A stretch of 64,000 nt of DNA from assembly GCF_030719295.1 (NCBI RefSeq), contig NZ_CP120997.1, positions 4,475,501 through 4,539,500 on the forward strand, given 5' to 3'. The position numbers and the translations under genes were made by a program. The notes below the pieces were generated by a model. It did not search any database, was not told the origin of the DNA, and was given only the letters and a program-made list of their open reading frames with translations. This DNA is from Streptomyces sp. Mut1 (GTDB taxonomy: Bacteria > Actinomycetota > Actinomycetes > Streptomycetales > Streptomycetaceae). Positions 1 through 64,000 of the stretch are shown piece by piece; position 1 is the stretch's first letter, and every line of letters begins with the position of its first letter.

Positions 1-686
1 TAGGTGGCCTCCTCGACGCTGTGGGTGACCAGGACGATGGTCTTGTGGGTCGTTTCCCAGATGCGTAGCAGGTCGTCGTGGAGCCGGTCCCTGGTGATGG
101 CATCCAGCGCCCCGAAGGGTTCGTCCATGAGCAGGATCCGGGGGTTGTAGGCCAACGCGCGGGCGATGGCGGTGCGCTGGCGCATGCCGCCGGACAGTTC
201 CTTGGGGAACGAGTCGGCGAAGTCGGTGAGACCGACCAGGTCGAGCAGGTTCGCCACCTGCTCGCGCCCCTGCTCCGAGGTGTCGCGCTGCGCCTCCAGA
301 CCCAAGGCGACATTGCGCCGGACTGTGCGCCACGGAAGCAGCGCCGGCTCCTGGAAGACGAAGCCGATGTCCTTGCCCGGACGCGGAGGGACACTCCAGT
401 CCAGGTCTCCTTCGAAGTCTGTGTCCAGGCCGGCCATCATCCTCAGCAGTGTCGACTTGCCGCACCCGGAGGGCCCGATGAGCGCGACGATCTCGCCCTC
501 GCCCACGTCCAGATCTACGTCCTCCAGAGCCACCACCGTCGAGCGCTTGGCAGAGGTGTAGGTCTTGTGGACCCCTCGGACCGACAGGAGAGGGCTCATG
601 CGGACCCCGCCCCCCGACATCGCACGGTCCGAGACGCTCGTGCCGCGGTGACACCCGTCATCGGTGTGTGTGGAGTGGTGTGGCAT
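1..686 (-). CDS. ABC transporter ATP-binding protein, sulfonate/nitrate/taurine type (3' end outside window)
   Basis: This is the cytoplasmic ATPase that would power a SsuB/TauB/NrtD-like importer. The visible 228 residues contain Walker A GPSGCGKST, a Q-loop (FVFQEPALLPW), the signature LSGGMRQR, Walker B ILLMDEPFGALDA and the H-loop VTHS; the C-terminus runs off the left edge. I choose the ATG at 686 because GAGGAG lies about seven bases before it and the frame stays open into the ABC domain. The ATG at 599 has no comparable site and would drop 29 residues. Permease and binding-protein genes are presumably further left, so the substrate is unknown. The divergent neighbour is a nucleoside phosphorylase under an IclR regulator, which hints at a nucleoside or pyrimidine-like substrate (inference). 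Confidence 0.9.
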   Translation of the reverse strand, partial: MPHHSTHTDDGCHRGTSVSDRAMSGGGVRMSPLLSVRGVHKTYTSAKRSTVVALEDVDLDVGEGEIVALIGPSGCGKSTLLRMMAGLDTDFEGDLDWSVPPRPGKDIGFVFQEPALLPWRTVRRNVALGLEAQRDTSEQGREQVANLLDLVGLTDFADSFPKELSGGMRQRTAIARALAYNPRILLMDEPFGALDAITRDRLHDDLLRIWETTHKTIVLVTHSVEEAT

Positions 687-768
687 GAAGATCTCCTCAA
701 TCGTCACGGCGTCGGTGCCCGTACGGAGCCCAGCGGGATCGTTCCGGATCACCGGCACACCACCAAGA

Positions 769-784
769 TTTCCGTATTTGGAAA
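769..784. promoter_or_regulatory. Candidate IclR-family operator
   Basis: A perfect inverted repeat, TTTCC-N6-GGAAA, lies in the 316-bp gap between the divergent ABC ATPase and nucleoside phosphorylase genes. IclR-family operators commonly have the form TTCC-N6-GGAA, and an IclR gene lies two genes away. The surrounding gap is less GC-rich than the genes and holds no other ORF that I can support. Confidence 0.5.
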
Positions 785-1002
785 ACGGGCTTCCACTTCG
801 CTAGTCAGAGACTGGATGCTTTTTCGGCCATAGTCAAGGCCCTAGATCTCGGCCCGCAAATCGGGTATACCGTCAGGCGTGTTCGCTTTTTCCGGATGTG
901 TGGGGCCGACGCAGGAGCAACCCGCGTGCTGGAAAGTTACGTTCCCGGTCACACACTTCTTCCACTCATGAAAATTGAGTCTTCATAAGGAGGTCGTCGC
1001 CG

Positions 1003-1824
1003 ATGGCGAGAAGCGCACAGGATCCATGGCGCAAGGGGGCGCCGCCCCATCTCCCGGCCGGAGCCGGCACCCTCCCACCGGTCTGTCTGCTCCCGGGAGA
1101 CCCCGCCCGGGTCGACCTGGCCGCCGAGGTGCTCGACGACTTCCGAATCCTCGGCCAGAACCGAGAGTTCAGGATCGGTACCGGCCGAGCACCCGGCGGC
1201 CGGCGGATCGCGGTTTGCTCGACCGGTATCGGAGGCCCCTCCACCGAGATCGCCGTTGTCGAGCTCGCCCGGCTCGGAGTAACGACCGTTCTGCGCACCG
1301 GCGGCATGGGCGCCCTGACCGGCCGTATCCCACCGGGTACCGTGTGCGCGGCTGTTCGGGCGGTACCCGGCAGCGGCGCCGCCTCGCACTATCCCGGCGA
1401 CCCGGATGGGCCGACGGCCCATCCGGCCGTGCTGACCGCCCTCCGGCAGGCAGCGCGCGGCCTGGACGTACCGCTCACCGAGATCTCCGTCGCCACCGTC
1501 GACTCGTACTACCTCGGGCAGGGACGGCCACTTCCCGGACACGAGGAGCGCGCGGCCGCCAGGATGGACGTCCTGCGAGGACTGGGCATCGACGGCCTGG
1601 AGATGGAGACCGAGACGGTGCTGGCGGTGGCCGGGGCCCTCGGCGTACGAGCAGGTGCCGTGCTGGTCGCGCACGCCAACCGTGCCACCGACGACTGGCT
1701 TGAGGACTACCGCCCCGCGCAACTCGCCATGCTGCGGGTGGCGGTGAGCGCGGCGGCGCTACTCTCGGACGACGGCGATCCGCAGGCGGGCACCGCGATC
1801 ACGACCTCGACAGCGCACGGGTGA
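1003..1824 (+). CDS. Nucleoside phosphorylase (PNP/UDP family, uridine-phosphorylase-like)
   Basis: The 273-residue protein shows the hallmarks of the trimeric/hexameric PNP_UDP_1 family: LLPGDPARV near residue 30 (phosphate-binding loop), STGIGGPSTEI near 68, TGGMGAL near 98, and a GLEMETE motif near 203 where the family binds ribose. It would split a nucleoside with phosphate into base and ribose-1-phosphate in the cytoplasm. The start is ATG with AAGGAGG nine bases upstream. It is followed after about 100 bp by an IclR regulator and diverges from an importer ATPase, so uptake, cleavage and control may form one unit. The base specificity (uridine or a purine) cannot be read from the sequence. 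Confidence 0.88.
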   Translation: MARSAQDPWRKGAPPHLPAGAGTLPPVCLLPGDPARVDLAAEVLDDFRILGQNREFRIGTGRAPGGRRIAVCSTGIGGPSTEIAVVELARLGVTTVLRTGGMGALTGRIPPGTVCAAVRAVPGSGAASHYPGDPDGPTAHPAVLTALRQAARGLDVPLTEISVATVDSYYLGQGRPLPGHEERAAARMDVLRGLGIDGLEMETETVLAVAGALGVRAGAVLVAHANRATDDWLEDYRPAQLAMLRVAVSAAALLSDDGDPQAGTAITTSTAHG

Positions 1825-1928
1825 CTGCACATCACTGGAGCACTCGCGAGCGGGCGTGACAACGGCGCCAGGACGATGTCCTCCGTCCGCGCCCGGTAGC
1901 CCCTTGCCCCCGACGAACGGACGGACCG

Positions 1929-2732
1929 CTGAGTACCGACAGTTACACCAGAACGCTGCGCATCCTGCGGGTCATCGCGGCCCATTTGCGCGGCATGTCG
2001 TTGCAACAACTGCATGAGGAGCTGGGCATCCCGATAGGCAGCCTGCACCGGGTGATGGCTGCGCTCGTCGCGGAACGCTACGTGACCCGCTCTCCCAGCA
2101 ACCGCCGGTACTTCATCGGACCGGCCTTCAGCGAGCTGTCCACGATGGCCGTCACTTCCCAGGGCACGGCGGTCAGCCCGCCGCGCCCCATGGAAGAGGT
2201 CGCCAAGGAAAGCGGCGAGACCGTGTTCCTCACCGAACTGACAGGCTCACGCCTGCTCTGCGTGGCTCTGGTCGAGGGCATACACCCGCTACGCCTGTTC
2301 GTTCGGGTGGGCCAGGACATGCCACCGCACGCGGCGGCCTCGGCCCGCAGCATCCTCGCTTACCAGACACCCGAGACCGTCGCCATGGTGCTGCGCGAGC
2401 AGGAGCTAACGGCCTACACCACAGACACCCCGCACACGGCGGGGCACGTGACGGCCCATCTCGTCCAGGTGCGGATGCAGGGTTTCGACGTGTGCGAGAA
2501 CGAACTGGACGACGACGTCTGGGCGGTGTCCGCCCCCGTATTCGGCTCCACCGGCCAGACCACGTCCAGCATCACCCTCGCTGCCGCGGGCCAGCGGATG
2601 CGGGACCCGCTGGCCCGTACCCGCGCCACCGAATCCGTCCTGCGGGCCGCCCGCGCACTCTCCATGGAACATGGATACGTCGCCAGCACCTCCCCCACCC
2701 TCCCTCGGCCCTCCCCCGAACCCGCCGGATAG
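1929..2732 (+). CDS. IclR-family transcriptional regulator (probable non-ATG/GTG start)
   Basis: A winged-helix N-terminus (TRTLRILRVIAAHLRGMSLQQL then IPIGSLHRVMAAL) is followed by the IclR effector domain with its typical GETVFLTEL stretch. The helix-turn-helix begins before the first usual start codons in this frame, TTG 1986 and ATG 1995, which would cut off helix 1. The frame is open back to a stop at 1857 and has no ATG, GTG or TTG between them. A CTG at 1929 with GGACGGA before it gives a complete 267-residue protein, so I annotate from there; the exact start is uncertain. It most likely acts on the TTTCC-N6-GGAAA palindrome at 769-784, controlling the phosphorylase and importer genes. 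Confidence 0.82.
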   Translation: MSTDSYTRTLRILRVIAAHLRGMSLQQLHEELGIPIGSLHRVMAALVAERYVTRSPSNRRYFIGPAFSELSTMAVTSQGTAVSPPRPMEEVAKESGETVFLTELTGSRLLCVALVEGIHPLRLFVRVGQDMPPHAAASARSILAYQTPETVAMVLREQELTAYTTDTPHTAGHVTAHLVQVRMQGFDVCENELDDDVWAVSAPVFGSTGQTTSSITLAAAGQRMRDPLARTRATESVLRAARALSMEHGYVASTSPTLPRPSPEPAG

Positions 2733-2760
2733 GAGCGGGCCGGCCCTTCGCGACGGGCGC

Positions 2761-2784
2761 GGGCCCCGTACCCAGCGGGGGCCC
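2761..2784. terminator. Hairpin between convergent genes
   Basis: GGGCCCC and GGGGCCC, separated by about ten bases, form a 7-bp GC stem between the convergent IclR and SGNH hydrolase genes. There is no T-run, so it is at best a bidirectional Streptomyces-style terminator. Confidence 0.4.
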
Positions 2785-2892
2785 GGTGCGTCCAACTGCG
2801 AGAACGGATACAGGCGGCCGGGCCAGTCGGGAGTGCTGGAGAAACAGCAGTTGAAACAGCAGGTCAAGGCGGTTTCCGGGTGGGCGGTGACC

Positions 2893-3621
2893 TCAGCGGC
2901 CCCCTGAAGCAGCCGCCCCGGCAACCGGCCGCCCCGCCGCCGCCCCCGCGTACGCCCCGCCCACGTCCCACGCCTGGTGCATCGCGTCGGCGAAGGCGGC
3001 GGCCAGGTGGTGTTCGCCGGTCGGGCCCGGGTGGGTGCCGTCGTACGTGTCCGTGTGGATGTCGTACGCCGGGGGGTGGGAGGCCAGGAGGAGGGGCGAG
3101 GCCGGGGTGTCCAGGTCCGCCACCGCCTTCGCGAGGAGTTCGTTGAAGCGGGCGCACTCGGCGGCGAACGGGGCGTCCGACTCGGCGCGTATGTTCGGGA
3201 TGACCGGGAGCAGGACGCACCGGACGCGCGGGTTCGCCGTACGGGCGGCGGCCAGGAAGGCGCGGGCGTTCCGGGCGGTCTGCCCGCTGTTCGTGTAGAA
3301 GCCGAGGTCTATCAGGCCGAGCGAGACGAGCAGGACGTCCGGGCGGTGCGCGGCGACCGTCTCCGCGATCACCGGGGCCATGTGCAGCCAGCCCTCGCCC
3401 CAGCCGGCCAGGTGGCGGCGGGCCGGGAGCGGGAAGTCCTCGGCGGCGTACGCGGAGGAGGCCGCGGCGCCCGTTTCGGTGTCGTACAGCTCCGTGCGCG
3501 GGCCGACGAGTGCGAAGGGGCCGTCGAGGGACGCCGACAGGTGCTGCCACAGGCGGTAGCGCCACGTGAAGTCGCCGGCGCGCCCGATGGTCATGGAATC
3601 GCCGACACACATGAAACGCAT
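2893..3621 (-). CDS. SGNH/GDSL hydrolase-family protein
   Basis: A 242-residue protein beginning MRFMCVGDSMTIG, where GDSMT is SGNH block I with the nucleophile Ser9. Block V is DGTHPGPTGEHH near residue 206, supplying the catalytic Asp and His. A block III-like GLIDLG is present, but Asn of GxND is replaced by Asp. I start at ATG 3621 because block I normally lies within the first ten residues; longer in-frame starts would add a low-complexity leader. No signal peptide or membrane segment is seen, so it is a cytoplasmic esterase/lipase-type enzyme of unknown substrate. The next gene diverges with only 58 bp between the starts. Confidence 0.82.
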   Translation of the reverse strand: MRFMCVGDSMTIGRAGDFTWRYRLWQHLSASLDGPFALVGPRTELYDTETGAAASSAYAAEDFPLPARRHLAGWGEGWLHMAPVIAETVAAHRPDVLLVSLGLIDLGFYTNSGQTARNARAFLAAARTANPRVRCVLLPVIPNIRAESDAPFAAECARFNELLAKAVADLDTPASPLLLASHPPAYDIHTDTYDGTHPGPTGEHHLAAAFADAMHQAWDVGGAYAGAAAGRPVAGAAASGGR

Positions 3622-3679
3622 GGCGCCATCATGGCGGATCTTGGCTACGGCCCGGTACGTGACGATGGACACTTGTGCC

Positions 3680-4675
3680 ATGCGTTCGTACCGACTGACT
3701 GCCCTGGGCTCCGCCGCCCTGCTCTCCCTCGCCGTGGCGGCGCCCGCCGCGGCCGATGACGACGGGGCCGACCGGACCTTCACGATCGAGGACCCCCGCA
3801 TCACCGAGTCCAGCGGCCTCGCCGCGAGCCGCGCCCACCCGGGGATCTACTGGACGCACAACGACAGCGACGACGGGCCGTACGTCTTCGCCGTCGACTC
3901 CCGCACCGGGAAGACCGTCGCGACGATCACCATGAAGGGCGTCGGCGCCCCGCGCGACGTGGAGGCGATCTCGCTCGGGTCCGACGGGAATCTGTACGTC
4001 GGCGACATCGGCGACAACCTCAACGGCAGCTGGGACCACGTCTGGATCTACCGGTTCCCCGAGCCGAAGGTGCTGAAGGACGCGACCGTCCGGGCCACCC
4101 AGTTCGACGTCAAGTACGCCGACGGCCCGCGCAACGCGGAGGCGCTGATGGTCCACCCCAGGACCGGACGCGTCTACATCGCGTCGAAGAACGAGGAGGG
4201 CGGCGGGCTGTACGAGGGGCCCGCCGAGCTGAAGACCGGCTCGGACAACGTCTTCCGGCGGGTCGGAGAGGTGCCGTGGGTGACGGACGGGGCGTTCTCC
4301 CCGGACGGCAAGGAACTGGTCCTGCGCTCCTACTTCAGCGCCCGCGGCTACACCTTCGCCAACGGCCGGCTCGGCAAGGACTACCCCGTCGAATCGCCCC
4401 TCCTCCCGCAGTCCGAGTCCGTGACGTACACGGCGGACGGCGCCGCCCTGATGTACGGCTCCGAGGGCGAGCGGAGCCGTGTCGTACGGGTGGACCTGCC
4501 GAAGACCGGGGACGGCGGCGGGGGCGGTGCCACCCACCGGGCCGGGGGGATCAAGGAGTCGGCGGACTCCGACGGCGACGGGGTGCCGGTGAAGGGCACC
4601 ACGCTGACCGGAGTCGCCGTGCTGGCCGGGATCGGGCTGCTGCTGTTCCTGGGCCGGCGGCGCCGCAAGGGGTGA
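3680..4675 (+). CDS. Secreted, membrane-anchored beta-propeller-like protein
   Basis: The 331-residue protein has a signal peptide (MRSYRLTALGSAALLSLAVA, cut after about APAAAD) and ends with a hydrophobic segment followed by RRRRKG, the pattern of a C-terminal membrane anchor. There is no LPXTG motif. The body has repeated blade-like stretches (GIYWTHNDSDDGPYVFAVD, GDIGDNLNGSWDHVWIYRF, TDGAFSPDGKELVLRSY), as in WD40/esterase-like secreted propellers of Streptomyces. A Gly-rich linker precedes the anchor. ATG 3680 is chosen because the signal peptide starts there. The substrate or partner is unknown, and an enzymatic role is not shown. Confidence 0.78.
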   Translation: MRSYRLTALGSAALLSLAVAAPAAADDDGADRTFTIEDPRITESSGLAASRAHPGIYWTHNDSDDGPYVFAVDSRTGKTVATITMKGVGAPRDVEAISLGSDGNLYVGDIGDNLNGSWDHVWIYRFPEPKVLKDATVRATQFDVKYADGPRNAEALMVHPRTGRVYIASKNEEGGGLYEGPAELKTGSDNVFRRVGEVPWVTDGAFSPDGKELVLRSYFSARGYTFANGRLGKDYPVESPLLPQSESVTYTADGAALMYGSEGERSRVVRVDLPKTGDGGGGGATHRAGGIKESADSDGDGVPVKGTTLTGVAVLAGIGLLLFLGRRRRKG

Positions 4676-4681
4676 GCGCGC

Positions 4682-5077
4682 TCAGGTCTCCAGCGGCCGG
4701 ATCTCGTAGTGCAGGGTCCTGTCCCGTTTGACGCGGTGGGTGAGCGGTACGAGCACGCCCTGCATCGCCGGGTACTTCCGGGACAGCATCCGGGACGCGT
4801 GCGTGTTCTCCTTCGACCCGGCCGGGAGGAGGCGCGCGTGGGCCTCGATCTGCGGCCCCGTCGGGCGCCCGCGTACGGTGCACGGGCCGATCCGCACCCT
4901 CGGGTGGTTGCGCATCCGCTCCACCTTCCACGCCGAGGAGAACGTACGGATGTAGGCGTGGTCGCCCTCGACCGCGATGTGCACCGGGGTGTCGGCATGC
5001 GTCCCGTCCTGCCGCTGCGTGCTCAGCAGGACGGTGTACTGCTTCACGTAGGGCTTGAGCTCCGGGATCGTATCCAT
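4682..5077 (-). CDS. PPOX-class F420/flavin-dependent oxidoreductase
   Basis: A 131-residue split-barrel protein of the pyridoxamine-phosphate-oxidase-like family. It has the usual order of strands: YTVLLSTQRQDGTHADTPVHI, then DHAYIRTFSSAWKVERMRNHPRVRIGPC, then a GRP-containing turn. In actinobacteria this subgroup often binds F420 or FMN and reduces small molecules, but the cofactor cannot be settled from sequence. It is convergent with the propeller protein, with 6 bp between the stops. Confidence 0.8.
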   Translation of the reverse strand: MDTIPELKPYVKQYTVLLSTQRQDGTHADTPVHIAVEGDHAYIRTFSSAWKVERMRNHPRVRIGPCTVRGRPTGPQIEAHARLLPAGSKENTHASRMLSRKYPAMQGVLVPLTHRVKRDRTLHYEIRPLET

Positions 5078-5158
5078 ACCTCCATGGTGCGCCGGTTCGG
5101 CCCGGTGTCATCCCGGCAGCCGCCGGGCGACAGGCGTTTCGCGTAAGGTCCCCGGTCC

Positions 5159-5674
5159 ATGACGACCGATCGCGGCCCTCGCAGCCCCGCCCCCTTCACC
5201 ACTCCCCGCCTCGACGCCCTGCCCCTGCGGGTGGCGCACGCGGACGAGATGGCCGCCGTGCTGGCCGACCCCGCCCTGCACACCTTCACCGGAGGCGCCC
5301 CGGAGACCGCCGAGGCCCTGCGGGCGCGGTACACACGCCAGACCGCCGGTTCGCCGGACCCCGCCGAGCTGTGGTGGAACTGGGTGCTGCGGGAGCGGGA
5401 GACCGGCCGGCTGATCGGCTATGTGCAGGCCAGTGTGCGTGGCGGGCTCGCCGAGATCGCCTGGGTGGTGGGCGTCCCGTGGCAGGGGCGGGGGTACGCC
5501 GGGGAAGCGGCCCGGGGGCTCGTCGGCCACCTGCGCGGGACGGGGATACGGACCGTCGTCGCCCACATCCACCCCGAGCACACCGCGTCCGCCGCCGTGG
5601 CCGCCGGGGCCGGTCTGGAGCGGACGGGGGAGTGGGAGGACGGCGAGGAACGGTGGCGGCTGGGGGAGGGGTGA
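5159..5674 (+). CDS. GNAT-family N-acetyltransferase (RimJ/RimL-like)
   Basis: A 171-residue acetyltransferase. The acetyl-CoA-binding motif A is PWQGRGYAGEAARGLVGHL near residues 104-122 (Q/R-x-x-G-x-G/A), preceded by the strand GLAEIAWVVGV and followed by VVAHIHPEHTASAAVAAGAGL. The acceptor is unknown. The start at ATG 5159 puts the family-typical TPRLDALPLR strand near residue 15. The stop lies 3 bp from the convergent Uma2 gene. Confidence 0.85.
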   Translation: MTTDRGPRSPAPFTTPRLDALPLRVAHADEMAAVLADPALHTFTGGAPETAEALRARYTRQTAGSPDPAELWWNWVLRERETGRLIGYVQASVRGGLAEIAWVVGVPWQGRGYAGEAARGLVGHLRGTGIRTVVAHIHPEHTASAAVAAGAGLERTGEWEDGEERWRLGEG

Positions 5675-5677
5675 GCC

Positions 5678-6304
5678 TCAGGTCTCGGGCGTACGGGGTT
5701 TGGCCCGGCCCGCCTGGATCAGCTCGGCGACATCGAGACTCACCTCGGCGCCGATCGAGGCGGGCAGCGGCGCCTGCTGGCCGGGGGCGTACACCTCGTG
5801 GCGGTCGTACGAGCCCTCCAGCGGCTCCGTCAGGACGTGGACGCGGCCGTGCTTCCGGTCGAGGATCACGTAGACGGGGACCTTCGCCTCGGCGTACGCG
5901 GCGACCTTGTGCCGCAGGTCGCTGTTGTAGTTGCTGGAGGTGACCTCCAGGACCAGGCGGAAGACGGCCGGGTCGTAGCAGTTGTACTCGATCGGATGCT
6001 CGTCGAAATCCGCGTCGACCAGGGCGAGATCGGGGATCGCGTAGTCCTCCGGACCGCCCGGCAGCCACAGGCCGATGCCTTGGAGGACTGCCGTCTCCCC
6101 ATCGTCGAGCCCGGCCATGATGAACGGACGCATGAGCTTGGTCAGGGCGCGGGCGTGCGGGCCGTCCAGGGGCGGAGCCACGGTGATGACGCCTCCGATG
6201 ATCTCGACGCGATAGCCGGGATGCTGCTCGGCGAGCCGGTTGGCGGTGACGAGCAGGGGCTCCGGTCCATCGTCACAGGGGTGCTCGACTGCTGCTGCAG
6301 ACAT
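5678..6304 (-). CDS. Uma2-family (DUF820) PD-(D/E)xK nuclease-like protein
   Basis: A 208-residue protein with the DUF820 order: GYRVEIIGGVITVAPP, then ...IPDLALVDAD, then FRLVLEVTSSNYNSDLRHKVAAYAEAKVPVYVILD. The D...EVTS...K residues match the PD-(D/E)xK nuclease core. The family is abundant in Streptomyces and its biological role is not established. The start is the ATG at 6304, which has AGGAGG six bases before it; an upstream start at 6343 has no ribosome site. Confidence 0.82.
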   Translation of the reverse strand: MSAAAVEHPCDDGPEPLLVTANRLAEQHPGYRVEIIGGVITVAPPLDGPHARALTKLMRPFIMAGLDDGETAVLQGIGLWLPGGPEDYAIPDLALVDADFDEHPIEYNCYDPAVFRLVLEVTSSNYNSDLRHKVAAYAEAKVPVYVILDRKHGRVHVLTEPLEGSYDRHEVYAPGQQAPLPASIGAEVSLDVAELIQAGRAKPRTPET

Positions 6305-6416
6305 TGCGGGCCTCCTGGAATGGGCTGGTGTCGAGACCATCATCGTAGGGCGGAACGGCTACGGACCGTGTTTCCGGCATATGCCACTCGGTGGAGTGAA
6401 GTCGCCGGGTGAAGCA

Positions 6417-6456
6417 GAAACGGCCCCGCGCACCTCGCGGTGCGCAGGGCCGTTTC
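6417..6456 (-). terminator. Terminator downstream of serC
   Basis: A long, nearly perfect inverted repeat (GAAACGGCCC...GGGCCGTTTC with an inner GCGCAC/GTGCGC stem) lies 12 bp beyond the serC stop codon. The paired A/T ends give a short U-tract on the serC strand. Confidence 0.8.
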
Positions 6457-6468
6457 GAGGCGTACGCC

Positions 6469-7617
<1,149 letters not shown>

Positions 7618-7692
7618 CTACGCACCCTGTCCGTCGGATGAGACAGGGTTCCCGACTCGTGGTCGTAGGAGGAACATCCGTACGGGCAGCCG

Positions 7693-8943
7693 TCAGCGCA
7701 GCGTGACCGGGAGTTCGTACAGGTCGTTCTGCGTGACGATCGGCTTGTTGCGCAGCTCGCCCGCCGGAACGGCCAGCGCCAGGTCCGGGAAGCGGGCGTA
7801 CAGCGCGGGCAGGGCGACGGACGCCTCCAGGCGGGACAGCGCGGCCCCCGGGCAGACGTGCGGGCCGTGGCCGAAGGAGATGTGGCGGTTGGGGGAGCGG
7901 GTGACGTCGAACTCGGTCGCCGTCCCGCCCCACTGCCCCTCGTCGTGCGCGATGGCCGCGAAGGAGATCATGATCCCCTCGCCCTTGGGCAGCACCCGGT
8001 CGCCCACCTCGATGTCCTCCGTGGCGAACCGGATCAGGATGTGCGAGGTCGGCGCGGACCAGCGCAGCGTCTCCTCGATCACTCCGTCCCAGCTCACCTC
8101 GCCGGCCAGCACCGCGCGCCGCTGCTCGGGGTGGCTCTGGAGCGCCACGACCGCGTTCACGATGAGGCTGATCGTCGTCTCGTGGCCCGCCGCGATGATC
8201 AGCTTCAGGGTGTTGAGGATCTCGTCGTCGGTGAGGTGGTCCCCGTCCTCGGACGCCACCAGCAGCGCGCCGGTCAGGTCGTCGGCAGGGGACTCCTTCT
8301 TCTCGTCCAGGATGCGCGAGAACAGCGTGTGGATGTCCGCCATCATCTGCGGCACCTCGGAGCGGGGCGTCATGTTGGAGAAGAACTTGTCGAAGAGTTC
8401 CTTCATCCGGGGCAGATCGGCGGAGTCGATGCCCATCAGCTCGCTGATGACGTTCATCGGCAGCGGGTAGGCGAACTCCGCCTTCAGGTCGACCGTTTCG
8501 CCCGCCGCGTGCTGCTCCAGGCGGTCCAGCAGCTCGTTCGTACGCGCCTCGATGCCGGCGCGCAGCCGCTCCACGCGACGCACGGTGAGCGCCTGCGCGA
8601 CCAGGCCGCGCAGCCTGCGGTGTTCGGCGCCGTCGGCGGTGAGCATGGTGCGGCCCGGGTTGACCAGGCCGATCAGCGGCCAGTCGAGCGGGATCTCGCC
8701 GCGCTGCCAGGCGCCCCACACGTTGATGTCCTTGACCAGGCGGCTGTCGGTGAGCAGCGCCTTCGCCTCGGCGTAGTGGGTGACGCTGTAGACGGGTACG
8801 CCGCCCGGCAGTTCGACGCGGGCGAGCGGGCCCGCCGCGTACAGCCGCGCGCTTTCGCCCGCGAGGTCGGCGACGAACGGGTCGAGGACGATGCGGTCGG
8901 GGTCGCTGCCGGTGCCGGCCGGATCGGTGGTGGTGGCGGTCAT
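7693..8943 (-). CDS. Cytochrome P450, second P450 of the conservon
   Basis: A 416-residue soluble bacterial P450 with all normal motifs: I-helix AAGHETT (acid-alcohol pair) near residue 247, K-helix EETLR near 285, and heme loop FGHGPHVCPGAA near 353 with the proximal Cys. Its ATG overlaps the stop of the upstream P450 by four bases (ATGA), making it the last gene of the cvn operon. S. coelicolor conservons include CYP157/CYP154 pairs, and this one would take the CYP154 position; I assign the subfamily only by context. The substrate is unknown. Confidence 0.9.
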   Translation of the reverse strand: MTATTTDPAGTGSDPDRIVLDPFVADLAGESARLYAAGPLARVELPGGVPVYSVTHYAEAKALLTDSRLVKDINVWGAWQRGEIPLDWPLIGLVNPGRTMLTADGAEHRRLRGLVAQALTVRRVERLRAGIEARTNELLDRLEQHAAGETVDLKAEFAYPLPMNVISELMGIDSADLPRMKELFDKFFSNMTPRSEVPQMMADIHTLFSRILDEKKESPADDLTGALLVASEDGDHLTDDEILNTLKLIIAAGHETTISLIVNAVVALQSHPEQRRAVLAGEVSWDGVIEETLRWSAPTSHILIRFATEDIEVGDRVLPKGEGIMISFAAIAHDEGQWGGTATEFDVTRSPNRHISFGHGPHVCPGAALSRLEASVALPALYARFPDLALAVPAGELRNKPIVTQNDLYELPVTLR

Positions 8944-10178
8944 CTGGGGTCTCCAAGAGCCGGGGTGGGCGTGAAGCTCACGGGGAGGTCCGTCAGGCCA
9001 CGCAGCCAGGGGGAGGGGCGCCGGGTCAGCTGTTCGGCGGGGACGGCGAGGTCGACGTCGGGCAGCCGGTCGAGGATGACCTCGATGGCCGTACGGGCGA
9101 TGACCTCGGCGATCTCCTGCGCCGGGAACGGGCAGCGGTGCTCGCCGTGGCTGAAGGAGAAGAAGGCGTTGTTGCCGCCGGTCAGCGTGGACCCGTCGGT
9201 ACGGACCTGGGGGTCGGCGTTGGCCCCGGCCAGGCTGAGGACGAGCAGGTCGCCCGCCTTGATGTGGCGGCCGCCGAGGCGTGCGTCGCGGGCCGCCCAG
9301 CGCCCGGCGATGTTCTGTGAGGGGGTGTCCTCCCACAGCACTTCGTTCATGGCCTCGGCGACGCTGTGCCGGCCGCCGGAGAGGGAGGCGGCGAAGCGGT
9401 CGTCGGTGAGCATGAGGCGCAGCGAGTTGCCGATCCAGTCGGAGGTCGGCTGGTGCCCGGCGGCCATCATGACCATCAGGTCCCGGGCGACGTCCTCCTG
9501 GGTGAAGCCGCCGGTGTTGGCGAGCATCCGGGTCGCGACGTCGTCGCCGGGCTCGGCCTGCCGCTCGGCCAGCAGCTGGTACATGGACGTGGCGATGTGT
9601 TTCTGGCCGGCCAGCGCGCTCGCCCCGCCGTTGATCATGTCGTTCATCGCGGTGACGAGGGCGGGGCCCTTGTCGTCGGAGAACCCGTAGAGCTTCGCCA
9701 GCACCCGTACGGGAAGCAGCATCGCGTACTGGGCGATCAGGTCCGTCGTACCGGCCGAGCAGAACGCGTCGATCAGCTCGTCGGCGAACGCCTCGGTGCT
9801 CTTCTTCAGCTCGAACGGGTTCGCGGCCTCCAGCGCCTCGCCGATCATCCCGGCGCGCCGGCTGTGGCGTTCGCCGACCGTGTAGAGGATCGAGGGCTGG
9901 GTCCGGCTGATCATCGGCATCAGCGGCCAGTCCTCGGGGATCGCGTCCCACTGGTTCCACAGCTGCGAGTCGCGGGTGAACAGGACCGGGTCCCCGGTGA
10001 CCTGGTGCAGTTCGCGGTAGCCGAGCACGAGCCAGGCGGGGATGTCGCCGGGCAGCACGATCGGGGCGACCGGGCCGTGTTCGCGCCGGATCTCCCGGTA
10101 CAGCTGGGCCGGTTCGGCCTGGAACCGGGGGCCGGACAGCGGTACGGCACCGGCCGCCGCGTGGGGGCACTGGGTCAC
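8940..10178 (-). CDS. Atypical cytochrome P450 of CYP157 type, ExxR lost
   Basis: A 412-residue P450-fold protein. The heme loop FSHGEHRCPFPAQ is intact, but the K-helix reads NEVLWEDTP, so the otherwise invariant Arg of ExxR is Trp. The I-helix reads AAGHQPTSDW, so the acidic residue before Thr is Gln-Pro. Loss of ExxR is the published hallmark of the CYP157 family, which also sits in conservons. The start GTG at 10178 overlaps the cvnD stop (GTGA), and its stop overlaps the next P450 start (ATGA). Whether it has monooxygenase activity or works as a heme-binding partner of the second P450 is open. Confidence 0.88.
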   Translation of the reverse strand: MTQCPHAAAGAVPLSGPRFQAEPAQLYREIRREHGPVAPIVLPGDIPAWLVLGYRELHQVTGDPVLFTRDSQLWNQWDAIPEDWPLMPMISRTQPSILYTVGERHSRRAGMIGEALEAANPFELKKSTEAFADELIDAFCSAGTTDLIAQYAMLLPVRVLAKLYGFSDDKGPALVTAMNDMINGGASALAGQKHIATSMYQLLAERQAEPGDDVATRMLANTGGFTQEDVARDLMVMMAAGHQPTSDWIGNSLRLMLTDDRFAASLSGGRHSVAEAMNEVLWEDTPSQNIAGRWAARDARLGGRHIKAGDLLVLSLAGANADPQVRTDGSTLTGGNNAFFSFSHGEHRCPFPAQEIAEVIARTAIEVILDRLPDVDLAVPAEQLTRRPSPWLRGLTDLPVSFTPTPALGDPR

Positions 10179-10840
10179 GGGGTGGGCTCCGAGGTCAGGG
10201 CGGCCGTCAGGGCCGGGTCGGCGTCGGGCGCGGTGGGCCCGGTGGCGTCCCCGGCGCGTGCGGCGGACATCCGGTGCAGGTGCTCGACCAGGGTGATCAG
10301 CACGTACTTGCTGGAGGACCGGTCGCGTGCGTCGCACTCCACGAGTGGCACGTCCTGGGAGAGGTCGAGCGCCTCCCGGATCTGCTGCTCGGTGTGGAGC
10401 GGACCGCCGAAGTCGTTGCAGGCGATGATGAACGGCGTGCCGTGGTGCTCCAGCCGGTCGATGGCGTACCAGGAGTCGGCCAGCCGCCGGGTGTCGACCA
10501 GGACGACGGCGCCCAGGGTGCCGGAGAACAGCCGGTCCCACAGGAACCAGAAGCGCTCCTGGCCGGGTGCGCCGAACAGGTACAGCACCGAGCGTTCGTC
10601 CAGGCTGATCCGCCCGAAGTCGAAGGCGACCGTGGTGGACGTCTTGGAGCCCACGCCGTCGAGGTGGTCGACCGCCTCGCCGGCGCGGGTCATCGTCTCC
10701 TCCGTGTTGAGCGGACGGATCTCGCTCACGGATCGGACCATGGTGGTCTTGCCGACCCCGAAGCCGCCGACCACGACTATCTTCAGTCCGTTGTCGGCCG
10801 TCGCCTGCAGGGCGGCGCGGTCAGAGGTTGCGGAGTCCAA
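10175..10840 (-). CDS. cvnD: Conservon GTPase CvnD
   Basis: A 221-residue Ras/MglA-like small GTPase: P-loop GGFGVGKTT near residue 22, a G3-like LFGAPGQERF, and ACNDFGG in the place of NKxD. In conservons CvnD is regulated by the CvnA-B-C proteins, in a bacterial analogy to heterotrimeric G-protein signalling. The best start is TTG at 10840; it overlaps the end of cvnC by 20 bases, and no ATG/GTG lies between it and the P-loop. The stop overlaps the next gene (GTGA). Confidence 0.9.
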   Translation of the reverse strand: MDSATSDRAALQATADNGLKIVVVGGFGVGKTTMVRSVSEIRPLNTEETMTRAGEAVDHLDGVGSKTSTTVAFDFGRISLDERSVLYLFGAPGQERFWFLWDRLFSGTLGAVVLVDTRRLADSWYAIDRLEHHGTPFIIACNDFGGPLHTEQQIREALDLSQDVPLVECDARDRSSSKYVLITLVEHLHRMSAARAGDATGPTAPDADPALTAALTSEPTP

Positions 10841-11186
10841 CGAGCACCTGTTCCAGGATGTCGGGGGCGGGAAGCCGGTCCGATACGCGTGCGGTACGCG
10901 GGTGGCGGGCGCTGATCCGGCCGGTGTCGAGCAGGTCGCACAGCAGGATGCGCACGATGCTGACGGGCAGGTCCAGGGTCGCGGAGACCTCGACCACGGC
11001 GGTGGGCCGTTCGCACATCCGCAGGATCGCGGCGTGCTCCGACTGCATGCCGGGGGCCGGCTCGCACTCGGCGACCACCAGGGTGACCAGGTCGAAGGCG
11101 GCGGAGTCGGACCGGGTACGGCCACCGGTGAGGGTGTAGAGCCGGTCCGGGCCGTCGTCCCTGCCGGGCCGGGGGCGGCGCGTCAT
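10821..11186 (-). CDS. cvnC: Conservon protein CvnC (DUF742)
   Basis: A 121-residue DUF742 protein with the family core LYTLTGGRT, FDLVTLVVA, EHAAILRMC, SATLDLPVSIVRILLCDLLDTGRI and DILEQVLVGLRNL. DUF742 is a winged-helix-like domain that accompanies the roadblock protein and GTPase in every conservon. ATG 11186 overlaps the cvnB stop (ATGA). It is predicted cytoplasmic and part of the membrane-associated CvnA-D complex. Confidence 0.92.
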   Translation of the reverse strand: MTRRPRPGRDDGPDRLYTLTGGRTRSDSAAFDLVTLVVAECEPAPGMQSEHAAILRMCERPTAVVEVSATLDLPVSIVRILLCDLLDTGRISARHPRTARVSDRLPAPDILEQVLVGLRNL

Positions 11187-11617
11187 ACGGCCGTGCCCGG
11201 GGCGGAGGCGGCCTCGGCGGGTTCGCGCGGCGGGGCCACCAGGTGCTCGCCGAGCTGCTCGACGAGCTCGCTCATGTTGTGCCCGACGAGGCCCACGTCG
11301 GCGCTCTCGGCGGCGACGACCGCGAGATGGGCGCCGGCGCCGGCCTCCACGATGAACAGGATGCCGCCGTAGAACTCGGTCATCGCCGACCGTACGCCGC
11401 CGCCACCGCTGCCGAACTCCACGGAGGCGCCGTGCGACAGGCTCTGGATGCCGGCGGAGATCGCGGCCAGCTGGTCCGCCTGGTCGACGGAGAGCTCGGG
11501 GGTGCGGCACAGCTTGAGGCCGTCCCTGGACAGCACGAGGGCGTGACGGGTGCCGGGGGTGCGCTCCAGGAGCCCCTCCAGCAGCCAGCTGAGCTTCTCG
11601 TCGGTGGTCGCGGTCAT
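11183..11617 (-). CDS. cvnB: Conservon roadblock/LC7 protein CvnB
   Basis: A 144-residue Roadblock/LC7 domain protein (LSWLLEGLLERTPGTRHALVLSRDGL, then LAAISAGIQSLSHGAS, then FIVEAGAGAHLAVVAAESADVG). In this family the domain modulates partner small GTPases, here CvnD. ATG 11617 overlaps the cvnA stop (ATGA), which implies translational coupling. Confidence 0.93.
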   Translation of the reverse strand: MTATTDEKLSWLLEGLLERTPGTRHALVLSRDGLKLCRTPELSVDQADQLAAISAGIQSLSHGASVEFGSGGGGVRSAMTEFYGGILFIVEAGAGAHLAVVAAESADVGLVGHNMSELVEQLGEHLVAPPREPAEAASAPGTAV

Positions 11618-13134
11618 CGGGTGTTGCCTTCCGGGTCTGGGGAGTTGGGCCGTACGGCCTTGCGGAAGCTGCTGAAGCGGGCCGCCTGGGCCCCGGGGTC
11701 CGATGTGGGCCGGGGTACGGAGCCGTCCGCACCGGTCTCCGTGTTCTCGGCGCCGGAGGTCGACCGTGCGCGGGCCTCGGCGGCCGCCAGGGTGCGCCCG
11801 CGCGAGCGCTTGGGCAGGCCGCTCTCCCCGAACCTGGGGAGGTTGCCGGTGGTGTCGGACGCCGAGTCGGAGCGCATGGGCTCGTCGGCGGGCGGTGCGA
11901 CGGGCGCGCTGTGCCGGTCGCCGGGGGCGGCCGGTTCGGCGCCGGAGGTGTGGACGGGCTCCGGCTCGGCTGCCGCGGCGGCCTGGGCCGGCGCCGGTCC
12001 GGTGCGGGCCGGGGTGCGGGTGATGATCTCCTGCGGGAGCATCATCAGGGCGCCCGTACCGCCGCGTGCCGAGGGCCGGAAGGAGACCGTGAGGCCGTGC
12101 TTGCGGGCCAGCCGGCCCACGACGGCGAGGCCGAGGCGGGTGCCGGTCAGGGCGGTGAGGTCGGTGTCGTCGGCGGAGACCGCGCGCTCGGCCCGGCGCA
12201 GTTGCACGTCGCTCATGACGAGGCCGCTGTCCTCGACGGTCACCACGATCCCGGCCGGGACCTCCTCCACGTACACATGGACCTCGGCGGTGGGCGGCGA
12301 GAAGTTCGCCGCGTTGTCGAGGAGTTCGGCCAGGGCGTGCATGACGCCCTCGGCGGCGTGGCCGGCGACGGCGACGTCGCTGGTGGAGTGGAGCCGGACG
12401 CGCTGGTAGCCGCTGATCCGGCCCATGGCGCCGCGCAGGACGGACTCCATGACGATCGGCCTGGCCCAGCGCCGCCCGGAACGCGCCCCGGTCAGTACGG
12501 CGATGGAGTCGGCGAGGCGGCCGGCCTGGGCGGTGCGGTGGTCCAGGTGCAGCAGGTCGGTCAGCACGTCCTCGGAGGTGTGCCGGTGCTCCATCTCGCG
12601 CAGGTCGGCGAGCATGCCCGTGGCCAGGGCCTGCATGCGTCCGGCCGCGTTGGCGCAGGAGGAGAGGGCCGCGGAGCGCTCGGTCCTGCTGCGCGCGGCG
12701 GCCGTCTTGAGCTCGGCGTTCTCGGTGGTGAGGCGGGCGGTGGTGGCCTTGGTCTCGGAGGTGAGGCGGGCCGTCGCGGCCTCGGCGTCGGCGGTGATCC
12801 GGGCCGTCTCGGCGGCGGCGGAGGCCTTGACGCGGGCGTTCTCGGCGGTGAACCGCTGGGCCTCGGCGGCGGAGGCCGAGACCAGGCGGGAGACCTCCGC
12901 GGTGAAGCGCCCGCTCTCGGCGGCGTGCGCCTCGCGGAGCCGGCGGATCGTGGCGCGGGCGTGGACGGCGGTCGCGACGGCGGCGGCGAGCAGTACGGCG
13001 GCGGCACAGGCGCCCCAGGCCACCGCGGTCCTGGCCGATTCGGGAGCGGCGACGATCGCCCACGCGCACAGCGGTCCGGTGAGGGCCACCGTGACCAGAA
13101 GGGCCAGTGAGGTCGGCCGGATTGAGGGGCTCAA
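11614..13134 (-). CDS. cvnA: Conservon sensor-kinase-like protein CvnA
   Basis: A 506-residue membrane sensor. Two hydrophobic segments lie at about residues 8-28 and 35-52, then an Ala/Glu/Thr-rich coiled coil with heptad-like ETARLT repeats to about 170. An HATPase_c domain follows, with N-box HALAELLDNAANFSPP and VEDSGLVMS as G1, and finally a long Pro/Ser/Ala-rich tail. There is no clear H-box; CvnA proteins are kinase-like but bind their partners rather than following a classical two-component scheme. The start is TTG at 13134 with AAGGA seven bases upstream; no ATG or GTG is available before the first membrane segment. It is the first gene of the six-gene cvn operon. Confidence 0.9.
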   Translation of the reverse strand: MSPSIRPTSLALLVTVALTGPLCAWAIVAAPESARTAVAWGACAAAVLLAAAVATAVHARATIRRLREAHAAESGRFTAEVSRLVSASAAEAQRFTAENARVKASAAAETARITADAEAATARLTSETKATTARLTTENAELKTAAARSRTERSAALSSCANAAGRMQALATGMLADLREMEHRHTSEDVLTDLLHLDHRTAQAGRLADSIAVLTGARSGRRWARPIVMESVLRGAMGRISGYQRVRLHSTSDVAVAGHAAEGVMHALAELLDNAANFSPPTAEVHVYVEEVPAGIVVTVEDSGLVMSDVQLRRAERAVSADDTDLTALTGTRLGLAVVGRLARKHGLTVSFRPSARGGTGALMMLPQEIITRTPARTGPAPAQAAAAAEPEPVHTSGAEPAAPGDRHSAPVAPPADEPMRSDSASDTTGNLPRFGESGLPKRSRGRTLAAAEARARSTSGAENTETGADGSVPRPTSDPGAQAARFSSFRKAVRPNSPDPEGNTR

Positions 13135-13380
13135 AGCGGAGTCCTTGGGGGCGGACGGTGGCGGACGGGGCGGTTCGGGCGGGTCGGTGGCACTCGGGGT
13201 GAATCGGGACAACTGGAGCAGCGAATTCCTGGATAAGTCTCGGTCACTATATGAGAATTGACGATCTGTTTGGGAAGAACTTGTGGTGTTCTCTGTTCTC
13301 TTTCCGTTCGCATCCCTACCGATTTCCGACTGACCGACGTCGTTCCGGTGACCGTGGAGCTGTGGCGGCATTCTGGTCGA

Positions 13381-16317
13381 ATGGCATCCGGCAATGCACC
13401 GCACGGCAGCACGCCCACCACCACCGCGCCCGCCGCGCTGGCCCGCGACCTGCGGGCGGCCGTACGCGGCGAGGTCGCGTTCGACGCCACCGCGAGGGCG
13501 CTCACGACGATGGACGCGTCCAACTACCGGCGGGTGCCGCTCGGCGTCGTGGCCCCGCGCGACGCCGCCGACACCGCCGCCGCGCTCGCCGTCTGCCGCG
13601 CGCACGGGGTACCCGTCGTGGCGCGCGGCGGCGGTACGTCCATCGCCGGCCAGGCCACCGGCACCGGCGTCGTCCTCGACCTCACCCGCCATCTGCGGTC
13701 CGTCGTCGAGCTGGACCCCGCGTCCCGTACCGCCGTCGTCCAGCCGGGCGTCGTCCTGGACGACCTGCGGGCCGCCGCCGCCCCGCACGGCCTCACCTTC
13801 GGCCCGGACCCTTCCACGCACAGCCGCTGCACCCTCGGCGGCATGATCGGCAACAACTCCTGCGGCTCCCACTCGGTCGCCTGGGGCACCACCGCAGACA
13901 ACGTCCACGCCCTGACCGTCGCCCGCTACGGCGGCGACACCCTGCGCCTGGAGCGCGGCGCGCCCGGCCCGCCCGGCGTCCGCGAGCTGGTCGCGGACCA
14001 CCTCGCCCTCCTGCGCACCGGCTTCCCCGACCTCCCGCGCCGCATCTCCGGCTACGCGCTGGACGCCCTGCTCCCCGAGAACGGTCCCGACCCCGTTCGC
14101 GCGTTCTGCGGCAGCGAGGGCACGCTCGGTGTCGTCACGGAGGCGACCCTGCGGCTGGTCGAGGCGCCCGCGGCCCGCGCCCTCGCCGTCCTCGGATACG
14201 CCGACGAGTCCGCCGCCGCCGAGGCCGCCCCCGGCCTCCTCCCGTACCACCCGCTGACCGTGGAGGGCATGGCCGCCGACCTCGTACGCGAACCGGCCGG
14301 GCTGCCGCGCGGCGGTGCCTGGCTGTTCGCCGAGACGGGCGGCGCGACCCCCGCCGAGGCGCGGGCGCACGCCGAACGCCTCGTACGGGCCGCGTCCGCC
14401 GACGCCGTGGACACCGCCGTCGTCACCGACCCGGCCGGGCAGCGGGCGCTGTGGCGCATCCGGGAGGACGCGGCCGGCACGGCGACCCGGATGCCGGGCG
14501 GCAGCGAGGCGTGGCCCGGCTGGGAGGACTGCGCGGTGCCGCCCGCCCGGCTCGGCGGCTACCTCCGCGACTTCCGGGCGCTGCTCGCCGAGCACGGCCT
14601 GCGCGGCACCCCGTACGGGCACTTCGGCGACGGCTGCATCCACGTCCGGATCGACTTCGACCTGCTGAGCCCCGAGGGCGTGGCCCGCTTCCGCCGCTTC
14701 TCCGAGGACCTCGCCGCACTCGTCGTCGCGCACGGCGGCTCGCTCTCCGGCGAACACGGCGACGGCCAGGCCCGCGCCGAACTGCTCCCGAAGATGTACG
14801 GGGACGAACTCGTCGCGCTCTTCGCCCGGTTCAAGGACCTCTGGGACCCCGACGGCGGCATGAACCCGGGCATCCTCGCCCGCCCGGCCCGTCTGGACGA
14901 CAACCTCCGCTTCGACGTCCTGTCCCGCCGGCCCGTCGACGTGGCCTTCGGCTACCCGCACGACGGCGGCGACTTCTCGGCCGCCGTCCGCCGCTGCGTC
15001 GGCGTCGCCAAGTGCCGTACGGAGCGGGCCGCGGGCCCGTCCGTGATGTGCCCCTCCTTCCGGGCGACCGGCGAGGAGGCCCACTCCACACGCGGCCGGG
15101 CCCGGCTGCTGCACGAGATGCTGGCCGGGGCCGCGGGCGGCGTGATCACCGACGGCTGGCGCTCCACGGAGGTACGGGACGCGCTCGACCTGTGCCTGTC
15201 CTGCAAGGGCTGCCGCAGCGACTGCCCGGTGGGCGTGGACATGGCCACGTACAAGGCGGAGTTCCTGCACCACCACTACCGCCACCGGCTCCGCCCCGCC
15301 TCCCACTACGCGATGGGCCGGCTGCCGCAGTGGCTGCGCCTCGCCGCCCCCTTCGCGGGCCCGCTGAACGCCCTCGCCCGCATCCGCCCGCTCGCCGCCC
15401 TCGCCAAGCGGCTGGCGGGCATCGCACCCGAACGCGGGATTCCGGTGCTGGCGCGGGAGACGTTCACGCGGTGGCTGCTGCTGCGGGACCGGGGCGAGGG
15501 GGCGCGGGTCCTCGGGGGCGGTGGCCGGCGACGCCGGGGCGAGGGCGCGCGGGGCCTCCCCGGCGGGGGCACGCGGCCCCTTCCCGGCGAGGGCGCGCGG
15601 CCCGTCCCCGGCGACCGGGTCGCCCTTCTCTGGCCCGACACCTTCACCGAGCACCTCGCGCCCGAGGTGGGCCGGGCGGCGGTCCGGGTCCTGGAGGCGG
15701 CGGGAGGTACGGCCCTGCTGCCCGGGAAGGGGCTCTGCTGCGGCCTCACCTACGTCTCGACCGGCCAGCTCGACCAGGCCCGTGCGGTGATGCGCCGCAC
15801 CCTGGACCGGCTGGGGGACGGCTTCGACCACCCCGTGGTCGTCCTCGAACCGAGCTGCGCCGCGACCCTGCGCACCGACCTGCCCGAACTCCTCCCGGAC
15901 GACCCGCGCGCCGCCCGCCTCGCCGCCTCCGTCCACACCCTGGCCCAGTACCTGGAGGCGTACGTCCCCGACTGGACGCCCCCGCGCCTGGACGCGCCGG
16001 TCACCGGCCAGACCCACTGCCACCAGCACGCGGTCCTGGGCGACGAGGCGGACCGCAGGCTGCGCGAGCGGGCGGGCCTGACCGGCGACCTCAAGGGCGG
16101 CTGCTGCGGCCTGGCCGGAAACTTCGGCTTCGAGCGGGGCCACTGGGACGTCTCGGTGGCCTGCGCCGAGGACCAGCTCCTCCCGGCGGTCCGGGACGCG
16201 GCCCCCGGCACCCGCGTCCTGGCCGACGGCTTCTCCTGCCGCACCCAGCTCTCCCAGCTGGGCGGGGTACGCGGCCGGCACCTGGCGGAGGTGCTGGCGG
16301 AAGGGCTCACGGACTGA
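13381..16317 (+). CDS. Fused FAD-linked oxidase / Fe-S (CCG-domain) oxidoreductase, D-lactate/glycolate-dehydrogenase-like
   Basis: A 978-residue fusion. Residues about 35-230 are a PCMH-type FAD-binding domain (VPVVARGGGTSIAGQ, GNNSCGSHS). Residues about 240-500 are the FAD-oxidase C-terminal domain (PYGHFGDGCIHVRIDF, SGEHGDGQAR). A 4Fe-4S region follows (CLSCKGCRSDCPVGVDM near 605), and two CCG cysteine-rich modules end the protein (LCCGLTYVST, GGCCGLAGNFGFE). This is the GlcD+GlcF or Dld-type architecture in one chain, oxidising a 2-hydroxyacid and passing electrons to the quinone pool. An unusual Gly/Arg-rich insert of about 40 residues lies before the CCG part. ATG 13381 is chosen; longer in-frame starts add a leader with no domain. 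Confidence 0.88.
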   Translation: MASGNAPHGSTPTTTAPAALARDLRAAVRGEVAFDATARALTTMDASNYRRVPLGVVAPRDAADTAAALAVCRAHGVPVVARGGGTSIAGQATGTGVVLDLTRHLRSVVELDPASRTAVVQPGVVLDDLRAAAAPHGLTFGPDPSTHSRCTLGGMIGNNSCGSHSVAWGTTADNVHALTVARYGGDTLRLERGAPGPPGVRELVADHLALLRTGFPDLPRRISGYALDALLPENGPDPVRAFCGSEGTLGVVTEATLRLVEAPAARALAVLGYADESAAAEAAPGLLPYHPLTVEGMAADLVREPAGLPRGGAWLFAETGGATPAEARAHAERLVRAASADAVDTAVVTDPAGQRALWRIREDAAGTATRMPGGSEAWPGWEDCAVPPARLGGYLRDFRALLAEHGLRGTPYGHFGDGCIHVRIDFDLLSPEGVARFRRFSEDLAALVVAHGGSLSGEHGDGQARAELLPKMYGDELVALFARFKDLWDPDGGMNPGILARPARLDDNLRFDVLSRRPVDVAFGYPHDGGDFSAAVRRCVGVAKCRTERAAGPSVMCPSFRATGEEAHSTRGRARLLHEMLAGAAGGVITDGWRSTEVRDALDLCLSCKGCRSDCPVGVDMATYKAEFLHHHYRHRLRPASHYAMGRLPQWLRLAAPFAGPLNALARIRPLAALAKRLAGIAPERGIPVLARETFTRWLLLRDRGEGARVLGGGGRRRRGEGARGLPGGGTRPLPGEGARPVPGDRVALLWPDTFTEHLAPEVGRAAVRVLEAAGGTALLPGKGLCCGLTYVSTGQLDQARAVMRRTLDRLGDGFDHPVVVLEPSCAATLRTDLPELLPDDPRAARLAASVHTLAQYLEAYVPDWTPPRLDAPVTGQTHCHQHAVLGDEADRRLRERAGLTGDLKGGCCGLAGNFGFERGHWDVSVACAEDQLLPAVRDAAPGTRVLADGFSCRTQLSQLGGVRGRHLAEVLAEGLTD

Positions 16318-16388
16318 CCCGGACGGCCCCGGCCACGCCCGGGGCCGGAGGGGACTACTCCGCCGAATGCGCGGGGATATTCGCGAAC

Positions 16389-16553
16389 ATGTCAAAACTG
16401 GTGGGGTGGGCGTGCGTCATCGCCTTTGTGATCTGGAGCCTGGTCGCGGTGCAGTGGATGGACAAGGGGTGCGACGCCGTGGAGGCGTACACCGCCGTCT
16501 TCGAGTACGGGGTGCCGGAGGGTCTTGAGTTCCTGCCGGCCTGCAACTCGTAG
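16389..16553 (+). CDS. Small single-span membrane protein, unknown function
   Basis: A 54-residue ORF: MSKLVGWACVIAFVIWSLVA forms one membrane span, followed by a short acidic, Tyr-containing tail ending in PACNS. Third codon positions are almost all G/C after the first two codons, so it is likely to be coding. A weak GGGGA lies about 13 bases upstream. It is followed directly by a strong terminator. I do not recognise it. Confidence 0.6.
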   Translation: MSKLVGWACVIAFVIWSLVAVQWMDKGCDAVEAYTAVFEYGVPEGLEFLPACNS

Positions 16554-16570
16554 AGCGCCATGGACATTCG

Positions 16571-16600
16571 ATGCCGCCGGGGCCGACCCCGGCGGCATTT
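16571..16600 (+). terminator. Intrinsic-type terminator
   Basis: A 12-bp perfect stem (ATGCCGCCGGGG / CCCCGGCGGCAT) with a CCGA loop and a short T-tract, 17 bp after the small membrane protein. Confidence 0.82.
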
Positions 16601-16678
16601 CATTTCGTAAGCCCGGCGCGAGTCCTTACCGTGGACGGACGGGCCGCATCCGATGAGTGCAGTACCGTGTATCGGGTG

Positions 16679-16694
16679 GTGCATCATGCTGCAC
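16679..16694. promoter_or_regulatory. Inverted repeat upstream of EamA gene
   Basis: GTGCA-N6-TGCAC lies about 40 bp before the exporter start and could be a repressor site. No regulator gene is adjacent, so the assignment is weak. Confidence 0.3.
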
Positions 16695-16731
16695 TCGTGA
16701 TGTTCATGGAACCAAGAAGGACAGGCCCCGG

Positions 16732-17685
16732 GTGAACGACCAGAGCACCGCCGCAGAGCCGGCCGCAGCCGCCGTAGCCGTGCCGGAGGCGGTCGCGGCC
16801 CCCGGGCTCGGCGGCCCGGACGGGACCGGCGGGCGACGGGCCGCGCTCGCTCCGGTCGCGCTGGTGGTCGCGGGCGGTCTCTCCGTCCAGTTCGGCGCCG
16901 CCATCGCCGTGCTGCTCATGCCCAGGACCGGTGCGCTCGGCGTCGTCACGCTGCGGCTGGCCGCCGCGGCGCTGGTGCTGCTCGTCGTCTGCCGGCCCCG
17001 GCTGCGCGGCCACTCGCGCGCCGACTGGGGCACGGTGCTGGCCTTCGGCCTCGCGATGGGCGGCATGAACACGCTGTTCTACCAGGCCGCCGACCGCATC
17101 CCGCTCGGCGCCGCCGTCACCCTGGAGGTGCTCGGCCCGCTCGCCCTGTCGGTGATCGCCTCGCGCCGCCTGGTCAACGTCGTCTGGGCGGCCCTCGCCC
17201 TGGCCGGGGTCGTCCTGCTCAGCGGCGGGGGCTTCGACCGGCTCGACCCGGTGGGCGCCGCCTTCGCCCTCGCGGCGGGGGTGATGTGGGCGGCGTACAT
17301 CGTCTTCAGCGCCCGCACCGGCCGCCGCTTCCCGCAGGCCGACGGGCTGGCCCTGGCGATGGTGGTGGCGGCCCTCCTCTCGCTGCCGCTCGGCATCATG
17401 GACGCGGGCTCCAGGCTCCTCGTCCCGAGCACGCTGGGGCTCGGCGCCGCCGTCGCGCTGCTGAGCTCCGTCCTCCCGTACACCCTCGAACTCATCGCCC
17501 TGCGCCGCCTGCCCGCGCCCACCTTCGCCATCCTGATGAGCCTGGAACCCGCCATCGCGGCCCTGGCCGGCTTTCTCCTCCTCGACCAGGCCCTCTCCAC
17601 GACGGACGCCCTCGCCATTGCCCTGGTCATCGGCGCGAGCATGGGCGCGGTGCGCGGGCAGGTGCGGGGCGCCGGAAAGCGGTGA
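16732..17685 (+). CDS. EamA/RhtA-like inner-membrane exporter
   Basis: A 317-residue DMT-superfamily transporter with two EamA halves and about ten hydrophobic segments (first AALAPVALVVAGGLSVQFGA, last DALAIALVIGASMGAV). PIGLGA-like and SLEPAIAALAG signatures correspond to RhtA threonine/homoserine exporters. The start is GTG 16732, about 10 bases after AAGGA; the N-terminal 40 residues are Ala/Pro-rich and cytoplasmic. The substrate is not identifiable. Confidence 0.85.
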   Translation: MNDQSTAAEPAAAAVAVPEAVAAPGLGGPDGTGGRRAALAPVALVVAGGLSVQFGAAIAVLLMPRTGALGVVTLRLAAAALVLLVVCRPRLRGHSRADWGTVLAFGLAMGGMNTLFYQAADRIPLGAAVTLEVLGPLALSVIASRRLVNVVWAALALAGVVLLSGGGFDRLDPVGAAFALAAGVMWAAYIVFSARTGRRFPQADGLALAMVVAALLSLPLGIMDAGSRLLVPSTLGLGAAVALLSSVLPYTLELIALRRLPAPTFAILMSLEPAIAALAGFLLLDQALSTTDALAIALVIGASMGAVRGQVRGAGKR

Positions 17686-17874
17686 CGGGGGCGGGCCGTT
17701 CGCCGTCGCCGCCGATCCCCGGCCCGGCGCACTCCATCAGGGGCTGTCGGGGCGAGGCCGCGAACGAGCCGTACTGCCCGGCGGACGCCGAAAGTGCCGC
17801 GTACTTCGTGGATCAACTGCCGAAGCCGGGCCTCCGCTCCTAAGGTGATCATAAGATCCGATCGAGAGGACCCC

Positions 17875-18393
17875 ATGACGGAACGTGACGACCTGCTCGC
17901 GCTCGTGACCGACCAGCGCGCCAACTTCCTCTTCACCGTCGCCGAGATCGACGACGAACAGGCACGCGCCCGTACGACGGTGAGCGAGCTGACGCTCGGC
18001 GGCCTCGTCAAGCACCTCGGCTTCATGCAGCGCATGTGGCTGTCCGTCATCGACGGCACGGCCCCCGCCAAGGTCGAGTGGAGCGACCTCGACCCGGACG
18101 GTAACCGGATGACCGACTCCGATACGTTGCCGGAGCTGCTGGACGCCTTCCACGCGGCGTCCGCCGCGTTCGACGGCGCGGTACGCGACGAGGCCGACCT
18201 CGACCGCGAGATCACGCTCCCCACGTACCCCTGGTCGCCCCCGGACCCGATCGTCTGGAGCGTCCGCCGCGTCCTGTGGCACGTCTTCCGCGAGATCGCC
18301 CACCACAGCGGCCACGCCGACATCATCCGCGAGGCGCTGGACGGCGCGAACACGACGGCGAAGATGGCCGAGGCGGCGTCGAAGGGGCAGTAG
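17875..18393 (+). CDS. DinB/DUF664-family protein
   Basis: A 172-residue four-helix-bundle protein of the DinB superfamily. It has the metal-ligand histidines in LVKHLGFMQRMW and REIAHHSGHADIIREAL, typical of the mycothiol/bacillithiol-dependent S-transferase-like DUF664 group. The reaction is unknown. The start is ATG 17875 with GAGAGGA upstream. The preceding 190 bp contain no gene I can support. Confidence 0.87.
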   Translation: MTERDDLLALVTDQRANFLFTVAEIDDEQARARTTVSELTLGGLVKHLGFMQRMWLSVIDGTAPAKVEWSDLDPDGNRMTDSDTLPELLDAFHAASAAFDGAVRDEADLDREITLPTYPWSPPDPIVWSVRRVLWHVFREIAHHSGHADIIREALDGANTTAKMAEAASKGQ

Positions 18394-18426
18394 CCCGCGG
18401 GCGGCCCGGCCCGGCACCATGGGGCC

Positions 18427-18855
18427 ATGGACACACCGAGCACAGAGTGGATCACCGTCGCCGCCTACGAGAACCTGCCGGGCCGCCCGAGCCCGTCGGC
18501 GGCCGTCCGCGCTTGACTGCGTGACCGGGGCATCGACTGGATGCCGTTCGACCCGGAGGAGATCCGGTTGAACCTGGCCTGCGGAATCGGTCCCGACGGC
18601 CACTGGCACGGCTGGTTCGACATCCGGGTGCACGCCGACGAGCTGCGGCGGCTCGGACTCCATCCCGGCCAGCCCACATCCCGGGTCACCGGCCCGTCCC
18701 CGCCCGGCTGGTGGCACGCCGCCGCGGAGCGGAACGCCCGCTGGGGCCTGCCGACACAATCCCGCCCTCCGGGCGAACGACGGGAATCCGACGACAGGCC
18801 CCGGGCCGGCCCGGCAGCGGCCAACCGTCCGCTGCCGGGTCGGCGCCCGTCCTAG
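18427..18855 (+). pseudogene. Small hypothetical gene interrupted by an in-frame TGA
   Basis: ATG 18427 opens MDTPSTEWITVAAYENLPGR and continues to a TGA at 18514-18516. The same frame then continues without a break as LRDRGIDWMPFDPEEIRLNL to about residue 143, with good coding bias. The two halves read as one protein, so a point mutation probably created the stop. The 3' half could still be translated from ATG 18541. The function is unknown. The 3' end overlaps the convergent hydrolase gene by 4 bases. Confidence 0.65.
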
Positions 18856-19574
18856 CTCAGGTGGCGTGCGAAGAACCGTTCGCCGTCGTCCACCTCGAAC
18901 CACGGGGTGCCCGCGTGCCCGCCCACGTTGGCGTGTAGGGTCTTCTCCTCGCTGCCGAAGGCGTCGAACAGGTCCAGGGCGCGTTCGCGCGGGTTGCCCT
19001 CGTCGTCCCACTGGAGCAGGAGCAACAGGGGGACGGTGACCCGGCGGGCCTCCTCGTGCTGGGCGCGGGGCACGTAGCCGCCGGCGAAGAAGACGGCCGC
19101 CCGGACGCGGGGATCGGTGGCCGCGAGGCGGACGCCGACGGCGGTCCAGCCCGAGTAGCCGACGGAGCCGCCGATGCCGGGCAGTTCGAGGAGGGCGTCC
19201 AGGGTGGTCCGCCATTCCGGGACCGTCTTGCCGACCAGCGGGCCGACGAAGGCCTCGAAGAGTTCGTCGGCCGGTTCGCCCGCCCGCATCGCCCGGCGGA
19301 ATTCGGCGCGGGCCGCGTCGTCGTCGGCGGAACGCGGCCGGTCCCCGTGTCCGGGGGCGTCGATCGCGGCCACCGCGTAACCGCGGGATGCGGCCTGCCG
19401 GGCCCTGCCCACCAGCCGGGATTCCCGCCGGTGCAGGCCGCCGTTGTGGGCCATCAGGATCAGCGGGGCCGGTTCGGCGGACGCGGGCGTCCACAGGGTG
19501 CCGGGGATCTCGCCGAGGGTGAATTCGCGTACGAGGACGCCGTTGTCGAGGCGTTGCTCGGAGGTGAAACGCAT
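18852..19574 (-). CDS. Alpha/beta hydrolase (dienelactone-hydrolase-like)
   Basis: A 240-residue alpha/beta hydrolase: oxyanion region LILMAHNGG, AIDAPGHGDRP, nucleophile elbow GYSGWT (Ser near 133), and a late GGHAGTPWFE supplying the His. ATG 19574 has GAAAGG before it; upstream in-frame starts lack a ribosome site. It resembles cytoplasmic esterases/dienelactone hydrolases. The substrate is unknown. Its neighbour across the gap is the acyl-CoA operon, transcribed away. Confidence 0.83.
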   Translation of the reverse strand: MRFTSEQRLDNGVLVREFTLGEIPGTLWTPASAEPAPLILMAHNGGLHRRESRLVGRARQAASRGYAVAAIDAPGHGDRPRSADDDAARAEFRRAMRAGEPADELFEAFVGPLVGKTVPEWRTTLDALLELPGIGGSVGYSGWTAVGVRLAATDPRVRAAVFFAGGYVPRAQHEEARRVTVPLLLLLQWDDEGNPRERALDLFDAFGSEEKTLHANVGGHAGTPWFEVDDGERFFARHLS

Positions 19575-19754
19575 GGTCGTGCCTTTCGGGGAAAGCGCGT
19601 GGAACGGCGCTCCCGGACGACGACCTATCGCCCGACCGTGACCCCTGAGGGGAGCACCCATGTCGATACAACGTTCACGGGTACCACCTCCTCGGTCCTT
19701 CGCACGGCCTCCGGCAGGCTAACAGGGGCGGGCGGACCCGGGCACGGCAATAAA

Positions 19755-19799
19755 AATCATGCAAGCATGCTTGATTGTTTTCCGTTCCGCTGGCAGGCT
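19755..19799 (+). promoter_or_regulatory. Promoter with palindromic operator for the acyl-CoA operon
   Basis: The perfect palindrome CAAGCATGCTTG (19762-19773) overlaps a -35 element TTGATT (19771-19776). A 17-bp spacer leads to CAGGCT (19794-19799) as -10. The same arrangement, with CAAGCGCGCTTG, TTGATT, 17 bp and CACGCT, precedes the enoyl-CoA hydratase/tetR pair at 40106-40150. The conservation between two distant promoters supports a real site for the TetR protein encoded at 40916. Binding there would block the -35 element. Confidence 0.8.
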
Positions 19800-19835
19800 C
19801 CCGGGCACACCGCCACGCCCCGAGGGGAGCGCACC

Positions 19836-20630
19836 GTGTCCGATGCCTCAGCCGTGCTCGACGATCTGCGCAGCGAGAGCCGGGAGCTCGATCTGCTCGT
19901 CGCCGGGGCGAGCGCGAGACAGTGGGCGGGGGCGACCCCCGCCGAGGGGTGGAGCGTCGCCCACCAGATCGCCCACCTGAGCTGGACCGACGACGTCGCG
20001 CTGATCTCCGTCACCGACCCCGGGCGGTTCGGCGACGAGGTGGCGAAGGCGATGAAGGACCCCGCGGGCTTCGTCGATGTGGCCGCCGGGGAGATCGTCG
20101 CCGCGTACGCCCCGGACGCGCTGCTCACCCGCTGGCGCGAGGGGCGCGAGCGGTTGCAGGAGGCGCTGCGGGCGGCGCCCGCCGGGGCGAAGTTCCCCTG
20201 GTACGGGCCGCCGATGAGCGTCGCGTCCGTCGCGACCGGGCGGCTCATGGAGACCTGGGCGCACGGCCAGGACGTCGCCGACGCCCTCGGGGCCACCCGC
20301 GCCCCTACCGCCCGGCTGCGGCACGTCGCGCGCATCGGGGTCCGGGCCCGCGACTACGCCTTCCTCGTCCGGGGGATGCAGCCGCCCGGCGAGGAGTTCC
20401 GGGTGGAGCTGACGGCGCCGGACGGCGAGTTGATCGCGTACGGTCCCGAGGGTGGCGCCCAGCGCGTCACCGGGCCGCTGCACGACTTCTGCCTGCTTGT
20501 CACGCAGCGCGCCCACCGCGACGACCTCGCCGTCCGGGCGGAGGGGGCCGACGCCGACACCTGGCTCTCCGTCGCCCAGGCCTTCGCCGGCCCCGCCGGT
20601 CCGGGCCGCCCGCCGAAGGCCCACCGATGA
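19836..20630 (+). CDS. TIGR03084-type DinB/maleylpyruvate-isomerase-like protein
   Basis: A 264-residue member of the actinobacterial family with an N-terminal mycothiol-dependent maleylpyruvate isomerase/DinB metal-binding bundle (HQIAHLSWTDDVAL; METWAHGQDVADALG) and a C-terminal SCP2-like domain. The chemistry is unassigned. It is the first gene of the acyl-CoA operon: GTG 19836 with GAGGGGAG upstream, and its stop overlaps the AtuA-like ATG (ATGA). It probably acts on an intermediate of the same pathway (inference). Confidence 0.88.
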   Translation: MSDASAVLDDLRSESRELDLLVAGASARQWAGATPAEGWSVAHQIAHLSWTDDVALISVTDPGRFGDEVAKAMKDPAGFVDVAAGEIVAAYAPDALLTRWREGRERLQEALRAAPAGAKFPWYGPPMSVASVATGRLMETWAHGQDVADALGATRAPTARLRHVARIGVRARDYAFLVRGMQPPGEEFRVELTAPDGELIAYGPEGGAQRVTGPLHDFCLLVTQRAHRDDLAVRAEGADADTWLSVAQAFAGPAGPGRPPKAHR

Positions 20631-22528
20631 CCCCGCCCCCGGCGCCCGGGACCCCGTCGGCCGGGTCCCCAGCGTCCGAGTCCCCGTCGTCCGCGCCCCC
20701 GCCCCCGGCGCCCGGGACCCCGTCGGCCGGGTCCCCAGCGTCCGAGTCCCCGTCGTCCGCGCCCCCGCCCCCGGCGCCCGGGTCCCCGGCGCCCGAGTCC
20801 CCAGCGTCTGCGTCCCCAGCGCCCCCGTCGCCCCCGCCCCTCCGTATAGGCAACGCCTCCGGGTTCTACGGCGACCGCTTCGACGCGGTGCGCGAGATGC
20901 TGACCGGTGGCCCTCTGGACGTCCTGACCGGTGACTACCTCGCCGAGCTGACCATGCTCATCCTCGGCCGCGGCCGCCTCAAGGACCCCTCGCGCGGCTA
21001 CGCCACCACGTTCCTGCGGCAGTTGGAGGAGGGGCTCGGGCTCGCCCACGAGCGGGGCGTGCGGATCGTCGCCAACGCGGGCGGGCTCAACCCGGCCGGG
21101 CTGGCCGACGCCGTGCGCGAGCTGGCCGCGAAGGTCGGCGTGCCCGTGTGCGTCGCCCATGTCGAGGGCGACGGCCTGCCCGTACCGGAGGGGTTCCTCA
21201 CCGCCAACGCCTACCTCGGCGGCGCCGGCATCGCCGCCTGCCTGCGGGCCGGGGCCGATGTCGTCGTCACCGGCCGGGTCACCGACGCCGCCCTCGTCAC
21301 CGGGCCCGCCGCCGCCCACTTCGGCTGGGGCCCGGAGGACCACGACGCGCTCGCCGGGGCCGTCGTCGCCGGGCACGTCCTGGAGTGCGGGACACAGGCC
21401 ACGGGCGGCAACTACTCCTTCTTCCGCGCCCACGACATCCGCCGCCCCGGCTTCCCCGTCGCCGAGATCCACGCCGACGGCACGTCCGTCATCACCAAGC
21501 ACGACGGCACGGGCGGCGTGGTCGACCTCGGCACCGTCACCGCCCAACTCCTGTACGAGACCCAGGGAGCCAGGTACGCGGGCCCCGACGTCACCGCCCG
21601 GCTCGACACCGTACGGCTGTCGTCCGACGGGCCGGACCGGGTCAGGATCTCCGGCGTGCGCGGCGAGGCGCCCCCGCCCACCCTCAAGGCCGGGCTCACC
21701 CGGCTCGGGGGCTGGCGCAACGAGGTCGTCTTCGTGCTCACCGGGCTCGACATCGAGGCCAAGGCGCGGCTTGTGCGGGACCAGTTCGCGGACGCCTTCG
21801 CGCGCGCCGGACGGCCACCCGACGAGGTGCGCTGGGAGCTGGCCCGTACGGACAGTCCCGACGCCGACACCGAGGAGACCGCCAGCGCCCTGCTCCGGCT
21901 CGTCGTCCGCGACCGGGAGCCGGACCCCGTCGGGCGCGCGCTGTCCGGCGCCGCGATCGAACTCGCCCTCGGCAGCTACCCCGGCTTCCATGTCACCGCC
22001 CCGCCCGGCAAGGGAGCACCCTACGGCGTGTTCGAGGCCGGGTACGTACCGGCGGGGGAGGTCGAGCATGTCGCCGTACTGTCCGACGGGACGCGCCGGA
22101 CCATCGCGCACCCCGTACGCACGCAGGCCCTGACGGACGTCGAACAGCCGCCGCTGCCCCCGCCGTTGGAGCCGGGACCGACCCGCCGCGCGCCGCTCGG
22201 CCGGGTCGCCGGGGCCCGCAGCGGGGACAAGGGCGGGGACGCCAACGTCGGGGTGTGGGCCCGGGACGACGAGGCGTGGCGCTGGCTGGCCCACGAACTG
22301 ACCGTCGAGCGACTGCGCGTTCTCCTCCCGGAGACCGCCGGACTCACCGTCGTACGCCACGTCCTGCCGAACCTGCGCGCCCTGAACTTCACCGTCCACG
22401 GGCTGCTCGGCGAAGGCGTCGCCGCCCAGCACCGCTTCGACCCGCAGGCCAAGGCCGTGGGGGAGTGGCTGCGCGCCCGCCACCTGGACATACCCGTGAC
22501 CCTGCTGGAGCCGGAGGACCACGTATGA
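20627..22528 (+). CDS. AtuA-like protein (DUF1446, acyclic terpene utilisation family) with repetitive N-terminus
   Basis: A 633-residue protein. From about residue 73 it matches the DUF1446/AtuA family (IGNASGFYGDRFDAVREML, NAGGLNPAGLA, VTGRVTDAALVTGPAAAHFGW, ARSGDKGGDANVGVWARDD). AtuA is encoded with acyl-CoA carboxylases of terpenoid and short branched-acid catabolism, but its reaction is not defined. The first 72 residues are Pro/Ser/Ala repeats absent from typical members; no alternative start exists between the coupled ATG and the domain. Both ends overlap neighbours by ATGA, so it is translationally coupled within the operon. Confidence 0.88.
   Translation: MTPPPAPGTPSAGSPASESPSSAPPPPAPGTPSAGSPASESPSSAPPPPAPGSPAPESPASASPAPPSPPPLRIGNASGFYGDRFDAVREMLTGGPLDVLTGDYLAELTMLILGRGRLKDPSRGYATTFLRQLEEGLGLAHERGVRIVANAGGLNPAGLADAVRELAAKVGVPVCVAHVEGDGLPVPEGFLTANAYLGGAGIAACLRAGADVVVTGRVTDAALVTGPAAAHFGWGPEDHDALAGAVVAGHVLECGTQATGGNYSFFRAHDIRRPGFPVAEIHADGTSVITKHDGTGGVVDLGTVTAQLLYETQGARYAGPDVTARLDTVRLSSDGPDRVRISGVRGEAPPPTLKAGLTRLGGWRNEVVFVLTGLDIEAKARLVRDQFADAFARAGRPPDEVRWELARTDSPDADTEETASALLRLVVRDREPDPVGRALSGAAIELALGSYPGFHVTAPPGKGAPYGVFEAGYVPAGEVEHVAVLSDGTRRTIAHPVRTQALTDVEQPPLPPPLEPGPTRRAPLGRVAGARSGDKGGDANVGVWARDDEAWRWLAHELTVERLRVLLPETAGLTVVRHVLPNLRALNFTVHGLLGEGVAAQHRFDPQAKAVGEWLRARHLDIPVTLLEPEDHV
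20639..20836 (+). repeat. 66-bp tandem repeat inside the AtuA-like gene
   Basis: Two identical 66-bp units (20639-20704 and 20705-20770) encode the 22-residue unit PAPGTPSAGSPASESPSSAP + PP. A third, degenerate unit follows to 20836. The length keeps the reading frame. Confidence 0.9.
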
Positions 22529-24123
22529 CCGTCCTGCCCACCGGGCTCGACACCGCGAGCCCCGAATACGCGGCCAACCGGGCCGCCATGCTCGACAAGC
22601 TCGCCGAACTGGACGCCGCGCACGCCAAGGCGCTGGAGGGCGGCGGCGCGAAGTACGTCGAGCGGCACCGTTCGCGCGGCAAGCTGCTGGCCCGCGAGCG
22701 CGTCGAGCTGCTGGTCGACCGGGACACCCCGTTCCTCGAACTGTCGCCGCTCGCCGCCTGGGGCAGCGAGTACGCGGTGGGCGCCTCGCTCGTCACCGGG
22801 ATCGGGGTGGTGGAGGGCGTGGAGTGCCTGATCACCGCCAACGACCCGACCGTACGCGGTGGCGCGTCCAACCCGTGGACGCTGAAGAAGGCGCTGCGCG
22901 CCAACGAGATCGCCTTCGCCAACCGGCTCCCCGTCATCAGCCTGGTCGAGTCGGGCGGCGCCGATCTGCCGTCCCAGAAGGAGATCTTCATCCCCGGCGG
23001 CGCGCTCTTCCGCGACCTCACCCGGCTCTCCGCCGCCGGCATCCCGACCGTGGCCGTGGTCTTCGGCAACTCCACCGCCGGCGGGGCGTACGTCCCCGGC
23101 ATGTCCGACCACACCGTCATGATCGAGGAGCGGTCCAAGGTCTTCCTGGGCGGCCCGCCCCTGGTGAAGATGGCGACCGGTGAGGAGAGCGACGACGAAT
23201 CGCTCGGCGGCGCAGCGATGCACGCCCGTACCTCCGGGCTCGCCGACCACTTCGCCGTGGACGAGCAGGACGCCCTGCGCCAGGCCCGCCGCATCGTCGC
23301 CCGCCTCAACTGGCGCAAGGCGCACAGCGATCCGGGCCCGGCCGAACCGCCGAAGTACGACGAGGACGAGCTGATCGGCATCGTGCCCGGGGACCTGAAG
23401 GTGCCGTTCGACCCGCGCGAGGTCATCGCCCGGCTGGTCGACGGCTCGGACTTCGACGCGTTCAAACCGCTGTACGGGACGAGCCTGGTCACCGGCTGGG
23501 CGCGGCTGCACGGCTACCCGGTCGGCATCCTCGCCAACGCGCAGGGCGTGCTGTTCAGCGAGGAGTCGCAGAAGGCCGCCCAGTTCATCCAGCTCGCCAA
23601 CCAGCGCGACATCCCCCTCCTCTTCCTGCACAACACCACCGGCTACATGGTCGGCAAGGAGTACGAGCAGGGCGGCATCATCAAACACGGCGCGATGATG
23701 ATCAACGCCGTCTCCAACTCCAAGGTCCCGCACCTGTCGGTCCTGATGGGCGCCTCCTACGGCGCCGGGCACTACGGCATGTGCGGCCGCGCCTACGACC
23801 CGCGCTTCCTCTTCGCCTGGCCCAGCAGCAAGTCCGCCGTCATGGGACCGCAGCAACTGGCCGGGGTGCTCTCCATCGTCGCCCGCGCCTCGGCCGCCGC
23901 GAAGGGGCGTCCTTACGACGACGAGGCCGACGCCGGACTGCGCGCCATGGTCGAGCAGCAGATCGAGTCCGAGTCCCTGCCGATGTTCCTGTCCGGGCGG
24001 CTGTACGACGACGGGGTCATCGACCCGCGCGACACCAGGACCGTCCTCGGGATGTGCCTGTCCGCCGTCCACACCGCACCGGTCGAGGGCGCCCGCGGCG
24101 GCTTCGGCGTCTTCCGGATGTGA
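22525..24123 (+). CDS. Acyl-CoA carboxylase, carboxyltransferase (beta) subunit
   Basis: A 532-residue carboxyltransferase with both crotonase-like halves: GVVEGVECLITANDPTVRGG, GGADLPSQKEIFIPGG and FGNSTAGGAYVPGMSDH in the N half; FLHNTTGYMVGKEYEQGGIIKHGAMM and GASYGAGHYGMCGRAYDPRF in the C half. The sequence type is closer to methylcrotonyl/geranyl-CoA carboxylase beta chains than to AccB/PccB. It would transfer CO2 from carboxybiotin on the next gene's product to an acyl-CoA. It is coupled upstream by an ATGA overlap and followed after 8 bp by the alpha subunit. Confidence 0.92.
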   Translation: MTVLPTGLDTASPEYAANRAAMLDKLAELDAAHAKALEGGGAKYVERHRSRGKLLARERVELLVDRDTPFLELSPLAAWGSEYAVGASLVTGIGVVEGVECLITANDPTVRGGASNPWTLKKALRANEIAFANRLPVISLVESGGADLPSQKEIFIPGGALFRDLTRLSAAGIPTVAVVFGNSTAGGAYVPGMSDHTVMIEERSKVFLGGPPLVKMATGEESDDESLGGAAMHARTSGLADHFAVDEQDALRQARRIVARLNWRKAHSDPGPAEPPKYDEDELIGIVPGDLKVPFDPREVIARLVDGSDFDAFKPLYGTSLVTGWARLHGYPVGILANAQGVLFSEESQKAAQFIQLANQRDIPLLFLHNTTGYMVGKEYEQGGIIKHGAMMINAVSNSKVPHLSVLMGASYGAGHYGMCGRAYDPRFLFAWPSSKSAVMGPQQLAGVLSIVARASAAAKGRPYDDEADAGLRAMVEQQIESESLPMFLSGRLYDDGVIDPRDTRTVLGMCLSAVHTAPVEGARGGFGVFRM

Positions 24124-24131
24124 GGAGTGAA

Positions 24132-26090
24132 GTGATCACCAGCCTGCTCGTCGCCAACCGGGGCGAGATCGCCTGCCGGATCTTCCGCACCTGCCGGGCG
24201 CTCGGCATCGCCACCGTCGCCGTGTACTCGGACGCCGACGCCGGCGCCCTGCACGTCCGGGAGGCCGACACCGCCGTACGGCTGCCGGGCGCGGCCCCCG
24301 CCGACACGTACCTGCGCGGCGATCTCGTCGTGGCCGCCGCGCTCGCCGCCGGGGCGGACGCCGTGCACCCCGGGTACGGCTTCCTCTCCGAGAACGCGGG
24401 CTTCGCCGCCGCCGTGCGGGACGCCGGGCTCGTGTGGGTCGGGCCGCCGGCCAGGGCCATCGAGCTGATGGCGTCCAAGACCCGCGCCAAGGAGCTGATG
24501 GACGCCGCCGGGGTGCCGCTCCTCGCCCCCGTGGACCCGGCCGCCGCCACCGCCGACGACCTGCCGCTGCTGCTGAAGGCGGCGGCGGGCGGTGGCGGGC
24601 GCGGAATGCGGATCGTACGGGAACTGAGCGAGCTGCCGGGGGAGTTGACCGCCGCCGGGGCCGAGGCGCTGTCCGCGTTCGGGGACGGGGAGGTCTTCGC
24701 CGAGCCGTACGTGGAGCGCGGCCGGCACGTCGAGGTCCAGGTCATGGCCGACGGGCACGACGGGGTCTGGGCGCTCGGCACCCGGGACTGCTCGCTCCAG
24801 CGCCGGCACCAGAAGGTCATCGAGGAGGCCCCCGCGCCCGGCCTCTCCGACGAGCTGCGGGAACGGCTGCACGAGGCCGCCGTGGCCGCCGCCCGCGCGG
24901 TCGGCTACCGGGGCGCCGGCACCGTCGAATTCCTGGTCGCCGCCGACGGACGCCCGTACTTCCTGGAGATGAACACCCGCCTCCAGGTCGAACACCCCGT
25001 CACGGAAGCCGTGTTCGGGCTCGACCTGGTCGCCCTGCAACTCCGGATCGCGGAGGGCGAGCCGCTGCCCGCCGCCGCGCCGCCGGAGCCGAGCGGGCAC
25101 GCCGTCGAGGCCCGGCTCTACGCGGAGGACCCGGCGCGGGACTGGCAGCCGCAGACCGGAGCACTGCTCTCGTTCGACGTACCGGAGGAACCCGGACTGC
25201 GGCTGGACACCGGCTACACGGGCGGCGACACCATCGGCGTGCACTACGACCCGATGCTCGCCAAGGTCATCGCCCACGCCCCCTCCCGCAACAAGGCCGT
25301 ACGGCTCCTCGCCCGCGCCCTGGAGCGCGCCCGTATCCACGGCCCGGTCACCAACCGGGAGCTGCTCGTCCACTCCCTGCGCCACCCGGACTTCCTGGCG
25401 GCCCGCCTGGACACCGGCTTCTACGACCGCCACCTGGCCGCCCTGACCCCCGCGCCCGACGAGACGTCCGTACGGCAGGCCGCGACCGCCGCCGCCGTAG
25501 TCGAGGCGGCCCGCAACGCCACGCTCGACGCCGGGGGGTTCATGCGCTTCGGCGCCTGGCGCAACCTCCCCTCGCAGCCCCAGCTCCGGCGCTACCGCAG
25601 TGAACCGGACGGCCGCGAGTACGAGATCACCTACCGCCCCACCCGCGACGGCCTGACCGTCGGCACGGAGGGCGTCCGCGTGGTCTCCGCAGACCGGATC
25701 CGCGCCACCCTCGACATCGACGGCGTGACCCGCGTCTTCCACGTGGCCGTACGCGACGGCCGGGCGTACGTGGACAGCCCCTCCGGCGCGTACACCTTCA
25801 CCGCCCTGCCCCGCTTCACCGACCCCGCCGGCCGCACCGAACCCGGCTCCCTGCTCGCCCCCATGCCCGGCACCGTCGTCCGCCTCGCCGACGGCCTGGC
25901 CGCCGGGGCCACCGTCGAGGCGGGGCAGCCGCTGATCTGGCTGGAGGCGATGAAGATGGAGCACCGCGTCCTCGCCCCCGCCTCCGGCACCCTCACCGCC
26001 CTGCACGCCGCGCCCGGCCTCCAGGTGGAGGTGGGCGCCCTGCTCGCCGTCGTCACGGAATCCGCAGACTCTGCTGAGGAGCACGCATGA
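24132..26090 (+). CDS. Acyl-CoA carboxylase, biotin carboxylase/biotin carrier (alpha) subunit
   Basis: A 652-residue protein. Biotin carboxylase occupies about residues 1-445 (LLVANRGEIACRIFRTCRALG, KAAAGGGGRGMRIV, EMNTRLQVEHPVTE), then the linker domain, then a C-terminal biotinyl domain with EAMKMEH, where Lys608 carries biotin. The start is GTG 24132 with GAGGAGTGA just upstream. It pairs with the beta subunit encoded before it. The stop overlaps the acyl-CoA dehydrogenase start (ATGA). Confidence 0.94.
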   Translation: MITSLLVANRGEIACRIFRTCRALGIATVAVYSDADAGALHVREADTAVRLPGAAPADTYLRGDLVVAAALAAGADAVHPGYGFLSENAGFAAAVRDAGLVWVGPPARAIELMASKTRAKELMDAAGVPLLAPVDPAAATADDLPLLLKAAAGGGGRGMRIVRELSELPGELTAAGAEALSAFGDGEVFAEPYVERGRHVEVQVMADGHDGVWALGTRDCSLQRRHQKVIEEAPAPGLSDELRERLHEAAVAAARAVGYRGAGTVEFLVAADGRPYFLEMNTRLQVEHPVTEAVFGLDLVALQLRIAEGEPLPAAAPPEPSGHAVEARLYAEDPARDWQPQTGALLSFDVPEEPGLRLDTGYTGGDTIGVHYDPMLAKVIAHAPSRNKAVRLLARALERARIHGPVTNRELLVHSLRHPDFLAARLDTGFYDRHLAALTPAPDETSVRQAATAAAVVEAARNATLDAGGFMRFGAWRNLPSQPQLRRYRSEPDGREYEITYRPTRDGLTVGTEGVRVVSADRIRATLDIDGVTRVFHVAVRDGRAYVDSPSGAYTFTALPRFTDPAGRTEPGSLLAPMPGTVVRLADGLAAGATVEAGQPLIWLEAMKMEHRVLAPASGTLTALHAAPGLQVEVGALLAVVTESADSAEEHA

Positions 26091-27253
26091 GCACGAGCAC
26101 CGTCCTCGAAACCGAAGAGCACCAGGCCCTGCGCGCCGCCGTCGCCGCCCTCGGAAAGCGGTACGGCCGCGCCTACATGACCTCCCTCGTCACCGAGGGC
26201 GCCCACCCGCGCGAGCTGTGGGCGGAGGCGGCGAAAGCCGGCTTCCTCGGCGTGAACCTCCCGGAGGAGTACGGGGGCGGGGGCGCGGGCATGGCCGAAC
26301 TCTCCATCGTTCTGGAGGAGTTGGGGGCTTCCGGCTCGCCCCTCCTCATGATGATCGTCTCGCCCGCGATCTGCGGCACGGTGATAGCCCGCTTCGGCAC
26401 CGAGGAGCAGAAGCGGCAGTGGCTGCCCGGCCTCGCCGACGGCTCCCGCACCATGGCCTTCGGCATCACCGAGCCCGACGCCGGCTCCAACTCGCACCGC
26501 ATCACCACCACCGCCCGCCGCGACGGCGAGGACTGGCTGCTCACCGGCCGCAAGGTCTTCGTCTCCGGCGTCGACATCGCGGACGCCACGCTCATCGTCG
26601 GCCGCACCGAGGACGCCAGGACCGGCAAGCTCAAGGCCTGCCTGTTCATCGTCCCCCGCGAGACACCCGGCTTCCAGCGGTCGCAGATCGACATGGAGGT
26701 CCAGGCGCCGGAGAAGCAGTTCGAACTCGTCCTGGACGACGTACGGCTGCCGGCCGAAGCCCTGGTAGGCGATGAGGACGCGGGCCTGCTCCAGCTCTTC
26801 GCCGGCCTCAACCCCGAACGCATCATGACCGCCGCCTTCGCGATCGGCATGGGTCGTTACGCGCTCGGCCGGGCCGTCGACTACGCGAAGACCCGCCAGG
26901 TGTGGAAGGAGCCGATCGGCGCCCACCAGGCCATCGCCCACCCGCTGGCCCAGGCCCACATCGAAATCGAACTGGCCCGCCTGATGATGCAGAAGGCCGC
27001 CCGGCTCTACGATGCGGGCGACGACTTCGGCGCGGGCGAGGCGGCGAACATGGCGAAGTACGCGGCCGGTGAGGCGTGCGTGAAGGCGGTGGACCAGGCG
27101 GTGCACACGCTCGGCGGCAACGGCCTCACCCGCGAGTACGGCCTCGCGTCCCTGATCACGGGCGCCCGGGTGGCCAGGATCGCACCGGTCAGCAGGGAAA
27201 TGATCCTGAACTACATCTCCCACCAGACGCTGGGGCTGCCGAAGTCGTACTGA
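26087..27253 (+). CDS. Acyl-CoA dehydrogenase
   Basis: A 388-residue FAD enzyme that makes the alpha,beta-double bond of an acyl-CoA. Visible motifs: NLPEEYGGGGAG, the family signature FGITEPDAGSN near 125, and the C-terminal TLGGNGLTREYGLASLITGARVARI. It lies in the operon with carboxylase and ligase genes, fitting a leucine/isovalerate- or isoprenoid-like degradation order (dehydrogenate, carboxylate, hydrate). Exact chain specificity cannot be deduced. Confidence 0.92.
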   Translation: MSTSTVLETEEHQALRAAVAALGKRYGRAYMTSLVTEGAHPRELWAEAAKAGFLGVNLPEEYGGGGAGMAELSIVLEELGASGSPLLMMIVSPAICGTVIARFGTEEQKRQWLPGLADGSRTMAFGITEPDAGSNSHRITTTARRDGEDWLLTGRKVFVSGVDIADATLIVGRTEDARTGKLKACLFIVPRETPGFQRSQIDMEVQAPEKQFELVLDDVRLPAEALVGDEDAGLLQLFAGLNPERIMTAAFAIGMGRYALGRAVDYAKTRQVWKEPIGAHQAIAHPLAQAHIEIELARLMMQKAARLYDAGDDFGAGEAANMAKYAAGEACVKAVDQAVHTLGGNGLTREYGLASLITGARVARIAPVSREMILNYISHQTLGLPKSY

Positions 27254-27326
27254 GCGCAGCACAGTCGTACGTACGGGCGGCGGCCACCGGCCGCAGTCCT
27301 TCGTCCCGCCCTCGAAGGGAACGACC

Positions 27327-28916
27327 ATGGTGTTCCACAGCGAGTACGCAGACGTTCCGGTCCTGGAAGCGCCCATCCACGACGTGGTCCTCGGCGGGGC
27401 CGCGGCCCACGGGGACACCGTCGCCCTGATCGACGGCACCAACGGCATGAGCGTGACCTACGCCCAGCTGGACACGTTCCACCGCCGCATCGCCGCCCAC
27501 CTGGCCGAGGCCGGCCTGCGCAAGGGCGACGTCCTCGCCCTCCACAGCCCCAACACGATCGCCTACCCGGCCGTCTTCTACGGGGCGACGCGGGCCGGAG
27601 CGGCGGTCACCACCGTGCACCCGCTGGCCACGGCCGAGGAGTTCGCCAAACAGATCGAGGACAGCGGCGCCCGCTGGATCGTGACCGTCTCGCTGTTCCT
27701 CGACGTGGCCCGCCGGGCGGCCGAACTGGCGGGCGGTGTCCAGGAGATCTACGTCTGCGACCGGGCGGAGGGCCACACCTCCGTCCTCGACATGCTCGGC
27801 TCCACCGCCCCGGAACCGGAGATCGCGTTCGACGCCGACGACGTCGCCGTACTCCCGTACTCCTCCGGGACCACCGGCACCCCCAAGGGCGTCATGCTCA
27901 CCCACCGCTCCATCGGCAGCAACCTGGAGCAGCTGCGCCCCTTCATCCCCATGGAGCCCGGCCAGATCATCCTGGCCGTACTCCCCTTCTTCCACATCTA
28001 CGGCCTCACCGCCCTGCTGAACGTCCCGCTGCGCAGCGGCGCCACGGTCGTCGTGCTGCCGCGCTTCGACCTCGACCAGTTCCTCGGCGTGATCCAGGAG
28101 TACCGCGTCACCGGCCTGTACGTGGCCCCGCCGATCGTCCTGGCCCTCGCCAAACACCCGGCCGTCGACGCCTACGACCTGTCCGGCGTCGAGTACATCG
28201 TCAGCGCCGCCGCCCCCCTCGACGCAGACCTGGCCGCCGCGTGCGCCGCCCGCGTGGGCGTACCGGCCGTGCTCCAGGCGTACGGGATGACGGAGCTGTC
28301 CCCCGGCGCCAACGTCGTACCCATCGACGCCCGGGACGCCCCGCCCGGAACCGTCGGAAAACTGCTCCCCAACACCGAACTGCGCATCACGTCCCTGGAC
28401 ACCCCCGGCGAGGACCTGGGCATCGGCACCGACGGCGAGATCCTGATCCGCGGCCCCCAGACCATGAAGGGCTACCTGGGCCGCCCCGACGCCACCGCCG
28501 CCATGATCGACCCGGACGGCTGGGTCCACACCGGCGACGTCGGCCGGGTCGACGCGAACGGCTGGCTGTTCGTCGTGGACCGCGTCAAGGAACTCATCAA
28601 GTACAAGGGCTACCAGGTCGCCCCCGCCGAACTGGAAGCGCTGCTCCTCGGCCACGCGTCGGTCGCCGACGCGGCGGTGATCGGAGTCCCCGACCCCGAC
28701 GGCAACGAGATCCCGAAGGCCTACGTGGTCCGCACCCCGGGAGCGGACCTGACGGCGGACGCCCTGATGGCCTGGGTGGCGGAACGGGTGGCCCCGTACA
28801 AGAAGGTGCGGGAGGTCGAGTTCATCGAGACGGTCCCGCGCGCGGTCTCGGGAAAGATCCTCCGCAGGGAACTACGCGAACCACGGGAACTGCGGGAACG
28901 GGCGGACGGGCGGTGA
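27327..28916 (+). CDS. 4-coumarate:CoA-ligase-like acyl/aryl-CoA synthetase
   Basis: A 529-residue ANL-superfamily enzyme: P-loop YSSGTTGTPKG near 182, AYGMTELSPG near 322, GEILIRGPQTMKGYLG, WVHTGDVGRVD, and the C-terminal lysine region VSGKILRREL. It adenylates a carboxylic acid and forms the CoA thioester. It resembles the S. coelicolor 4CL homologue reported to activate cinnamate and coumarate (recalled, not checked). GAAGGGA lies six bases before ATG 27327. As the last gene of the operon it may supply the acyl-CoA that the upstream genes degrade. Confidence 0.9.
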   Translation: MVFHSEYADVPVLEAPIHDVVLGGAAAHGDTVALIDGTNGMSVTYAQLDTFHRRIAAHLAEAGLRKGDVLALHSPNTIAYPAVFYGATRAGAAVTTVHPLATAEEFAKQIEDSGARWIVTVSLFLDVARRAAELAGGVQEIYVCDRAEGHTSVLDMLGSTAPEPEIAFDADDVAVLPYSSGTTGTPKGVMLTHRSIGSNLEQLRPFIPMEPGQIILAVLPFFHIYGLTALLNVPLRSGATVVVLPRFDLDQFLGVIQEYRVTGLYVAPPIVLALAKHPAVDAYDLSGVEYIVSAAAPLDADLAAACAARVGVPAVLQAYGMTELSPGANVVPIDARDAPPGTVGKLLPNTELRITSLDTPGEDLGIGTDGEILIRGPQTMKGYLGRPDATAAMIDPDGWVHTGDVGRVDANGWLFVVDRVKELIKYKGYQVAPAELEALLLGHASVADAAVIGVPDPDGNEIPKAYVVRTPGADLTADALMAWVAERVAPYKKVREVEFIETVPRAVSGKILRRELREPRELRERADGR

Positions 28917-28980
28917 CGGGCGGCCGGTGGGCGGGAGGCCGGTGACGGGAGGTCGGTGAGCGGGCGGCCGGCGGGCGGGC
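28911..28980. repeat. Imperfect GGTGACGGG-type direct repeats
   Basis: Short, degenerate repeats of the kind GGTGACGGG(C/A)GG(C/T)CGGTG follow the ligase stop codon and run towards lspA. They are low-complexity G-rich DNA with no hairpin. Confidence 0.55.
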
Positions 28981-29063
28981 CCGGTGCGGTCGCCCGGATA
29001 CCCTCCTCACGGGAAAGAGCTGTGCGTGGCGCGACGAGGGCCAGGAGTGCGAGGAGACCGGAC

Positions 29064-29624
29064 GTGACGACGAGCGACACGGTGACGGACGCGTCGTCGC
29101 CCACGCGCAGGCGCGCGTACCTGCTGTGGGCGATCGCGGCCCTCGCGTACGCCGTCGACCTGGGGAGCAAGCTGGCGGTGGTCGCGAGGCTCGAAGGCCG
29201 TACGACCGTATCCGTGCTCGGGGACTGGCTGGTCCTGCGGGTGCAGCGCAACCCCGGCGCCGCCTTCGGCATGGGTGAGGCGACGACGATCGTCTTCACC
29301 CTGATCGCCACGGCCGTCGCCGTCGTCGTGGTCCGCTACTCACGCCGCCTGGCGAGCACCCCCTGGGCCATCGCCCTCGGCCTGCTCCTGGGCGGCGCCC
29401 TCGGCAACCTGACCGACCGCCTCTTCCGCACCCCCGGCGGCCTCCAGGGCGCGGTGGTCGACTTCATCTCCGTCCGGGGCTTCAGCGTGATGAACCTCGC
29501 CGACTGGGCCATCACCTGCGGCTGCGCCCTGGCCCTCCTGCTGTCCTTCCGAGGCTCACCGACGACGGGCCCCGTGGCCCGTTCCGACGAGGCGGAGGGC
29601 GCGGAGGGGGAGGCGGCGGCGTAG
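29064..29624 (+). CDS. lspA: Lipoprotein signal peptidase (signal peptidase II)
   Basis: A 186-residue membrane aspartyl protease that removes signal peptides from prolipoproteins. Four hydrophobic segments are visible; the catalytic aspartates lie in GNLTDRLFR and MNLADW, and NPGAAFGMG is the conserved loop. GTG 29064 has GAGGAG about eight bases before it. It stands alone rather than next to rluD/ileS-type genes, where the housekeeping copy usually lies, so it may be a paralogue. It borders the accessory stretch that follows. Confidence 0.9.
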
Positions 29625-29665
29625 GGCGGACGGTCGCAGTGCCGTGTTGGGCACGCGCGGCCGGG

Positions 29666-30853
29666 TCACCCGGGTACCGGCAGGTCCCAGCGGGCGCCGT
29701 CGGGGATGTACCGCGCGTACGCGCTTCCGTCCGCCTCGCGGACGTAGCCGAACCGGTCGTGGGAGGGGCGGCCGGCTTCGTTCCACCAGCGCCAGGCCTC
29801 CTCGATGCGGTCCCAGAGTGCGGGTTCGCCGCCGTGGGCGACCCGGCTGTTGGCGTCGCCCGTGAGGGGCGCGCGAGCCCAGGAGCCGTCGGGTCCCTGG
29901 ATCTGGAGGGCCATGGTTCCGGCATCGTCGACGTGGTAGACGAGTTCCGCCTCGGGCAGGCAGAAGCCGAGCAGCAGACGGAAGGGGTAGTGGGCGCGTA
30001 CGTCGGCGGCGGTGACCGATGACGGCCGGGTGCCCGTTTCGGCGGCCCGCCGGGGGCGTCGAGCCGGCGGGTACGACGTGGCCTCGGTCCGTGCCGCCAT
30101 GAAGCGTCCGGCGTTCGTCGTGAAGTGCCCGGCCGCGCGGCCCCGTTCGTCGACCACCAGCCGGACGACTCCCCCTTCGACGCCGAGGGCGAGGTCGGTC
30201 ACCAGGACCGTGCCCGGCCCGCTCTGTTCGATCCAGGCGTCCGGTACGGAGGGTACGGAACAGGTCGCGATGATCCGGTCGAACGTGCCCCCGGCCGGGT
30301 GTCCCCGCATTCCGTCGCCGGTCGCGAGCCGTGGCGCGAACCCGGCGGCGGACAGCCGGAGCCGCGCGTCCCGGACGAGCGCGGCGTCGATGTCCACGGA
30401 GTGCACCCGGCCGTCCCCGAGCCGGGCGCTCAGCAGAGCGGCGTTGTACCCGGTGCCCGTGCCGATTTCGAGGACACGATGGCCGTCCCGGACGTCCAGG
30501 TCCTCCAGCATTCCGGCCATCAGACCGGGCTGGGTGCTGGACGAGGTCGGGATACCCGTCCACGCGCTCTCGTCCACCCGCTCGGCGGTGCCCGGATCGA
30601 GCGCGGTCACGAGCGTCCGGTCGCCGTACACGGCGGCCAGATCGCCCTCGGTGGACCCGCCCCGGCGCTCACGCCACACGGTGATCCCCCGGGCATCCGT
30701 CTCCTGTTCGAACCATCGCGGCACGAACACGTGCCGGGGCACCCGTGCGAACACCTCCGCCCACTCGTCCGTCCGGACCGCGCCGGCCGCCGTGAGCGCC
30801 TCGGCGAGGGCGGTCATGTGGGGGCGGGCCGGGACGTGGGGTGACGCGCTCAT
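29666..30853 (-). CDS. tgmC: PIMT-like methyltransferase of a graspetide system (TgmC)
   Basis: A 395-residue SAM methyltransferase with the protein-isoaspartate methyltransferase fold: TQPGLMAGMLEDL, then motif I VLEIGTGTGYNAALLSARL, then VHSVDID and FDRIIATCSV, followed by a family-specific C-terminal part of about 150 residues. It corresponds to the methyltransferase of ATP-grasp peptide maturation systems. In fuscimiditide-type pathways such enzymes methylate an Asp that then cyclises to aspartimide. ATG 30853 overlaps the tgmB stop (ATGA). Here the product would be a modified TgmA peptide (inference). Confidence 0.9.
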   Translation of the reverse strand: MSASPHVPARPHMTALAEALTAAGAVRTDEWAEVFARVPRHVFVPRWFEQETDARGITVWRERRGGSTEGDLAAVYGDRTLVTALDPGTAERVDESAWTGIPTSSSTQPGLMAGMLEDLDVRDGHRVLEIGTGTGYNAALLSARLGDGRVHSVDIDAALVRDARLRLSAAGFAPRLATGDGMRGHPAGGTFDRIIATCSVPSVPDAWIEQSGPGTVLVTDLALGVEGGVVRLVVDERGRAAGHFTTNAGRFMAARTEATSYPPARRPRRAAETGTRPSSVTAADVRAHYPFRLLLGFCLPEAELVYHVDDAGTMALQIQGPDGSWARAPLTGDANSRVAHGGEPALWDRIEEAWRWWNEAGRPSHDRFGYVREADGSAYARYIPDGARWDLPVPG

Positions 30854-31815
30854 CCGGGGACTCCTCGCAACTCGTCGGCGATGGCCCGCGCGATGTCCAG
30901 GCCGGTGGCGTGTTCGATCCAGTCCCACTGGCCGCACGGATTCGCCTCCAGGAATGTCCACGCCCCGTCGGGACCGACGACGAAGTCCAGGGCGGCGAAC
31001 CGCAGCCCGAGCGCGTCCATGTAGCGTCGCACGCCCTTCGCCACGCGGCCCGGTGTCGTGCAGGGGCGGTAGGTGAGCGAGGCGTAGTCACTGCGCCAGT
31101 CCGTACGGGCATCTTCGCTCCCGGCATGAACCTCGGCCGCGAACAGCCGGTCACCCACAACGGTGAGCCGCACCTCGTACGCCTTGTTCACCCATGCCTG
31201 GAACAGATGCGCCGTGGTGTCGATGCCGCGCAGGTCGTCGAGATCGGCTTCGGTGACACGGCGGGTGTACACGGTCTTCAGCCGGTCGCCCTCGATGAAT
31301 ACGGGCGTGGCCACCGGTTTGCAGATGAGGTCCCCGCCGACATCGCCGCAGAAGGCGAGGACGGCCGCAGGGCTGTTGGTGATCAGCGTGGGAGGGACGG
31401 ACAGGCCGCAGTCCCGCGCGGTGGCGAGCTGGAGGGGCTTGTACTCGGCGCGGGACATGGCGGCCGGGTGGTTGACCCACTGGCAGTCGAGTGCGGTGAC
31501 GACACCGCCGAGACCGGCGCGTGCCTGGGCGGCCGCGAACCGCCGCTCGGGCTCGGACATGGAAGCGGGGAATACGAATGGAGTCGGGGCGCGGTAGTAG
31601 ACGCCGGAGATATCGGAGAGGCCGACGGAGCGGTGGGCGGTGGCAAGTCCGCCGGTCCACCCTCGCCGGGCGTCGATGCGCCCGGCGAGGGTGAGTTCCT
31701 GCGGAAACTCGGCGGTGTCCATGCGGAACACCTCCGCCCCACCGTCCGTGAGGGCCCGGACGACGCGGTCGGTCGGCCAGTCGTCGCGCGCTGCGATCAC
31801 GAGTACGGCGGGCAT
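30850..31815 (-). CDS. tgmB: ATP-grasp RiPP maturase (TgmB, graspetide synthetase)
   Basis: A 321-residue ATP-grasp ligase of the SAV_5884/MvdD-like type. Features: YYRAPTPFVFP, NHPAAMSRAEYKPLQLATA, DLICKPVATPVF, FQAWVNKAYEVRLTVVG, and a C-terminal LDFVVGPDGAWTFLEANPCGQWDW with the metal-binding Glu and Asn. Such enzymes join side-chain carboxylates of the precursor to Ser/Thr/Lys, giving ester or amide macrocycles. It starts 4 bp after the tgmA stop, with GAAGGA at the end of tgmA as ribosome site. Confidence 0.92.
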   Translation of the reverse strand: MPAVLVIAARDDWPTDRVVRALTDGGAEVFRMDTAEFPQELTLAGRIDARRGWTGGLATAHRSVGLSDISGVYYRAPTPFVFPASMSEPERRFAAAQARAGLGGVVTALDCQWVNHPAAMSRAEYKPLQLATARDCGLSVPPTLITNSPAAVLAFCGDVGGDLICKPVATPVFIEGDRLKTVYTRRVTEADLDDLRGIDTTAHLFQAWVNKAYEVRLTVVGDRLFAAEVHAGSEDARTDWRSDYASLTYRPCTTPGRVAKGVRRYMDALGLRFAALDFVVGPDGAWTFLEANPCGQWDWIEHATGLDIARAIADELRGVPG

Positions 31816-31819
31816 GGCG

Positions 31820-32119
31820 TCAGTCCTTCGGGCCCTCGTCGAGCGCCGGCGGATTGGTGATGCTCCCGTCCGGAACGGTGGGTGTGTGGGTCTGCATATA
31901 GGGGAGTGGCCCGTCGTAGAGGCCCACGGACATCTGCGCGTCGTTGTCGTAGACGGCAGGCGGTTTGACGACGGCTTGTGTGGCGTCGGGGGTCCGGGCG
32001 AACCGGAGGACCCACGGGCGGGTGGACACCCCACTCGGGGACTCACTCCTGTGGACGGTGCTCAGCCTTTCGGCGGCCAGCGGGAACGCTTCCCGTGGCC
32101 CCATGACGGCAGTGGTCAT
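31820..32119 (-). CDS. tgmA: ATP-grasp-modified RiPP precursor (TgmA)
   Basis: A 99-residue precursor. The leader carries RPWVLRFA (residues 34-41), the recognition motif of this family (compare RPFGLRF). The core side has VYDNDAQMSVGLYDG, then THTPTVPDGSITNPP and ALDEGPKD. Thr/Ser (78, 80, 82, 86, 88) and Asp/Glu (84, 94, 95, 99) are candidates for ester crosslinks. Asp-Gly pairs at 69-70 and 84-85 are candidates for aspartimide formation by the TgmC enzyme. ATG 32119 has GGAGG about eight bases upstream. Confidence 0.88.
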   Translation of the reverse strand: MTTAVMGPREAFPLAAERLSTVHRSESPSGVSTRPWVLRFARTPDATQAVVKPPAVYDNDAQMSVGLYDGPLPYMQTHTPTVPDGSITNPPALDEGPKD

Positions 32120-32250
32120 GCTGTATGCCTCCTCTATTCGGTCGGCCACGCGGTGCGGCCGAACGCCGGTGGTGCGGTCAATCCGTTCGCTGCGCGGAGC
32201 CGGCCGCGCGTACCGTGGCCCGGCACCCGCCGCGAACACCTCGTGCGAGG

Positions 32251-32706
32251 TCAGTCGGCGTACGGCACCTCCGCCCAGACGAACTTTCCGAGCGGCCGGT
32301 CACCGACGCCCCATCGCTTCGGGCACAGCGCGTCCAGAATCAACAGGCCACGCCCGCGTGTGTGTTCGTGGCCCGACTCCGCCCCGCCCGCCCGGCGTCG
32401 GGGCACGCGTCGTACGGGGTCGTGCACCTCGATACGGGTCCGGGCGTCGTCGATATCGACGACGACGGCGATCAGGTCCCCGGGCTCGGTCCCGTACCGG
32501 TAGGCGTTGGTGACGAGTTCGCTGGTGATCAGGACGACGGTGTCCGTGTGGTGTTCCGTCGCGTGCGGGGCGTGGTGGCCGACGTGTTCGCGAGTGAACG
32601 CCCGTGCGTGGCCCACGGATTGGGGCTCGGCGGCGAGGAGCAGGGAGCGGGGTGGGCCGGGGGTGGTGCAGCAGACGGACTGGATGACCTGGGGGAGATC
32701 GATCAC
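32251..32706 (-). CDS. Anti-sigma-factor-like ATP-binding protein (HATPase_c)
   Basis: A 151-residue stand-alone GHKL ATPase of the RsbW-like Streptomyces group: N-box LITSELVTNAYRYG, G1 VHDPVRRVP, G2 GRGLLILDAL. Such proteins are usually anti-sigma or signalling kinases. It lies between the tgm genes and the divergent XRE regulator, an arrangement I associate with tgm clusters. GTG 32706 has GAGGAA before it. Confidence 0.85.
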   Translation of the reverse strand: MIDLPQVIQSVCCTTPGPPRSLLLAAEPQSVGHARAFTREHVGHHAPHATEHHTDTVVLITSELVTNAYRYGTEPGDLIAVVVDIDDARTRIEVHDPVRRVPRRRAGGAESGHEHTRGRGLLILDALCPKRWGVGDRPLGKFVWAEVPYAD

Positions 32707-32957
32707 GGGGCTTCCTCATGGCGAGTGCCGTGCAGGGCAGGCGAAGGGGGCGCATCGACGCGGTCGTCAGCAACGTCGGGCGCTCACGGAGAGTGGCTTC
32801 CAGGCTGCACAGCGATGCAATGCCCGCGCAAGAATTCATGGCCCTGCACTGATCAAAAGGCGTCGAACGATTGCTTCGTCCTGCATGACGGACGTCGTGG
32901 TGCTTGCATTGCGAGTGATGGATGTCCTTCATTCCGGGGCATACGGAAGGAGTCGAT

Positions 32958-33845
32958 GTGGCTGAACGGCCGACGGGGTCAACTGTTCCGAGACGCCAAC
33001 TAGGGGGTAAACTCAGAGACTTACGCAATCGGGCACATCTCACCGTGCGTGCGGCGGCCGCCAAGCTGGAGTGGTCCGAGGCCAAGATGTGGCGCATTGA
33101 GACGGGGCAGACCGCATTGCGGAGCCTGGATGTTCAGGCAATGTGCTTGGTCTACGGCGCTCCGCGGGATCTCACCGAGGCGCTGATGGGCCTGGCCAAG
33201 GAGACCAAGGCGCGTGGTTTGTGGCACGCCTACGGCGACTCGGTGCTGGAGGGCTTCCGCGTCTTCGTCGCGCTGGAAGAGGCCGCGGAGAGTCTGGCTG
33301 TGTACGAGACCGATCTCATTCCCGGACAATTCCAGACCGAGGGCTATGCGCGCGAGATCATCCGTACACACATCCGAGGGATCAGTGACGCGGACCTGGA
33401 CGGGCGCCTTCGTCTGCGTATGGAGCGACAGTCGCGTCTGACCAGATCCATGGACCCGCTGGTGTTGCGTGTCGCCTTGGACGAGGCGGTGTTGCGTCGG
33501 CCTGTCGGAGGCCCCGAGGAGATGGCCCGGCAGCTTGCCCACTTGGTCTACGTCGCCGGGCTGCCGAATATCTCGATTCGCGTGACGCCGTTCGCCGCTG
33601 GTGCGCACTCGGGGATGGTCACCGGGCCCTTCGTGATCTTTGGCTTCTCGCTGACCGGCGACGGAGCCCACACGGAGCCACCGACGGTCTATTCGGACGG
33701 GTATTCGGGCGGCCTCTTCCTGGACAAGGACCGGGAAGTGCAGCAGTACGAAGCGGCCTTCGCCGACATCTGGGAAGCATCGCTGGACGAGCAGGCGTCG
33801 ATGTGCCTGATCTCTGAGGTGGCTGGGAGCTTTGAAAAGGGTTGA
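32958..33845 (+). CDS. XRE-family regulator with DUF5753 domain (contains a TTA codon)
   Basis: A 295-residue regulator: helix-turn-helix in the first 70 residues (LRNRAHLTVRAAAAKLEWSE), then a DUF5753 ligand-like domain (YETDLIPGQFQTEGYAREII ... LPNISIRVTPF ... VYSDGYSGGLFLDKD). GTG 32958 has GGAAGGAG upstream. Leu at 33021-33023 is encoded by TTA, so translation should depend on the bldA tRNA. It diverges from the ATP-binding protein and tgm genes and is coupled (TTGA) to a broken DUF397 gene, its normal partner family. Confidence 0.9.
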   Translation: MAERPTGSTVPRRQLGGKLRDLRNRAHLTVRAAAAKLEWSEAKMWRIETGQTALRSLDVQAMCLVYGAPRDLTEALMGLAKETKARGLWHAYGDSVLEGFRVFVALEEAAESLAVYETDLIPGQFQTEGYAREIIRTHIRGISDADLDGRLRLRMERQSRLTRSMDPLVLRVALDEAVLRRPVGGPEEMARQLAHLVYVAGLPNISIRVTPFAAGAHSGMVTGPFVIFGFSLTGDGAHTEPPTVYSDGYSGGLFLDKDREVQQYEAAFADIWEASLDEQASMCLISEVAGSFEKG

Positions 33846-34019
33846 GAACCGACCTGTTCAAGTCGAGTTGCCAACACAGAGGTCCAGTGCGTGAAGGTGG
33901 CACAGCTCGGCGAAGCGGTCGCCGTGCGGGACAGCAAGGTGCAGGCAGGCCCGGTGTTGACCTGTGCCGCAGGTGGATGGCGCGCGTTCATTGGAAGCGT
34001 GGTCCGGGGCGAACGGTAA
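33842..34019 (+). pseudogene. Frameshifted DUF397 gene
   Basis: TTG 33842 overlaps the XRE stop and encodes RTDLFKSSCQ, the DUF397 N-terminus. From about 33876 the DUF397 sequence continues in the next frame as TEVQCVKVAQLGEAVAVRDS and ends GGWRAFIGSVVRGER with a stop at 34017-34019. One extra base (or two lost) near 33875 explains the break. DUF397 partners normally accompany XRE-DUF5753 regulators. Confidence 0.75.
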
Positions 34020-34197
34020 GCGGGCGCGCGGGCGGTACGTCGCCCGTGGCGGCCGGCGCCACGTTCACGAAGCCTTCGTGCGGTCGGAGCCGGGCCGCAC
34101 GTACGGCTGTCGGAGGCGTCCACAGCCGAGGGATAAACGGCGAGCATCACCATCAGGCTTCGTGATCTGGCCGCGCTCCTCGGAAGCGAGCCGTACC

Positions 34198-34385
34198 GTG
34201 GCGCACGGTCGCCGGTCGATCTCCACGCGCACATCCACGAGGTGACCGCCCGACCTGCTCCGGCCTGCGACCCCACGGAGCCCCCGCGGCTGCCCATCGC
34301 GGATGGGGCCCTCGGCGCGGTTCTCGCGCTGCACATGCTGTACCACGTCGAGGACCAGGCCCAGTCCGTACGTACGCATGGATAA
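34198..34385 (+). pseudogene. Relic of a class I methyltransferase
   Basis: One frame reads PPRLPIADGALGAVLALHML then YHVEDQAQSV and stops at 34383. This is the motif region LPFxDxxFDxVxxxHMLYHV of SAM methyltransferases, without the motif I before it or the rest after it. The whole 34020-34520 stretch has no complete gene and looks decayed. Confidence 0.5.
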
Positions 34386-34520
34386 AGCGACCCGTTCCTC
34401 GCCGTCGCGCAACCACCGGCCCGGCGAAGGCGCCCGGGCACCGCACTGGCCCGAGCTTCCGCAGCCTGGCGCACAACATCTCGTAGCGGTCCTCGGTAAC
34501 ACCCGCTCGGTAGCCATTGC

Positions 34521-35957
34521 TTACTGAACGTCAGGCCGCGTCATCAGGGGCGCACGGACGTGCAATTCCAGGCTGGGACCGGTCAGGGGCACGGTGCTCC
34601 AGGTCGCCGTCGCGGTCCTCGTCTCGGCGTCGAGGACCAGCCGAACGCGGTGCGGGGTGGTGATGACGTAGAGATCGGCCACGAAGGTGCTGCCCTGCCA
34701 GGCACCGGCCGCGACGAGGGGCCGGCCGAGCGGGGAGCTTTCCCGCCAGTCGCCGTGGCCGACCTCGACGTCGAGGAGCGACTCGAACCGTACGAGCCAT
34801 CCGCCGTCCACGGGATCGATGGTCACCGTCGTTCCGTCGGGCAGGGCCGAACCCTCGGCGGAGGAGTCGAGCGTCGCACGGGCCGAACGCCCGGGGGCGG
34901 CGGTACCCGGCACCGGCGGCAGCGACAGTTGCCGCAGCCGTGCGGCGAGGATCTCGTCCTCCTCGGTGCTTCCCGCGTGGCCCACGCCCGGTGTCAAGGA
35001 CTCCAAGCACTCCCACAGGGCGTCGAGCACCTTCTGGGACACCCCTTGGGCGGTCACGGCGACCACGAGATCGTGCGCGGGGGCCACCACGCACTGCTGC
35101 CCGAAGGCGCCATGACCGTGGTAGCCGTGACGCGACATCCAGAACTGATAGCCGTAGCCGGAAGCGAAGTCGGCCTGGTCCGATCCGTCCAGGATCCACT
35201 CGCTGTCGCTGTGCCGACTGGTCGCGAGCTCCACCCATTCGCGCGGGACGAGTTGCCGGTCGCCGAAGCGGCCGCCGCGCAGCAGTAGTTCACCGAAGGC
35301 GGCAATGGCCTCGGTCGTGAGGTGCAGTCCGTGGAATCCGAAGGCGGCACCGCTCTTCACCCGGTCCCACTCGGCGTGGTCGACGCCCATCGGCTTGAAG
35401 AGGCGCTCGTCGAGGAACTCCGGGAGACCGCGACCCGTGACCCGTTCCACCATCCGGGCCAGGATGAAGGTGGTCGAGTTGTCGTAGGTGTGCCGCGTTC
35501 CCTCGGCCGTGGCGAACGGGAGGCTCAGGAAGCCCTTCACCAAGTCGTCGGGCTCCTGCTGCCAGGCGTCGGCGAGGCTGTCCGTGGGATGCCCGGCCGT
35601 CATGGACAGCAGGTGGTGAACGGTGATGCGGCTTGCCTGCTCCGAGACGTCGGCCGGGACGTGGTCGGGCAGCACCCGCACCACCCGGTCGTCCAGCGAG
35701 AGCAGTCCGTCGGCGACCGCGAGCCCCACGGCGATCGACGTGAACGACTTGGTCAGCGAGTAGAGGAGATGCGGGTGTTCGGCCGAGTACGGCGCCCACC
35801 AGCCTTCTGCGACGACGTGACCGCGGTGCACGACCATGATCGAGTGGCACTCGACCGATTCCGCTTCGAGCCGGTCCAGCAGCGCGGTGATCGAACGGGA
35901 CGAGATCCCCGAGGCAGCCGGCGCCGAACGTGGAAGCAGTGCGCGTTGAGCAGACAT
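34521..35957 (-). CDS. Serine hydrolase of the beta-lactamase/class C family
   Basis: A 478-residue protein with the penicillin-binding fold: SLTKS (SxxK, nucleophile Ser), YDNST (YxN), and GYHGHGAFGQQ in the KTG position. A C-terminal beta-rich domain starts near residue 360 (DGTTVTIDPVDGGWLVRFES). There is no signal peptide in the chosen frame; a longer in-frame start at about 36114 has only a poor hydrophobic leader. ATG 35957 has GGGAG before it. It is probably a cytoplasmic esterase or peptidase; the substrate is unknown. Confidence 0.85.
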   Translation of the reverse strand: MSAQRALLPRSAPAASGISSRSITALLDRLEAESVECHSIMVVHRGHVVAEGWWAPYSAEHPHLLYSLTKSFTSIAVGLAVADGLLSLDDRVVRVLPDHVPADVSEQASRITVHHLLSMTAGHPTDSLADAWQQEPDDLVKGFLSLPFATAEGTRHTYDNSTTFILARMVERVTGRGLPEFLDERLFKPMGVDHAEWDRVKSGAAFGFHGLHLTTEAIAAFGELLLRGGRFGDRQLVPREWVELATSRHSDSEWILDGSDQADFASGYGYQFWMSRHGYHGHGAFGQQCVVAPAHDLVVAVTAQGVSQKVLDALWECLESLTPGVGHAGSTEEDEILAARLRQLSLPPVPGTAAPGRSARATLDSSAEGSALPDGTTVTIDPVDGGWLVRFESLLDVEVGHGDWRESSPLGRPLVAAGAWQGSTFVADLYVITTPHRVRLVLDAETRTATATWSTVPLTGPSLELHVRAPLMTRPDVQ

Positions 35958-36048
35958 TCCGACTCCCTGACAGATGCACGAGGATCTGGTTCGACCCTTT
36001 GGGCTGGGGGTGGGGCGATGACAGCGATGCGCATGGAGCAGGGGCTGC

Positions 36049-36075
36049 CGGCCTGGGCATGTTATGGCCAGGCCG
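36049..36075. promoter_or_regulatory. 27-bp palindrome upstream of the serine hydrolase
   Basis: CGGCCTGG and CCAGGCCG flank a further CAT-N3-ATG match, giving a 27-bp near-palindrome about 90 bp before the hydrolase start. It could be an operator. Otherwise the 35958-36257 gap shows no gene. Confidence 0.35.
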
Positions 36076-36257
36076 AGCCACGGAGCCATGAGGTTTTTCT
36101 TCATCGGGCGATAGCGGTGTCCGACAACTCCGCACACAGGGAACCGCGCGCCCGCCGGCTCCAGCCGTCGCGGCGGGCCACCCGGCGCCGGCCCTTACGC
36201 GGTCACCGGGGCAGCGTCCAGCAGCAGGACTCGGGCCTGTTCCGTGTGCGCCATCGC

Positions 36258-36698
36258 CTAGAGCTCGTAATCCCGGGCGAGTTCGTCCCAGTGGAGCTCG
36301 CGCAGCGCGGGCTCGGCGTCCTCGCCCGAGGGGACGTCCAGGGTGCCCTGGAGCCAGGCGACGGCGAGAGCGGACCGGTGCAGGGCCGGGTCGAGTCCGG
36401 GGGCGACCGCTGTTGAGCGCAGGAGGCCGATACAGGTCACGGGAGGCAGCACTTCGACGGGGCCGAAGGGGCGCGCCGCGTCGGTGCTCCGATCCGGGTA
36501 CTCAGGGCGGGGCGGAACCAGATGGCAGGGCGTGCCGGGATACGCCTGCTCGGCCTGCGAGCGCAGCCCGCGTAGTTTCATGTCGTTCACGGGCTTGCAC
36601 GGGTAGCCCTCCAGCATCCACGCGTACGTCGAGGACATACGTACCTCAGTGAGCTCGACCGAACGGCCCGACGAGAGAACTATGTGGCTCAGCGACAT
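36258..36698 (-). CDS. Conserved-looking hypothetical protein
   Basis: A 146-residue protein, MSLSHIVLSSGRSVELTEVR..., with good coding bias and a polar, non-membrane composition. A central CHLVPPRPEYPDRS and an acidic end (LHWDELARDYEL) stand out. I do not recognise the family. The start ATG 36698 is preferred over GTG 36704, which differs by two residues. Transcribed away from the methyltransferase at 36933. Confidence 0.68.
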   Translation of the reverse strand: MSLSHIVLSSGRSVELTEVRMSSTYAWMLEGYPCKPVNDMKLRGLRSQAEQAYPGTPCHLVPPRPEYPDRSTDAARPFGPVEVLPPVTCIGLLRSTAVAPGLDPALHRSALAVAWLQGTLDVPSGEDAEPALRELHWDELARDYEL

Positions 36699-36704
36699 GC
36701 CCAC

Positions 36705-36932
36705 ACCCTAGGCGCGGTCCACGGCACGCACGTGCGTGGCTGGCGTGGTGGCAGTGGCCCGTGCGGCACATCACCCGGAACGTACGGACGATCATGGCGG
36801 GGACGGTCGCCGACCTGGAGGAGGCCGCCGCGCAGCTCGGCCGGGCCTGACACCGCGCCCTCGCCTCGGGGGCGCCCACGCTCGGCCGGATCACGGGTTC
36901 ACCGGCTCGGCCGGCACGTCTAGCGTGCTCCC
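36705..36932 (+). other. Gap with the 3' relic of a lost gene
   Basis: Between about 36720 and 36850 one forward frame reads WLAWWQWPVRHITRNVRTIM then AGTVADLEEAAAQLGRA and stops, with strong coding bias but no start codon. It looks like the surviving C-terminus of a deleted gene. Nothing else is seen in the gap. Confidence 0.4.
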
Positions 36933-37742
36933 ATGAACGATCACGACGCCCCGCACGGCTTCACGTCCGTGGACACACAGGCCCGGCCCGCCGACTGGGT
37001 GCGGGTCCTGGACCGGCTGAGCGCGGAACCGTTCTACGCCGCGTACAAGCGGCGGTTGCAGGAGCTTCTGCGTCCGGCGCCCGGCGGGCTGTTCCTGGAG
37101 GTGGGAGCGGGGGTCGGGGACGCCGCCATGGCCCTGCGCTCGCGCGGTGGCGCCGAGGTCGTGGCGGTCGACAGCTCCCTGACGATGATCGCGCGGGCAC
37201 GTGACCGAGGGCTGGTACGTTCCGCCGTCGCGGACGGGCACCGGCTGCCGTTCGCGGCGGACCGGTTCGACGGCGCCTGGGCCGACCGGGTCCTTCAGCA
37301 CGTCGCCGAACCGGGCCGCGTCCTGGACGAGTTGCTTCGAGTGGTCCGCCCCGGCGGCCGGGTCGCCCTGGCGGACCCGGACTACGACACCCAGGTGCTC
37401 GACATCGACGACCAGGAACTCGCCCGCCGGGTACTGCGGTTCAGGGCCGACAGCGGACTGCGTAACGGGGCGCTGGCCCACCGGCACGCCGGCCTGCTCG
37501 CGGCGCGGGGTGTCCGTGACGTCGAGGTGGAAGCCCGGACGCTCGTCGTGCGGGACCCCTCGGCGGCCGACCACGTCATGGGCCTGCGCACCTGGGCGCA
37601 CGCCGCCGCGGCCCGGGGCCGGCTCGCTGCCGCGGACGCGGACCGGTTCGTGGCCCAGTTCGACGATGCGGTGCGCGCGGGGCGCTTCACGTACGCCGTC
37701 ACGTTCTTCCTGACCATGGGGACGCTGCCCTTGTCGGGCTGA
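36933..37742 (+). CDS. Class I SAM-dependent methyltransferase
   Basis: A 269-residue enzyme of the Methyltransf_11 type: motif I LFLEVGAGVGDAAMAL near 50, VVAVDSS, LPFAADRFDGAWADRVLQHV, and LRVVRPGGRVALADPD. The ATG start fits the family's length. No neighbouring pathway suggests the substrate. Confidence 0.86.
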   Translation: MNDHDAPHGFTSVDTQARPADWVRVLDRLSAEPFYAAYKRRLQELLRPAPGGLFLEVGAGVGDAAMALRSRGGAEVVAVDSSLTMIARARDRGLVRSAVADGHRLPFAADRFDGAWADRVLQHVAEPGRVLDELLRVVRPGGRVALADPDYDTQVLDIDDQELARRVLRFRADSGLRNGALAHRHAGLLAARGVRDVEVEARTLVVRDPSAADHVMGLRTWAHAAAARGRLAAADADRFVAQFDDAVRAGRFTYAVTFFLTMGTLPLSG

Positions 37743-37859
37743 GAGCCGGGGCGGCGGCGAGCAGGCCGACGCAGGTGCGGTCGGCAGCGGCTGATCGATG
37801 GGGACGACGACTCCGAAGCCGAACGGGCTGTGTGGCTGCACAGGCCGGCCCTCATGCCG

Positions 37860-38405
37860 TCACTGTCGCGGCGGGTCCGCCCGTAGTAGCCAACCCTCGC
37901 CGCCGGTGAACTCGACGCCCTGAAATGAGGCACCGATCAGCACGTGGTCGAATCCGAGTTCCCGGTGCAGGTCGAGCGAGGCGCGGTTCCTGGCGGAGAT
38001 GACGCACCAGATTGCCGCGTCCTGTTCCCGGACCCAGCCCATGCGCCACAAGGTCAGCAGCCTCGCTATGCCTCGGCGCCGCCAGGTGGGGGCCACGGTG
38101 ACGCCGGTCAGGTAGTAGCCGGCGGGGGCATGGTCCACGGGATGCTCGGGAAGAAACGCCACGTTCGCGTACCCGACGGCTTCACCGGATACCTTCGCGG
38201 TGACCACCATGCCGCGTTCGCTGCCGCACGCTCGGCGGATGCGGTTTTCCCAATCGCGCGCCGAACCACCGCGTGCCCGGGACTGCAAAACGGCCAGCGC
38301 CGGCACATCGTCCTCGGTCGCCTTCGCTACCTCCGCGGTTGCCGGGGCCTGCCGATCGACCGGACTCGGCACGTAGGCGGCGAACCGCGGATCCGGCCCT
38401 GCCAT
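37860..38405 (-). CDS. GNAT-family N-acetyltransferase
   Basis: A 181-residue acetyltransferase: YLTGVTVAPTWRRRGIARLL is strand 4/motif A, followed by ISARNRASLDLHRELGF (motif B). The start is ATG 38405 with GGAGG; a longer frame to 38528 lacks a site. The acceptor is unknown. Confidence 0.85.
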   Translation of the reverse strand: MAGPDPRFAAYVPSPVDRQAPATAEVAKATEDDVPALAVLQSRARGGSARDWENRIRRACGSERGMVVTAKVSGEAVGYANVAFLPEHPVDHAPAGYYLTGVTVAPTWRRRGIARLLTLWRMGWVREQDAAIWCVISARNRASLDLHRELGFDHVLIGASFQGVEFTGGEGWLLRADPPRQ

Positions 38406-38747
38406 GCCGCCTCCCCCCCCTCGCTCCAGTGCGTCCTCGGGCATCACGCCATCGCCGCCCGCGCAGTCCCGCTGCCCGGTCGGCAACGCGAGAACAGCCA
38501 ATGGGTTTTTCCAGCGTGTCGCCCCCACGGTGTCCGCCGCACGGGTTTCGGCATATTCACCTGTTCGTGTTGACTATTTCAGGGCCGCCGGAATTTGGAA
38601 TCCCCGGTAATTGCGAGGGGAAACCTTTATTCGGCAGGTGGGGTGCCCTCGGCGATTATTGGTAATGGGTCGGTGGAATTCTTACTCTGTCCCCGGTCGA
38701 TCTTGTTCGGTCGGCCACGGTGACAAAGAAAGACATGGAGAAAAAGC
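38406..38747 (+). promoter_or_regulatory. AT-richer upstream region of the I36 inhibitor gene
   Basis: This 342-bp gap is clearly less GC-rich than its surroundings, especially 38520-38745, and has no ORF with coding bias. A TTGACT at about 38568 is a possible -35 element, but I cannot assign a confident -10. It most likely holds the promoter and leader of the secreted inhibitor gene. Confidence 0.45.
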
Positions 38748-39128
38748 GTGTTCCGATTCAGCAGTACTTCCTCGCGTCTGTGGACGGCCGCGGCCGTCAT
38801 GGCGCTCACCGCGGGCGCGGCCACCCTGGTCGGGAACCCGGCGGTGGCCGACTCCGAGCAGTGTCCGAACGGTTCCTTCTGCGTGTGGGAGCAGTCCAGC
38901 TACCGGGGCGACTTCCGGCACTACACCGCGTCCAACCCGAATGTCGGCGACTACATGAACGACCGCATGACCTCGTACTGGAACCGCACCGGCAAGACGG
39001 TCGCCGTCTACGAGCACTCCAACTACGTCGGGTGCATGTTCTCGGTGAAGCCGGGCGGGTCCGAGGCGGCCGTGGCGTCCCACTTCAACGACAAGATGAC
39101 CTCGTTGCGCGTCGGCAGCGGCTGCTGA
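38748..39128 (+). CDS. Secreted peptidase inhibitor, family I36
   Basis: A 126-residue preprotein: a signal peptide (LWTAAAVMALTAGAATLV, cut near AVADS), then a mature domain of about 90 residues with cysteines in EQCPNGSFCVWEQSSYRGDF, VGCMFSV and GSGC. This matches the SMPI-like/beta-gamma-crystallin inhibitors of metalloproteases. GTG 38748 follows GGAGAAAAAGC; a competing ATG at 38734 is in the wrong frame. Confidence 0.9.
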   Translation: MFRFSSTSSRLWTAAAVMALTAGAATLVGNPAVADSEQCPNGSFCVWEQSSYRGDFRHYTASNPNVGDYMNDRMTSYWNRTGKTVAVYEHSNYVGCMFSVKPGGSEAAVASHFNDKMTSLRVGSGC

Positions 39129-39203
39129 CCCGAGCCGAGTTCACGCGCCCCGGTCCCACGTGGACCGGGGCGCGCCTGCGGGTGGCCCCGGTCGTGGGAG
39201 GGA

Positions 39204-40061
39204 TCACCTCCCCGTCGCCGCCGTAACGGTGACGACCCGCCTGCCGCACGGGAGGCGGCCTTCAGGGGTTACGAGTGGGGCGGAACTCTGGATGAACTCC
39301 TCGCGCAGTTCCTCGGTCCGGTCTCGGTCCAGGACCGTCATGTCGTAAAGGACCCCGGTAACGGACTCCCAGACCTCGGCCGGGGTGCCGCCCATGTCGA
39401 GAGTGACGGGTTCCCAGGAGACCGGGGCGAAGCCGGCCGGTGCCAGGATCTCGTCCAGCCCTTCCCGGGTCCGGCATCGGCGGTCGCCCAGCCGGGGCAT
39501 GTGGCGCTCGACGGGGGCGGCCCGGAAGTAGGGCCGGGCCAGCGTCAGGAACAGTTCCATCGCCTCGCCCTCGACCGGCCCGCCGCCCACCGTGACGGCC
39601 AGCTTCCCGCCCGGTACCAGGACGCGGGCGGCCTCCCTCGCGACCTGCTCGACATCGGCCATCAGCATCAGCGCCATGTGCGACACGACGGCGTCGAAGG
39701 AGGCGTCGGCGAAGGGCAGTCGCTGGGCCCGGCCCTCGCGCAGATCGGCGTGCGCGAGGGCCGGGCGGCGCCGGGCCAGGGCGAGTTCGCCGGCCGACAG
39801 GTCGATGCCCGCCAGGGACTCGGCGCCCTGCCCGGCGAGCAGTTCGAGGAGGGCACCGTCCGCGCACCCCAGGTCCAGGACGCGGCGGGCCCCCGCGACG
39901 TGCCCGGCCAGCACCTGGTAGCTGGTTGGTCCCTCCGGAGTGCGGGCGGCCTCGACTCCTGCGGACTGGAGGCCGGGAGTGCGGTTGTGGAACGTGCGCA
40001 GAAAGTCCTCGGCGGCGGTGGCGTCGGCGGCAGGCCGTGAGGTGGCGGGAGACGTGGTCAT
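39204..40061 (-). CDS. Class I SAM-dependent methyltransferase
   Basis: A 285-residue enzyme: motif I VLDLGCADGALLELL near 68, LAGIDLS, LPFADASFDAVVSHMALMLM, and ARVLVPGGKLAVTVGGG. It lies divergent to the enoyl-CoA hydratase with its ATG at 40061, 45 bp from the palindromic operator, so the TetR site could influence it too. The substrate is unknown. Confidence 0.86.
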   Translation of the reverse strand: MTTSPATSRPAADATAAEDFLRTFHNRTPGLQSAGVEAARTPEGPTSYQVLAGHVAGARRVLDLGCADGALLELLAGQGAESLAGIDLSAGELALARRRPALAHADLREGRAQRLPFADASFDAVVSHMALMLMADVEQVAREAARVLVPGGKLAVTVGGGPVEGEAMELFLTLARPYFRAAPVERHMPRLGDRRCRTREGLDEILAPAGFAPVSWEPVTLDMGGTPAEVWESVTGVLYDMTVLDRDRTEELREEFIQSSAPLVTPEGRLPCGRRVVTVTAATGR

Positions 40062-40105
40062 CCGCGGGACCCTACAGCGGCCCGACGGGCGTGCGGCGGC
40101 GCCGG

Positions 40106-40150
40106 AATCATGCAAGCGCGCTTGATTGTTCTTGTTCCTGCTGCCACGCT
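40106..40150 (+). promoter_or_regulatory. Promoter with palindromic operator for enoyl-CoA hydratase/tetR
   Basis: The perfect palindrome CAAGCGCGCTTG (40113-40124) overlaps -35 TTGATT (40122-40127). CACGCT (40145-40150) is the -10 after 17 bp. It matches the promoter at 19755-19799 over more than 20 positions. It is most simply the autoregulatory site of the TetR protein encoded 0.8 kb downstream. Confidence 0.82.
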
Positions 40151-40190
40151 CGACGCGACGGCCCGCAGAGAAGCAGAGGGAGCGCGATCC

Positions 40191-40928
40191 ATGAGTCAGC
40201 TCGCCCCGCCCGCCCACGCGCGCGGCATCACCACCCTCACGCTCGACTCGCCCGCCAACCGGAACGCCCTCGGCGCCGGGCTCGTCGCCGAGTTGGCCGA
40301 GGCCCTGGCAGGCTGTGCGGCCGACGACTCCGTACGGGCCGTCGTCCTCACCCACACCGGCAACACCTTCTGCGCCGGCGCCGACCTCAGGGCTCCGGCC
40401 GACCCGCACGATTTCGTCGCCCTCATGCGGAGCATCGTCGCGCTGCCCAAGCCGGTCGTCGCGCGGGTCACCGGGCACGTCCGGGCCGGCGGGCTCGGGC
40501 TGCTCGGGGCGTGCGACATGTCCGTGGCCGGGCCGGAGGCCACCTTCGCGCTCACCGAGTCGCGGCTCGGCCTCGCGCCCGCTGTGATCTCGTTGCCGCT
40601 GCTGCCCCGCATCGACGCACGGGCCGCCGCCCGCTACTACCTCACCGGGGAGAGGTTCGACGCGGCGGAGGCCGCCCGCATCGGGCTGGTGACCCTGGCC
40701 GCCGAGGACGTGGACCTCGCGCTCGGGCCCCTGCTGGACGGGCTGCGCAAGGCGTCCCCGCAGGGGCTGGCCGCGTCCAAGGAGCTGGTCGCGGCTACTG
40801 TGCTGGACAGCTTCGACCAGCACGCCGAAGACCTCATCGCCCGCTCCGCACAGCTCTTCGCCTCCGCCGAGGCGCGGGAGGGGATGACGGCCTTCCTCGA
40901 ACGACGGGACCCCGCATGGGCGTTGTGA
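40191..40928 (+). CDS. Enoyl-CoA hydratase/isomerase family protein
   Basis: A 245-residue crotonase-fold protein. The oxyanion residues lie in NTFCAGADLRAP and VRAGGLGLLGACDMSVAG, with ALTESRLGLAPAVISLPLL after. Glu in the second-helix region supports hydration of an enoyl-CoA. GAGGGAG precedes ATG 40191. It overlaps tetR and shares an operator with the acyl-CoA operon at 19.8 kb, so it probably supplies that pathway's hydratase step. Confidence 0.9.
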   Translation: MSQLAPPAHARGITTLTLDSPANRNALGAGLVAELAEALAGCAADDSVRAVVLTHTGNTFCAGADLRAPADPHDFVALMRSIVALPKPVVARVTGHVRAGGLGLLGACDMSVAGPEATFALTESRLGLAPAVISLPLLPRIDARAAARYYLTGERFDAAEAARIGLVTLAAEDVDLALGPLLDGLRKASPQGLAASKELVAATVLDSFDQHAEDLIARSAQLFASAEAREGMTAFLERRDPAWAL

Positions 40929-41509
40929 CACCGGGCGGCAGCACGGGCCCCAAGCAGGACCGCAGCCGGGCCACCCGCCGGCGCCTCCTGGAGGCCGCGG
41001 TGGCCTGCCTCGCCGAACACGGCTGGGCCGGCTCCACCGTCGCCGTCGTCGCCGAACGCGCCGGGGTCTCGCGCGGCGCCGCCCAGCACCACTTCCCCAC
41101 CCGGGAGGACCTGTTCACCGCCGCCGTCGAGTACGTCGCCGAGGAACGCTCCGCCGCCCTGCGCGCCGTCCCCGACCAGGACCGCGCCGCCGTCGTCGCC
41201 GCCCTGGTCGACCTCTACACCGGCCCCCTCTTCCGCGCCGCCCTCCAGCTCTGGGTCGCCGCCTCCAACGAGGAGCAGCTGCGGCCCAGGGTGACGGAGC
41301 TGGAGGCCCGGGTGGGCCGCGAGACCCACCGCATCGCCGTCCACCTCCTGCGCGCCGACGAGGCGAAGCCCGGCGTGCGGGAGACCGTGCAGGGGCTGCT
41401 CGACATGGCCCGGGGGCTGGGCCTCGCCAATGTCCTCACCGACGACACCGCCCGCCGCCGCAAGGTCGTCGCCCAGTGGGCGGAGCTGGTGGACGGGGCG
41501 CTGGGCTGA
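40916..41509 (+). CDS. TetR-family repressor of the acyl-CoA genes
   Basis: A 197-residue regulator with N-terminal helix-turn-helix ATRRRLLEAAVACLAEHGWAG...VAERAGVSRGAAQHHFPTREDL and an alpha-helical ligand domain. The start may be ATG 40916 (13-base overlap with the hydratase) or the in-frame GTG 40925 (GTGA overlap). It probably binds CAAGC-NN-GCTTG at 40113 and 19762, releasing when an acyl-CoA accumulates (inference from family behaviour and the repeated site). Confidence 0.9.
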   Translation: MGVVTPGGSTGPKQDRSRATRRRLLEAAVACLAEHGWAGSTVAVVAERAGVSRGAAQHHFPTREDLFTAAVEYVAEERSAALRAVPDQDRAAVVAALVDLYTGPLFRAALQLWVAASNEEQLRPRVTELEARVGRETHRIAVHLLRADEAKPGVRETVQGLLDMARGLGLANVLTDDTARRRKVVAQWAELVDGALG

Positions 41510-41518
41510 GGGGGACGC

Positions 41519-42073
41519 TCAGGCCCGTACCGCCGTGATCACCAGGCCGTTCCCGGCCTGAATCCGGAGCGACGCGCCGTCCCACACCACCGGCAGCGGG
41601 GTCGGTGTCGTGTCCACGGGCGAGCCGTCCTCGGGGCCCGACTCCGCGTCGTGGCCCCATTGGAGGGTCAGCGCCGCCTTGTCGCCGACCGTGGCGGGCA
41701 TGCCGGACGCGGCCCACACGTTGTCCGTGTCCCGGCCGTCCACCCGGACCACCAGACCGCCGCCGTCCAGCTCGAACGAGCCCGTCTCGTCGTCCCCGTC
41801 CAGGCTCCAGCGGCGGCCGGTGAACTCGATCCGCCGGTATGCGTCGTTGACCTGGCCCGGCGGCTCGTACGAGAGATTCCACGCGCCGCTCACGAACGCC
41901 TGGACCGCCGCGCCGGTCACCGTAGGCCTGGGGGCGGAGCGGCCCGGCAGGCCGTCGGATTCCTTGTTCCTGCCGCAGGCCGCCAGGGCGACCGTGATGA
42001 GGCCGATGCCCCCGTATCTCAGCGCGTCCCGTCTTCGGACGGTCTTCCTCAACTGCCGCATCTCGTCGCGCAT
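41519..42073 (-). CDS. Putative lipoprotein
   Basis: A 184-residue protein whose N-terminus reads VRRRDALRYGGIGLITVALAACG: an RR motif, a hydrophobic stretch and the lipobox ALAAC, so it may be a Tat-exported lipoprotein. The mature part (GAWNLSYEPPGQVNDAYRR..., SFELDGGGLVVRVDG...) looks beta-rich. ATG 42073 is chosen; GTG 42079 is an alternative. Function unknown. Confidence 0.72.
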   Translation of the reverse strand: MRDEMRQLRKTVRRRDALRYGGIGLITVALAACGRNKESDGLPGRSAPRPTVTGAAVQAFVSGAWNLSYEPPGQVNDAYRRIEFTGRRWSLDGDDETGSFELDGGGLVVRVDGRDTDNVWAASGMPATVGDKAALTLQWGHDAESGPEDGSPVDTTPTPLPVVWDGASLRIQAGNGLVITAVRA

Positions 42074-42183
42074 GCGCACCCCCGGCTTTCTCAGGTTCGG
42101 CCCGGTCTGTCACATTCCGGGAGCCAGAGTGTGGCGCAGGGGACGCCTTGGCGTCCGGGGAACGCCCGGATAGGGTCCGCAGC

Positions 42184-42729
42184 ATGAGCAGCAGCACCAC
42201 ACCTCCCTTTCCCGACCGCGTCGAACTCACGGGTGAGGGGCTCGTGCTGCGCGACTGGACGGAACAGGACCTGGCCGCGATGCCGGAGTTGTTCGACCAC
42301 CCCGACATCGCGCACTGGACGCCGATCGTCTCCCCCTTCGACGCCGGGGCCGCCCGCGACCGGCTGGTGAAGGCCCGGCAGCTGCGGGCGGACGGCACGG
42401 CCGTGCTGCTCGCCATCACGCTCGACGGCGGCGCCCCGCTCGGTGAGGTGATGCTGCGCCGCGCCCCCGAGGGCACCGAGATCGGTTACGCGGTCGGGCC
42501 CGCCCACCGCGGGCAGGGGCTCGCCGGGCGGGCGGTGCGGGTGATGGCCGCGTACGCCTTCGGGGAACTGGGCGTCGACCGGGTGATCCTGGAGCTGGAG
42601 CCGGAGAACGCCGCCAGCGTCGCCGTGGCCGCCGCCACCGGCTTCCGGCTGCTCGGCGTCCCGCTCATCGAGGGCGTCGAGAAGGGGCGTCCGTACGCCC
42701 TCCAGACCTGGGCGCTCGACCGGCCCTGA
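42184..42729 (+). CDS. GNAT-family N-acetyltransferase (RimJ/RimL-like)
   Basis: A 181-residue acetyltransferase: LVLRDWTEQDLAAMPELFDHP at the N-terminus, EIGYAVGPAHRGQGLAGRAVRVM as motif A, and LELEPENAASVAVAAATGFRLLG as motif B. This is the form of ribosomal-protein or antibiotic N-acetyltransferases; the acceptor is unknown. Confidence 0.87.
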   Translation: MSSSTTPPFPDRVELTGEGLVLRDWTEQDLAAMPELFDHPDIAHWTPIVSPFDAGAARDRLVKARQLRADGTAVLLAITLDGGAPLGEVMLRRAPEGTEIGYAVGPAHRGQGLAGRAVRVMAAYAFGELGVDRVILELEPENAASVAVAAATGFRLLGVPLIEGVEKGRPYALQTWALDRP

Positions 42730-42864
42730 CGGCAGGACCGCCCCACGCCGGCATGGACGCGAGGACGTTCATGAGCGTCGGCGCTCGACCGTCCCCGGCG
42801 GCGCGGCCCGCCCCACGCCGTCACCCGGTGTGTGACGGCGTGGACGCGAGGACGTTCATGAGCG
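42711..42864. repeat. Imperfect direct duplication at the GNAT/thioesterase junction
   Basis: The 24-mer beginning TGGACGCGAGGACG occurs at 42754-42777 and again at 42841-42864. Each copy is preceded by similar GCGCTCGACCG and CCGCCCCACGCCG blocks. The second copy encodes the thioesterase C-terminus, so the first is a duplicated 3' fragment of that gene. Confidence 0.75.
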
Positions 42865-43594
42865 CGGCCACCATCGTGGCGGGGTCGGCGTGGGGATAGT
42901 TGTGGCCGCCGGGCAGCAGCGTCAGCGAGAAGTCGGAGCCGGCGCAGGCCCGCCACTCGGGCAGTCGGCCGGGCGGCGTCACCTGGTCGTCCGTGCCGCC
43001 GAAGACGTGCAACGGGCCGGGCAGCGGTGCCGGTTCGTCGAGCGAGTAGCTCTCGGCGATCCGCAGATCGGTGCGTATGTAGCCCATGATCTGACGCACG
43101 AACGCCTTGTACGCGAGCAGTTCCTCCGGCATCCCGCCGTTGCGGATCAGCCAGTCCAGCAGCTCTTCGTCGGACGCCTCGTACATGGCCGTCGTGGGCG
43201 GGGTGTGCGGGGCCCGGAAGCCCGATACGACGGTGGCCACCGGGGCGGGCAGCCCCCGGTCCTCGATCCGGCGGCTCAGCTCGTAGACCAGGGCCCCGCC
43301 GAAGCTGTGCCCGAACAGCACGTACGGCATGCCGAATTCGGGAGTCAGGCCGGTCAGCAGCCTGTCGGCCAGCGTGCCGAAGTCCGCCGGCATCGGCTCG
43401 GCTTCCCGGGTGCCCCGGCCCGGCAGTTCGACCGGAGCCAGCTCGTAGCCCTGCGGGATGTGCTTGCGCCACCCCGCGAACGCCCCGGCCCCGGCCCCCG
43501 ACTGCGGCACGCAGATCAACCGGGTACGCACGGTCCCGACGGCCATCCGGCCGACGATCCAGCGCTCGTTCTGCGGCCGTGTCGACACACTCAT
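42821..43594 (-). CDS. Type II (editing) thioesterase
   Basis: A 257-residue alpha/beta hydrolase of the TE-II family: [23 protein letters not shown], nucleophile GHSFGGAL near 95, Asp in [12 protein letters not shown], and catalytic His in [10 protein letters not shown]. These enzymes free carrier proteins of misloaded acyl groups in NRPS/PKS pathways, but no NRPS or PKS gene lies in this window. It may serve a distant cluster. Confidence 0.88.
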
Positions 43595-43742
43595 GCGGTC
43601 CACCTCTGCTTCACCGCCGACGGGGCCGGCGTTCTGTCGCGTTCTGTCCGGGCACGGTGCACAGCATTGTGGCAGCGCGGCGCCGGCCCCCTCCGGGCGA
43701 GGTCGAGGAGGGGGCCGGCGCGCCTGTGCTGTCGCGGCGCTC

Positions 43743-44852
43743 TCAGTTCCCCAGGTCCGCCAGCTCGCCGAACCCGTCGATCTCGCGGGGGCTGCGCGGG
43801 CCCGGTCCCACGTACCGCGCCGACGGGCGCACCAGGCGGCCCGTCCGCTTCTGCTCCAGGATGTGCGCCGACCAGCCCGCCGTACGGGCACACGTGAACA
43901 TCGACGTGAACATGTGCGCGGGGACCTCGGCGAAGTCCAGCATGATCGCCGCCCAGAACTCCACGTTCGTCGCGAGGACCCGGTCCGGGCGCCGGGCGTG
44001 CAGCTCCTCCAGCGCCGCCTTCTCCAGCGCCTGCGCCACCTCGAACCTGGGCGCGCCCAGCTCCTCGGCGGTGCGGCGCAGGACCCGGGCGCGCGGGTCC
44101 TCGGCCCGGTAGACGCGGTGGCCGAAGCCCATCAGCCGCTCGCCCTTGTCCAGCGCCTTCTTCACGTAGGCCGTGGCGTCCCCGGTCCGCTCGATCTCCT
44201 CGATCATGCCGAGGACGCGGGAGGGGGCGCCGCCGTGCAGCGGGCCCGACATGGCGCCCACCGCGCCGGACAGCGCGGCGGCCACGTCGGCGCCGGTCGA
44301 GGCGATCACCCGGGCGGTGAACGTGGACGCGTTCATCCCGTGCTCGGCGGCGGACGTCCAGTACGCGTCCACGGCCTTGACGTGCCGGGGGTCGGGCTCG
44401 CCGCGCCAGCGGATCATGAACCGCTCCACGACGGACCCCGCCTTGTCGATCTCGCGCTGCGGGACCATCGGCCGGCCCTGCCCGCGCGCCGACTGCGCCA
44501 CGTACGACAGGGCCATCACGGCGGCCCGCGCCAGGTTCTCGCGGGCGGTCTCCTCGTCGATGTCCAGCAGCGGCTTCAGCCCCCACACCGGGGCGAGCAT
44601 GGCGAGCGCGGACTGCACGTCGACCCGGATGTCACCGGAGTGCACCGGGATCGGGAACGGCTCGGCGGGCGGCAGACCGGGCTTGAAGGCCCCGTCCACC
44701 AGCAGCCCCCACACGTTGCCGAAGGACACGTGGCCGACGAGATCCTCGATGTCGACGCCCCGGTACCGGAGCGAACCGCCCTCCTTGTCGGGTTCGGCGA
44801 TTTCCGTCTCGAACGCGACGACTCCTTCGAGTCCGGGTACGAAGTCGGACAT
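43743..44852 (-). CDS. Citrate synthase (type 2-like/methylcitrate-synthase family)
   Basis: A 369-residue enzyme with the citrate-synthase motifs [16 protein letters not shown] (catalytic His), [14 protein letters not shown] (second His) and the C-terminal [29 protein letters not shown] with the catalytic Asp region. It condenses acetyl-CoA (or propionyl-CoA) with oxaloacetate; the sequence does not decide between them. The gene diverges from pdxH. Confidence 0.92.
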
Positions 44853-45020
44853 CAGGCGGCTCCCTCGGATCGACGGCTTGCGGGCGGGCCCGGAGGCCCA
44901 CCCCCGATACTGGCGGGTTCCGACGGGCCCGGGAAGCGTGACATCCGGCACAGCCACCCCTTCCCCGTCCAACGGAGGGCGGACCTGCTTCGTGCCCGTC
45001 CGCTGCGGCAGGATGGGCCC

Positions 45021-45707
45021 GTGCCCACCGCAGACTCCTCCTCCTCCGATTCCACCACCGATCCGGCCGCGATGCGCGAGCAGTACCGTTCCGAGAGCTT
45101 CACCGAGGACGGCCTCGCCCCCGACCCGATGGACCAGTTCGCCCACTGGTTCCGGCAGGTCGCCGCCGGCGGGATGCTCCACGAGCCGAACGCCATGGTG
45201 GTGTCCACGGCGACCCCCGAGGGCCGCCCGTCCTCCCGCACGGTGCTGCTGAAGATGTACGACGCGCGCGGCTTTGTCTTCTTCACGAACTACGAGTCCC
45301 GCAAGGGCCGCGAGCTGGCCGCCAACCCGTACGTCTCGCTGCTCTTCCCCTGGCACCCGCTGGCCCGCCAGGTCATCGTCACCGGCACCGCCTCCCGCGT
45401 CGCCCGCGAGGAGACCGTCGCCTACTTCCGCACCCGCCCGCACGGCTCCCAGCTCGGCGCCTGGGCCAGCGACCAGTCGACGGTGATCGGCGGCCGCGAC
45501 GAGCTGGTCCGGCGCTACGAGGACCTTGCCGCCCGCTACCCCGAGGGTGAGAAGGTCCCGGCGCCCCCGCACTGGGGCGGATTCCGGGTCGTCCCCGACA
45601 CGATCGAATTCTGGCAGGGCCACGAGAACCGGCTCCACGACCGGCTGCGCTACGTCCGCGAGGGCGGCGGGGACGGAAAGTGGCGCGTCGAGCGGCTGTG
45701 CCCGTAA
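45021..45707 (+). CDS. pdxH: Pyridoxamine 5'-phosphate oxidase
   Basis: A 228-residue FMN enzyme that oxidises PNP/PMP to PLP. Motifs: [43 protein letters not shown], a phosphate-binding WASDQS, and the C-terminal signature [19 protein letters not shown] 45021 is chosen, giving about 17 polar residues before the family core at MREQYR; ATG 45072 is an alternative. Convergent with the MNIO gene, 12 bp between stops. Confidence 0.93.
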
Positions 45708-45719
45708 CGCCTCACCGGC

Positions 45720-47336
45720 TCACTGCCCGGTGCAGCAGGCGGCCCTCCCGGGCTCGGAGTGCGCGGGGACCGCGTCCGGCAGCTCGACGGCCGGCGGAAG
45801 GGCCTCGGCCGCCTCCTCGTCGGTCTCGAAGCGGCACCCACCGAGGTGCCGCATCGTGACGGGGGTCGCGGCCAGCAGGAGCCGGGGCGCCAGGCATCCG
45901 GTGCGCAGCCCGCTGATCACCCGCTGGACCCGTATCCCGAACTGGGCGGACGCGGCGTCGTCGGGGGCCTGGGCGCACTCGTTCATCCACCGCTCGGCGC
46001 GCAGCAGCTCCGGCCCCACCTGGTCGGACGCGTCCTCGTCCACCAGCTTGTGGAAGGCGGTGTTGACCTTGTCCCACATGGTGGTCTCGGCGCCTGCGAG
46101 GTCGGGCACGAGCCGTTCGAAGAGGCGCATCTCGTCCATGTCCTCGCGGTGCATCAGCCAGCGGCCGGTGAGCGGGTAGTAGCTGCAGATGTTCGTTCCG
46201 TGCAGCCGCAGGCGCTGGGTCCGCTCGTACTCCCAGCGCTCCTGTTCCTGGGCGGCGAAGGTGTCGAGCAGCGGCGCGCCGGCCGCGGCCAGCGTCGTGC
46301 CGCTGACCGGGGCCGCCGCGTGGATGAGGTCGTGGAGCCCGATGGTGGCCTCGCGGGTCCGCCGCCTGGCCTCCTCAAGGGCGGGGAGGGCCGGTGAGGG
46401 CGGGGGAGCGTCTCGCAGCCACGCGGCGACCGAGGCGCGCTCCCGGATGCCGCGAAGGGTGCTGAGCGCCTTGCGCGGGTTGCGGGCCCCGAAGATCTCC
46501 AGGGTGATCGCCCGCAGGTGGGGGGCGTGGCGGACGACCTCGTCGAGCATGTCCAGGCACACCGAGACGATCGGGGCGTCGCCGTGGCTGTCGTCGTACT
46601 GGTAGCCGTGGCGGTGCAGGTCGATGCCGCCCCCGGCCACGTGGATCTCGGTGATGTGGTCCCACGGAAGGCGGTGGAAGTCGCTGGTGGGGGACGCCCC
46701 GCGGGCGATCTGGTAACTGAGTACATGGCCGATGTCCAGGCACATGCCGGCGCCCGTCTCGGTGACGAGGGTGTGGAAGAAGTCGAAGGCGTGCATCGCC
46801 CCGGTGACCATGGTCATCGGGGGGAATTCGGCGTTGAAGGGCACGCCCAGGTGCTCATGGATGTGACGGACGTTGTCGATGGCCACGGCGAGCGTGGCAT
46901 CGGTGACCGGGAACGGCATGAAGTACGGATAGACGTGGCGTTCGCTCATCAGCCAGACACCGAGGTCCTCGGTGACCCAGGGGGCGTCGGCCAGTTCGAC
47001 CAGCCGGCGCAGCTCCGCCAGGTCGCTCCCGGTCACGGCGTGCGGGTAGACCGGGTTGAGGTCGGTGCTGTGGACCAGGACCGTGTGGTCGGTGACGAGG
47101 TCCGGGATGCGCAGATGGCGCCGGCCCTCCGGGGCGCCGCGGCGCTGCTGGACCTCCTTGTAGTTGGCCGGGCCCTGATGCCGGGTGGCGGGTGCCGTGA
47201 CCTCGAAGAAGTCGACGGTGCCGGTCTCCTCGCCGAGGTAGGTCCGGTGCAGGTCCGAGGGGTTCACACCCAGCCCGACGCCGTAGCGCGGCAATGAGGC
47301 GAAGTAGTCGGGGCCAAAGGGCATGGAAGTCACCAT
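45720..47336 (-). CDS. MNIO (DUF692) multinuclear iron oxidative enzyme with extra C-terminal domain
   Basis: A 538-residue protein. The first ~290 residues are the DUF692 TIM barrel: GLGVNPSD at 21, FFEVTAP at 44, VLVHSTDLNP (His89), VTEDLGVW (Glu123), FNAEFPP (Glu170), CLDIGHVLSYQIA (Asp201/His204), TEIHVAGGG (Glu230/His232) and ITLEIFG (Glu280). These match the family's Fe-ligand pattern. MNIO enzymes (MbnB, TglH) modify Cys and other residues of RiPP precursors. The remaining ~248 residues are not seen in typical ~300-residue members and end in CCTGQ. Starts at 47336, 47333 or 47324 are possible. It is co-transcribed 31 bp after the MBL gene, opposite a Cys-containing peptide. Confidence 0.85.
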   Translation of the reverse strand: MVTSMPFGPDYFASLPRYGVGLGVNPSDLHRTYLGEETGTVDFFEVTAPATRHQGPANYKEVQQRRGAPEGRRHLRIPDLVTDHTVLVHSTDLNPVYPHAVTGSDLAELRRLVELADAPWVTEDLGVWLMSERHVYPYFMPFPVTDATLAVAIDNVRHIHEHLGVPFNAEFPPMTMVTGAMHAFDFFHTLVTETGAGMCLDIGHVLSYQIARGASPTSDFHRLPWDHITEIHVAGGGIDLHRHGYQYDDSHGDAPIVSVCLDMLDEVVRHAPHLRAITLEIFGARNPRKALSTLRGIRERASVAAWLRDAPPPSPALPALEEARRRTREATIGLHDLIHAAAPVSGTTLAAAGAPLLDTFAAQEQERWEYERTQRLRLHGTNICSYYPLTGRWLMHREDMDEMRLFERLVPDLAGAETTMWDKVNTAFHKLVDEDASDQVGPELLRAERWMNECAQAPDDAASAQFGIRVQRVISGLRTGCLAPRLLLAATPVTMRHLGGCRFETDEEAAEALPPAVELPDAVPAHSEPGRAACCTGQ

Positions 47337-47367
47337 TCCGGTTTCGGGGCGGGGCGGTCGGGCGCGG

Positions 47368-49080
47368 TCAGGCGCGGTAGTCGGGGCGCCAGGCCATGGC
47401 CTGGCTGGGATACCAGTGGTGCTCGATGCAGTAGGGCGCGAAATCCATCAGGCGGGCGTAGAAGCGCTCGTAGTCGGCGCGCCGCAAGCCGTGCCGGTCG
47501 CACAACTGGTCGATGGTCAGGCTTCCGTTGGCCCGGTCGATGGCGCGCCCCAGCAGGGCATCGGTGTCCTTGAGGACGAGGACCGCCGACCGCAGGCGTC
47601 CCTGGTCGCGGGTGAGGCGGTGCAGGGCGAGCGGTGCGGAGGGCGAGTCGTCCCCGGGCCCCGCCGCGGTGTCGAAGGGGCCGAAGGCCGGGTGGAAGCG
47701 CGGATGCACATGGCGTGCCGAGCGGACGTCGGCGGCGATCTGGCGGCCGGTCCACTCCTTGGTCCCGGCGCTGTCGAAACCGTGCGGGAGGGCGGCCCGC
47801 TTACGGGCGTGGAGCTGCTGCAACCGGCCCGAGTACTCCAGCCGGCAGCGCCACAGCGCGGTGGCGTCGGACCGGACCTGGGCGGCCAGCCAGGTGTACA
47901 GGGCCTGTGCGTAGTCCGTCTCGGTCATCGCGTCGCCGAGCAGCCAGAGACTGTCCAGGACGATGCGGCCGGTCTCGGCGCCCTCGGAGACCAGATACCG
48001 GGTGGTGGTGGGGAACCAGCGCAGAACGGGCGCGGTGAGGCGGCCGTCCGGTACGGCGGCGATCGCGTCGGACAGGACGGTGTCCCCGTCGGGCATCAGC
48101 TCTTCGATACGGGCCCGGCACTCGCTCCAGGCGTCGCGCCAGGCCTCGTGGCTCATCGTCCGGACGAGCCCGAAGTAGTGCCGGTCGCGGATGTGGATGT
48201 CCAGGAGGAGCGACCAGAGCCGGCCGAGGGCCGTCTCGACCTCGGCCGCCCCGGTGCCGGTGCCCTCGCGGTGATCCGTGATCGCGGTACCGGGCCCGAG
48301 GGGCGCGTCGTCCAGGACGAAGCTCTGGCCGTCGTCCAGAGGGATCAGGTGGGTGCCGTCCGGCAGGCCGGCCGTCAGGTTCCGGTCCCGGAACAGCGCT
48401 TCGTTGTGCGGGAACCAGGGCGCGTCGACGGCCGAGACGCCGCGGCGCTGCCCCTCGTTGATCCCGAGCGGCACCATCGCCTGCGGCCGCAGGATCCCGG
48501 CGGCCTCCAGCCAGGTGCCCGGCGACATCTGATTGCGCAGGTTCTCGTAGTTCAGGCTGCAGTTGAGCGGCAGCAGCGCCAGCCGGATCGGCCCTTCGGC
48601 GCTCAGCCGCTCGAATGTGCCGAAATCCTCCAGCGTGTCCGCGCCGTGCAGGATTCGGTTCTTTCCGTCACTGATCAGCAGCGACTGCTGCGCAATTCCC
48701 TCGATCGAATCGGGTGCGGATATCGAGGTGATGCGCAGCCCCGCCAGGGAGACGGACTCGTCCGCCTTCAGCTCGATCACATTCCGAAACCCGTGCTCGG
48801 CAAGCTCGTCAGCCATCGGGTATGCGCTTCGACGGTCTCGCGCGGGAATGACGACAGGGATATTCCTGTCGAAATGAAGCAGCGTGGGGGGATGGAAGTG
48901 GTCGCAATGGGAATGGGTGATGACGATGGCGTCGACATCGCTCAGCAGCCCGCTCGCGAGCCGGTTCCTGCCACGCGGACTCCACAGGTTCCCGAAGTAG
49001 TCCAGTGCGGGATCGACGGCCAGCCGCCCCGCCGCGGTCTCGAAGACGAAGCAGGTGTGCTGAACCCGGGTGATCTGCAT
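47368..49080 (-). CDS. Metallo-beta-lactamase-fold protein with long C-terminal extension
   Basis: A 570-residue protein. Residues 1-230 are an MBL fold: QHTCFVFETAAGRLAVDPALD and the metal motif THSHCDHFHP (His56, His58, Asp60, His61), then ILHGADT. The rest (about 340 residues) is unassigned; near the end, RANGSLTIDQLCDRHGLRRA and the following helices look like a small winged-helix or PqqD-like element. It could hydrolyse or trim the peptide or a metabolite; this is a guess. No ribosome site is seen before ATG 49080. First gene of the leftward operon. Confidence 0.8.
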   Translation of the reverse strand: MQITRVQHTCFVFETAAGRLAVDPALDYFGNLWSPRGRNRLASGLLSDVDAIVITHSHCDHFHPPTLLHFDRNIPVVIPARDRRSAYPMADELAEHGFRNVIELKADESVSLAGLRITSISAPDSIEGIAQQSLLISDGKNRILHGADTLEDFGTFERLSAEGPIRLALLPLNCSLNYENLRNQMSPGTWLEAAGILRPQAMVPLGINEGQRRGVSAVDAPWFPHNEALFRDRNLTAGLPDGTHLIPLDDGQSFVLDDAPLGPGTAITDHREGTGTGAAEVETALGRLWSLLLDIHIRDRHYFGLVRTMSHEAWRDAWSECRARIEELMPDGDTVLSDAIAAVPDGRLTAPVLRWFPTTTRYLVSEGAETGRIVLDSLWLLGDAMTETDYAQALYTWLAAQVRSDATALWRCRLEYSGRLQQLHARKRAALPHGFDSAGTKEWTGRQIAADVRSARHVHPRFHPAFGPFDTAAGPGDDSPSAPLALHRLTRDQGRLRSAVLVLKDTDALLGRAIDRANGSLTIDQLCDRHGLRRADYERFYARLMDFAPYCIEHHWYPSQAMAWRPDYRA

Positions 49081-49117
49081 GGCCAGTGATTCTCACGCAC
49101 CTTCTCCATCGGGGACA

Positions 49118-49135
49118 GTCCCCGAAAACGGGGAC
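49118..49135. promoter_or_regulatory. 18-bp palindrome in the divergent RiPP promoter region
   Basis: GTCCCCG-AAAA-CGGGGAC is a perfect inverted repeat 38 bp before the MBL start. A second overlapping feature is the direct repeat GGGGACAG at 49111 and 49130. It is a candidate operator for the cluster's LuxR-type regulator. Confidence 0.5.
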
Positions 49136-49189
49136 AGCGGGAATTGCCCCGAGCCATTGACCCGGCTTCCGGACGGGTGGTCCCATGTG

Positions 49190-49214
49190 GCTCGCCGATC
49201 GCCGATCGGTGAGC
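49190..49214. promoter_or_regulatory. 25-bp palindrome upstream of the precursor gene
   Basis: The near-perfect palindrome GCTCGCCGATCG-C-CGATCGGTGAGC has one mismatched pair. It lies 44 bp before the precursor start and 33 bp after a possible -35 TTGACC (49157). Its position suits an operator controlling the rightward genes. Confidence 0.55.
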
Positions 49215-49220
49215 AAAAAT

Positions 49221-49238
49221 GCCACCCCTGTGGGTGGC
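49221..49238 (+). promoter_or_regulatory. Hairpin in the 5' leader of the precursor gene
   Basis: GCCACCC-CTGT-GGGTGGC forms a 7-bp stem ending 19 bp before the precursor ATG, just before its GGGAG ribosome site. It may stabilise or regulate the mRNA. Confidence 0.4.
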
Positions 49239-49257
49239 CCTATTCAGGGAGAATTCA

Positions 49258-49371
49258 ATGGAGCAGGCGCCCAAGGCAGTCGACACGGACAACTCCGAGA
49301 TCCTCGTCGAGGAGATCGAGCACTTCGAGACCGAGATGGACTTCAAGCCGGCGAACTCCCGCTGCCAGTAA
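49258..49371 (+). CDS. Candidate RiPP precursor peptide (37 residues)
   Basis: ATG 49258 follows GGGAG at six bases. The 37-residue product begins MEQAPKAVDTDNSEILVEEI, continues with an acidic amphipathic stretch (EHFETEMDF) and ends KPANSRCQ. An acidic helical leader with EILVEEIE, then a short C-terminal tail with one Ser (34) and one Cys (36), is the layout of precursors for YcaO and MNIO enzymes, both encoded in adjacent genes. The gene is the first of the rightward operon, and a hairpin follows it. It is below the size many gene finders report. Confidence 0.78.
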   Translation: MEQAPKAVDTDNSEILVEEIEHFETEMDFKPANSRCQ

Positions 49372-49388
49372 CCGCCGGTCGGCCCGGA

Positions 49389-49427
49389 GCCCGCTGCCAC
49401 GGCCCTGAGCCGGGCGGAGCAGCGGGC
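49389..49427 (+). terminator. Hairpin between precursor and modification genes (possible attenuator)
   Basis: GCCCGCTGC pairs perfectly with GCAGCGGGC across a 21-base loop, 18 bp after the precursor stop. Partial terminators after a precursor gene are common in RiPP operons and keep peptide levels above enzyme levels. Confidence 0.5.
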
Positions 49428-49465
49428 CCTCGGCTCCCCGCACCCCTCACCCCCAGGGACGACTT

Positions 49466-51325
49466 GTGAAGCAGCACGATGTGGTCGGGTACGCGCCGGG
49501 CGTCCTGGTGACCGCCGACGGCGAGCGGCTGACGTTCGAGGCCCGGCATCTGCGTCTGCGCGCACACATCTCCGACCGGCGCACCCGCACGTGCCTGCTG
49601 GACATGGCCGAGCGACCGGTGCCGCGCGACGACGTCGCCGTCACCACCCTGGCGTTCCTGCTGCGGCACGGTCTCGTGACGACCGCCGCCCACCCGCCGC
49701 ACCTCCAGGGCCTTCGCGCGCACGCGGAGGCGTCGATGCCGCTGAACCAGGGCCTCGCGTATACGCCGCAGGACCTCGCGGAGTACGTACGGCGGGCCCG
49801 CCTGGCCCGGTTCCTGCCCGGTACGGCGTCCGGGACGAGCGATCTGCCCCTGGCGCTGAGGCGCCGCCCGAGTTTCGCCCCGTTCGACGGCCCCCGGGCC
49901 GCACCGGTGGACGAGGCCGCGGTCCTCGCGGTCATGCGGACGCTCCACGACCCCGAGACCCGGCTGTACCCGTCGGCCGGCGCCCTGTACCCCGTACGTC
50001 TGATCGCCGAACAGGCGGAGCCCGACCGCTCCTCGTTCACCCGGTTCGACCCCTCGTCCGGGACCTTCCGGACACGGAGCCGGGCCCGGAGCACCGAGGA
50101 GCGGGACGCCCTCAAGCTCGACCCGACCCTCTCCGCGGTCCCCACCCGCTTCTGGCTGGTCGCCGACCTGCGGGACGTCACGGCGAAGTACGGGCCACGC
50201 GGCTACCGGTACGCGCTCATCGAGGGCGGGCACACCGGTCAGGCCCTCATCCAGGTGCTCCAGCACGCGGGCATCGACGCCCGCCCGTTCGGCGGATTCG
50301 ACGACGCCGAGGTCACCCGGCATCTGGGCCTGCCCGAGGGATGGGCACCGGTCTGCGCCGTGGGGGCGATACCCCGCCCCGGCACGGCGGACTTCCTCGA
50401 AGCGGAGGAACTGCGTTCCATCCTGGTCAACGGGACGCCCCTCTACTACGCCACCGCTTTCGGGGCGAAGGTGAAGGGAAACGTGCGCGAGTGCGGTTTC
50501 GGCTTCGACACCACCGCCGACGCGGCCCGGTTGCGCGCCCGGGGCGAGCTGGCCGAACGACTCGCCCTGGTCCGCTCCCGCGACGTACTGGGCAACAGCA
50601 ACGGCATGGCCGCCCACACCCGGTTCGACGCCGCCGCCGAGGCCGCCGTCCTGGAGCTCTACGAGCGGCACTGCTACATGCGCACCTGGTTCACGGCGGT
50701 GTCCCCGGCACGGCTGACCCTGCCGGACACCCCGCTGGCCCGTTCCGTGCGCAGCCTGTGCCGCGCGGCGGGCGTACGGCTGACGCTGGTGGACATCGCC
50801 GACCCCGCCTACGGGGTCGCCGCGGTGATGGTGGTCGTCCACAGCGACGCCCATGGCGGCGTGGTCACTTCGTCCGGCGCCGGCACGGAGGAGCCCGTGG
50901 CCGCCGAACGCGCGCTGCGAGAGATCGCCAAGGCCCTGTTCTACCGGCGTGTGCTGCTCAAGGCACCGGTGTTCGCCCCGGCCGACCCGCTGTCCGCGCC
51001 GGTCACCGAACCCTGGGAGCACGAGGCGTACTTCGCGCACGAGGACGTCCCCGTCGGTCTGACCCGGTTCCTGACGGACGGAGCCGGACCGCGGGACCTG
51101 GCCGCCGCCTCCGCCCCGCTCGCCGGCCTGAACCGGGCGGTCACGGTGCGGGACCTGTCGGAGCAGGGCCCCGACGAGGCCGCGTGGAAGATCGCCCGCG
51201 CCACCTCCGAGGAGTTGCTGACCGTCGACTTCGGCAGCCCCTCCCTCGCGTTCCGCGAACGGATCAGGACAACGCTCGGCGACGGGATCGACATCGACGC
51301 CCGCTGGCCCCACCCCCTCGGATAA
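49466..51325 (+). CDS. SagB-type dehydrogenase / YcaO fusion
   Basis: A 619-residue fusion. Residues 1-90 may be a small winged-helix, possibly leader-binding. About 100-310 is a SagB/ThcOx-like FMN nitroreductase domain (RLYPSAGALYPVRLI, RYALIEGGHTGQALIQVL, WAPVCAVGAIPRP). About 325-619 is a YcaO domain (GFGFDTTADAARLRARGELA..., SNGMAAHTRFDAAAEAAVLE with LYERH, then ERALREIAKALF). YcaO uses ATP to make azolines or thioamides from Cys/Ser/Thr; SagB oxidises azolines to azoles. No separate E1/ocin partner is seen. GTG 49466 has AGGGA upstream. The adjacent precursor with Cys36/Ser34 is the likely substrate. Confidence 0.85.
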   Translation: MKQHDVVGYAPGVLVTADGERLTFEARHLRLRAHISDRRTRTCLLDMAERPVPRDDVAVTTLAFLLRHGLVTTAAHPPHLQGLRAHAEASMPLNQGLAYTPQDLAEYVRRARLARFLPGTASGTSDLPLALRRRPSFAPFDGPRAAPVDEAAVLAVMRTLHDPETRLYPSAGALYPVRLIAEQAEPDRSSFTRFDPSSGTFRTRSRARSTEERDALKLDPTLSAVPTRFWLVADLRDVTAKYGPRGYRYALIEGGHTGQALIQVLQHAGIDARPFGGFDDAEVTRHLGLPEGWAPVCAVGAIPRPGTADFLEAEELRSILVNGTPLYYATAFGAKVKGNVRECGFGFDTTADAARLRARGELAERLALVRSRDVLGNSNGMAAHTRFDAAAEAAVLELYERHCYMRTWFTAVSPARLTLPDTPLARSVRSLCRAAGVRLTLVDIADPAYGVAAVMVVVHSDAHGGVVTSSGAGTEEPVAAERALREIAKALFYRRVLLKAPVFAPADPLSAPVTEPWEHEAYFAHEDVPVGLTRFLTDGAGPRDLAAASAPLAGLNRAVTVRDLSEQGPDEAAWKIARATSEELLTVDFGSPSLAFRERIRTTLGDGIDIDARWPHPLG

Positions 51326-51390
51326 CCTCACAGCCGCCCCGCCCGACGGCTCGAAATCCCCACCGTTCCCGGATCAATAGGACCCCCCGG

Positions 51391-52755
51391 ATGACGCAAG
51401 CCCGTGCCCGAACCCTGCTCCGCGACCGCCGCTACCGCACGTTCTGGCTCGGCCAGGTCACCAGCACGCTGGGCAACCAGCTGACCATCGTCGTGCTCCC
51501 GGCGCTGGTGGTGCCCAGCAGGGGACCGGGCATGTTCGGACTGCTGCTCGCCGTCGAGTCCGTGGTCATGGGGGTACTGCTCCTCGTCGGGGGGGTCGTC
51601 GCCGACCGCTACTCCCGCAGTGTCGTCATGGCGATATCCGACGTCTTCCGCCTCGTCGGAGTCGGCGGATTCCTGCTCTTCGCCTCCCGGGGCCCGCTGC
51701 TCCCGCTGCTCCTCGCCGCGGCGCTGACCGGCGCCGGCGCGGCCCTGTACGAGCCCGCTCACCGCGCCGCGCTGGCCCAGGTGGTCGAAGAGGACCTGCG
51801 GCAGCAGGCCAACGCCTTCGACAGCGCCACCAAGCGGGTGGGCGGGCTGGTCGGGTCGCTGCTGGCCGGCCTGCTCCTCGCGAACATCTCACCGCCGCGC
51901 ACGCTCCTGGTCGACCTGGCGACGATCGCGATCAGCCTGGTGACGCTGGTGTGGCTGCGGCTGCCCCGCGTACAACCCGCTCCGGAGGAGGAGCAGGAGG
52001 AGCAGGGGCTCGCCGCGGTGTTCGCCGAGGCGAAGGCCGGGCTGGCGGAGGTCCGGCGCCGTCCGTGGGTGTCGGCGGTGATGCTGCAAGGCACGGCCCA
52101 GGTGTTCTTCCTCTTCGGCCCCAACTACGTCCTGGTGCCGATGGTCAGTCAGCAGCGGTACGGAATCGAGGCGTTCGGCTGGGTGAGCGCGGCCACGTTC
52201 GTCGGCTCGGTGCTCGGCTCCATGGCCGGTTCCAAGGTCACCTCCAAGCGCCCCGGCCTGTGGGCCATGAACGCGCTGACGCCGTGTCTGCTGACGCCGG
52301 TATGCCTGATGGTCGATGTCCCGCTGTGGCTGTTCTGCGCGGCCATGGCGGTCGGCTCGGTCGGCGTCGGCTGCTTCATGGTCCTCTGGTACACCGCGTT
52401 GCAGAACGAGTTCCCCGAAGAGGTCCAGGGCCGCGTCTTCGCCCTGGAGGCCCTGGCGAGCTTCGGTCTGCAGCCCATCGCGCTGGCGACCGCGCCCGCG
52501 CTGGTCGCCCTGATGGGCATCACACCGTTCGCGGTCCTGGCCGTGATCGTCCTGCTGATATCCACCTATGCTGTGCTCATCGTGCCCGGGACCGTACGCC
52601 TCGCCTCGCCGCCGAAGCCGAGTTCGGGGCCGAAGCCGGAGCCGAAGCCGGAACCGAAGGCGCCTGGGCGGGAGCCCGAGGAGGCACTTGAGCAGGAGCG
52701 CGAGCGGGAGACCGCGGACCGCCTCGACCAGCGGTCCGGGAACGTGACTTCGTGA
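51391..52755 (+). CDS. MFS exporter
   Basis: A 454-residue major-facilitator protein with about 12 hydrophobic segments, beginning FWLGQVTSTLGNQLTIVVLP and including GGVVADRYSRSVVMAISD (motif A). This is the DHA3-like subgroup with macrolide and peptide exporters. The cytoplasmic tail is Lys/Pro/Glu-rich (repeats of PKPEPKPEPK). It is predicted to export the cluster product. Confidence 0.88.
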   Translation: MTQARARTLLRDRRYRTFWLGQVTSTLGNQLTIVVLPALVVPSRGPGMFGLLLAVESVVMGVLLLVGGVVADRYSRSVVMAISDVFRLVGVGGFLLFASRGPLLPLLLAAALTGAGAALYEPAHRAALAQVVEEDLRQQANAFDSATKRVGGLVGSLLAGLLLANISPPRTLLVDLATIAISLVTLVWLRLPRVQPAPEEEQEEQGLAAVFAEAKAGLAEVRRRPWVSAVMLQGTAQVFFLFGPNYVLVPMVSQQRYGIEAFGWVSAATFVGSVLGSMAGSKVTSKRPGLWAMNALTPCLLTPVCLMVDVPLWLFCAAMAVGSVGVGCFMVLWYTALQNEFPEEVQGRVFALEALASFGLQPIALATAPALVALMGITPFAVLAVIVLLISTYAVLIVPGTVRLASPPKPSSGPKPEPKPEPKAPGREPEEALEQERERETADRLDQRSGNVTS

Positions 52756-52771
52756 GGAGTGGTTCAGGCTC

Positions 52772-54406
52772 ATGGCTCAGCTCCGCTGTACCGGCATCGC
52801 CCACGCATTCGGCGGCCTCACCGTTCTGGACGGCGCGGATCTGTCGATCGCGTCCGGCGACCGCGTAGGCATCGTCGCCCCGAACGGCACCGGCAAGTCG
52901 ACCCTGTTACGGATAGCCGCCGGCGACGTGCCGCCGGACGGCGGCACCGTGGTCCGGGCCCCGGTGACCGCCACCGTCGTCCGGCTCGCACAGGAACGGG
53001 ACGCCCGCGACGGCGAGCCGGTGGGCGACTACCTCGCCCGCCGTACCGGCGTCGCACGGGCGCAGCGCGAACTGGACGCCGCCACCCGGCTGCTGGAGGA
53101 GCAGTCGCCCGGCGCGGAGGACGCGTACGCCGACGCGTGGGACACCTGGCTCGCGCTGGGCGGCGCCGACCTCCCCGAACGCGCCGTGGACGTGGCCGCG
53201 GACCTGGGGCTGCGGCTCGACGCCGGATACACCTCGGAGCTGTCCGGCGGCCAGTACGCCCGGCTGGCGCTCGCCGCGGTGCTGCTGGCGCAGCCGGACA
53301 TCCTCCTCCTGGACGAGCCGACCAACGACCTGGACGACGACGGTCTGTCCCGGCTGGAACACCACGTCCGCCACAGCAGGGCCGGCATCGCGCTGATCAG
53401 CCACGACCGGGCCTTCCTCGCGGCGACCGTCGACCGGATCGTGGAACTGGACGAGTTCACCCGCCGCACCAGTGAGTACGGGGGCGGCTGGGACAGCTTC
53501 GTCACCGAGCGCGCCGCCGCGCGGCAGCGTGCGATCGACGGCTACGCGGCCTACGAGACCACCCGGGAGCAGCTGACCGGCGCGGCCCGCACGCACCGGG
53601 AGTGGGCCCGGCAGGGCGCCGCCCGCGCCGTCAACCCGCGACGGCAGCCCGACGGGGACAAGTTCCGCAAGGCCTCGCGGCTCGCCGGCGCACAGAACAC
53701 CGGCGCCGCCGCGGCGAGGGCCGAGCGCGCCGTGCACCGGCTCGATGCCGCCGCTCCCGAACAGGTGCGGGAAGCCTGGCAGTTGCGGTTCACCATCGCC
53801 GAGGCCGGCACCCCGTCCGGGACCGCGCTCGCGCTGCACGGGGCGGTCGTGCGGCGCGGACCGTGCCGGCTCGGGCCCCTCGACCTGGACATCGGCTTCG
53901 GTGAACGGGTGCGGATCACCGGCCCCAACGGCAGCGGCAAGACGACGCTGCTGAGCGCTCTGCTCGGCCGGCTGCCGCTGGCCGAGGGCACACAGCGGAC
54001 CGGCGCCGCCGTACGGCTGGGCGAAGTGGACCAGACGCGGGCCCTGCTCGACTCGGAACGGTCCACGGCCGAGATCGTCGGCGAGGCAGCCGACCTGGAC
54101 GCCACGGAGACCCGCACACTTCTGGCCAAATTCCGGCTCGGCAAGGACCTGGCGCTACGGGCCGCCGTCTCGCTGTCGCCGGGGGAGCGCACCCGCGCCG
54201 GCCTCGCACTGCTCCAGGCGCGGGGGACCAACTGCCTCGTCCTGGACGAGCCCACCAACCACCTGGACATCGAAGCGGTGGAACAACTGGAACAGGCCCT
54301 CGCCTCGTACAACGGCACGCTGCTGCTGGTGACGCACGACCGGCGCCTGGCCGACGCCGTGCGCGTCGACCGGACACTCGACGTCACCGGCCTTCAGCAG
54401 CCCTGA
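52772..54406 (+). CDS. ABC-F protein, antibiotic-resistance type (contains a TTA codon)
   Basis: A 544-residue soluble protein with two ABC domains and no membrane segment. Walker A motifs are APNGTGKST and GPNGSGKTT; signatures LSGGQYARL and LSPGERTRA; Walker B LLLDEPTNDLD and LVLDEPTNHLD. The linker between domains is Arg-rich (ARQGAARAVNPRRQ). ABC-F proteins of this type protect ribosomes from antibiotics or aid translation. Leu at 52907-52909, next to Walker A, is TTA, implying bldA dependence. It is the last gene of the rightward operon, so self-protection is the likely role. Confidence 0.9.
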   Translation: MAQLRCTGIAHAFGGLTVLDGADLSIASGDRVGIVAPNGTGKSTLLRIAAGDVPPDGGTVVRAPVTATVVRLAQERDARDGEPVGDYLARRTGVARAQRELDAATRLLEEQSPGAEDAYADAWDTWLALGGADLPERAVDVAADLGLRLDAGYTSELSGGQYARLALAAVLLAQPDILLLDEPTNDLDDDGLSRLEHHVRHSRAGIALISHDRAFLAATVDRIVELDEFTRRTSEYGGGWDSFVTERAAARQRAIDGYAAYETTREQLTGAARTHREWARQGAARAVNPRRQPDGDKFRKASRLAGAQNTGAAAARAERAVHRLDAAAPEQVREAWQLRFTIAEAGTPSGTALALHGAVVRRGPCRLGPLDLDIGFGERVRITGPNGSGKTTLLSALLGRLPLAEGTQRTGAAVRLGEVDQTRALLDSERSTAEIVGEAADLDATETRTLLAKFRLGKDLALRAAVSLSPGERTRAGLALLQARGTNCLVLDEPTNHLDIEAVEQLEQALASYNGTLLLVTHDRRLADAVRVDRTLDVTGLQQP

Positions 54407-54963
54407 ACCGCTGCCGCGCCGACGGCCGGGGCCATGGCCAGCCGGACCATGTCCGCCTTGTTGCCGACACCCCACTTCGAACGGATTCGCTTCACATGGG
54501 TGTCGACCGTGTGCCGGCTGATGCCCAGCCGGCGGGCCGTCTGCGCATGGGTGAATCCACCGGCGATGAGATCCAGCACCTGCCGCTCCCTCGGGGAGAG
54601 CGGCCCCGGGCCCGGCGGCGGAGGCTGCGGGTCACCGGAGGGGCGGACCCTTCCCGCCGCGCCGAGCACGGCCCTGACGAAGGCCTCCGGAGTCAGCTGG
54701 TCCGGCAGGCACTCGTCTACGCCGGGCGCCACGACGTGGGTGGGTGACATCAGCAGGGTGCGCGCGCCCGGCGGCGTGCCTTCCGCCGGCACATGGTCGG
54801 TCACCAGCACGTCGTAGGTCTGAGCGGCGTCGGGCCCGGTCCCGTCGCCCGTACCGGCCGCCTCCAGGACGCTGACGTGCATGGCGGGAATATCGGCCAG
54901 CGTGCGTTCCATGGCCCATGCGATCAGTGGGTGTCCATGCCGAATCCCTACTCGATACGTCAA
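54394..54963 (-). CDS. LuxR-type transcriptional regulator with degenerate receiver domain
   Basis: A 189-residue regulator. The N-terminal 110 residues resemble a response-regulator fold (YRVGIRHGHPLIAWAMERTL, DVLVTDH), but no complete phospho-acceptor pocket is seen, so it may act without phosphorylation. The C-terminal LuxR helix-turn-helix is LSPRERQVLDLIAGGFTHAQTARRLGISRHTVDTHVKRI. The start is TTG 54963, with GAGGAG seven bases upstream. Its 3' end overlaps the convergent ABC-F gene by 13 bases. It probably controls the RiPP cluster. Its mRNA has a long leader. Confidence 0.87.
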   Translation of the reverse strand: MTYRVGIRHGHPLIAWAMERTLADIPAMHVSVLEAAGTGDGTGPDAAQTYDVLVTDHVPAEGTPPGARTLLMSPTHVVAPGVDECLPDQLTPEAFVRAVLGAAGRVRPSGDPQPPPPGPGPLSPRERQVLDLIAGGFTHAQTARRLGISRHTVDTHVKRIRSKWGVGNKADMVRLAMAPAVGAAAVQGC

Positions 54964-55118
54964 TGTGCACTCCTCTGTTCCGCGTGGCCCGGCCGCGCCG
55001 GACGCACTTGGACGATGTACGCCTGCCCATCATCCGGATCCGGCCATTGCGTCAACAGGCCAAAGGAGTTGACTTGCAGGAACAGGCCAACGGGCCCCGC
55101 GGGCCCGGACACGCGGAA

Positions 55119-55181
55119 ACCCGCAGGCTCTGGTCCCTCCTTGCGGAGGAGCCGGCCGGATCTACCGGCGAGCCTGCGGGT
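55119..55181 (-). ncRNA. Structured leader RNA element (three-way-junction-like) upstream of luxR
   Basis: A perfect 12-bp stem (ACCCGCAGGCTC / GAGCCTGCGGGT, 55119-55130 and 55170-55181) closes over two smaller hairpins, CTCC-TTGC-GGAG and GCCGG-N9-CCGGC. On the luxR strand it lies in the untranslated leader between the small leader ORF and the regulator start. The 54964-55455 gap contains no other gene that I can support. Confidence 0.6.
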
Positions 55182-55243
55182 CGGTGACTGCTTGGGTTTC
55201 GGCAGACAGTCCGCCGAGGTGCACGTTGTGCGACGACGGGCTG

Positions 55244-55282
55244 TCAGCCCGCAGCCACCTCACGAATCCGATAAGACTGCAC
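55244..55282 (-). CDS. Leader peptide ORF, 12 codons
   Basis: The sequence AAAGGAGGTGATCC, an almost exact complement of the 16S rRNA 3' end, precedes GTG 55282, which encodes a 12-residue MQSYRIREVAAG and a stop. A hairpin CGGGCT-GTC-AGCCCG (55237-55251) overlaps the stop codon. Codons are unusually A/T-ending (TCT, TAT, ATT, CGT), as in leader peptides. It may control the downstream luxR gene through ribosome position. Confidence 0.5.
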   Translation of the reverse strand: MQSYRIREVAAG

Positions 55283-55315
55283 TTTTCGGATCACCTCCTT
55301 TCAGCGTGTACACAC

Positions 55316-55345
55316 AGCTTAGGAACCGCCCGCGCGCCCCCACAA
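55316..55345 (-). promoter_or_regulatory. Predicted promoter of the luxR leader transcript
   Basis: On the minus strand, TTGTGG (55345-55340) and TAAGCT (55321-55316) are separated by 18 bp. Transcription from about 55309 would give the ~345-nt leader before the regulator. Confidence 0.45.
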
Positions 55346-55455
55346 CCGATTTATCGGAGGGATCGATTTCGGGGAAGTCGCTGTGTGCTGGGTCACGTTC
55401 GAGTTCAATGGTCTGACGTGCGGCAATGGCGGACACGTCCTGCAGGGGGTCCGGG

Positions 55456-56808
55456 ATGAGCGCTTCCACGAGCAGGGGGACGACCGACGACGCGCTCGGC
55501 CCCGAGCCGGTTCCGGGGGCGGAGCTGCTGGCGGCCCTCCTCGACGGGATGGACGCGGCGCTCTGCGCGTTCGACGCGGAGGGCACCGTCACCCACTGGA
55601 ACCGCGAGGCGGAGCGCATCCTCGGCTGGTCCGCCGAGGAGGCCGTGGGGCGGCCCGGATTCGCCGGCTGGGCCGTGCGCCGGGCCGACGCGGACGAGGT
55701 GCGGGGCCGGCTCATGGCCGTCATGGACGCGCCGGGCCGGCAGGTCCACGAGTTCGCGCTGCTGCGCAAGGACGGCGGCCGGGTCCTCGTCCGCACCCAG
55801 TCCGCCGGGGTGCGGGGCGCGGACGGCGGACCGGCCGGGGTGTACTGCGCGTTCAGCGAGGTCCACGCCCAGATCGACCTGGAGCGGGCCATCGCCCTCA
55901 GCGAGGCGCTGTTCGAGGACGCCTCCTGGGGTGTGGTCCTGGTCGACGTGGACCTGCGCCCCACCGTCGTCAACGCGTACGCGGCCCGTGTCCTGGGCGG
56001 CGGCCGCACGACGCTGCTGGGGCGCCCGCTCGGCGAGCTGATCGCCCAGGGGGTGGAGGAGCTGGAGGGCGCGCTCCAGCACGTGCTGGCCGAGGGCGCG
56101 CCGCCCGCCCCCGCCGAGCTGTGGGTGACGCTGCGGGGCGGCGAGGGCTCACGCCGGCGCTGCTGGCGCAGCGGTTTCCTGCGGCTCGCCTCGCCGCTCA
56201 CCGAGGAGCCGGTGCCGCTGGGGGCCGGCTGGGTCTTCCAGGACGTGACGGCGGTGAAGCTCGCGGCCCAGGAGGCGGACCGGGTGCGCTTCCGCTCCAA
56301 CCAGCTGCACCGCGCCTCGCGGTCGGCCGCCGAGTGCGAGGACCCCATGGAGGCGGCGACGACCTCCCTCGACTACGCGCTGGCCGGGTTCGCCGACCAC
56401 GCGCTGATCGACCTGGTGGCGGGGGAGCGGCTGGTACGGGCCGCCGCCACCCCGGCCGACGCGCCGGGACCCTGCCTGCCGGTGGCCGGCGGCGGCATCC
56501 CGCTGCGGTACGCGCCGGGCCACCCGGCCCTCCGGGCGGTGGACCGTACGGGCTCGGTGCGGGCGTCGGCGGGGGCCGCGCGTACGGACGGGGAGTGGGC
56601 GAAGCAGCGGCAGTGGCCCGCCGACGCGGTGCACGCGCTGTGCGCGGTGCTGCGCAGCCGGGGCCGGACCCTGGGCGTGGTCACCTTCCTGCGCTCCGCC
56701 CACCGGGCCGCCTTCGAGCGGCCGGACGCGGTGTACGCGGAGAGCGTCGCGGACCGGGTGGCCGCCTCGGTGGACCTGCACCGGGCGACCGGCCCGTCCG
56801 GCGGCTGA
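55456..56808 (+). CDS. PAS-domain signalling protein, GAF-like C-terminus
   Basis: A 450-residue soluble protein. PAS domain 1 (about 20-130): ALLDGMDAALCAFDAEGTVTHWNREAERILGWSAEE. PAS domain 2 (about 145-280): FEDASWGVVLVDVDLRPTVVN. The final 170 residues resemble a GAF/PP2C-sensor region (LGVVTFLRS...FERPDAVYAESVADRVAASVDLHRA). There is no kinase or phosphatase domain. The ATG at 55456 fits the domain start; an in-frame GTG at 55426 is further from a ribosome site. The ligand is unknown. Confidence 0.8.
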   Translation: MSASTSRGTTDDALGPEPVPGAELLAALLDGMDAALCAFDAEGTVTHWNREAERILGWSAEEAVGRPGFAGWAVRRADADEVRGRLMAVMDAPGRQVHEFALLRKDGGRVLVRTQSAGVRGADGGPAGVYCAFSEVHAQIDLERAIALSEALFEDASWGVVLVDVDLRPTVVNAYAARVLGGGRTTLLGRPLGELIAQGVEELEGALQHVLAEGAPPAPAELWVTLRGGEGSRRRCWRSGFLRLASPLTEEPVPLGAGWVFQDVTAVKLAAQEADRVRFRSNQLHRASRSAAECEDPMEAATTSLDYALAGFADHALIDLVAGERLVRAAATPADAPGPCLPVAGGGIPLRYAPGHPALRAVDRTGSVRASAGAARTDGEWAKQRQWPADAVHALCAVLRSRGRTLGVVTFLRSAHRAAFERPDAVYAESVADRVAASVDLHRATGPSGG

Positions 56809-56839
56809 GGAGGCGACCGCCGCGCGGGCGGCCCGCGGC

Positions 56840-57595
56840 TCAGTGCCGGTAGAAGATCCGGTCCGCGTACTGCGCCATCACGCGCCCGTTCCACTCGTGC
56901 CCGCCGTCCACGTTCCCCGAGCGCAGCAGCGGCGGCTCCACGCCCCGCTCCAGCAGCCCTTCCGCGGCCGCCGCCATCATGCCCTGCATGATCGCGCTGG
57001 TGACCACGGTGGACGCCGGGGCGAACGGCGCCTCGATGCCGTCCACCTCCAGCTCCGCGTCGCCGACCGCGATCTTGCTGTCGAGGACGATGTCGCAGTG
57101 GTCCCGCAGGAAGCCGCCCGAGCTGTGCCGGGACCGGGTCTCGGTGGCGTACGCGACCGAGGTGACGCCGATGACCTTCAGGCCGAGCGCCCGCGCGTTC
57201 ATCGCCATCTCGACGGGAAGGGCGTTGCGCCCGGAGAGCGAGATGATCACGAGGACGTCGCCCGCCTTCGCGGGGCTGGAGTCCAGGACCGCGCCCGCGA
57301 GGCCGTCCACGCGTTCCAGCGCGGAGCCCAGGGTCGCCGGCATGACGTCGACACCGAGGGCGCCGGGGACGGCCATCAGGTTCATCAGGGCGAGCCCGCC
57401 CGCACGGTAGACGACGTCCTGGGCGGCGAGCGAGGAGTGCCCGGCGCCGAAGGCGAAGAGCCGGCCGCCCGCGGCGACGGTGTCCGCGATGGCGGCGCCG
57501 GCGGCGGCGATGCTCTCGGCCTCCTCGTCGCGCACCCTCCCCAGCAGGCCGATCGCTGCGTCGAAGAACTGACCGGCGAGCTTGCTTTCGCTCAT
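56840..57595 (-). CDS. SIS-domain protein (UPF0309/phosphosugar-binding)
   Basis: A 251-residue sugar-isomerase-fold protein: LFAFGAGHSSLAAQDVVYRAGG, VLVIISLSGRNALPVEMAM (phosphosugar Ser/Thr loop), and HSSGGFLRDHCDIVLDSKI. Such proteins bind or isomerise phosphosugars. It is divergent from the DtxR-type regulator; the start is ATG 57595. Confidence 0.88.
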   Translation of the reverse strand: MSESKLAGQFFDAAIGLLGRVRDEEAESIAAAGAAIADTVAAGGRLFAFGAGHSSLAAQDVVYRAGGLALMNLMAVPGALGVDVMPATLGSALERVDGLAGAVLDSSPAKAGDVLVIISLSGRNALPVEMAMNARALGLKVIGVTSVAYATETRSRHSSGGFLRDHCDIVLDSKIAVGDAELEVDGIEAPFAPASTVVTSAIMQGMMAAAAEGLLERGVEPPLLRSGNVDGGHEWNGRVMAQYADRIFYRH

Positions 57596-57780
57596 CGAGG
57601 AGGACCTTTCCGGCGGGGTGAGATGTCCATGGGGCGTCCGTACCGCCGATCACGTTGCGGTCTGGACCAGTGACATGTCAATACCGCAGCGTGCTGGGGA
57701 CGACCGGCGAGGCACGGTTACCCGCGCGATGCGTCAGAATTGGTGGAGGGCCAGCGCACGACTGCATCTGAGGGGCACGA

Positions 57781-58473
57781 ATGTCCGGACTGATCGACAC
57801 AACGGAGATGTATCTCCGCACCATCCTCGAACTCGAAGAGGAAGGTGTGGTCCCCATGCGCGCCCGGATCGCGGAACGGCTGGACCAGAGCGGTCCCACC
57901 GTCAGCCAGACCGTGGCGCGGATGGAGCGCGACGGCCTGGTGCAGGTCGCGGGTGACCGGCATCTGGAGCTGACGGAGGAGGGCCGCCGGCTGGCGACCC
58001 GCGTCATGCGCAAGCACCGGCTGGCCGAGTGCCTGCTGGTCGATGTGATCGGCCTGGAGTGGGAGCAGGTCCACGCGGAGGCATGTCGCTGGGAACACGT
58101 GATGAGCGAGGCGGTGGAGCGGCGGGTGCTGGAGCTGCTGCGCCACCCGACGGAGTCGCCGTACGGGAACCCGATCCCGGGCCTTGAGGAGCTGGGCGAG
58201 AAGGCCGAGGCCGACCCGTTCCTCGACGAGGGCATGGTGAGCCTGTCCGAGCTCGACCCGGGGAGCGAGGGCAAGACGGTGGTGGTCCGCCGGATCGGTG
58301 AGCCGATCCAGACGGACGCCCAGCTGATGTACACGCTGCGGCGGGCGGGCGTGCAGCCCGGTTCGGTGGTCAGCGTGACGCAGTCGCCCGGCGGTGTGCT
58401 GGTCGGCAGCAGCGGCGAGGCGGCGGAACTGGACACGGAGATCGCCTCGCACGTCTTCGTGGCCAAGCGTTAG
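57781..58473 (+). CDS. DtxR/DmdR-family metal-dependent repressor
   Basis: A 230-residue regulator: N-terminal winged helix (MYLRTILELEEEGVVPMRARIAERLDQSGPTVSQTVARM), dimerisation/metal domain with MRKHRLAECLLVDVIGLEWEQVHAEACRWEHVMS (Fe2+/Mn2+ ligands His, Glu, Cys and His), and a C-terminal SH3-like domain (GSVVSVTQSPGGVLVGSSGE). It senses Fe2+ and represses siderophore and iron genes. From gene order, it resembles S. coelicolor DmdR2 (recalled). Confidence 0.93.
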   Translation: MSGLIDTTEMYLRTILELEEEGVVPMRARIAERLDQSGPTVSQTVARMERDGLVQVAGDRHLELTEEGRRLATRVMRKHRLAECLLVDVIGLEWEQVHAEACRWEHVMSEAVERRVLELLRHPTESPYGNPIPGLEELGEKAEADPFLDEGMVSLSELDPGSEGKTVVVRRIGEPIQTDAQLMYTLRRAGVQPGSVVSVTQSPGGVLVGSSGEAAELDTEIASHVFVAKR

Positions 58474-58476
58474 GGC

Positions 58477-58544
58477 CTGTCCGGCGGATCTTCGTGGATC
58501 AGCCCGCACCAGGCGTCGTGGGCCCGCGAAGATCCGCCGGACAG
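58477..58544. repeat. Inverted repeat with 18-bp perfect arms
   Basis: CTGTCCGGCGGATCTTCG (58477-58494) pairs with its exact complement at 58527-58544 across a 32-base loop, starting 4 bp after the DtxR stop. Long GGACAG-type inverted repeats of this kind occur between Streptomyces genes. It may be a terminator or a small mobile remnant. Confidence 0.75.
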
Positions 58545-58572
58545 TCCCTAGGAACCACGGGGTTCCGGGGAG

Positions 58573-58620
58573 ACCGGGCACCGGCGGCCGTGGCCGCCGA
58601 TGCCCGGTTTTTCTTTTTCC
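58573..58620 (+). terminator. Strong intrinsic terminator
   Basis: ACCGGGCA / TGCCCGGT with an inner GGCGGCC / GGCCGCC stem, followed by a T-rich run (ttttctttttcc). One of the clearest terminators in the window, ending the dtxR transcript. Confidence 0.92.
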
Positions 58621-58792
58621 GTCCGGAACCGCAGCGCGTAGGCGCCCCGCGTGCCAGGCTGTGGTGGAGGGGTAGCTGAGAGTGTCGGCTGCCGGGCCGC
58701 GGCCGGGGAGGGGAGCCTGAATGCACCCGTCGTACGAGCGGTCCCGGCCTGCGGTGGAGGCGCCCCGGAAGCGGCCGGCCCGGGAAACGGAT

Positions 58793-58895
58793 GGCCCCGG
58801 CGCCGCAAGGCGCCGGGGCCTGTCCTCCCCTGTGTCCGACCTGGAGCCCCGAGCTCTCAAGGTCGGTCCCGTGGGCCCTCATCCCCGAGTGGCCC
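58793..58895 (+). ncRNA. Cluster of three hairpins (candidate structured RNA) in a 440-bp gap
   Basis: First hairpin: GGCCCCGGCGCC-GCAA-GGCGCCGGGGCC (58793-58820), 12 bp with a GNRA-type loop. Second: CCGACCT..AGGTCGG (58836-58866), with an inner GAGC-CCCGA-GCTC. Third: GGGCC-CTC-ATCCCC-GAG-T-GGCCC (58873-58895). The loops of the last two are C-rich. A forward ORF at 58721-59005 has a good GGGGAGGGGAG ribosome site but mixed coding bias and runs through the hairpins; I do not call it as a gene. The 58621-59060 gap has no other gene. Confidence 0.5.
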
Positions 58896-59060
58896 GCCTC
58901 CCGCATGAGGTCTCCCCGCAGCTGCGGCCGTCAATCCTGGGAAGCAGTCACTCGAACGAGCGGTGTTGGTCGGCAGATCCCGGTTTTCGAATAAGAGTTC
59001 GATAGTCTGGCCGAGACGACCACCCGGTGACCGAGGGGACAGAAGGGGGTGCCTGAAACT

Positions 59061-59954
59061 ATGGCGCGGCGCATCGATGTGACCGGAACCGACGGCGTAC
59101 GCCTCGCGGCCTGGGAGTTCGCCGACCCGCCCGAGGAGAGCCCGGCCGGTGACCGGGCCCCCGGCGTCTTAATGCTGCACGGCCTGATGGGCCGCGCCTC
59201 GCACTGGGCGGCCGGCACCCGCTGGCTCGCCGAGCGCCACCGCCCGGTCGGCCTCGACCAGCGCGGCCACGGCGCCAGCGGGAAGCCGGCCGACGGCCCG
59301 TACACCCGGGACGCCTACGTGGGCGACGCCGAGGCGGCGGTCGAACAGCTGGGCCTCGCCCCGGTCACCCTCATCGGGCACTCCATGGGCGCCCTCACCG
59401 CCTGGCAGCTCGCCGCCAAGCGCCCCGACCTGGTCCGCGCGCTGGTCATCTGCGACATGCGGGCCTCCGCGCTCGGCGCGGCCTCGCAGCGCGAGTGGGC
59501 CGACTGGTTCGACACCTGGCCGCTGCCGTTCGCCTCGCTCGACGCCGTACGGCAGTGGTTCGGTGAGGACGACCCCTGGGTGGAGCGCCCCAACCCGTCG
59601 CGCGGCGAGTTCTACGCCCAGGTGATGACCGAGCACGCCGACGGGTGGCGGCCCGTCTTCTCCCGCCGGCAGATGCTCGAATCCCGCGCCACCTGGGTGT
59701 TCGACGCGCACTGGGAGGAGCTGGCCCAGGTCAGGTGCCCGACGCTGGTGCTGCGCGGCCTGGACGGCGAGCTGGGCCGGGCGGAGGCGCAGGAGATGGT
59801 CCGGGTCCTGCCGCGCGGGCAGTACGCCGAGGTGGCCGACGCCGGCCATCTCATCCACTTCGACCGGCCCGATGAGTGGCGCGCCGCGGTCGAGCCCTTC
59901 CTGGAGCAGTTGGCCGAGGACGCGAAGGGCGACCGGGAGCCGGTCTCTCCGTAG
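59061..59954 (+). CDS. Alpha/beta hydrolase (contains a TTA codon)
   Basis: A 297-residue alpha/beta hydrolase: LMLHGLMGRASHW (oxyanion), GLDQRGHGASGKP, nucleophile elbow GHSMGAL near 113, acid LRGLDGELGR, and His in DAGHLIHFDRP. The third codon of LML in this block is not standard: Leu at 59169-59171 is TTA, so expression should follow bldA. Start ATG 59061 is preferred over GTG 59049, where the ribosome site would be too close. Substrate unknown; haloalkane/epoxide hydrolase-like or esterase. Confidence 0.86.
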   Translation: MARRIDVTGTDGVRLAAWEFADPPEESPAGDRAPGVLMLHGLMGRASHWAAGTRWLAERHRPVGLDQRGHGASGKPADGPYTRDAYVGDAEAAVEQLGLAPVTLIGHSMGALTAWQLAAKRPDLVRALVICDMRASALGAASQREWADWFDTWPLPFASLDAVRQWFGEDDPWVERPNPSRGEFYAQVMTEHADGWRPVFSRRQMLESRATWVFDAHWEELAQVRCPTLVLRGLDGELGRAEAQEMVRVLPRGQYAEVADAGHLIHFDRPDEWRAAVEPFLEQLAEDAKGDREPVSP

Positions 59955-59970
59955 GCCCCCGGTTCCGCCC

Positions 59971-61623
59971 TCAGCCCTTGCTGACCGCCCCCAGGATCTC
60001 CGGCAGCCGCTCGGCCATGCGCGGGGCCGCCAGCCGCAGCCCGCCCCAGGCGATCAGTGCCCCGTACACGGCCCCCACCGGCACCACGAGCCACAGCAGG
60101 TCCTCGGAGCCCGAGACGTGCAGGCCGATCGTCAGGGCGATCACCGGGGCGCTCAGCAGCGCCGCCGACACCATGCCGCCGAGGATCGAGATCCAGGCCA
60201 GCCCGGCCTGCCCCGGCGCCACGTTCTTGAACGCGCCCTCCTGCGGGACCGAGTACGGGTAGTTCACCGAGGCCACCGCTCCCGTCGCCAGCATCGCGCC
60301 CAGCAGCGCGAGCGACAGGCCCATGACCCCCGGCAGCCGCACCCAGTCCTTCAGCAGCGCCGACGTCACCACCGACACGAGCACCGTGTACGGCAGGGTG
60401 ATCAGCAGCAGCGCGAGCGCCCGCGCCCGCAGTTCGAGGTACGCGTCCCGGGGGGACGAAATCGTCAGGGCCACCATCCAGAACGCGGAGGTGTCCTGTC
60501 CGAACTGGTTGTACATCTGGATGCCGAGCATCCCGGCGCAGAAGCACGCGAAGTACACCGAGCCCGTGCCCTGCACCGCGTTGAGCACCGGCACGATCAG
60601 CCCGACGGCCAGCGCGGTCACCCACGCGGCCTTGGTCTTCGGGTCCCGTGCCACGTACCGCAGGGTCCGCTGCATCACCGTGCCGGTGCGCCCCTCGGGG
60701 AACAGCGCCCACAGGCCTTCGCCGCCCCGGCCGGACTTCTTGCGCTCCGGGTCGGCGGCGGCGACCGTCGAGCCGTCCGGCGCGGTCATCAGCTTCGTCA
60801 GGGTGCGCTGCCACAGCCACAGCAGCAGGACGAGCGCGGCGACGGTGAGCAGCAACTGCACGACGGCCCGCCCGTACGCCCCCTGGGATGCGGAGTGCAC
60901 GGATCCGATCGCCGACGCGGGCGGCAGCCAGCGCACCACGTCCGCCGTCGGGTCGAGCGAGGAGAGGCCGCCCGCCCGGCCGAGGCGTTGCACGCCGAAG
61001 TTCACGACCTGGATGCCCACCGCGATGACCAGCCCGCTGAGCACCGCCAGGTCGCGGCCCTTGCGGGAGGTGAGGAGGCGGGAGTTGGCGGTGGTGACAC
61101 AGCGGGCCAGGGCCACGCAGACGAGCAGGGCCAGCGGGGTGGCCAGGACGGCGAAGACCACCGCGCCCGCCCCGTGGGCCACGGCGGCCACCGAGCCGGC
61201 CGCCAGGCACACCGTGAACAGCGGCCCGATGCCGATCAGCGAGGACACCAGCAGCGCGACGATCAGCGGCCGGGGCCGCAGCGGCAGCATGACGAGCCGG
61301 GTCGGGTCCAGGGTCTCGTCACCGGCGCCGAGGAACAGCGGCATCACGGCCCAGCCGAGCGCCAGGATCGCGATGAGCAGCACGGTCACGGAGCTCGCGT
61401 GGGCGTTGCCGCGCAGCAGGACGAGCCCGAGCACCTGGCCCAGCGCGATCAGCACGGCACCGACGACCGAGGCGATGTAGGCGGCCCGGCGCCCGGCGGA
61501 CTGGCGCAGCCCGTTGCGCAGGAGGGTCAGCTTGAGCCGGGCGAAGACGGGGACCAGTCCCGTACCGCGGTCCGTGGCGCGCGGACGGGGGCCGGTGCCG
61601 GCCGGGGCGTCGAGCACGCTCAT
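59971..61623 (-). CDS. ABC-2-type exporter permease
   Basis: A 550-residue integral membrane protein with about 12 hydrophobic segments (for example AAYIASVVGAVLIALGQVLG and ALALLLITLPYTVLVSVVTS) and no ATPase motifs. ATG 61623 overlaps the stop of the preceding ATPase (ATGA). Together they form an exporter of unknown substrate. Confidence 0.85.
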   Translation of the reverse strand: MSVLDAPAGTGPRPRATDRGTGLVPVFARLKLTLLRNGLRQSAGRRAAYIASVVGAVLIALGQVLGLVLLRGNAHASSVTVLLIAILALGWAVMPLFLGAGDETLDPTRLVMLPLRPRPLIVALLVSSLIGIGPLFTVCLAAGSVAAVAHGAGAVVFAVLATPLALLVCVALARCVTTANSRLLTSRKGRDLAVLSGLVIAVGIQVVNFGVQRLGRAGGLSSLDPTADVVRWLPPASAIGSVHSASQGAYGRAVVQLLLTVAALVLLLWLWQRTLTKLMTAPDGSTVAAADPERKKSGRGGEGLWALFPEGRTGTVMQRTLRYVARDPKTKAAWVTALAVGLIVPVLNAVQGTGSVYFACFCAGMLGIQMYNQFGQDTSAFWMVALTISSPRDAYLELRARALALLLITLPYTVLVSVVTSALLKDWVRLPGVMGLSLALLGAMLATGAVASVNYPYSVPQEGAFKNVAPGQAGLAWISILGGMVSAALLSAPVIALTIGLHVSGSEDLLWLVVPVGAVYGALIAWGGLRLAAPRMAERLPEILGAVSKG

Positions 61624-62450
61624 CGGGCGCCGCCCAGCCAGTCGAGGGTCTCGCCGGTGTCGCGGTCGCCGGCGCCGACCAGCTCCAGGAAGGCGTTCTG
61701 GAGGGAGGGCGCGTCGCCGCGCACCTCGGCCAGGGTGCCCCGGGCCCGGATCGTTCCGGCCGCCATGACGGCCACCCAGTCGCAGAGCGACTCGACCAGT
61801 TCCATCACATGGCTGGAGAAGACCACGGTCGCGCCGGAGCCGGTGTAGCGCTCCAGGACCTGGCGGATGGTCTGCGCGGAGACGGGGTCGACGCCCTCGA
61901 ACGGCTCGTCCAGGAAGAGGACTTCGGGGTTGTGCAGCAGCGCGGCCGCGAGCCCGATCTTCTTCCGCATGCCCGTCGAGTAGTCGATGACCAGCTTGTG
62001 CTGGGAGCCCGCCAGGTCCAGCACGTCCAGCAGCTGGGTGGCGCGGCTGTCGACCTCGTGGCCCGGGAGCCCGCGCAACCGCCCGGTGTACGCGAGGAGT
62101 TCGCGGCCGGAGAGGCGTTCGAAGAGGCGCAGGCCCTCGGGCAGGACGCCGATCCGGGACTTCACCTCGACCGGATCGCGCCAGACGTCGCGTCCGCCGA
62201 TCTCGATCCTGCCCTGGTCCGGGCGGAGCAGGCCGGTGACCATGGAGAGCGTGGTGGTCTTGCCCGCCCCGTTGGGGCCGACCAGTCCGATGAACTTGCC
62301 GGCCGGCAGCTCCAGGTCGATCCCGGCGACGGCCGTCTGTTCGCCGAATCGTTTCCACAGCCCCTCGACGCGCACCGCGGGCGGTGCCGCCCGCGGTGCG
62401 CCGGGCCCGGCGGTCCGGTCCGTTACGTCGTGTTGTGCCTGGTCTGGCAT
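61620..62450 (-). CDS. ABC exporter ATPase
   Basis: A 276-residue ATPase of the daunorubicin/CcmA-like exporter class: Walker A GPNGAGKTT near 58, Q-loop VLPEGLRLFERLS, signature YSTGMRKKI, Walker B VLFLDEPFEGVDP, H-loop SSHVME. ATG 62450 has GAAAGG seven bases upstream. Coupled to the permease by ATGA. Confidence 0.9.
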   Translation of the reverse strand: MPDQAQHDVTDRTAGPGAPRAAPPAVRVEGLWKRFGEQTAVAGIDLELPAGKFIGLVGPNGAGKTTTLSMVTGLLRPDQGRIEIGGRDVWRDPVEVKSRIGVLPEGLRLFERLSGRELLAYTGRLRGLPGHEVDSRATQLLDVLDLAGSQHKLVIDYSTGMRKKIGLAAALLHNPEVLFLDEPFEGVDPVSAQTIRQVLERYTGSGATVVFSSHVMELVESLCDWVAVMAAGTIRARGTLAEVRGDAPSLQNAFLELVGAGDRDTGETLDWLGGAR

Positions 62451-62492
62451 GTGCACGCCTTTCGAAGTCCCCGTACGTACGTGGGGGCCACC

Positions 62493-63194
62493 CTACGAAA
62501 GGCTCTCCCGGACGTCCGCCGCCGCCCGTCCGCAGGCGTAGGCCAGCGGGCTGATCAGCTCCTCCACCTCGGGCAGCCAGCGGTTGGCGGTCGTGGGCGA
62601 GCGGGCCCACTGCACCGCTCCCGCGCCGCCGACCCGGGTGGGCGGCGCCGTGACGTAGCCGCCCTCGCCGACCCCGCGCAGGCCGATCGCCGCCGCGTTC
62701 CACCCGGCCCGGCGCACCAGGTCCTCCACCTTGGCGGCGGCGCCGGGCAGGACGAAGAACTGCATGCGGCGGTCGGGGGTGCGGGTGACGGGCCCGAGCG
62801 GCAGGCTCATCCGCTCCATCCGGGCGAGCGCCAGGAACCCGGCCGACTCCGGCACGTCGACCGCGTCGAACGCCCGCCCGGCCGGCAGCAGGACGGCCGC
62901 GCCCGGGTGCCGCGTCCACATCCGGCGGGCCGCCGCGCCGCTGCCGGTGGCGCCCTTCGCCCAGTCGGCGCGGGCCGGGTGCGCGCCGGGCGCGGCACAG
63001 CCGGCCTCGCCGCACGAGCACCGCCGGGCGCCGTCGACCGTCTCCAGCCAGGTGCCGGGGCACACGTCCCAGTGCCGTTCCTCCGTGTACCGCACGGCGG
63101 CGTCGAGCAGTTGCTCGACGCGCTGCCGGGGGACCTGTGCGGTTTCCATGACTCCGATGGGCTCTTCCACGTTCAGCTCAACTACGGGCTTCAC
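62493..63194 (-). CDS. Bifunctional DNA primase/polymerase (prim-pol) domain protein
   Basis: A 233-residue protein of the actinobacterial prim-pol family: VEQLLDAAVRYTEERHWDVCPGTWL, a cysteine cluster CSCGEAGCAAPGAHPARADW (zinc-binding), then DAVDVPESAGFLALARM and LPLGPVTRTP. In Streptomyces such single-copy proteins are conserved but uncharacterised; catalytic Asp residues of replicative prim-pols are not all evident. GTG 63194 and ATG 63149 are both possible starts; the second lacks a well-spaced site. Confidence 0.7.
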   Translation of the reverse strand: MKPVVELNVEEPIGVMETAQVPRQRVEQLLDAAVRYTEERHWDVCPGTWLETVDGARRCSCGEAGCAAPGAHPARADWAKGATGSGAAARRMWTRHPGAAVLLPAGRAFDAVDVPESAGFLALARMERMSLPLGPVTRTPDRRMQFFVLPGAAAKVEDLVRRAGWNAAAIGLRGVGEGGYVTAPPTRVGGAGAVQWARSPTTANRWLPEVEELISPLAYACGRAAADVRESLS

Positions 63195-63431
63195 GAAGAG
63201 TTACGGGCGCGCCGGGCGCGGACGCGGGCGCCCGCAACCGCATGCGGGGCGCACGGATGCATGGGCGGGGGCGCGTGGGAGAAGTCCGGGCCGGGGGTGG
63301 GTAACTGCTTACGGGACATTCGGACGACCGGGTTCGCGCGGCATTTTAGGCGGTTGTCGCGGCGAATTGGGGTGAGTCGCGATGAAAGTGACCAACACGA
63401 TGAATCGGCGCATTTCTCAGGCATATGTCGG

Positions 63432-63457
63432 GCAGTGATCGCATCACCGATCACTGC
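63432..63457. promoter_or_regulatory. Perfect inverted repeat upstream of the last regulator
   Basis: GCAGTGATCG-CATCAC-CGATCACTGC has 10-bp perfect arms and ends 18 bp before the next start codon. The site overlaps the probable promoter region, so it is a good candidate for autoregulation. The rest of the 63195-63475 gap shows no gene. Confidence 0.6.
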
Positions 63458-63475
63458 GGCCTCAGGGGGACACAC

Positions 63476-64000
63476 ATGGCAGCCAGGCCTCTCGTCGCAC
63501 GCCAGCCGAACGAACGGCTCCAGGCGCTCATCCAGGAAGCCGGATGCTCCAACGCGGGCCTGGCCCGCCGCGTCAACATGGTCGGGACCGAGCGCGGTCT
63601 CGACCTCCGCTACGACAAGACCTCCGTGGCCCGCTGGCTGCGCGGCCAGCAGCCGCGCGGCCGGGCGCCGGGCATCATCGCCGAGGCGCTGGGCCGCAAG
63701 CTGGGCCGTACGGTCACGATCGACGAGATCGGCATGGCCAACGGGAAGAACCTGGCCTCGGGCGTCGGCCTCCAGTTCGCCCCGACGGTCATCGGGGCCA
63801 TCGAGCAGGTCTGCGAGCTGTGGCGCAGCGACGTCGGCCGCCGCGACTTCCTGTCCGGCTCGACGGTCGCCTCGTCCGCGCTGGTGGAGCCCAGCCGCGA
63901 CTGGCTGATCACGGGCGCGGACCCACAGGTCGCGCGGGCGTCAGGGTCCCGGGTCGGGATGTCGGACGTGGAGGCGGTACGGGCGACGACGTCCGCGCTG
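63476..64000 (+). CDS. XRE-like regulator, conserved Streptomyces family (3' end outside window)
   Basis: The first 175 residues are visible. The N-terminal helix-turn-helix-like region is ARRVNMVGTERGLDLRYDKTSVARWLRGQQPRGRAPGIIAEALG, followed by LGRTVTIDEIGMANGKNLASGVGLQF and DVGRRDFLSGSTVAS, the layout of the NsdA-like regulators with C-terminal tetratricopeptide repeats. The rest lies beyond the window. CAGGGGGA precedes ATG 63476 and an inverted repeat lies just upstream. Confidence 0.85.
   Translation, partial: MAARPLVARQPNERLQALIQEAGCSNAGLARRVNMVGTERGLDLRYDKTSVARWLRGQQPRGRAPGIIAEALGRKLGRTVTIDEIGMANGKNLASGVGLQFAPTVIGAIEQVCELWRSDVGRRDFLSGSTVASSALVEPSRDWLITGADPQVARASGSRVGMSDVEAVRATTSAL

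Follow-up and report, generated by a model that had tools for sequence, protein, structure and literature searches.

Gene content and distribution of the locus

Seven genes lie between positions 45720 and 54963 of the window, i.e., the whole 64-kb stretch of Streptomyces DNA analyzed here. They encode an MNIO enzyme (PF05114), an MBL-fold protein, a 37-residue peptide, a SagB-YcaO fusion, an MFS exporter, an ABC-F protein, and a LuxR-type regulator (Table 1). The original prediction had named this set of enzymes, exporter, and regulator around a small peptide; all of the open reading frames (ORFs) are present, and their domains were confirmed by Pfam and NCBIfam. It had also placed two divergent operons around the peptide; more exactly, the rightward operon begins with the peptide gene. 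No protease gene was seen in the cluster, and no E1-like/ocin-ThiF partner was found among the seven genes of the 9.4-kb segment; TIGR03882 matches occur elsewhere in the genome.

Table 1. Coordinates of the genes and other features, numbered along the window
Feature	Position	Strand	Evidence
Segment absent from a same-species genome (empty site), holding the entire cluster	45707..55104	.	blastn against G194 region L027
MNIO (DUF692/PF05114), 538 aa	45720..47336	-	Pfam PF05114, alignment of five homologues, tree
MBL-fold protein, 570 aa	47368..49080	-	Pfam, four-way alignment, PDB matches, alignment with L028 and L032
Inverted repeat GTCCCCGAAAACGGGGAC, candidate operator of divergent promoters	49118..49135	+	No second exact match in the 64-kb window
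Precursor peptide, 37 aa, MEQAPKAVDTDNSEILVEEIEHFETEMDFK-PANSRCQ	49258..49371	+	Core identical in 4/4 clusters
SagB-YcaO fusion, 619 aa	49466..51325	+	Pfam/NCBIfam, PDB matches (BmdC, McbC, 6ci7, MJ1094), alignment
MFS exporter, 454 aa	51391..52755	+	MFS_1, 5.9e-41
ABC-F protein, 544 aa, candidate self-resistance gene	52772..54406	+	Two ABC domains, NCBIfam, PDB matches
LuxR-type regulator, 189 aa, GerE HTH at C terminus	54394..54963	-	Pfam

The same seven genes, in identical order and orientation, were found at three further Streptomyces loci (L011, L012, and L013), so that the comparison covers four clusters in total. Identities to the window's proteins in the other three are 70 to 81% for the MNIO, 73 to 84% for the MFS exporter, 69 to 85% for the ABC-F protein, and 46 to 60% for the LuxR-type regulator. 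The cluster was rare in the genomes sampled, as judged from these genomes together with one pattern scan of genome contigs and a plasmid collection. Besides, the region L027 of a same-species genome (G194) matched window positions 43935 to 45706 and 55105 onwards by blastn, with 7 bp between the two matches there versus 9.4 kb in the window. The cluster was probably acquired horizontally. LuxE and LuxC genes follow the MNIO gene in one of the four clusters, and we rejected them as a core part on account of this count. A defense system was likewise rejected, as PADLOC gave 0 families for three proteins.

Proposed precursor peptide and intergenic region

The C-terminal PANSRCQ of the peptide is identical, and in the same position, in all four clusters, with leader identities to the window's leader of 14/30, 15/30, and 11/27 compared positions. 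Silent codon changes were observed within the core in L012 and L013 (Asn, Ala, and Ser codons), and a Shine-Dalgarno-like purine-rich stretch precedes the peptide ATG at every locus. When the four intergenic regions were compared in six frames (stop-to-stop pieces of 15 residues or more), the five-residue words common to all of them were ANSRC, NSRCQ, PANSR, TPRSS, PRSSS, RSSSR, and YWQRE; according to the ORF list of the window, the last four come from reading the same DNA in other frames. Because the peptide occurs in the same place with an identical PANSRCQ in 4/4 clusters, its ORF is not a chance one, and the original prediction, which staked itself on the peptide being present and conserved in homologous clusters, stood up to this comparison. 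The locus thus has a short precursor with a leader and a conserved core, adjoined by modifying enzymes, as expected of a RiPP pathway. The leader would be residues 1 to 30, acidic and carrying a conserved EI..E.IE.F motif, and the core would be residues 31 to 37 (PANSRCQ). No signal peptide was seen in the leader by eye, whereas most MNIO precursors carry one according to a published account (PMC12452194).

The inverted repeat has the form GTCCCC-N6-GGGGAC and lies 122 to 128 bp upstream of the precursor ATG in the four loci; it is exact in L011 and L012 and has one mismatch in L013. A sigma-70 promoter scan of the intergenic region found none. The LuxR-type protein would regulate both operons, perhaps via this shared repeat.

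Domain features of the cluster proteins

The SagB-YcaO fusion comprises an N-terminal region (residues 1 to ~115), a flavin dehydrogenase (147 to 300), and a YcaO domain (~310 to 619) ending in WPHPLG. Both Pfam domains exceed their cut-offs (Nitroreductase [PF00881], 5.5e-11; YcaO [PF02624], 7.7e-19), and the NCBIfam SagB and SagD models fall below theirs (33 of 78 bits and 46 of 219 bits, respectively). The dehydrogenase keeps the KY..RGYR stretch of McbC and also aligns with BmdC; in the YcaO part, the alignment with MJ1094 takes in GNSNG and ALREIAKA, and this alignment and the one with 6ci7 are weak. A proline-rich C-terminal end matters in azole-forming YcaO enzymes, and the terminal PHPLG is present in 4/4 clusters. 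Azoline-forming YcaO enzymes normally need an E1-like partner.

A leader recognition element (RRE) gave no hmmscan match in the N terminus of SagB-YcaO or in the C termini of the MBL-fold protein and the MNIO. Comparison by hhalign with 13 ThiF-type N termini (>100 residues, some of which probably start outside the gene), using our own profiles of four to five rows, gave nothing, and profiles of the same three regions run against nine loci recovered their own members and otherwise nothing convincing.

The MNIO has an N-terminal barrel (residues 1 to ~310), a C-terminal region (~310 to 512), and a tail ending in EPGRAACCTGQ. It matches PF05114 with an E value of 7.5e-25 (88 bits versus a cut-off of 25). 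The NCBIfam MNIO models are all far below their cut-offs, the best being bufferin maturase (E 1e-18, 68 bits versus 310); this score and the leader without a visible signal peptide led us to reject a bufferin identity. Residues E170, D201, H232, H251, and E280, which we take to be metal ligands, align with those of other MNIOs. The position of a His is occupied by Asp124, likewise in L018 and L083 ("EDLGVW", "EDIGAW", and "VDLAMW" among these three, versus "SEH/SDH/TEH/GEH" in the other MNIOs of the alignment). In the PDB, MbnB and 8hci were matched weakly, and an AlphaFold model from a three-row alignment reached a pLDDT of 37. In a tree with 14 other MNIO loci, a set biased to canonical MNIOs that leaves out StdE and the characterized Cys-modifying enzymes, the window's MNIO groups (branch support, 0.93) with the std-like L018, which itself sits on a long branch. 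A distant MNIO (L017, 49% identity) has neither SagB-YcaO nor a PANSRCQ peptide in the inspected sequence and ORFs of at least 200 residues; therefore, the MNIO subgroup is not restricted to clusters of this type.

The MBL-fold protein matches Lactamase_B_2 (E 1.7e-11) and keeps HxHxDH (residues 56 to 61) and D148, with about 300 C-terminal residues beyond. In a four-way alignment the His residues of the third and fifth motifs were not seen, and both are present in L028 and L032, hydrolase-type proteins of the same genome. The sole PDB sequence matches of the domain are the diiron oxygenases CmlA and FrsH (8a90), with profile E values of 4e-6 to 1e-5, and these occupy the first, second, third, and fifth places of the Foldseek list, with hydrolases close behind; the AlphaFold model used (three-row alignment) has a pLDDT of 48 and exceeds 70 in only part of the N-terminal domain. 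The matching family models are named as hydrolases (PRK00685 and phrog_392), the PHROGs matches being a metal-dependent hydrolase family (E 7e-5) and a family of no known function (0.06). The CmlA-like set presumably consists of HxHxDH, a third-motif Glu, a bridging Asp, and a last His. The protein shares with CmlA/FrsH the HxHxDH and an Asp matching the presumed bridging one, and its invariant E127 is a candidate for the third-motif Glu, although it and the Glu of CmlA are not aligned by HMMER. It differs in that the match is N-terminal, versus residues 258 to 407 of 534 in CmlA, and in that the presumed last His ligand of CmlA has no visible counterpart. These features weakly suggest that the MBL-fold protein may be a further metal oxygenase or an MNIO partner rather than an ordinary hydrolase.

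The best NCBIfam model for the ABC-F protein is "ribosomal protection-like ABC-F" (ribo_prot_ABC_F; 333 bits, below the cut-off of 380), and PDB matches include EttA, ExpZ, Uup, and "Macrolide efflux protein" 5zlu. It resembles the producer-type proteins TlrC, CarA, OleB, and SrmB in its two ABC domains, its second signature LSPGERTRAGLALL, and the exporter in the cluster, but it scores 256.6 bits against ABCF_producer (cut-off, 800); protection is a candidate role. A ribosomal target of the product is plausible, weakly indicated by a single feature, the ABC-F gene.

Known systems, proposed pathway, and alternatives

In line with the original prediction, to which no described pathway with exactly this set was known, a literature search (matches judged mostly from bibliographic entries) found no published description of the combination. 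The std cluster of Streptomyces thermodiastaticus JCM 4840 (PMC13174530) likewise joins an MNIO, a YcaO, and an MFS protein with a short precursor bearing an invariant C-terminal motif; its characterized MNIO bis-hydroxylates homocitrulline in an S-N-K core, which resembles N-S-R, after the YcaO step, and our nearest MNIO, L018, sits in a std-like cluster. However, std has YcaO-TfuA (thioamide) and a peptidase-carbamoyltransferase where the window has SagB-YcaO, MBL-fold, ABC-F, and LuxR proteins, its type of core is SNKEWQE-like whereas PANSRCQ contains Cys, and L018 (291 residues) lacks the C-terminal extension of about 230 residues. We rejected std-type membership, as no TfuA or peptidase-carbamoyltransferase is among the seven genes and the core differs. 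Azole RiPPs (microcin B17, and also klebsazolicin and phazolicin, which block the ribosome exit tunnel) share a SagB-type dehydrogenase with YcaO, but here the E1-like/ThiF partner is absent, the two enzymes are fused in a single protein, the seven-residue core contains a single Cys and a single Ser, and an MNIO and an ABC-F protein are present. The pfl (PMC12636437) and adjamnio-III (PMC12452194) clusters also bring an MNIO and a nitroreductase-fold enzyme together; in these, the nitroreductase forms a fusion with the MNIO and is described as having no association with YcaO, whereas in the window it is fused to YcaO.

We consider it fairly likely that the locus is a RiPP pathway in which SagB-YcaO forms azole(s) at Cys36 and/or Ser34 and the MNIO oxidizes the core, with the product exported and countered by ABC-F; azole formation, MNIO oxidation, export, protection, and regulation are all predicted from protein families. 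SagB-YcaO would use ATP to cyclize Cys36, and perhaps Ser34, to an azoline, which the flavin domain would oxidize to a thiazole or oxazole. The MNIO would then oxidize the core, most likely by side-chain hydroxylation beside the heterocycle and less likely by rearrangement of Cys36, and the MBL-fold protein would serve as an additional metal oxygenase or as the partner of the MNIO. A protease not seen in the cluster would cleave the leader, the MFS protein would export the product, and ABC-F would protect the producer's ribosome. Since the nearest of the 14 compared MNIO loci is std-like and the std enzyme hydroxylates a side chain, hydroxylation near Arg35 is our lead guess, the site of action being weakly indicated. 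The original prediction that the MNIO oxidizes Cys or neighboring residues is shifted accordingly by this neighbor: Cys chemistry is no more likely than hydroxylation of a side chain. A bolder version, a RiPP class in which three distinct redox reactions (azole formation by a self-sufficient, E1-free SagB-YcaO fusion, MNIO hydroxylation of an Arg next to the heterocycle, and CmlA-like MBL oxidation) all act on one heptapeptide to give a ribosome-acting product countered by ABC-F, is unlikely as a whole. To our knowledge, a diiron MBL-fold oxygenase of the CmlA kind would here act on a ribosomal peptide for the first time.

It is also rather improbable that the MNIO chemistry is centered on Cys36, giving an oxazolone/thioamide or a thiooxazole or excising a carbon (compare methanobactin, captophorins, and thiaglutamate), with SagB-YcaO acting on Ser34 or not being an azole synthase. 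The single invariant Cys, the bufferin maturase model as best NCBIfam match, and the several characterized MNIOs that act on Cys according to one report (PMC13174530) agree with such chemistry; the std-like neighbor (from a tree without Cys-modifying references), the weak MbnB and 8hci matches, and the leader without a signal peptide argue against it, as does the fit of SagB and YcaO to azole formation, which would consume the sole Cys.

More doubtful still is that the peptide is a scaffold or signal whose C-terminal residues become a small molecule released by an MBL-fold hydrolase. The very short core, the hydrolase family models, and the many hydrolases following CmlA/FrsH in the Foldseek list are consistent with this, and LuxE and LuxC could reduce a carboxylate to an aldehyde, but these two are confined to the one cluster, and LuxC is matched just twice, and weakly, in the window's genome. 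A LanB-like peptide ligase gene, a feature of thiaglutamate-type pathways, is absent from the insertion, and the two missing motif His residues speak against a hydrolase. That the pathway is no RiPP pathway, the peptide being a small conserved protein of an ordinary kind next to redox enzymes unrelated to it, is very improbable: no recognition element was detected by the searches above, but an identical core with a variable leader occupies a fixed place before SagB-YcaO in 4/4 clusters, beside three adjacent RiPP-associated enzyme domains.

The product of the seven-gene cluster, preferably read as an azole- and MNIO-based RiPP pathway, is probably a small peptide with heavy modification and perhaps an inhibitor of protein synthesis. 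If this is true, YcaO/SagB azole formation and MNIO oxidation would be joined on one seven-residue core, and the cluster would be a compact system for testing whether a YcaO enzyme can do without an E1 partner. Besides, it would offer an MNIO subgroup in which Asp replaces His at the presumed metal site and would raise an MBL-fold oxygenase as a RiPP enzyme, and the ABC-F gene poses the question of a ribosomal target, which is open to a cell-free translation test.

Gene content and conservation of the cluster

Open reading frames were taken from a six-frame reading of the region, and the encoded proteins were scanned against Pfam and NCBIfam. The gene list of the original prediction proved correct, with all seven open reading frames present, and the 37-aa peptide is a member of the rightward operon.

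Genes of the cluster, with window coordinates and basis of assignment
Feature	Position	Strand	Basis
MNIO	45720-47336	-	Pfam/NCBIfam
MBL-fold protein	47368-49080	-	Pfam/NCBIfam
37-aa peptide	49258-49371	+	Six-frame ORF
SagB-YcaO	49466-51325	+	Pfam/NCBIfam
MFS	51391-52755	+	Pfam/NCBIfam
ABC-F	52772-54406	+	Pfam/NCBIfam
LuxR-type	54394-54963	-	Pfam/NCBIfam

When the MNIO was compared with 72,556 plasmid records by tblastn, any match was found in 83 and a match with at least 80% query coverage in one, a linear plasmid of S. europaeiscabiei NBC 01735 (locus L011; 79.6% identity). The same plasmid was the single record matched by SagB-YcaO and the one record with >80% coverage among five matched by the MBL-fold protein. 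A scan of genome contigs with six 8-residue patterns from the MNIO query, which recovers close relatives only, matched 23 stretches, two of them encoding relatives, in S. pilosus JCM 4403 (L012, 81%) and Streptomyces sp. ADI95-17 (L013, 69%). All seven genes have the same order and orientation in these three loci as in the window, with identities to the window of 60 to 77% for the MBL-fold protein, 58 to 72% for SagB-YcaO, 73 to 84% for MFS (first ~407 residues compared), 69 to 85% for ABC-F, and 46 to 60% for the LuxR-type protein. In L011 only, among the four clusters, a LuxE-like acyl-protein synthetase (E 9e-29) and a LuxC-like acyl-CoA reductase (3e-76) directly follow the MNIO (L011 13638-16216), perhaps as tailoring enzymes for that strain's product; the window's own genome has two weak LuxC matches (24.8 and 22.9 bits; cut-off, 21).

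The short peptide, whose absence or lack of conservation beside the enzymes had been named beforehand as counting against a RiPP cluster, was present and conserved in all four clusters. Its last seven residues, PANSRCQ, the putative core, are invariant in the alignment, and identity to the window peptide is 53 to 59% over the whole length and 14/30 (L011), 15/30 (L012), and 11/27 (L013) compared positions in the leader, in which EI, E, IE, and F are invariant. The core codons of the window are those of L011, with silent differences in L012 (Asn) and L013 (Ala and Ser). Every precursor ATG is preceded by a Shine-Dalgarno-like stretch (GGGAG, AAGGAGG, GAGGAG, and AGGAGG). The mass of the window peptide, Met included and without modification, is 4279.94 Da.

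Between the MBL gene and the precursor lies the only exact occurrence in the window of GTCCCC-N6-GGGGAC (49118-49135); exact matches totaled 13 over 200 mononucleotide shuffles of the window sequence. The inverted repeat recurs at the equivalent place, exactly in L011 and L012 and with a single mismatch in L013, ending 122, 128, 125, and 126 bp from the precursor ATG and lying 37, 94, 95, and 68 bp from the MBL start (window, L011, L012, and L013). At up to two mismatches the pattern was not enriched (17 in the window versus 18.9 expected from shuffles, and likewise in L011 to L013), and weight is therefore given only to the exact copies at conserved positions. Our guess is that this repeat is a candidate operator of the LuxR-type protein. 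Separately, a perfect inverted repeat, GCCACCC-CTGT-GGGTGGC, terminator-like on the minus strand, is situated just 5' of the precursor ATG (49221-49238).

A 9.4-kb presence/absence segment and its rarity

In G194, a genome of the same species, the MNIO is absent and both cluster flanks are on a single contig, which matches window 43935-45706, continues with 7 bp, and then matches window 55105 onward, at 98 to 99%, the junctions having been read directly. Thus, the cluster is a 9.4-kb presence/absence unit, bordered on one side by the stop codon of a gene that by eye is pdxH-like and on the other by a match to the Rfam Ms_IGR-5 sRNA. The latter, an actinobacterial sRNA, matched at 55111-55309 on the minus strand with 78 bits, its 3' end lying within a few bases of the border of the insertion. 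The 200-bp stretches at the two junctions had no direct or inverted words of 9 to 16 bp in common, and neither GC content nor GC3 of the cluster genes was an outlier against both flanks.

In partly overlapping samples, the MNIO was found in 3 of 392 genomes of the genus (E ≤1e-30; own, G114, and G227), and its profile (E ≤1e-40) in 2 of 293 genomes of the order (own and G451) and 1 of 396 of the phylum (own), while the SagB-YcaO profile (E ≤1e-25) was found in 2 of 394 genomes of the family (own and G451); the G114 match was counted as the ADI95-17 locus and the G451 match as the S. pilosus locus. Among 100 relatives, SagB-YcaO had some match (E 0.001) in 10 genomes and a full-length one in its own genome only. 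Other kinds of MNIO are common, with a PF05114 match at E 1e-10 in 141 of 150 Streptomyces genomes. Loss of the segment in G194 is possible, but gain is favored because the cluster is rare in the sampled genomes.

Predicted chemistry of the modifying enzymes

In SagB-YcaO, the flavin part can be aligned with McbC and BmdC and has retained K-Y..RGYR, which we take to be the catalytic motif. Weak alignments link the YcaO part to two YcaO structures, 6ci7 (E 0.004) and MJ1094 (E 0.02). GNSNG and ALREIAKA are retained in this part, and its C-terminal end is WPHPLG in all four proteins. Because of these alignments and motifs, we infer from sequence that the enzyme would form azoles, with Cys36 and Ser34 as the predicted sites, although the NCBIfam SagB and SagD models both score below their cut-offs and an E1-like gene is absent from the 9.4-kb segment, TIGR03882 matching elsewhere in the genome. 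By eye, the first ~115 residues resemble a leader-binding domain, for which hmmscan and hhalign searches gave no support.

With regard to the MNIO, phmmer comparison with 14 other MNIO loci, unevenly drawn (mostly the best-scoring canonical PF05114 matches among those listed, with L082 and L083 chosen by hand), gave L018 as the best match outside its own family (97 bits), followed by L083 (76 bits), the remaining loci having ≤45 bits or no match. L018, encoded on a plasmid of Piscinibacter, is an MNIO called std-like because a carbamoyltransferase gene and a TfuA-like gene adjoin it, together with a small ORF ending SNKARQKPW. A FastTree phylogram of 18 barrels, 5 from the family and 13 from other loci, groups L018 with the family (support, 0.93), on a long branch. 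An Asp is common to the family, L018, and L083 (TEDLG, GEDIG, and NVDLA), whereas the other eleven have His (SEH, SDH, TEH, or GEH); in the same alignment, His in the family, L018, L083, and L082 stands against Asn in the other ten. According to PMC13174530, the std MNIO bis-hydroxylates homocitrulline after a YcaO step. Since the nearest of the MNIOs compared is std-like, the window MNIO would by analogy hydroxylate a side chain, with Arg35, between Ser34 and Cys36, as the first candidate; this affinity rests on L018, StdE being outside the comparison set. Against this, NCBIfam gave only weak matches, to models for BufB, ApyH, HvfB, ChrH, and MbnB and for CbiR, a cobamide enzyme. PDB relatives (3bww, 8hci, and MbnB) are distant.

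All five family members end in a Cys-pair stretch (GRAACC[TS]GQ or GTARCCSG; window 45720-45755), including L016/L017, a distant member from another cluster type, in which L017 extends one residue further; one idea is that it is a metal- or electron-delivery tail. L017 (G227, 1-12300) holds a different putative cluster around an MNIO of 49% identity, with neighbors that by eye in the ORF list are a radical-SAM/B12-type protein, nucleotidyltransferase-like proteins, and a peptidyl-prolyl-isomerase fusion, and with a small minus-strand ORF just upstream of the MNIO as candidate precursor. The Streptomyces MNIO of L083 (G148, 4660-11862), second nearest outside the family among the loci compared, has by eye a B12-binding radical-SAM protein, an MFS exporter, and a cupin/JmjC-like protein as neighbors.

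The MBL-fold protein is recognizable by Pfam over its first ~205 residues only. HSH[CS]DH and D148 are conserved in the four homologues. In L028 and L032, hydrolase-type proteins encoded by the same genome, the third (ARH) and fifth (PIHW) motifs each contain His; the window protein has PDSIEG (PNSIEG in L012) and VPLGINEG there, without His, the fifth motif being matched by eye where the alignment is unsure. In the PDB, its sequence matches only CmlA and 8a90 (FrsH), both diiron monooxygenases, which also take Foldseek ranks 1, 2, 3, and 5, with hydrolases close behind (model pLDDT, 48; active-site loops, <50); the weakly matching family models bear hydrolase names (PRK00685 and phrog_392). 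With low confidence, we regard it as an oxygenase or as the MNIO's partner.

Possible target and standing of the cluster

The models nearest to ABC-F are those for ribosomal-protection-like proteins (333 bits; cut-off, 380) and for producer types (257 bits; cut-off, 800); among its PDB relatives are EttA, ExpZ, Uup, and a "Macrolide efflux protein." As stated in PMC7136475, klebsazolicin and phazolicin, both azole RiPPs, act by blocking the exit tunnel. In view of these model matches and known compounds, the ribosome is a reasonable, if unproven, target of the product.

No description of this enzyme combination or of an NSRCQ core was found in searches of 5.39 million open papers, in which most matches were judged by title and opening abstract lines and subscription papers are mostly outside the scope, nor in passages of PMC12710340, PMC12452194, PMC12636437, and PMC7136475. 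The chemistry and target are predictions; the cluster itself, sharply bounded, conserved, and rare among the sampled genomes, is real and is best filed as a RiPP cluster that joins known enzyme families in a set for which we found no open-literature description.
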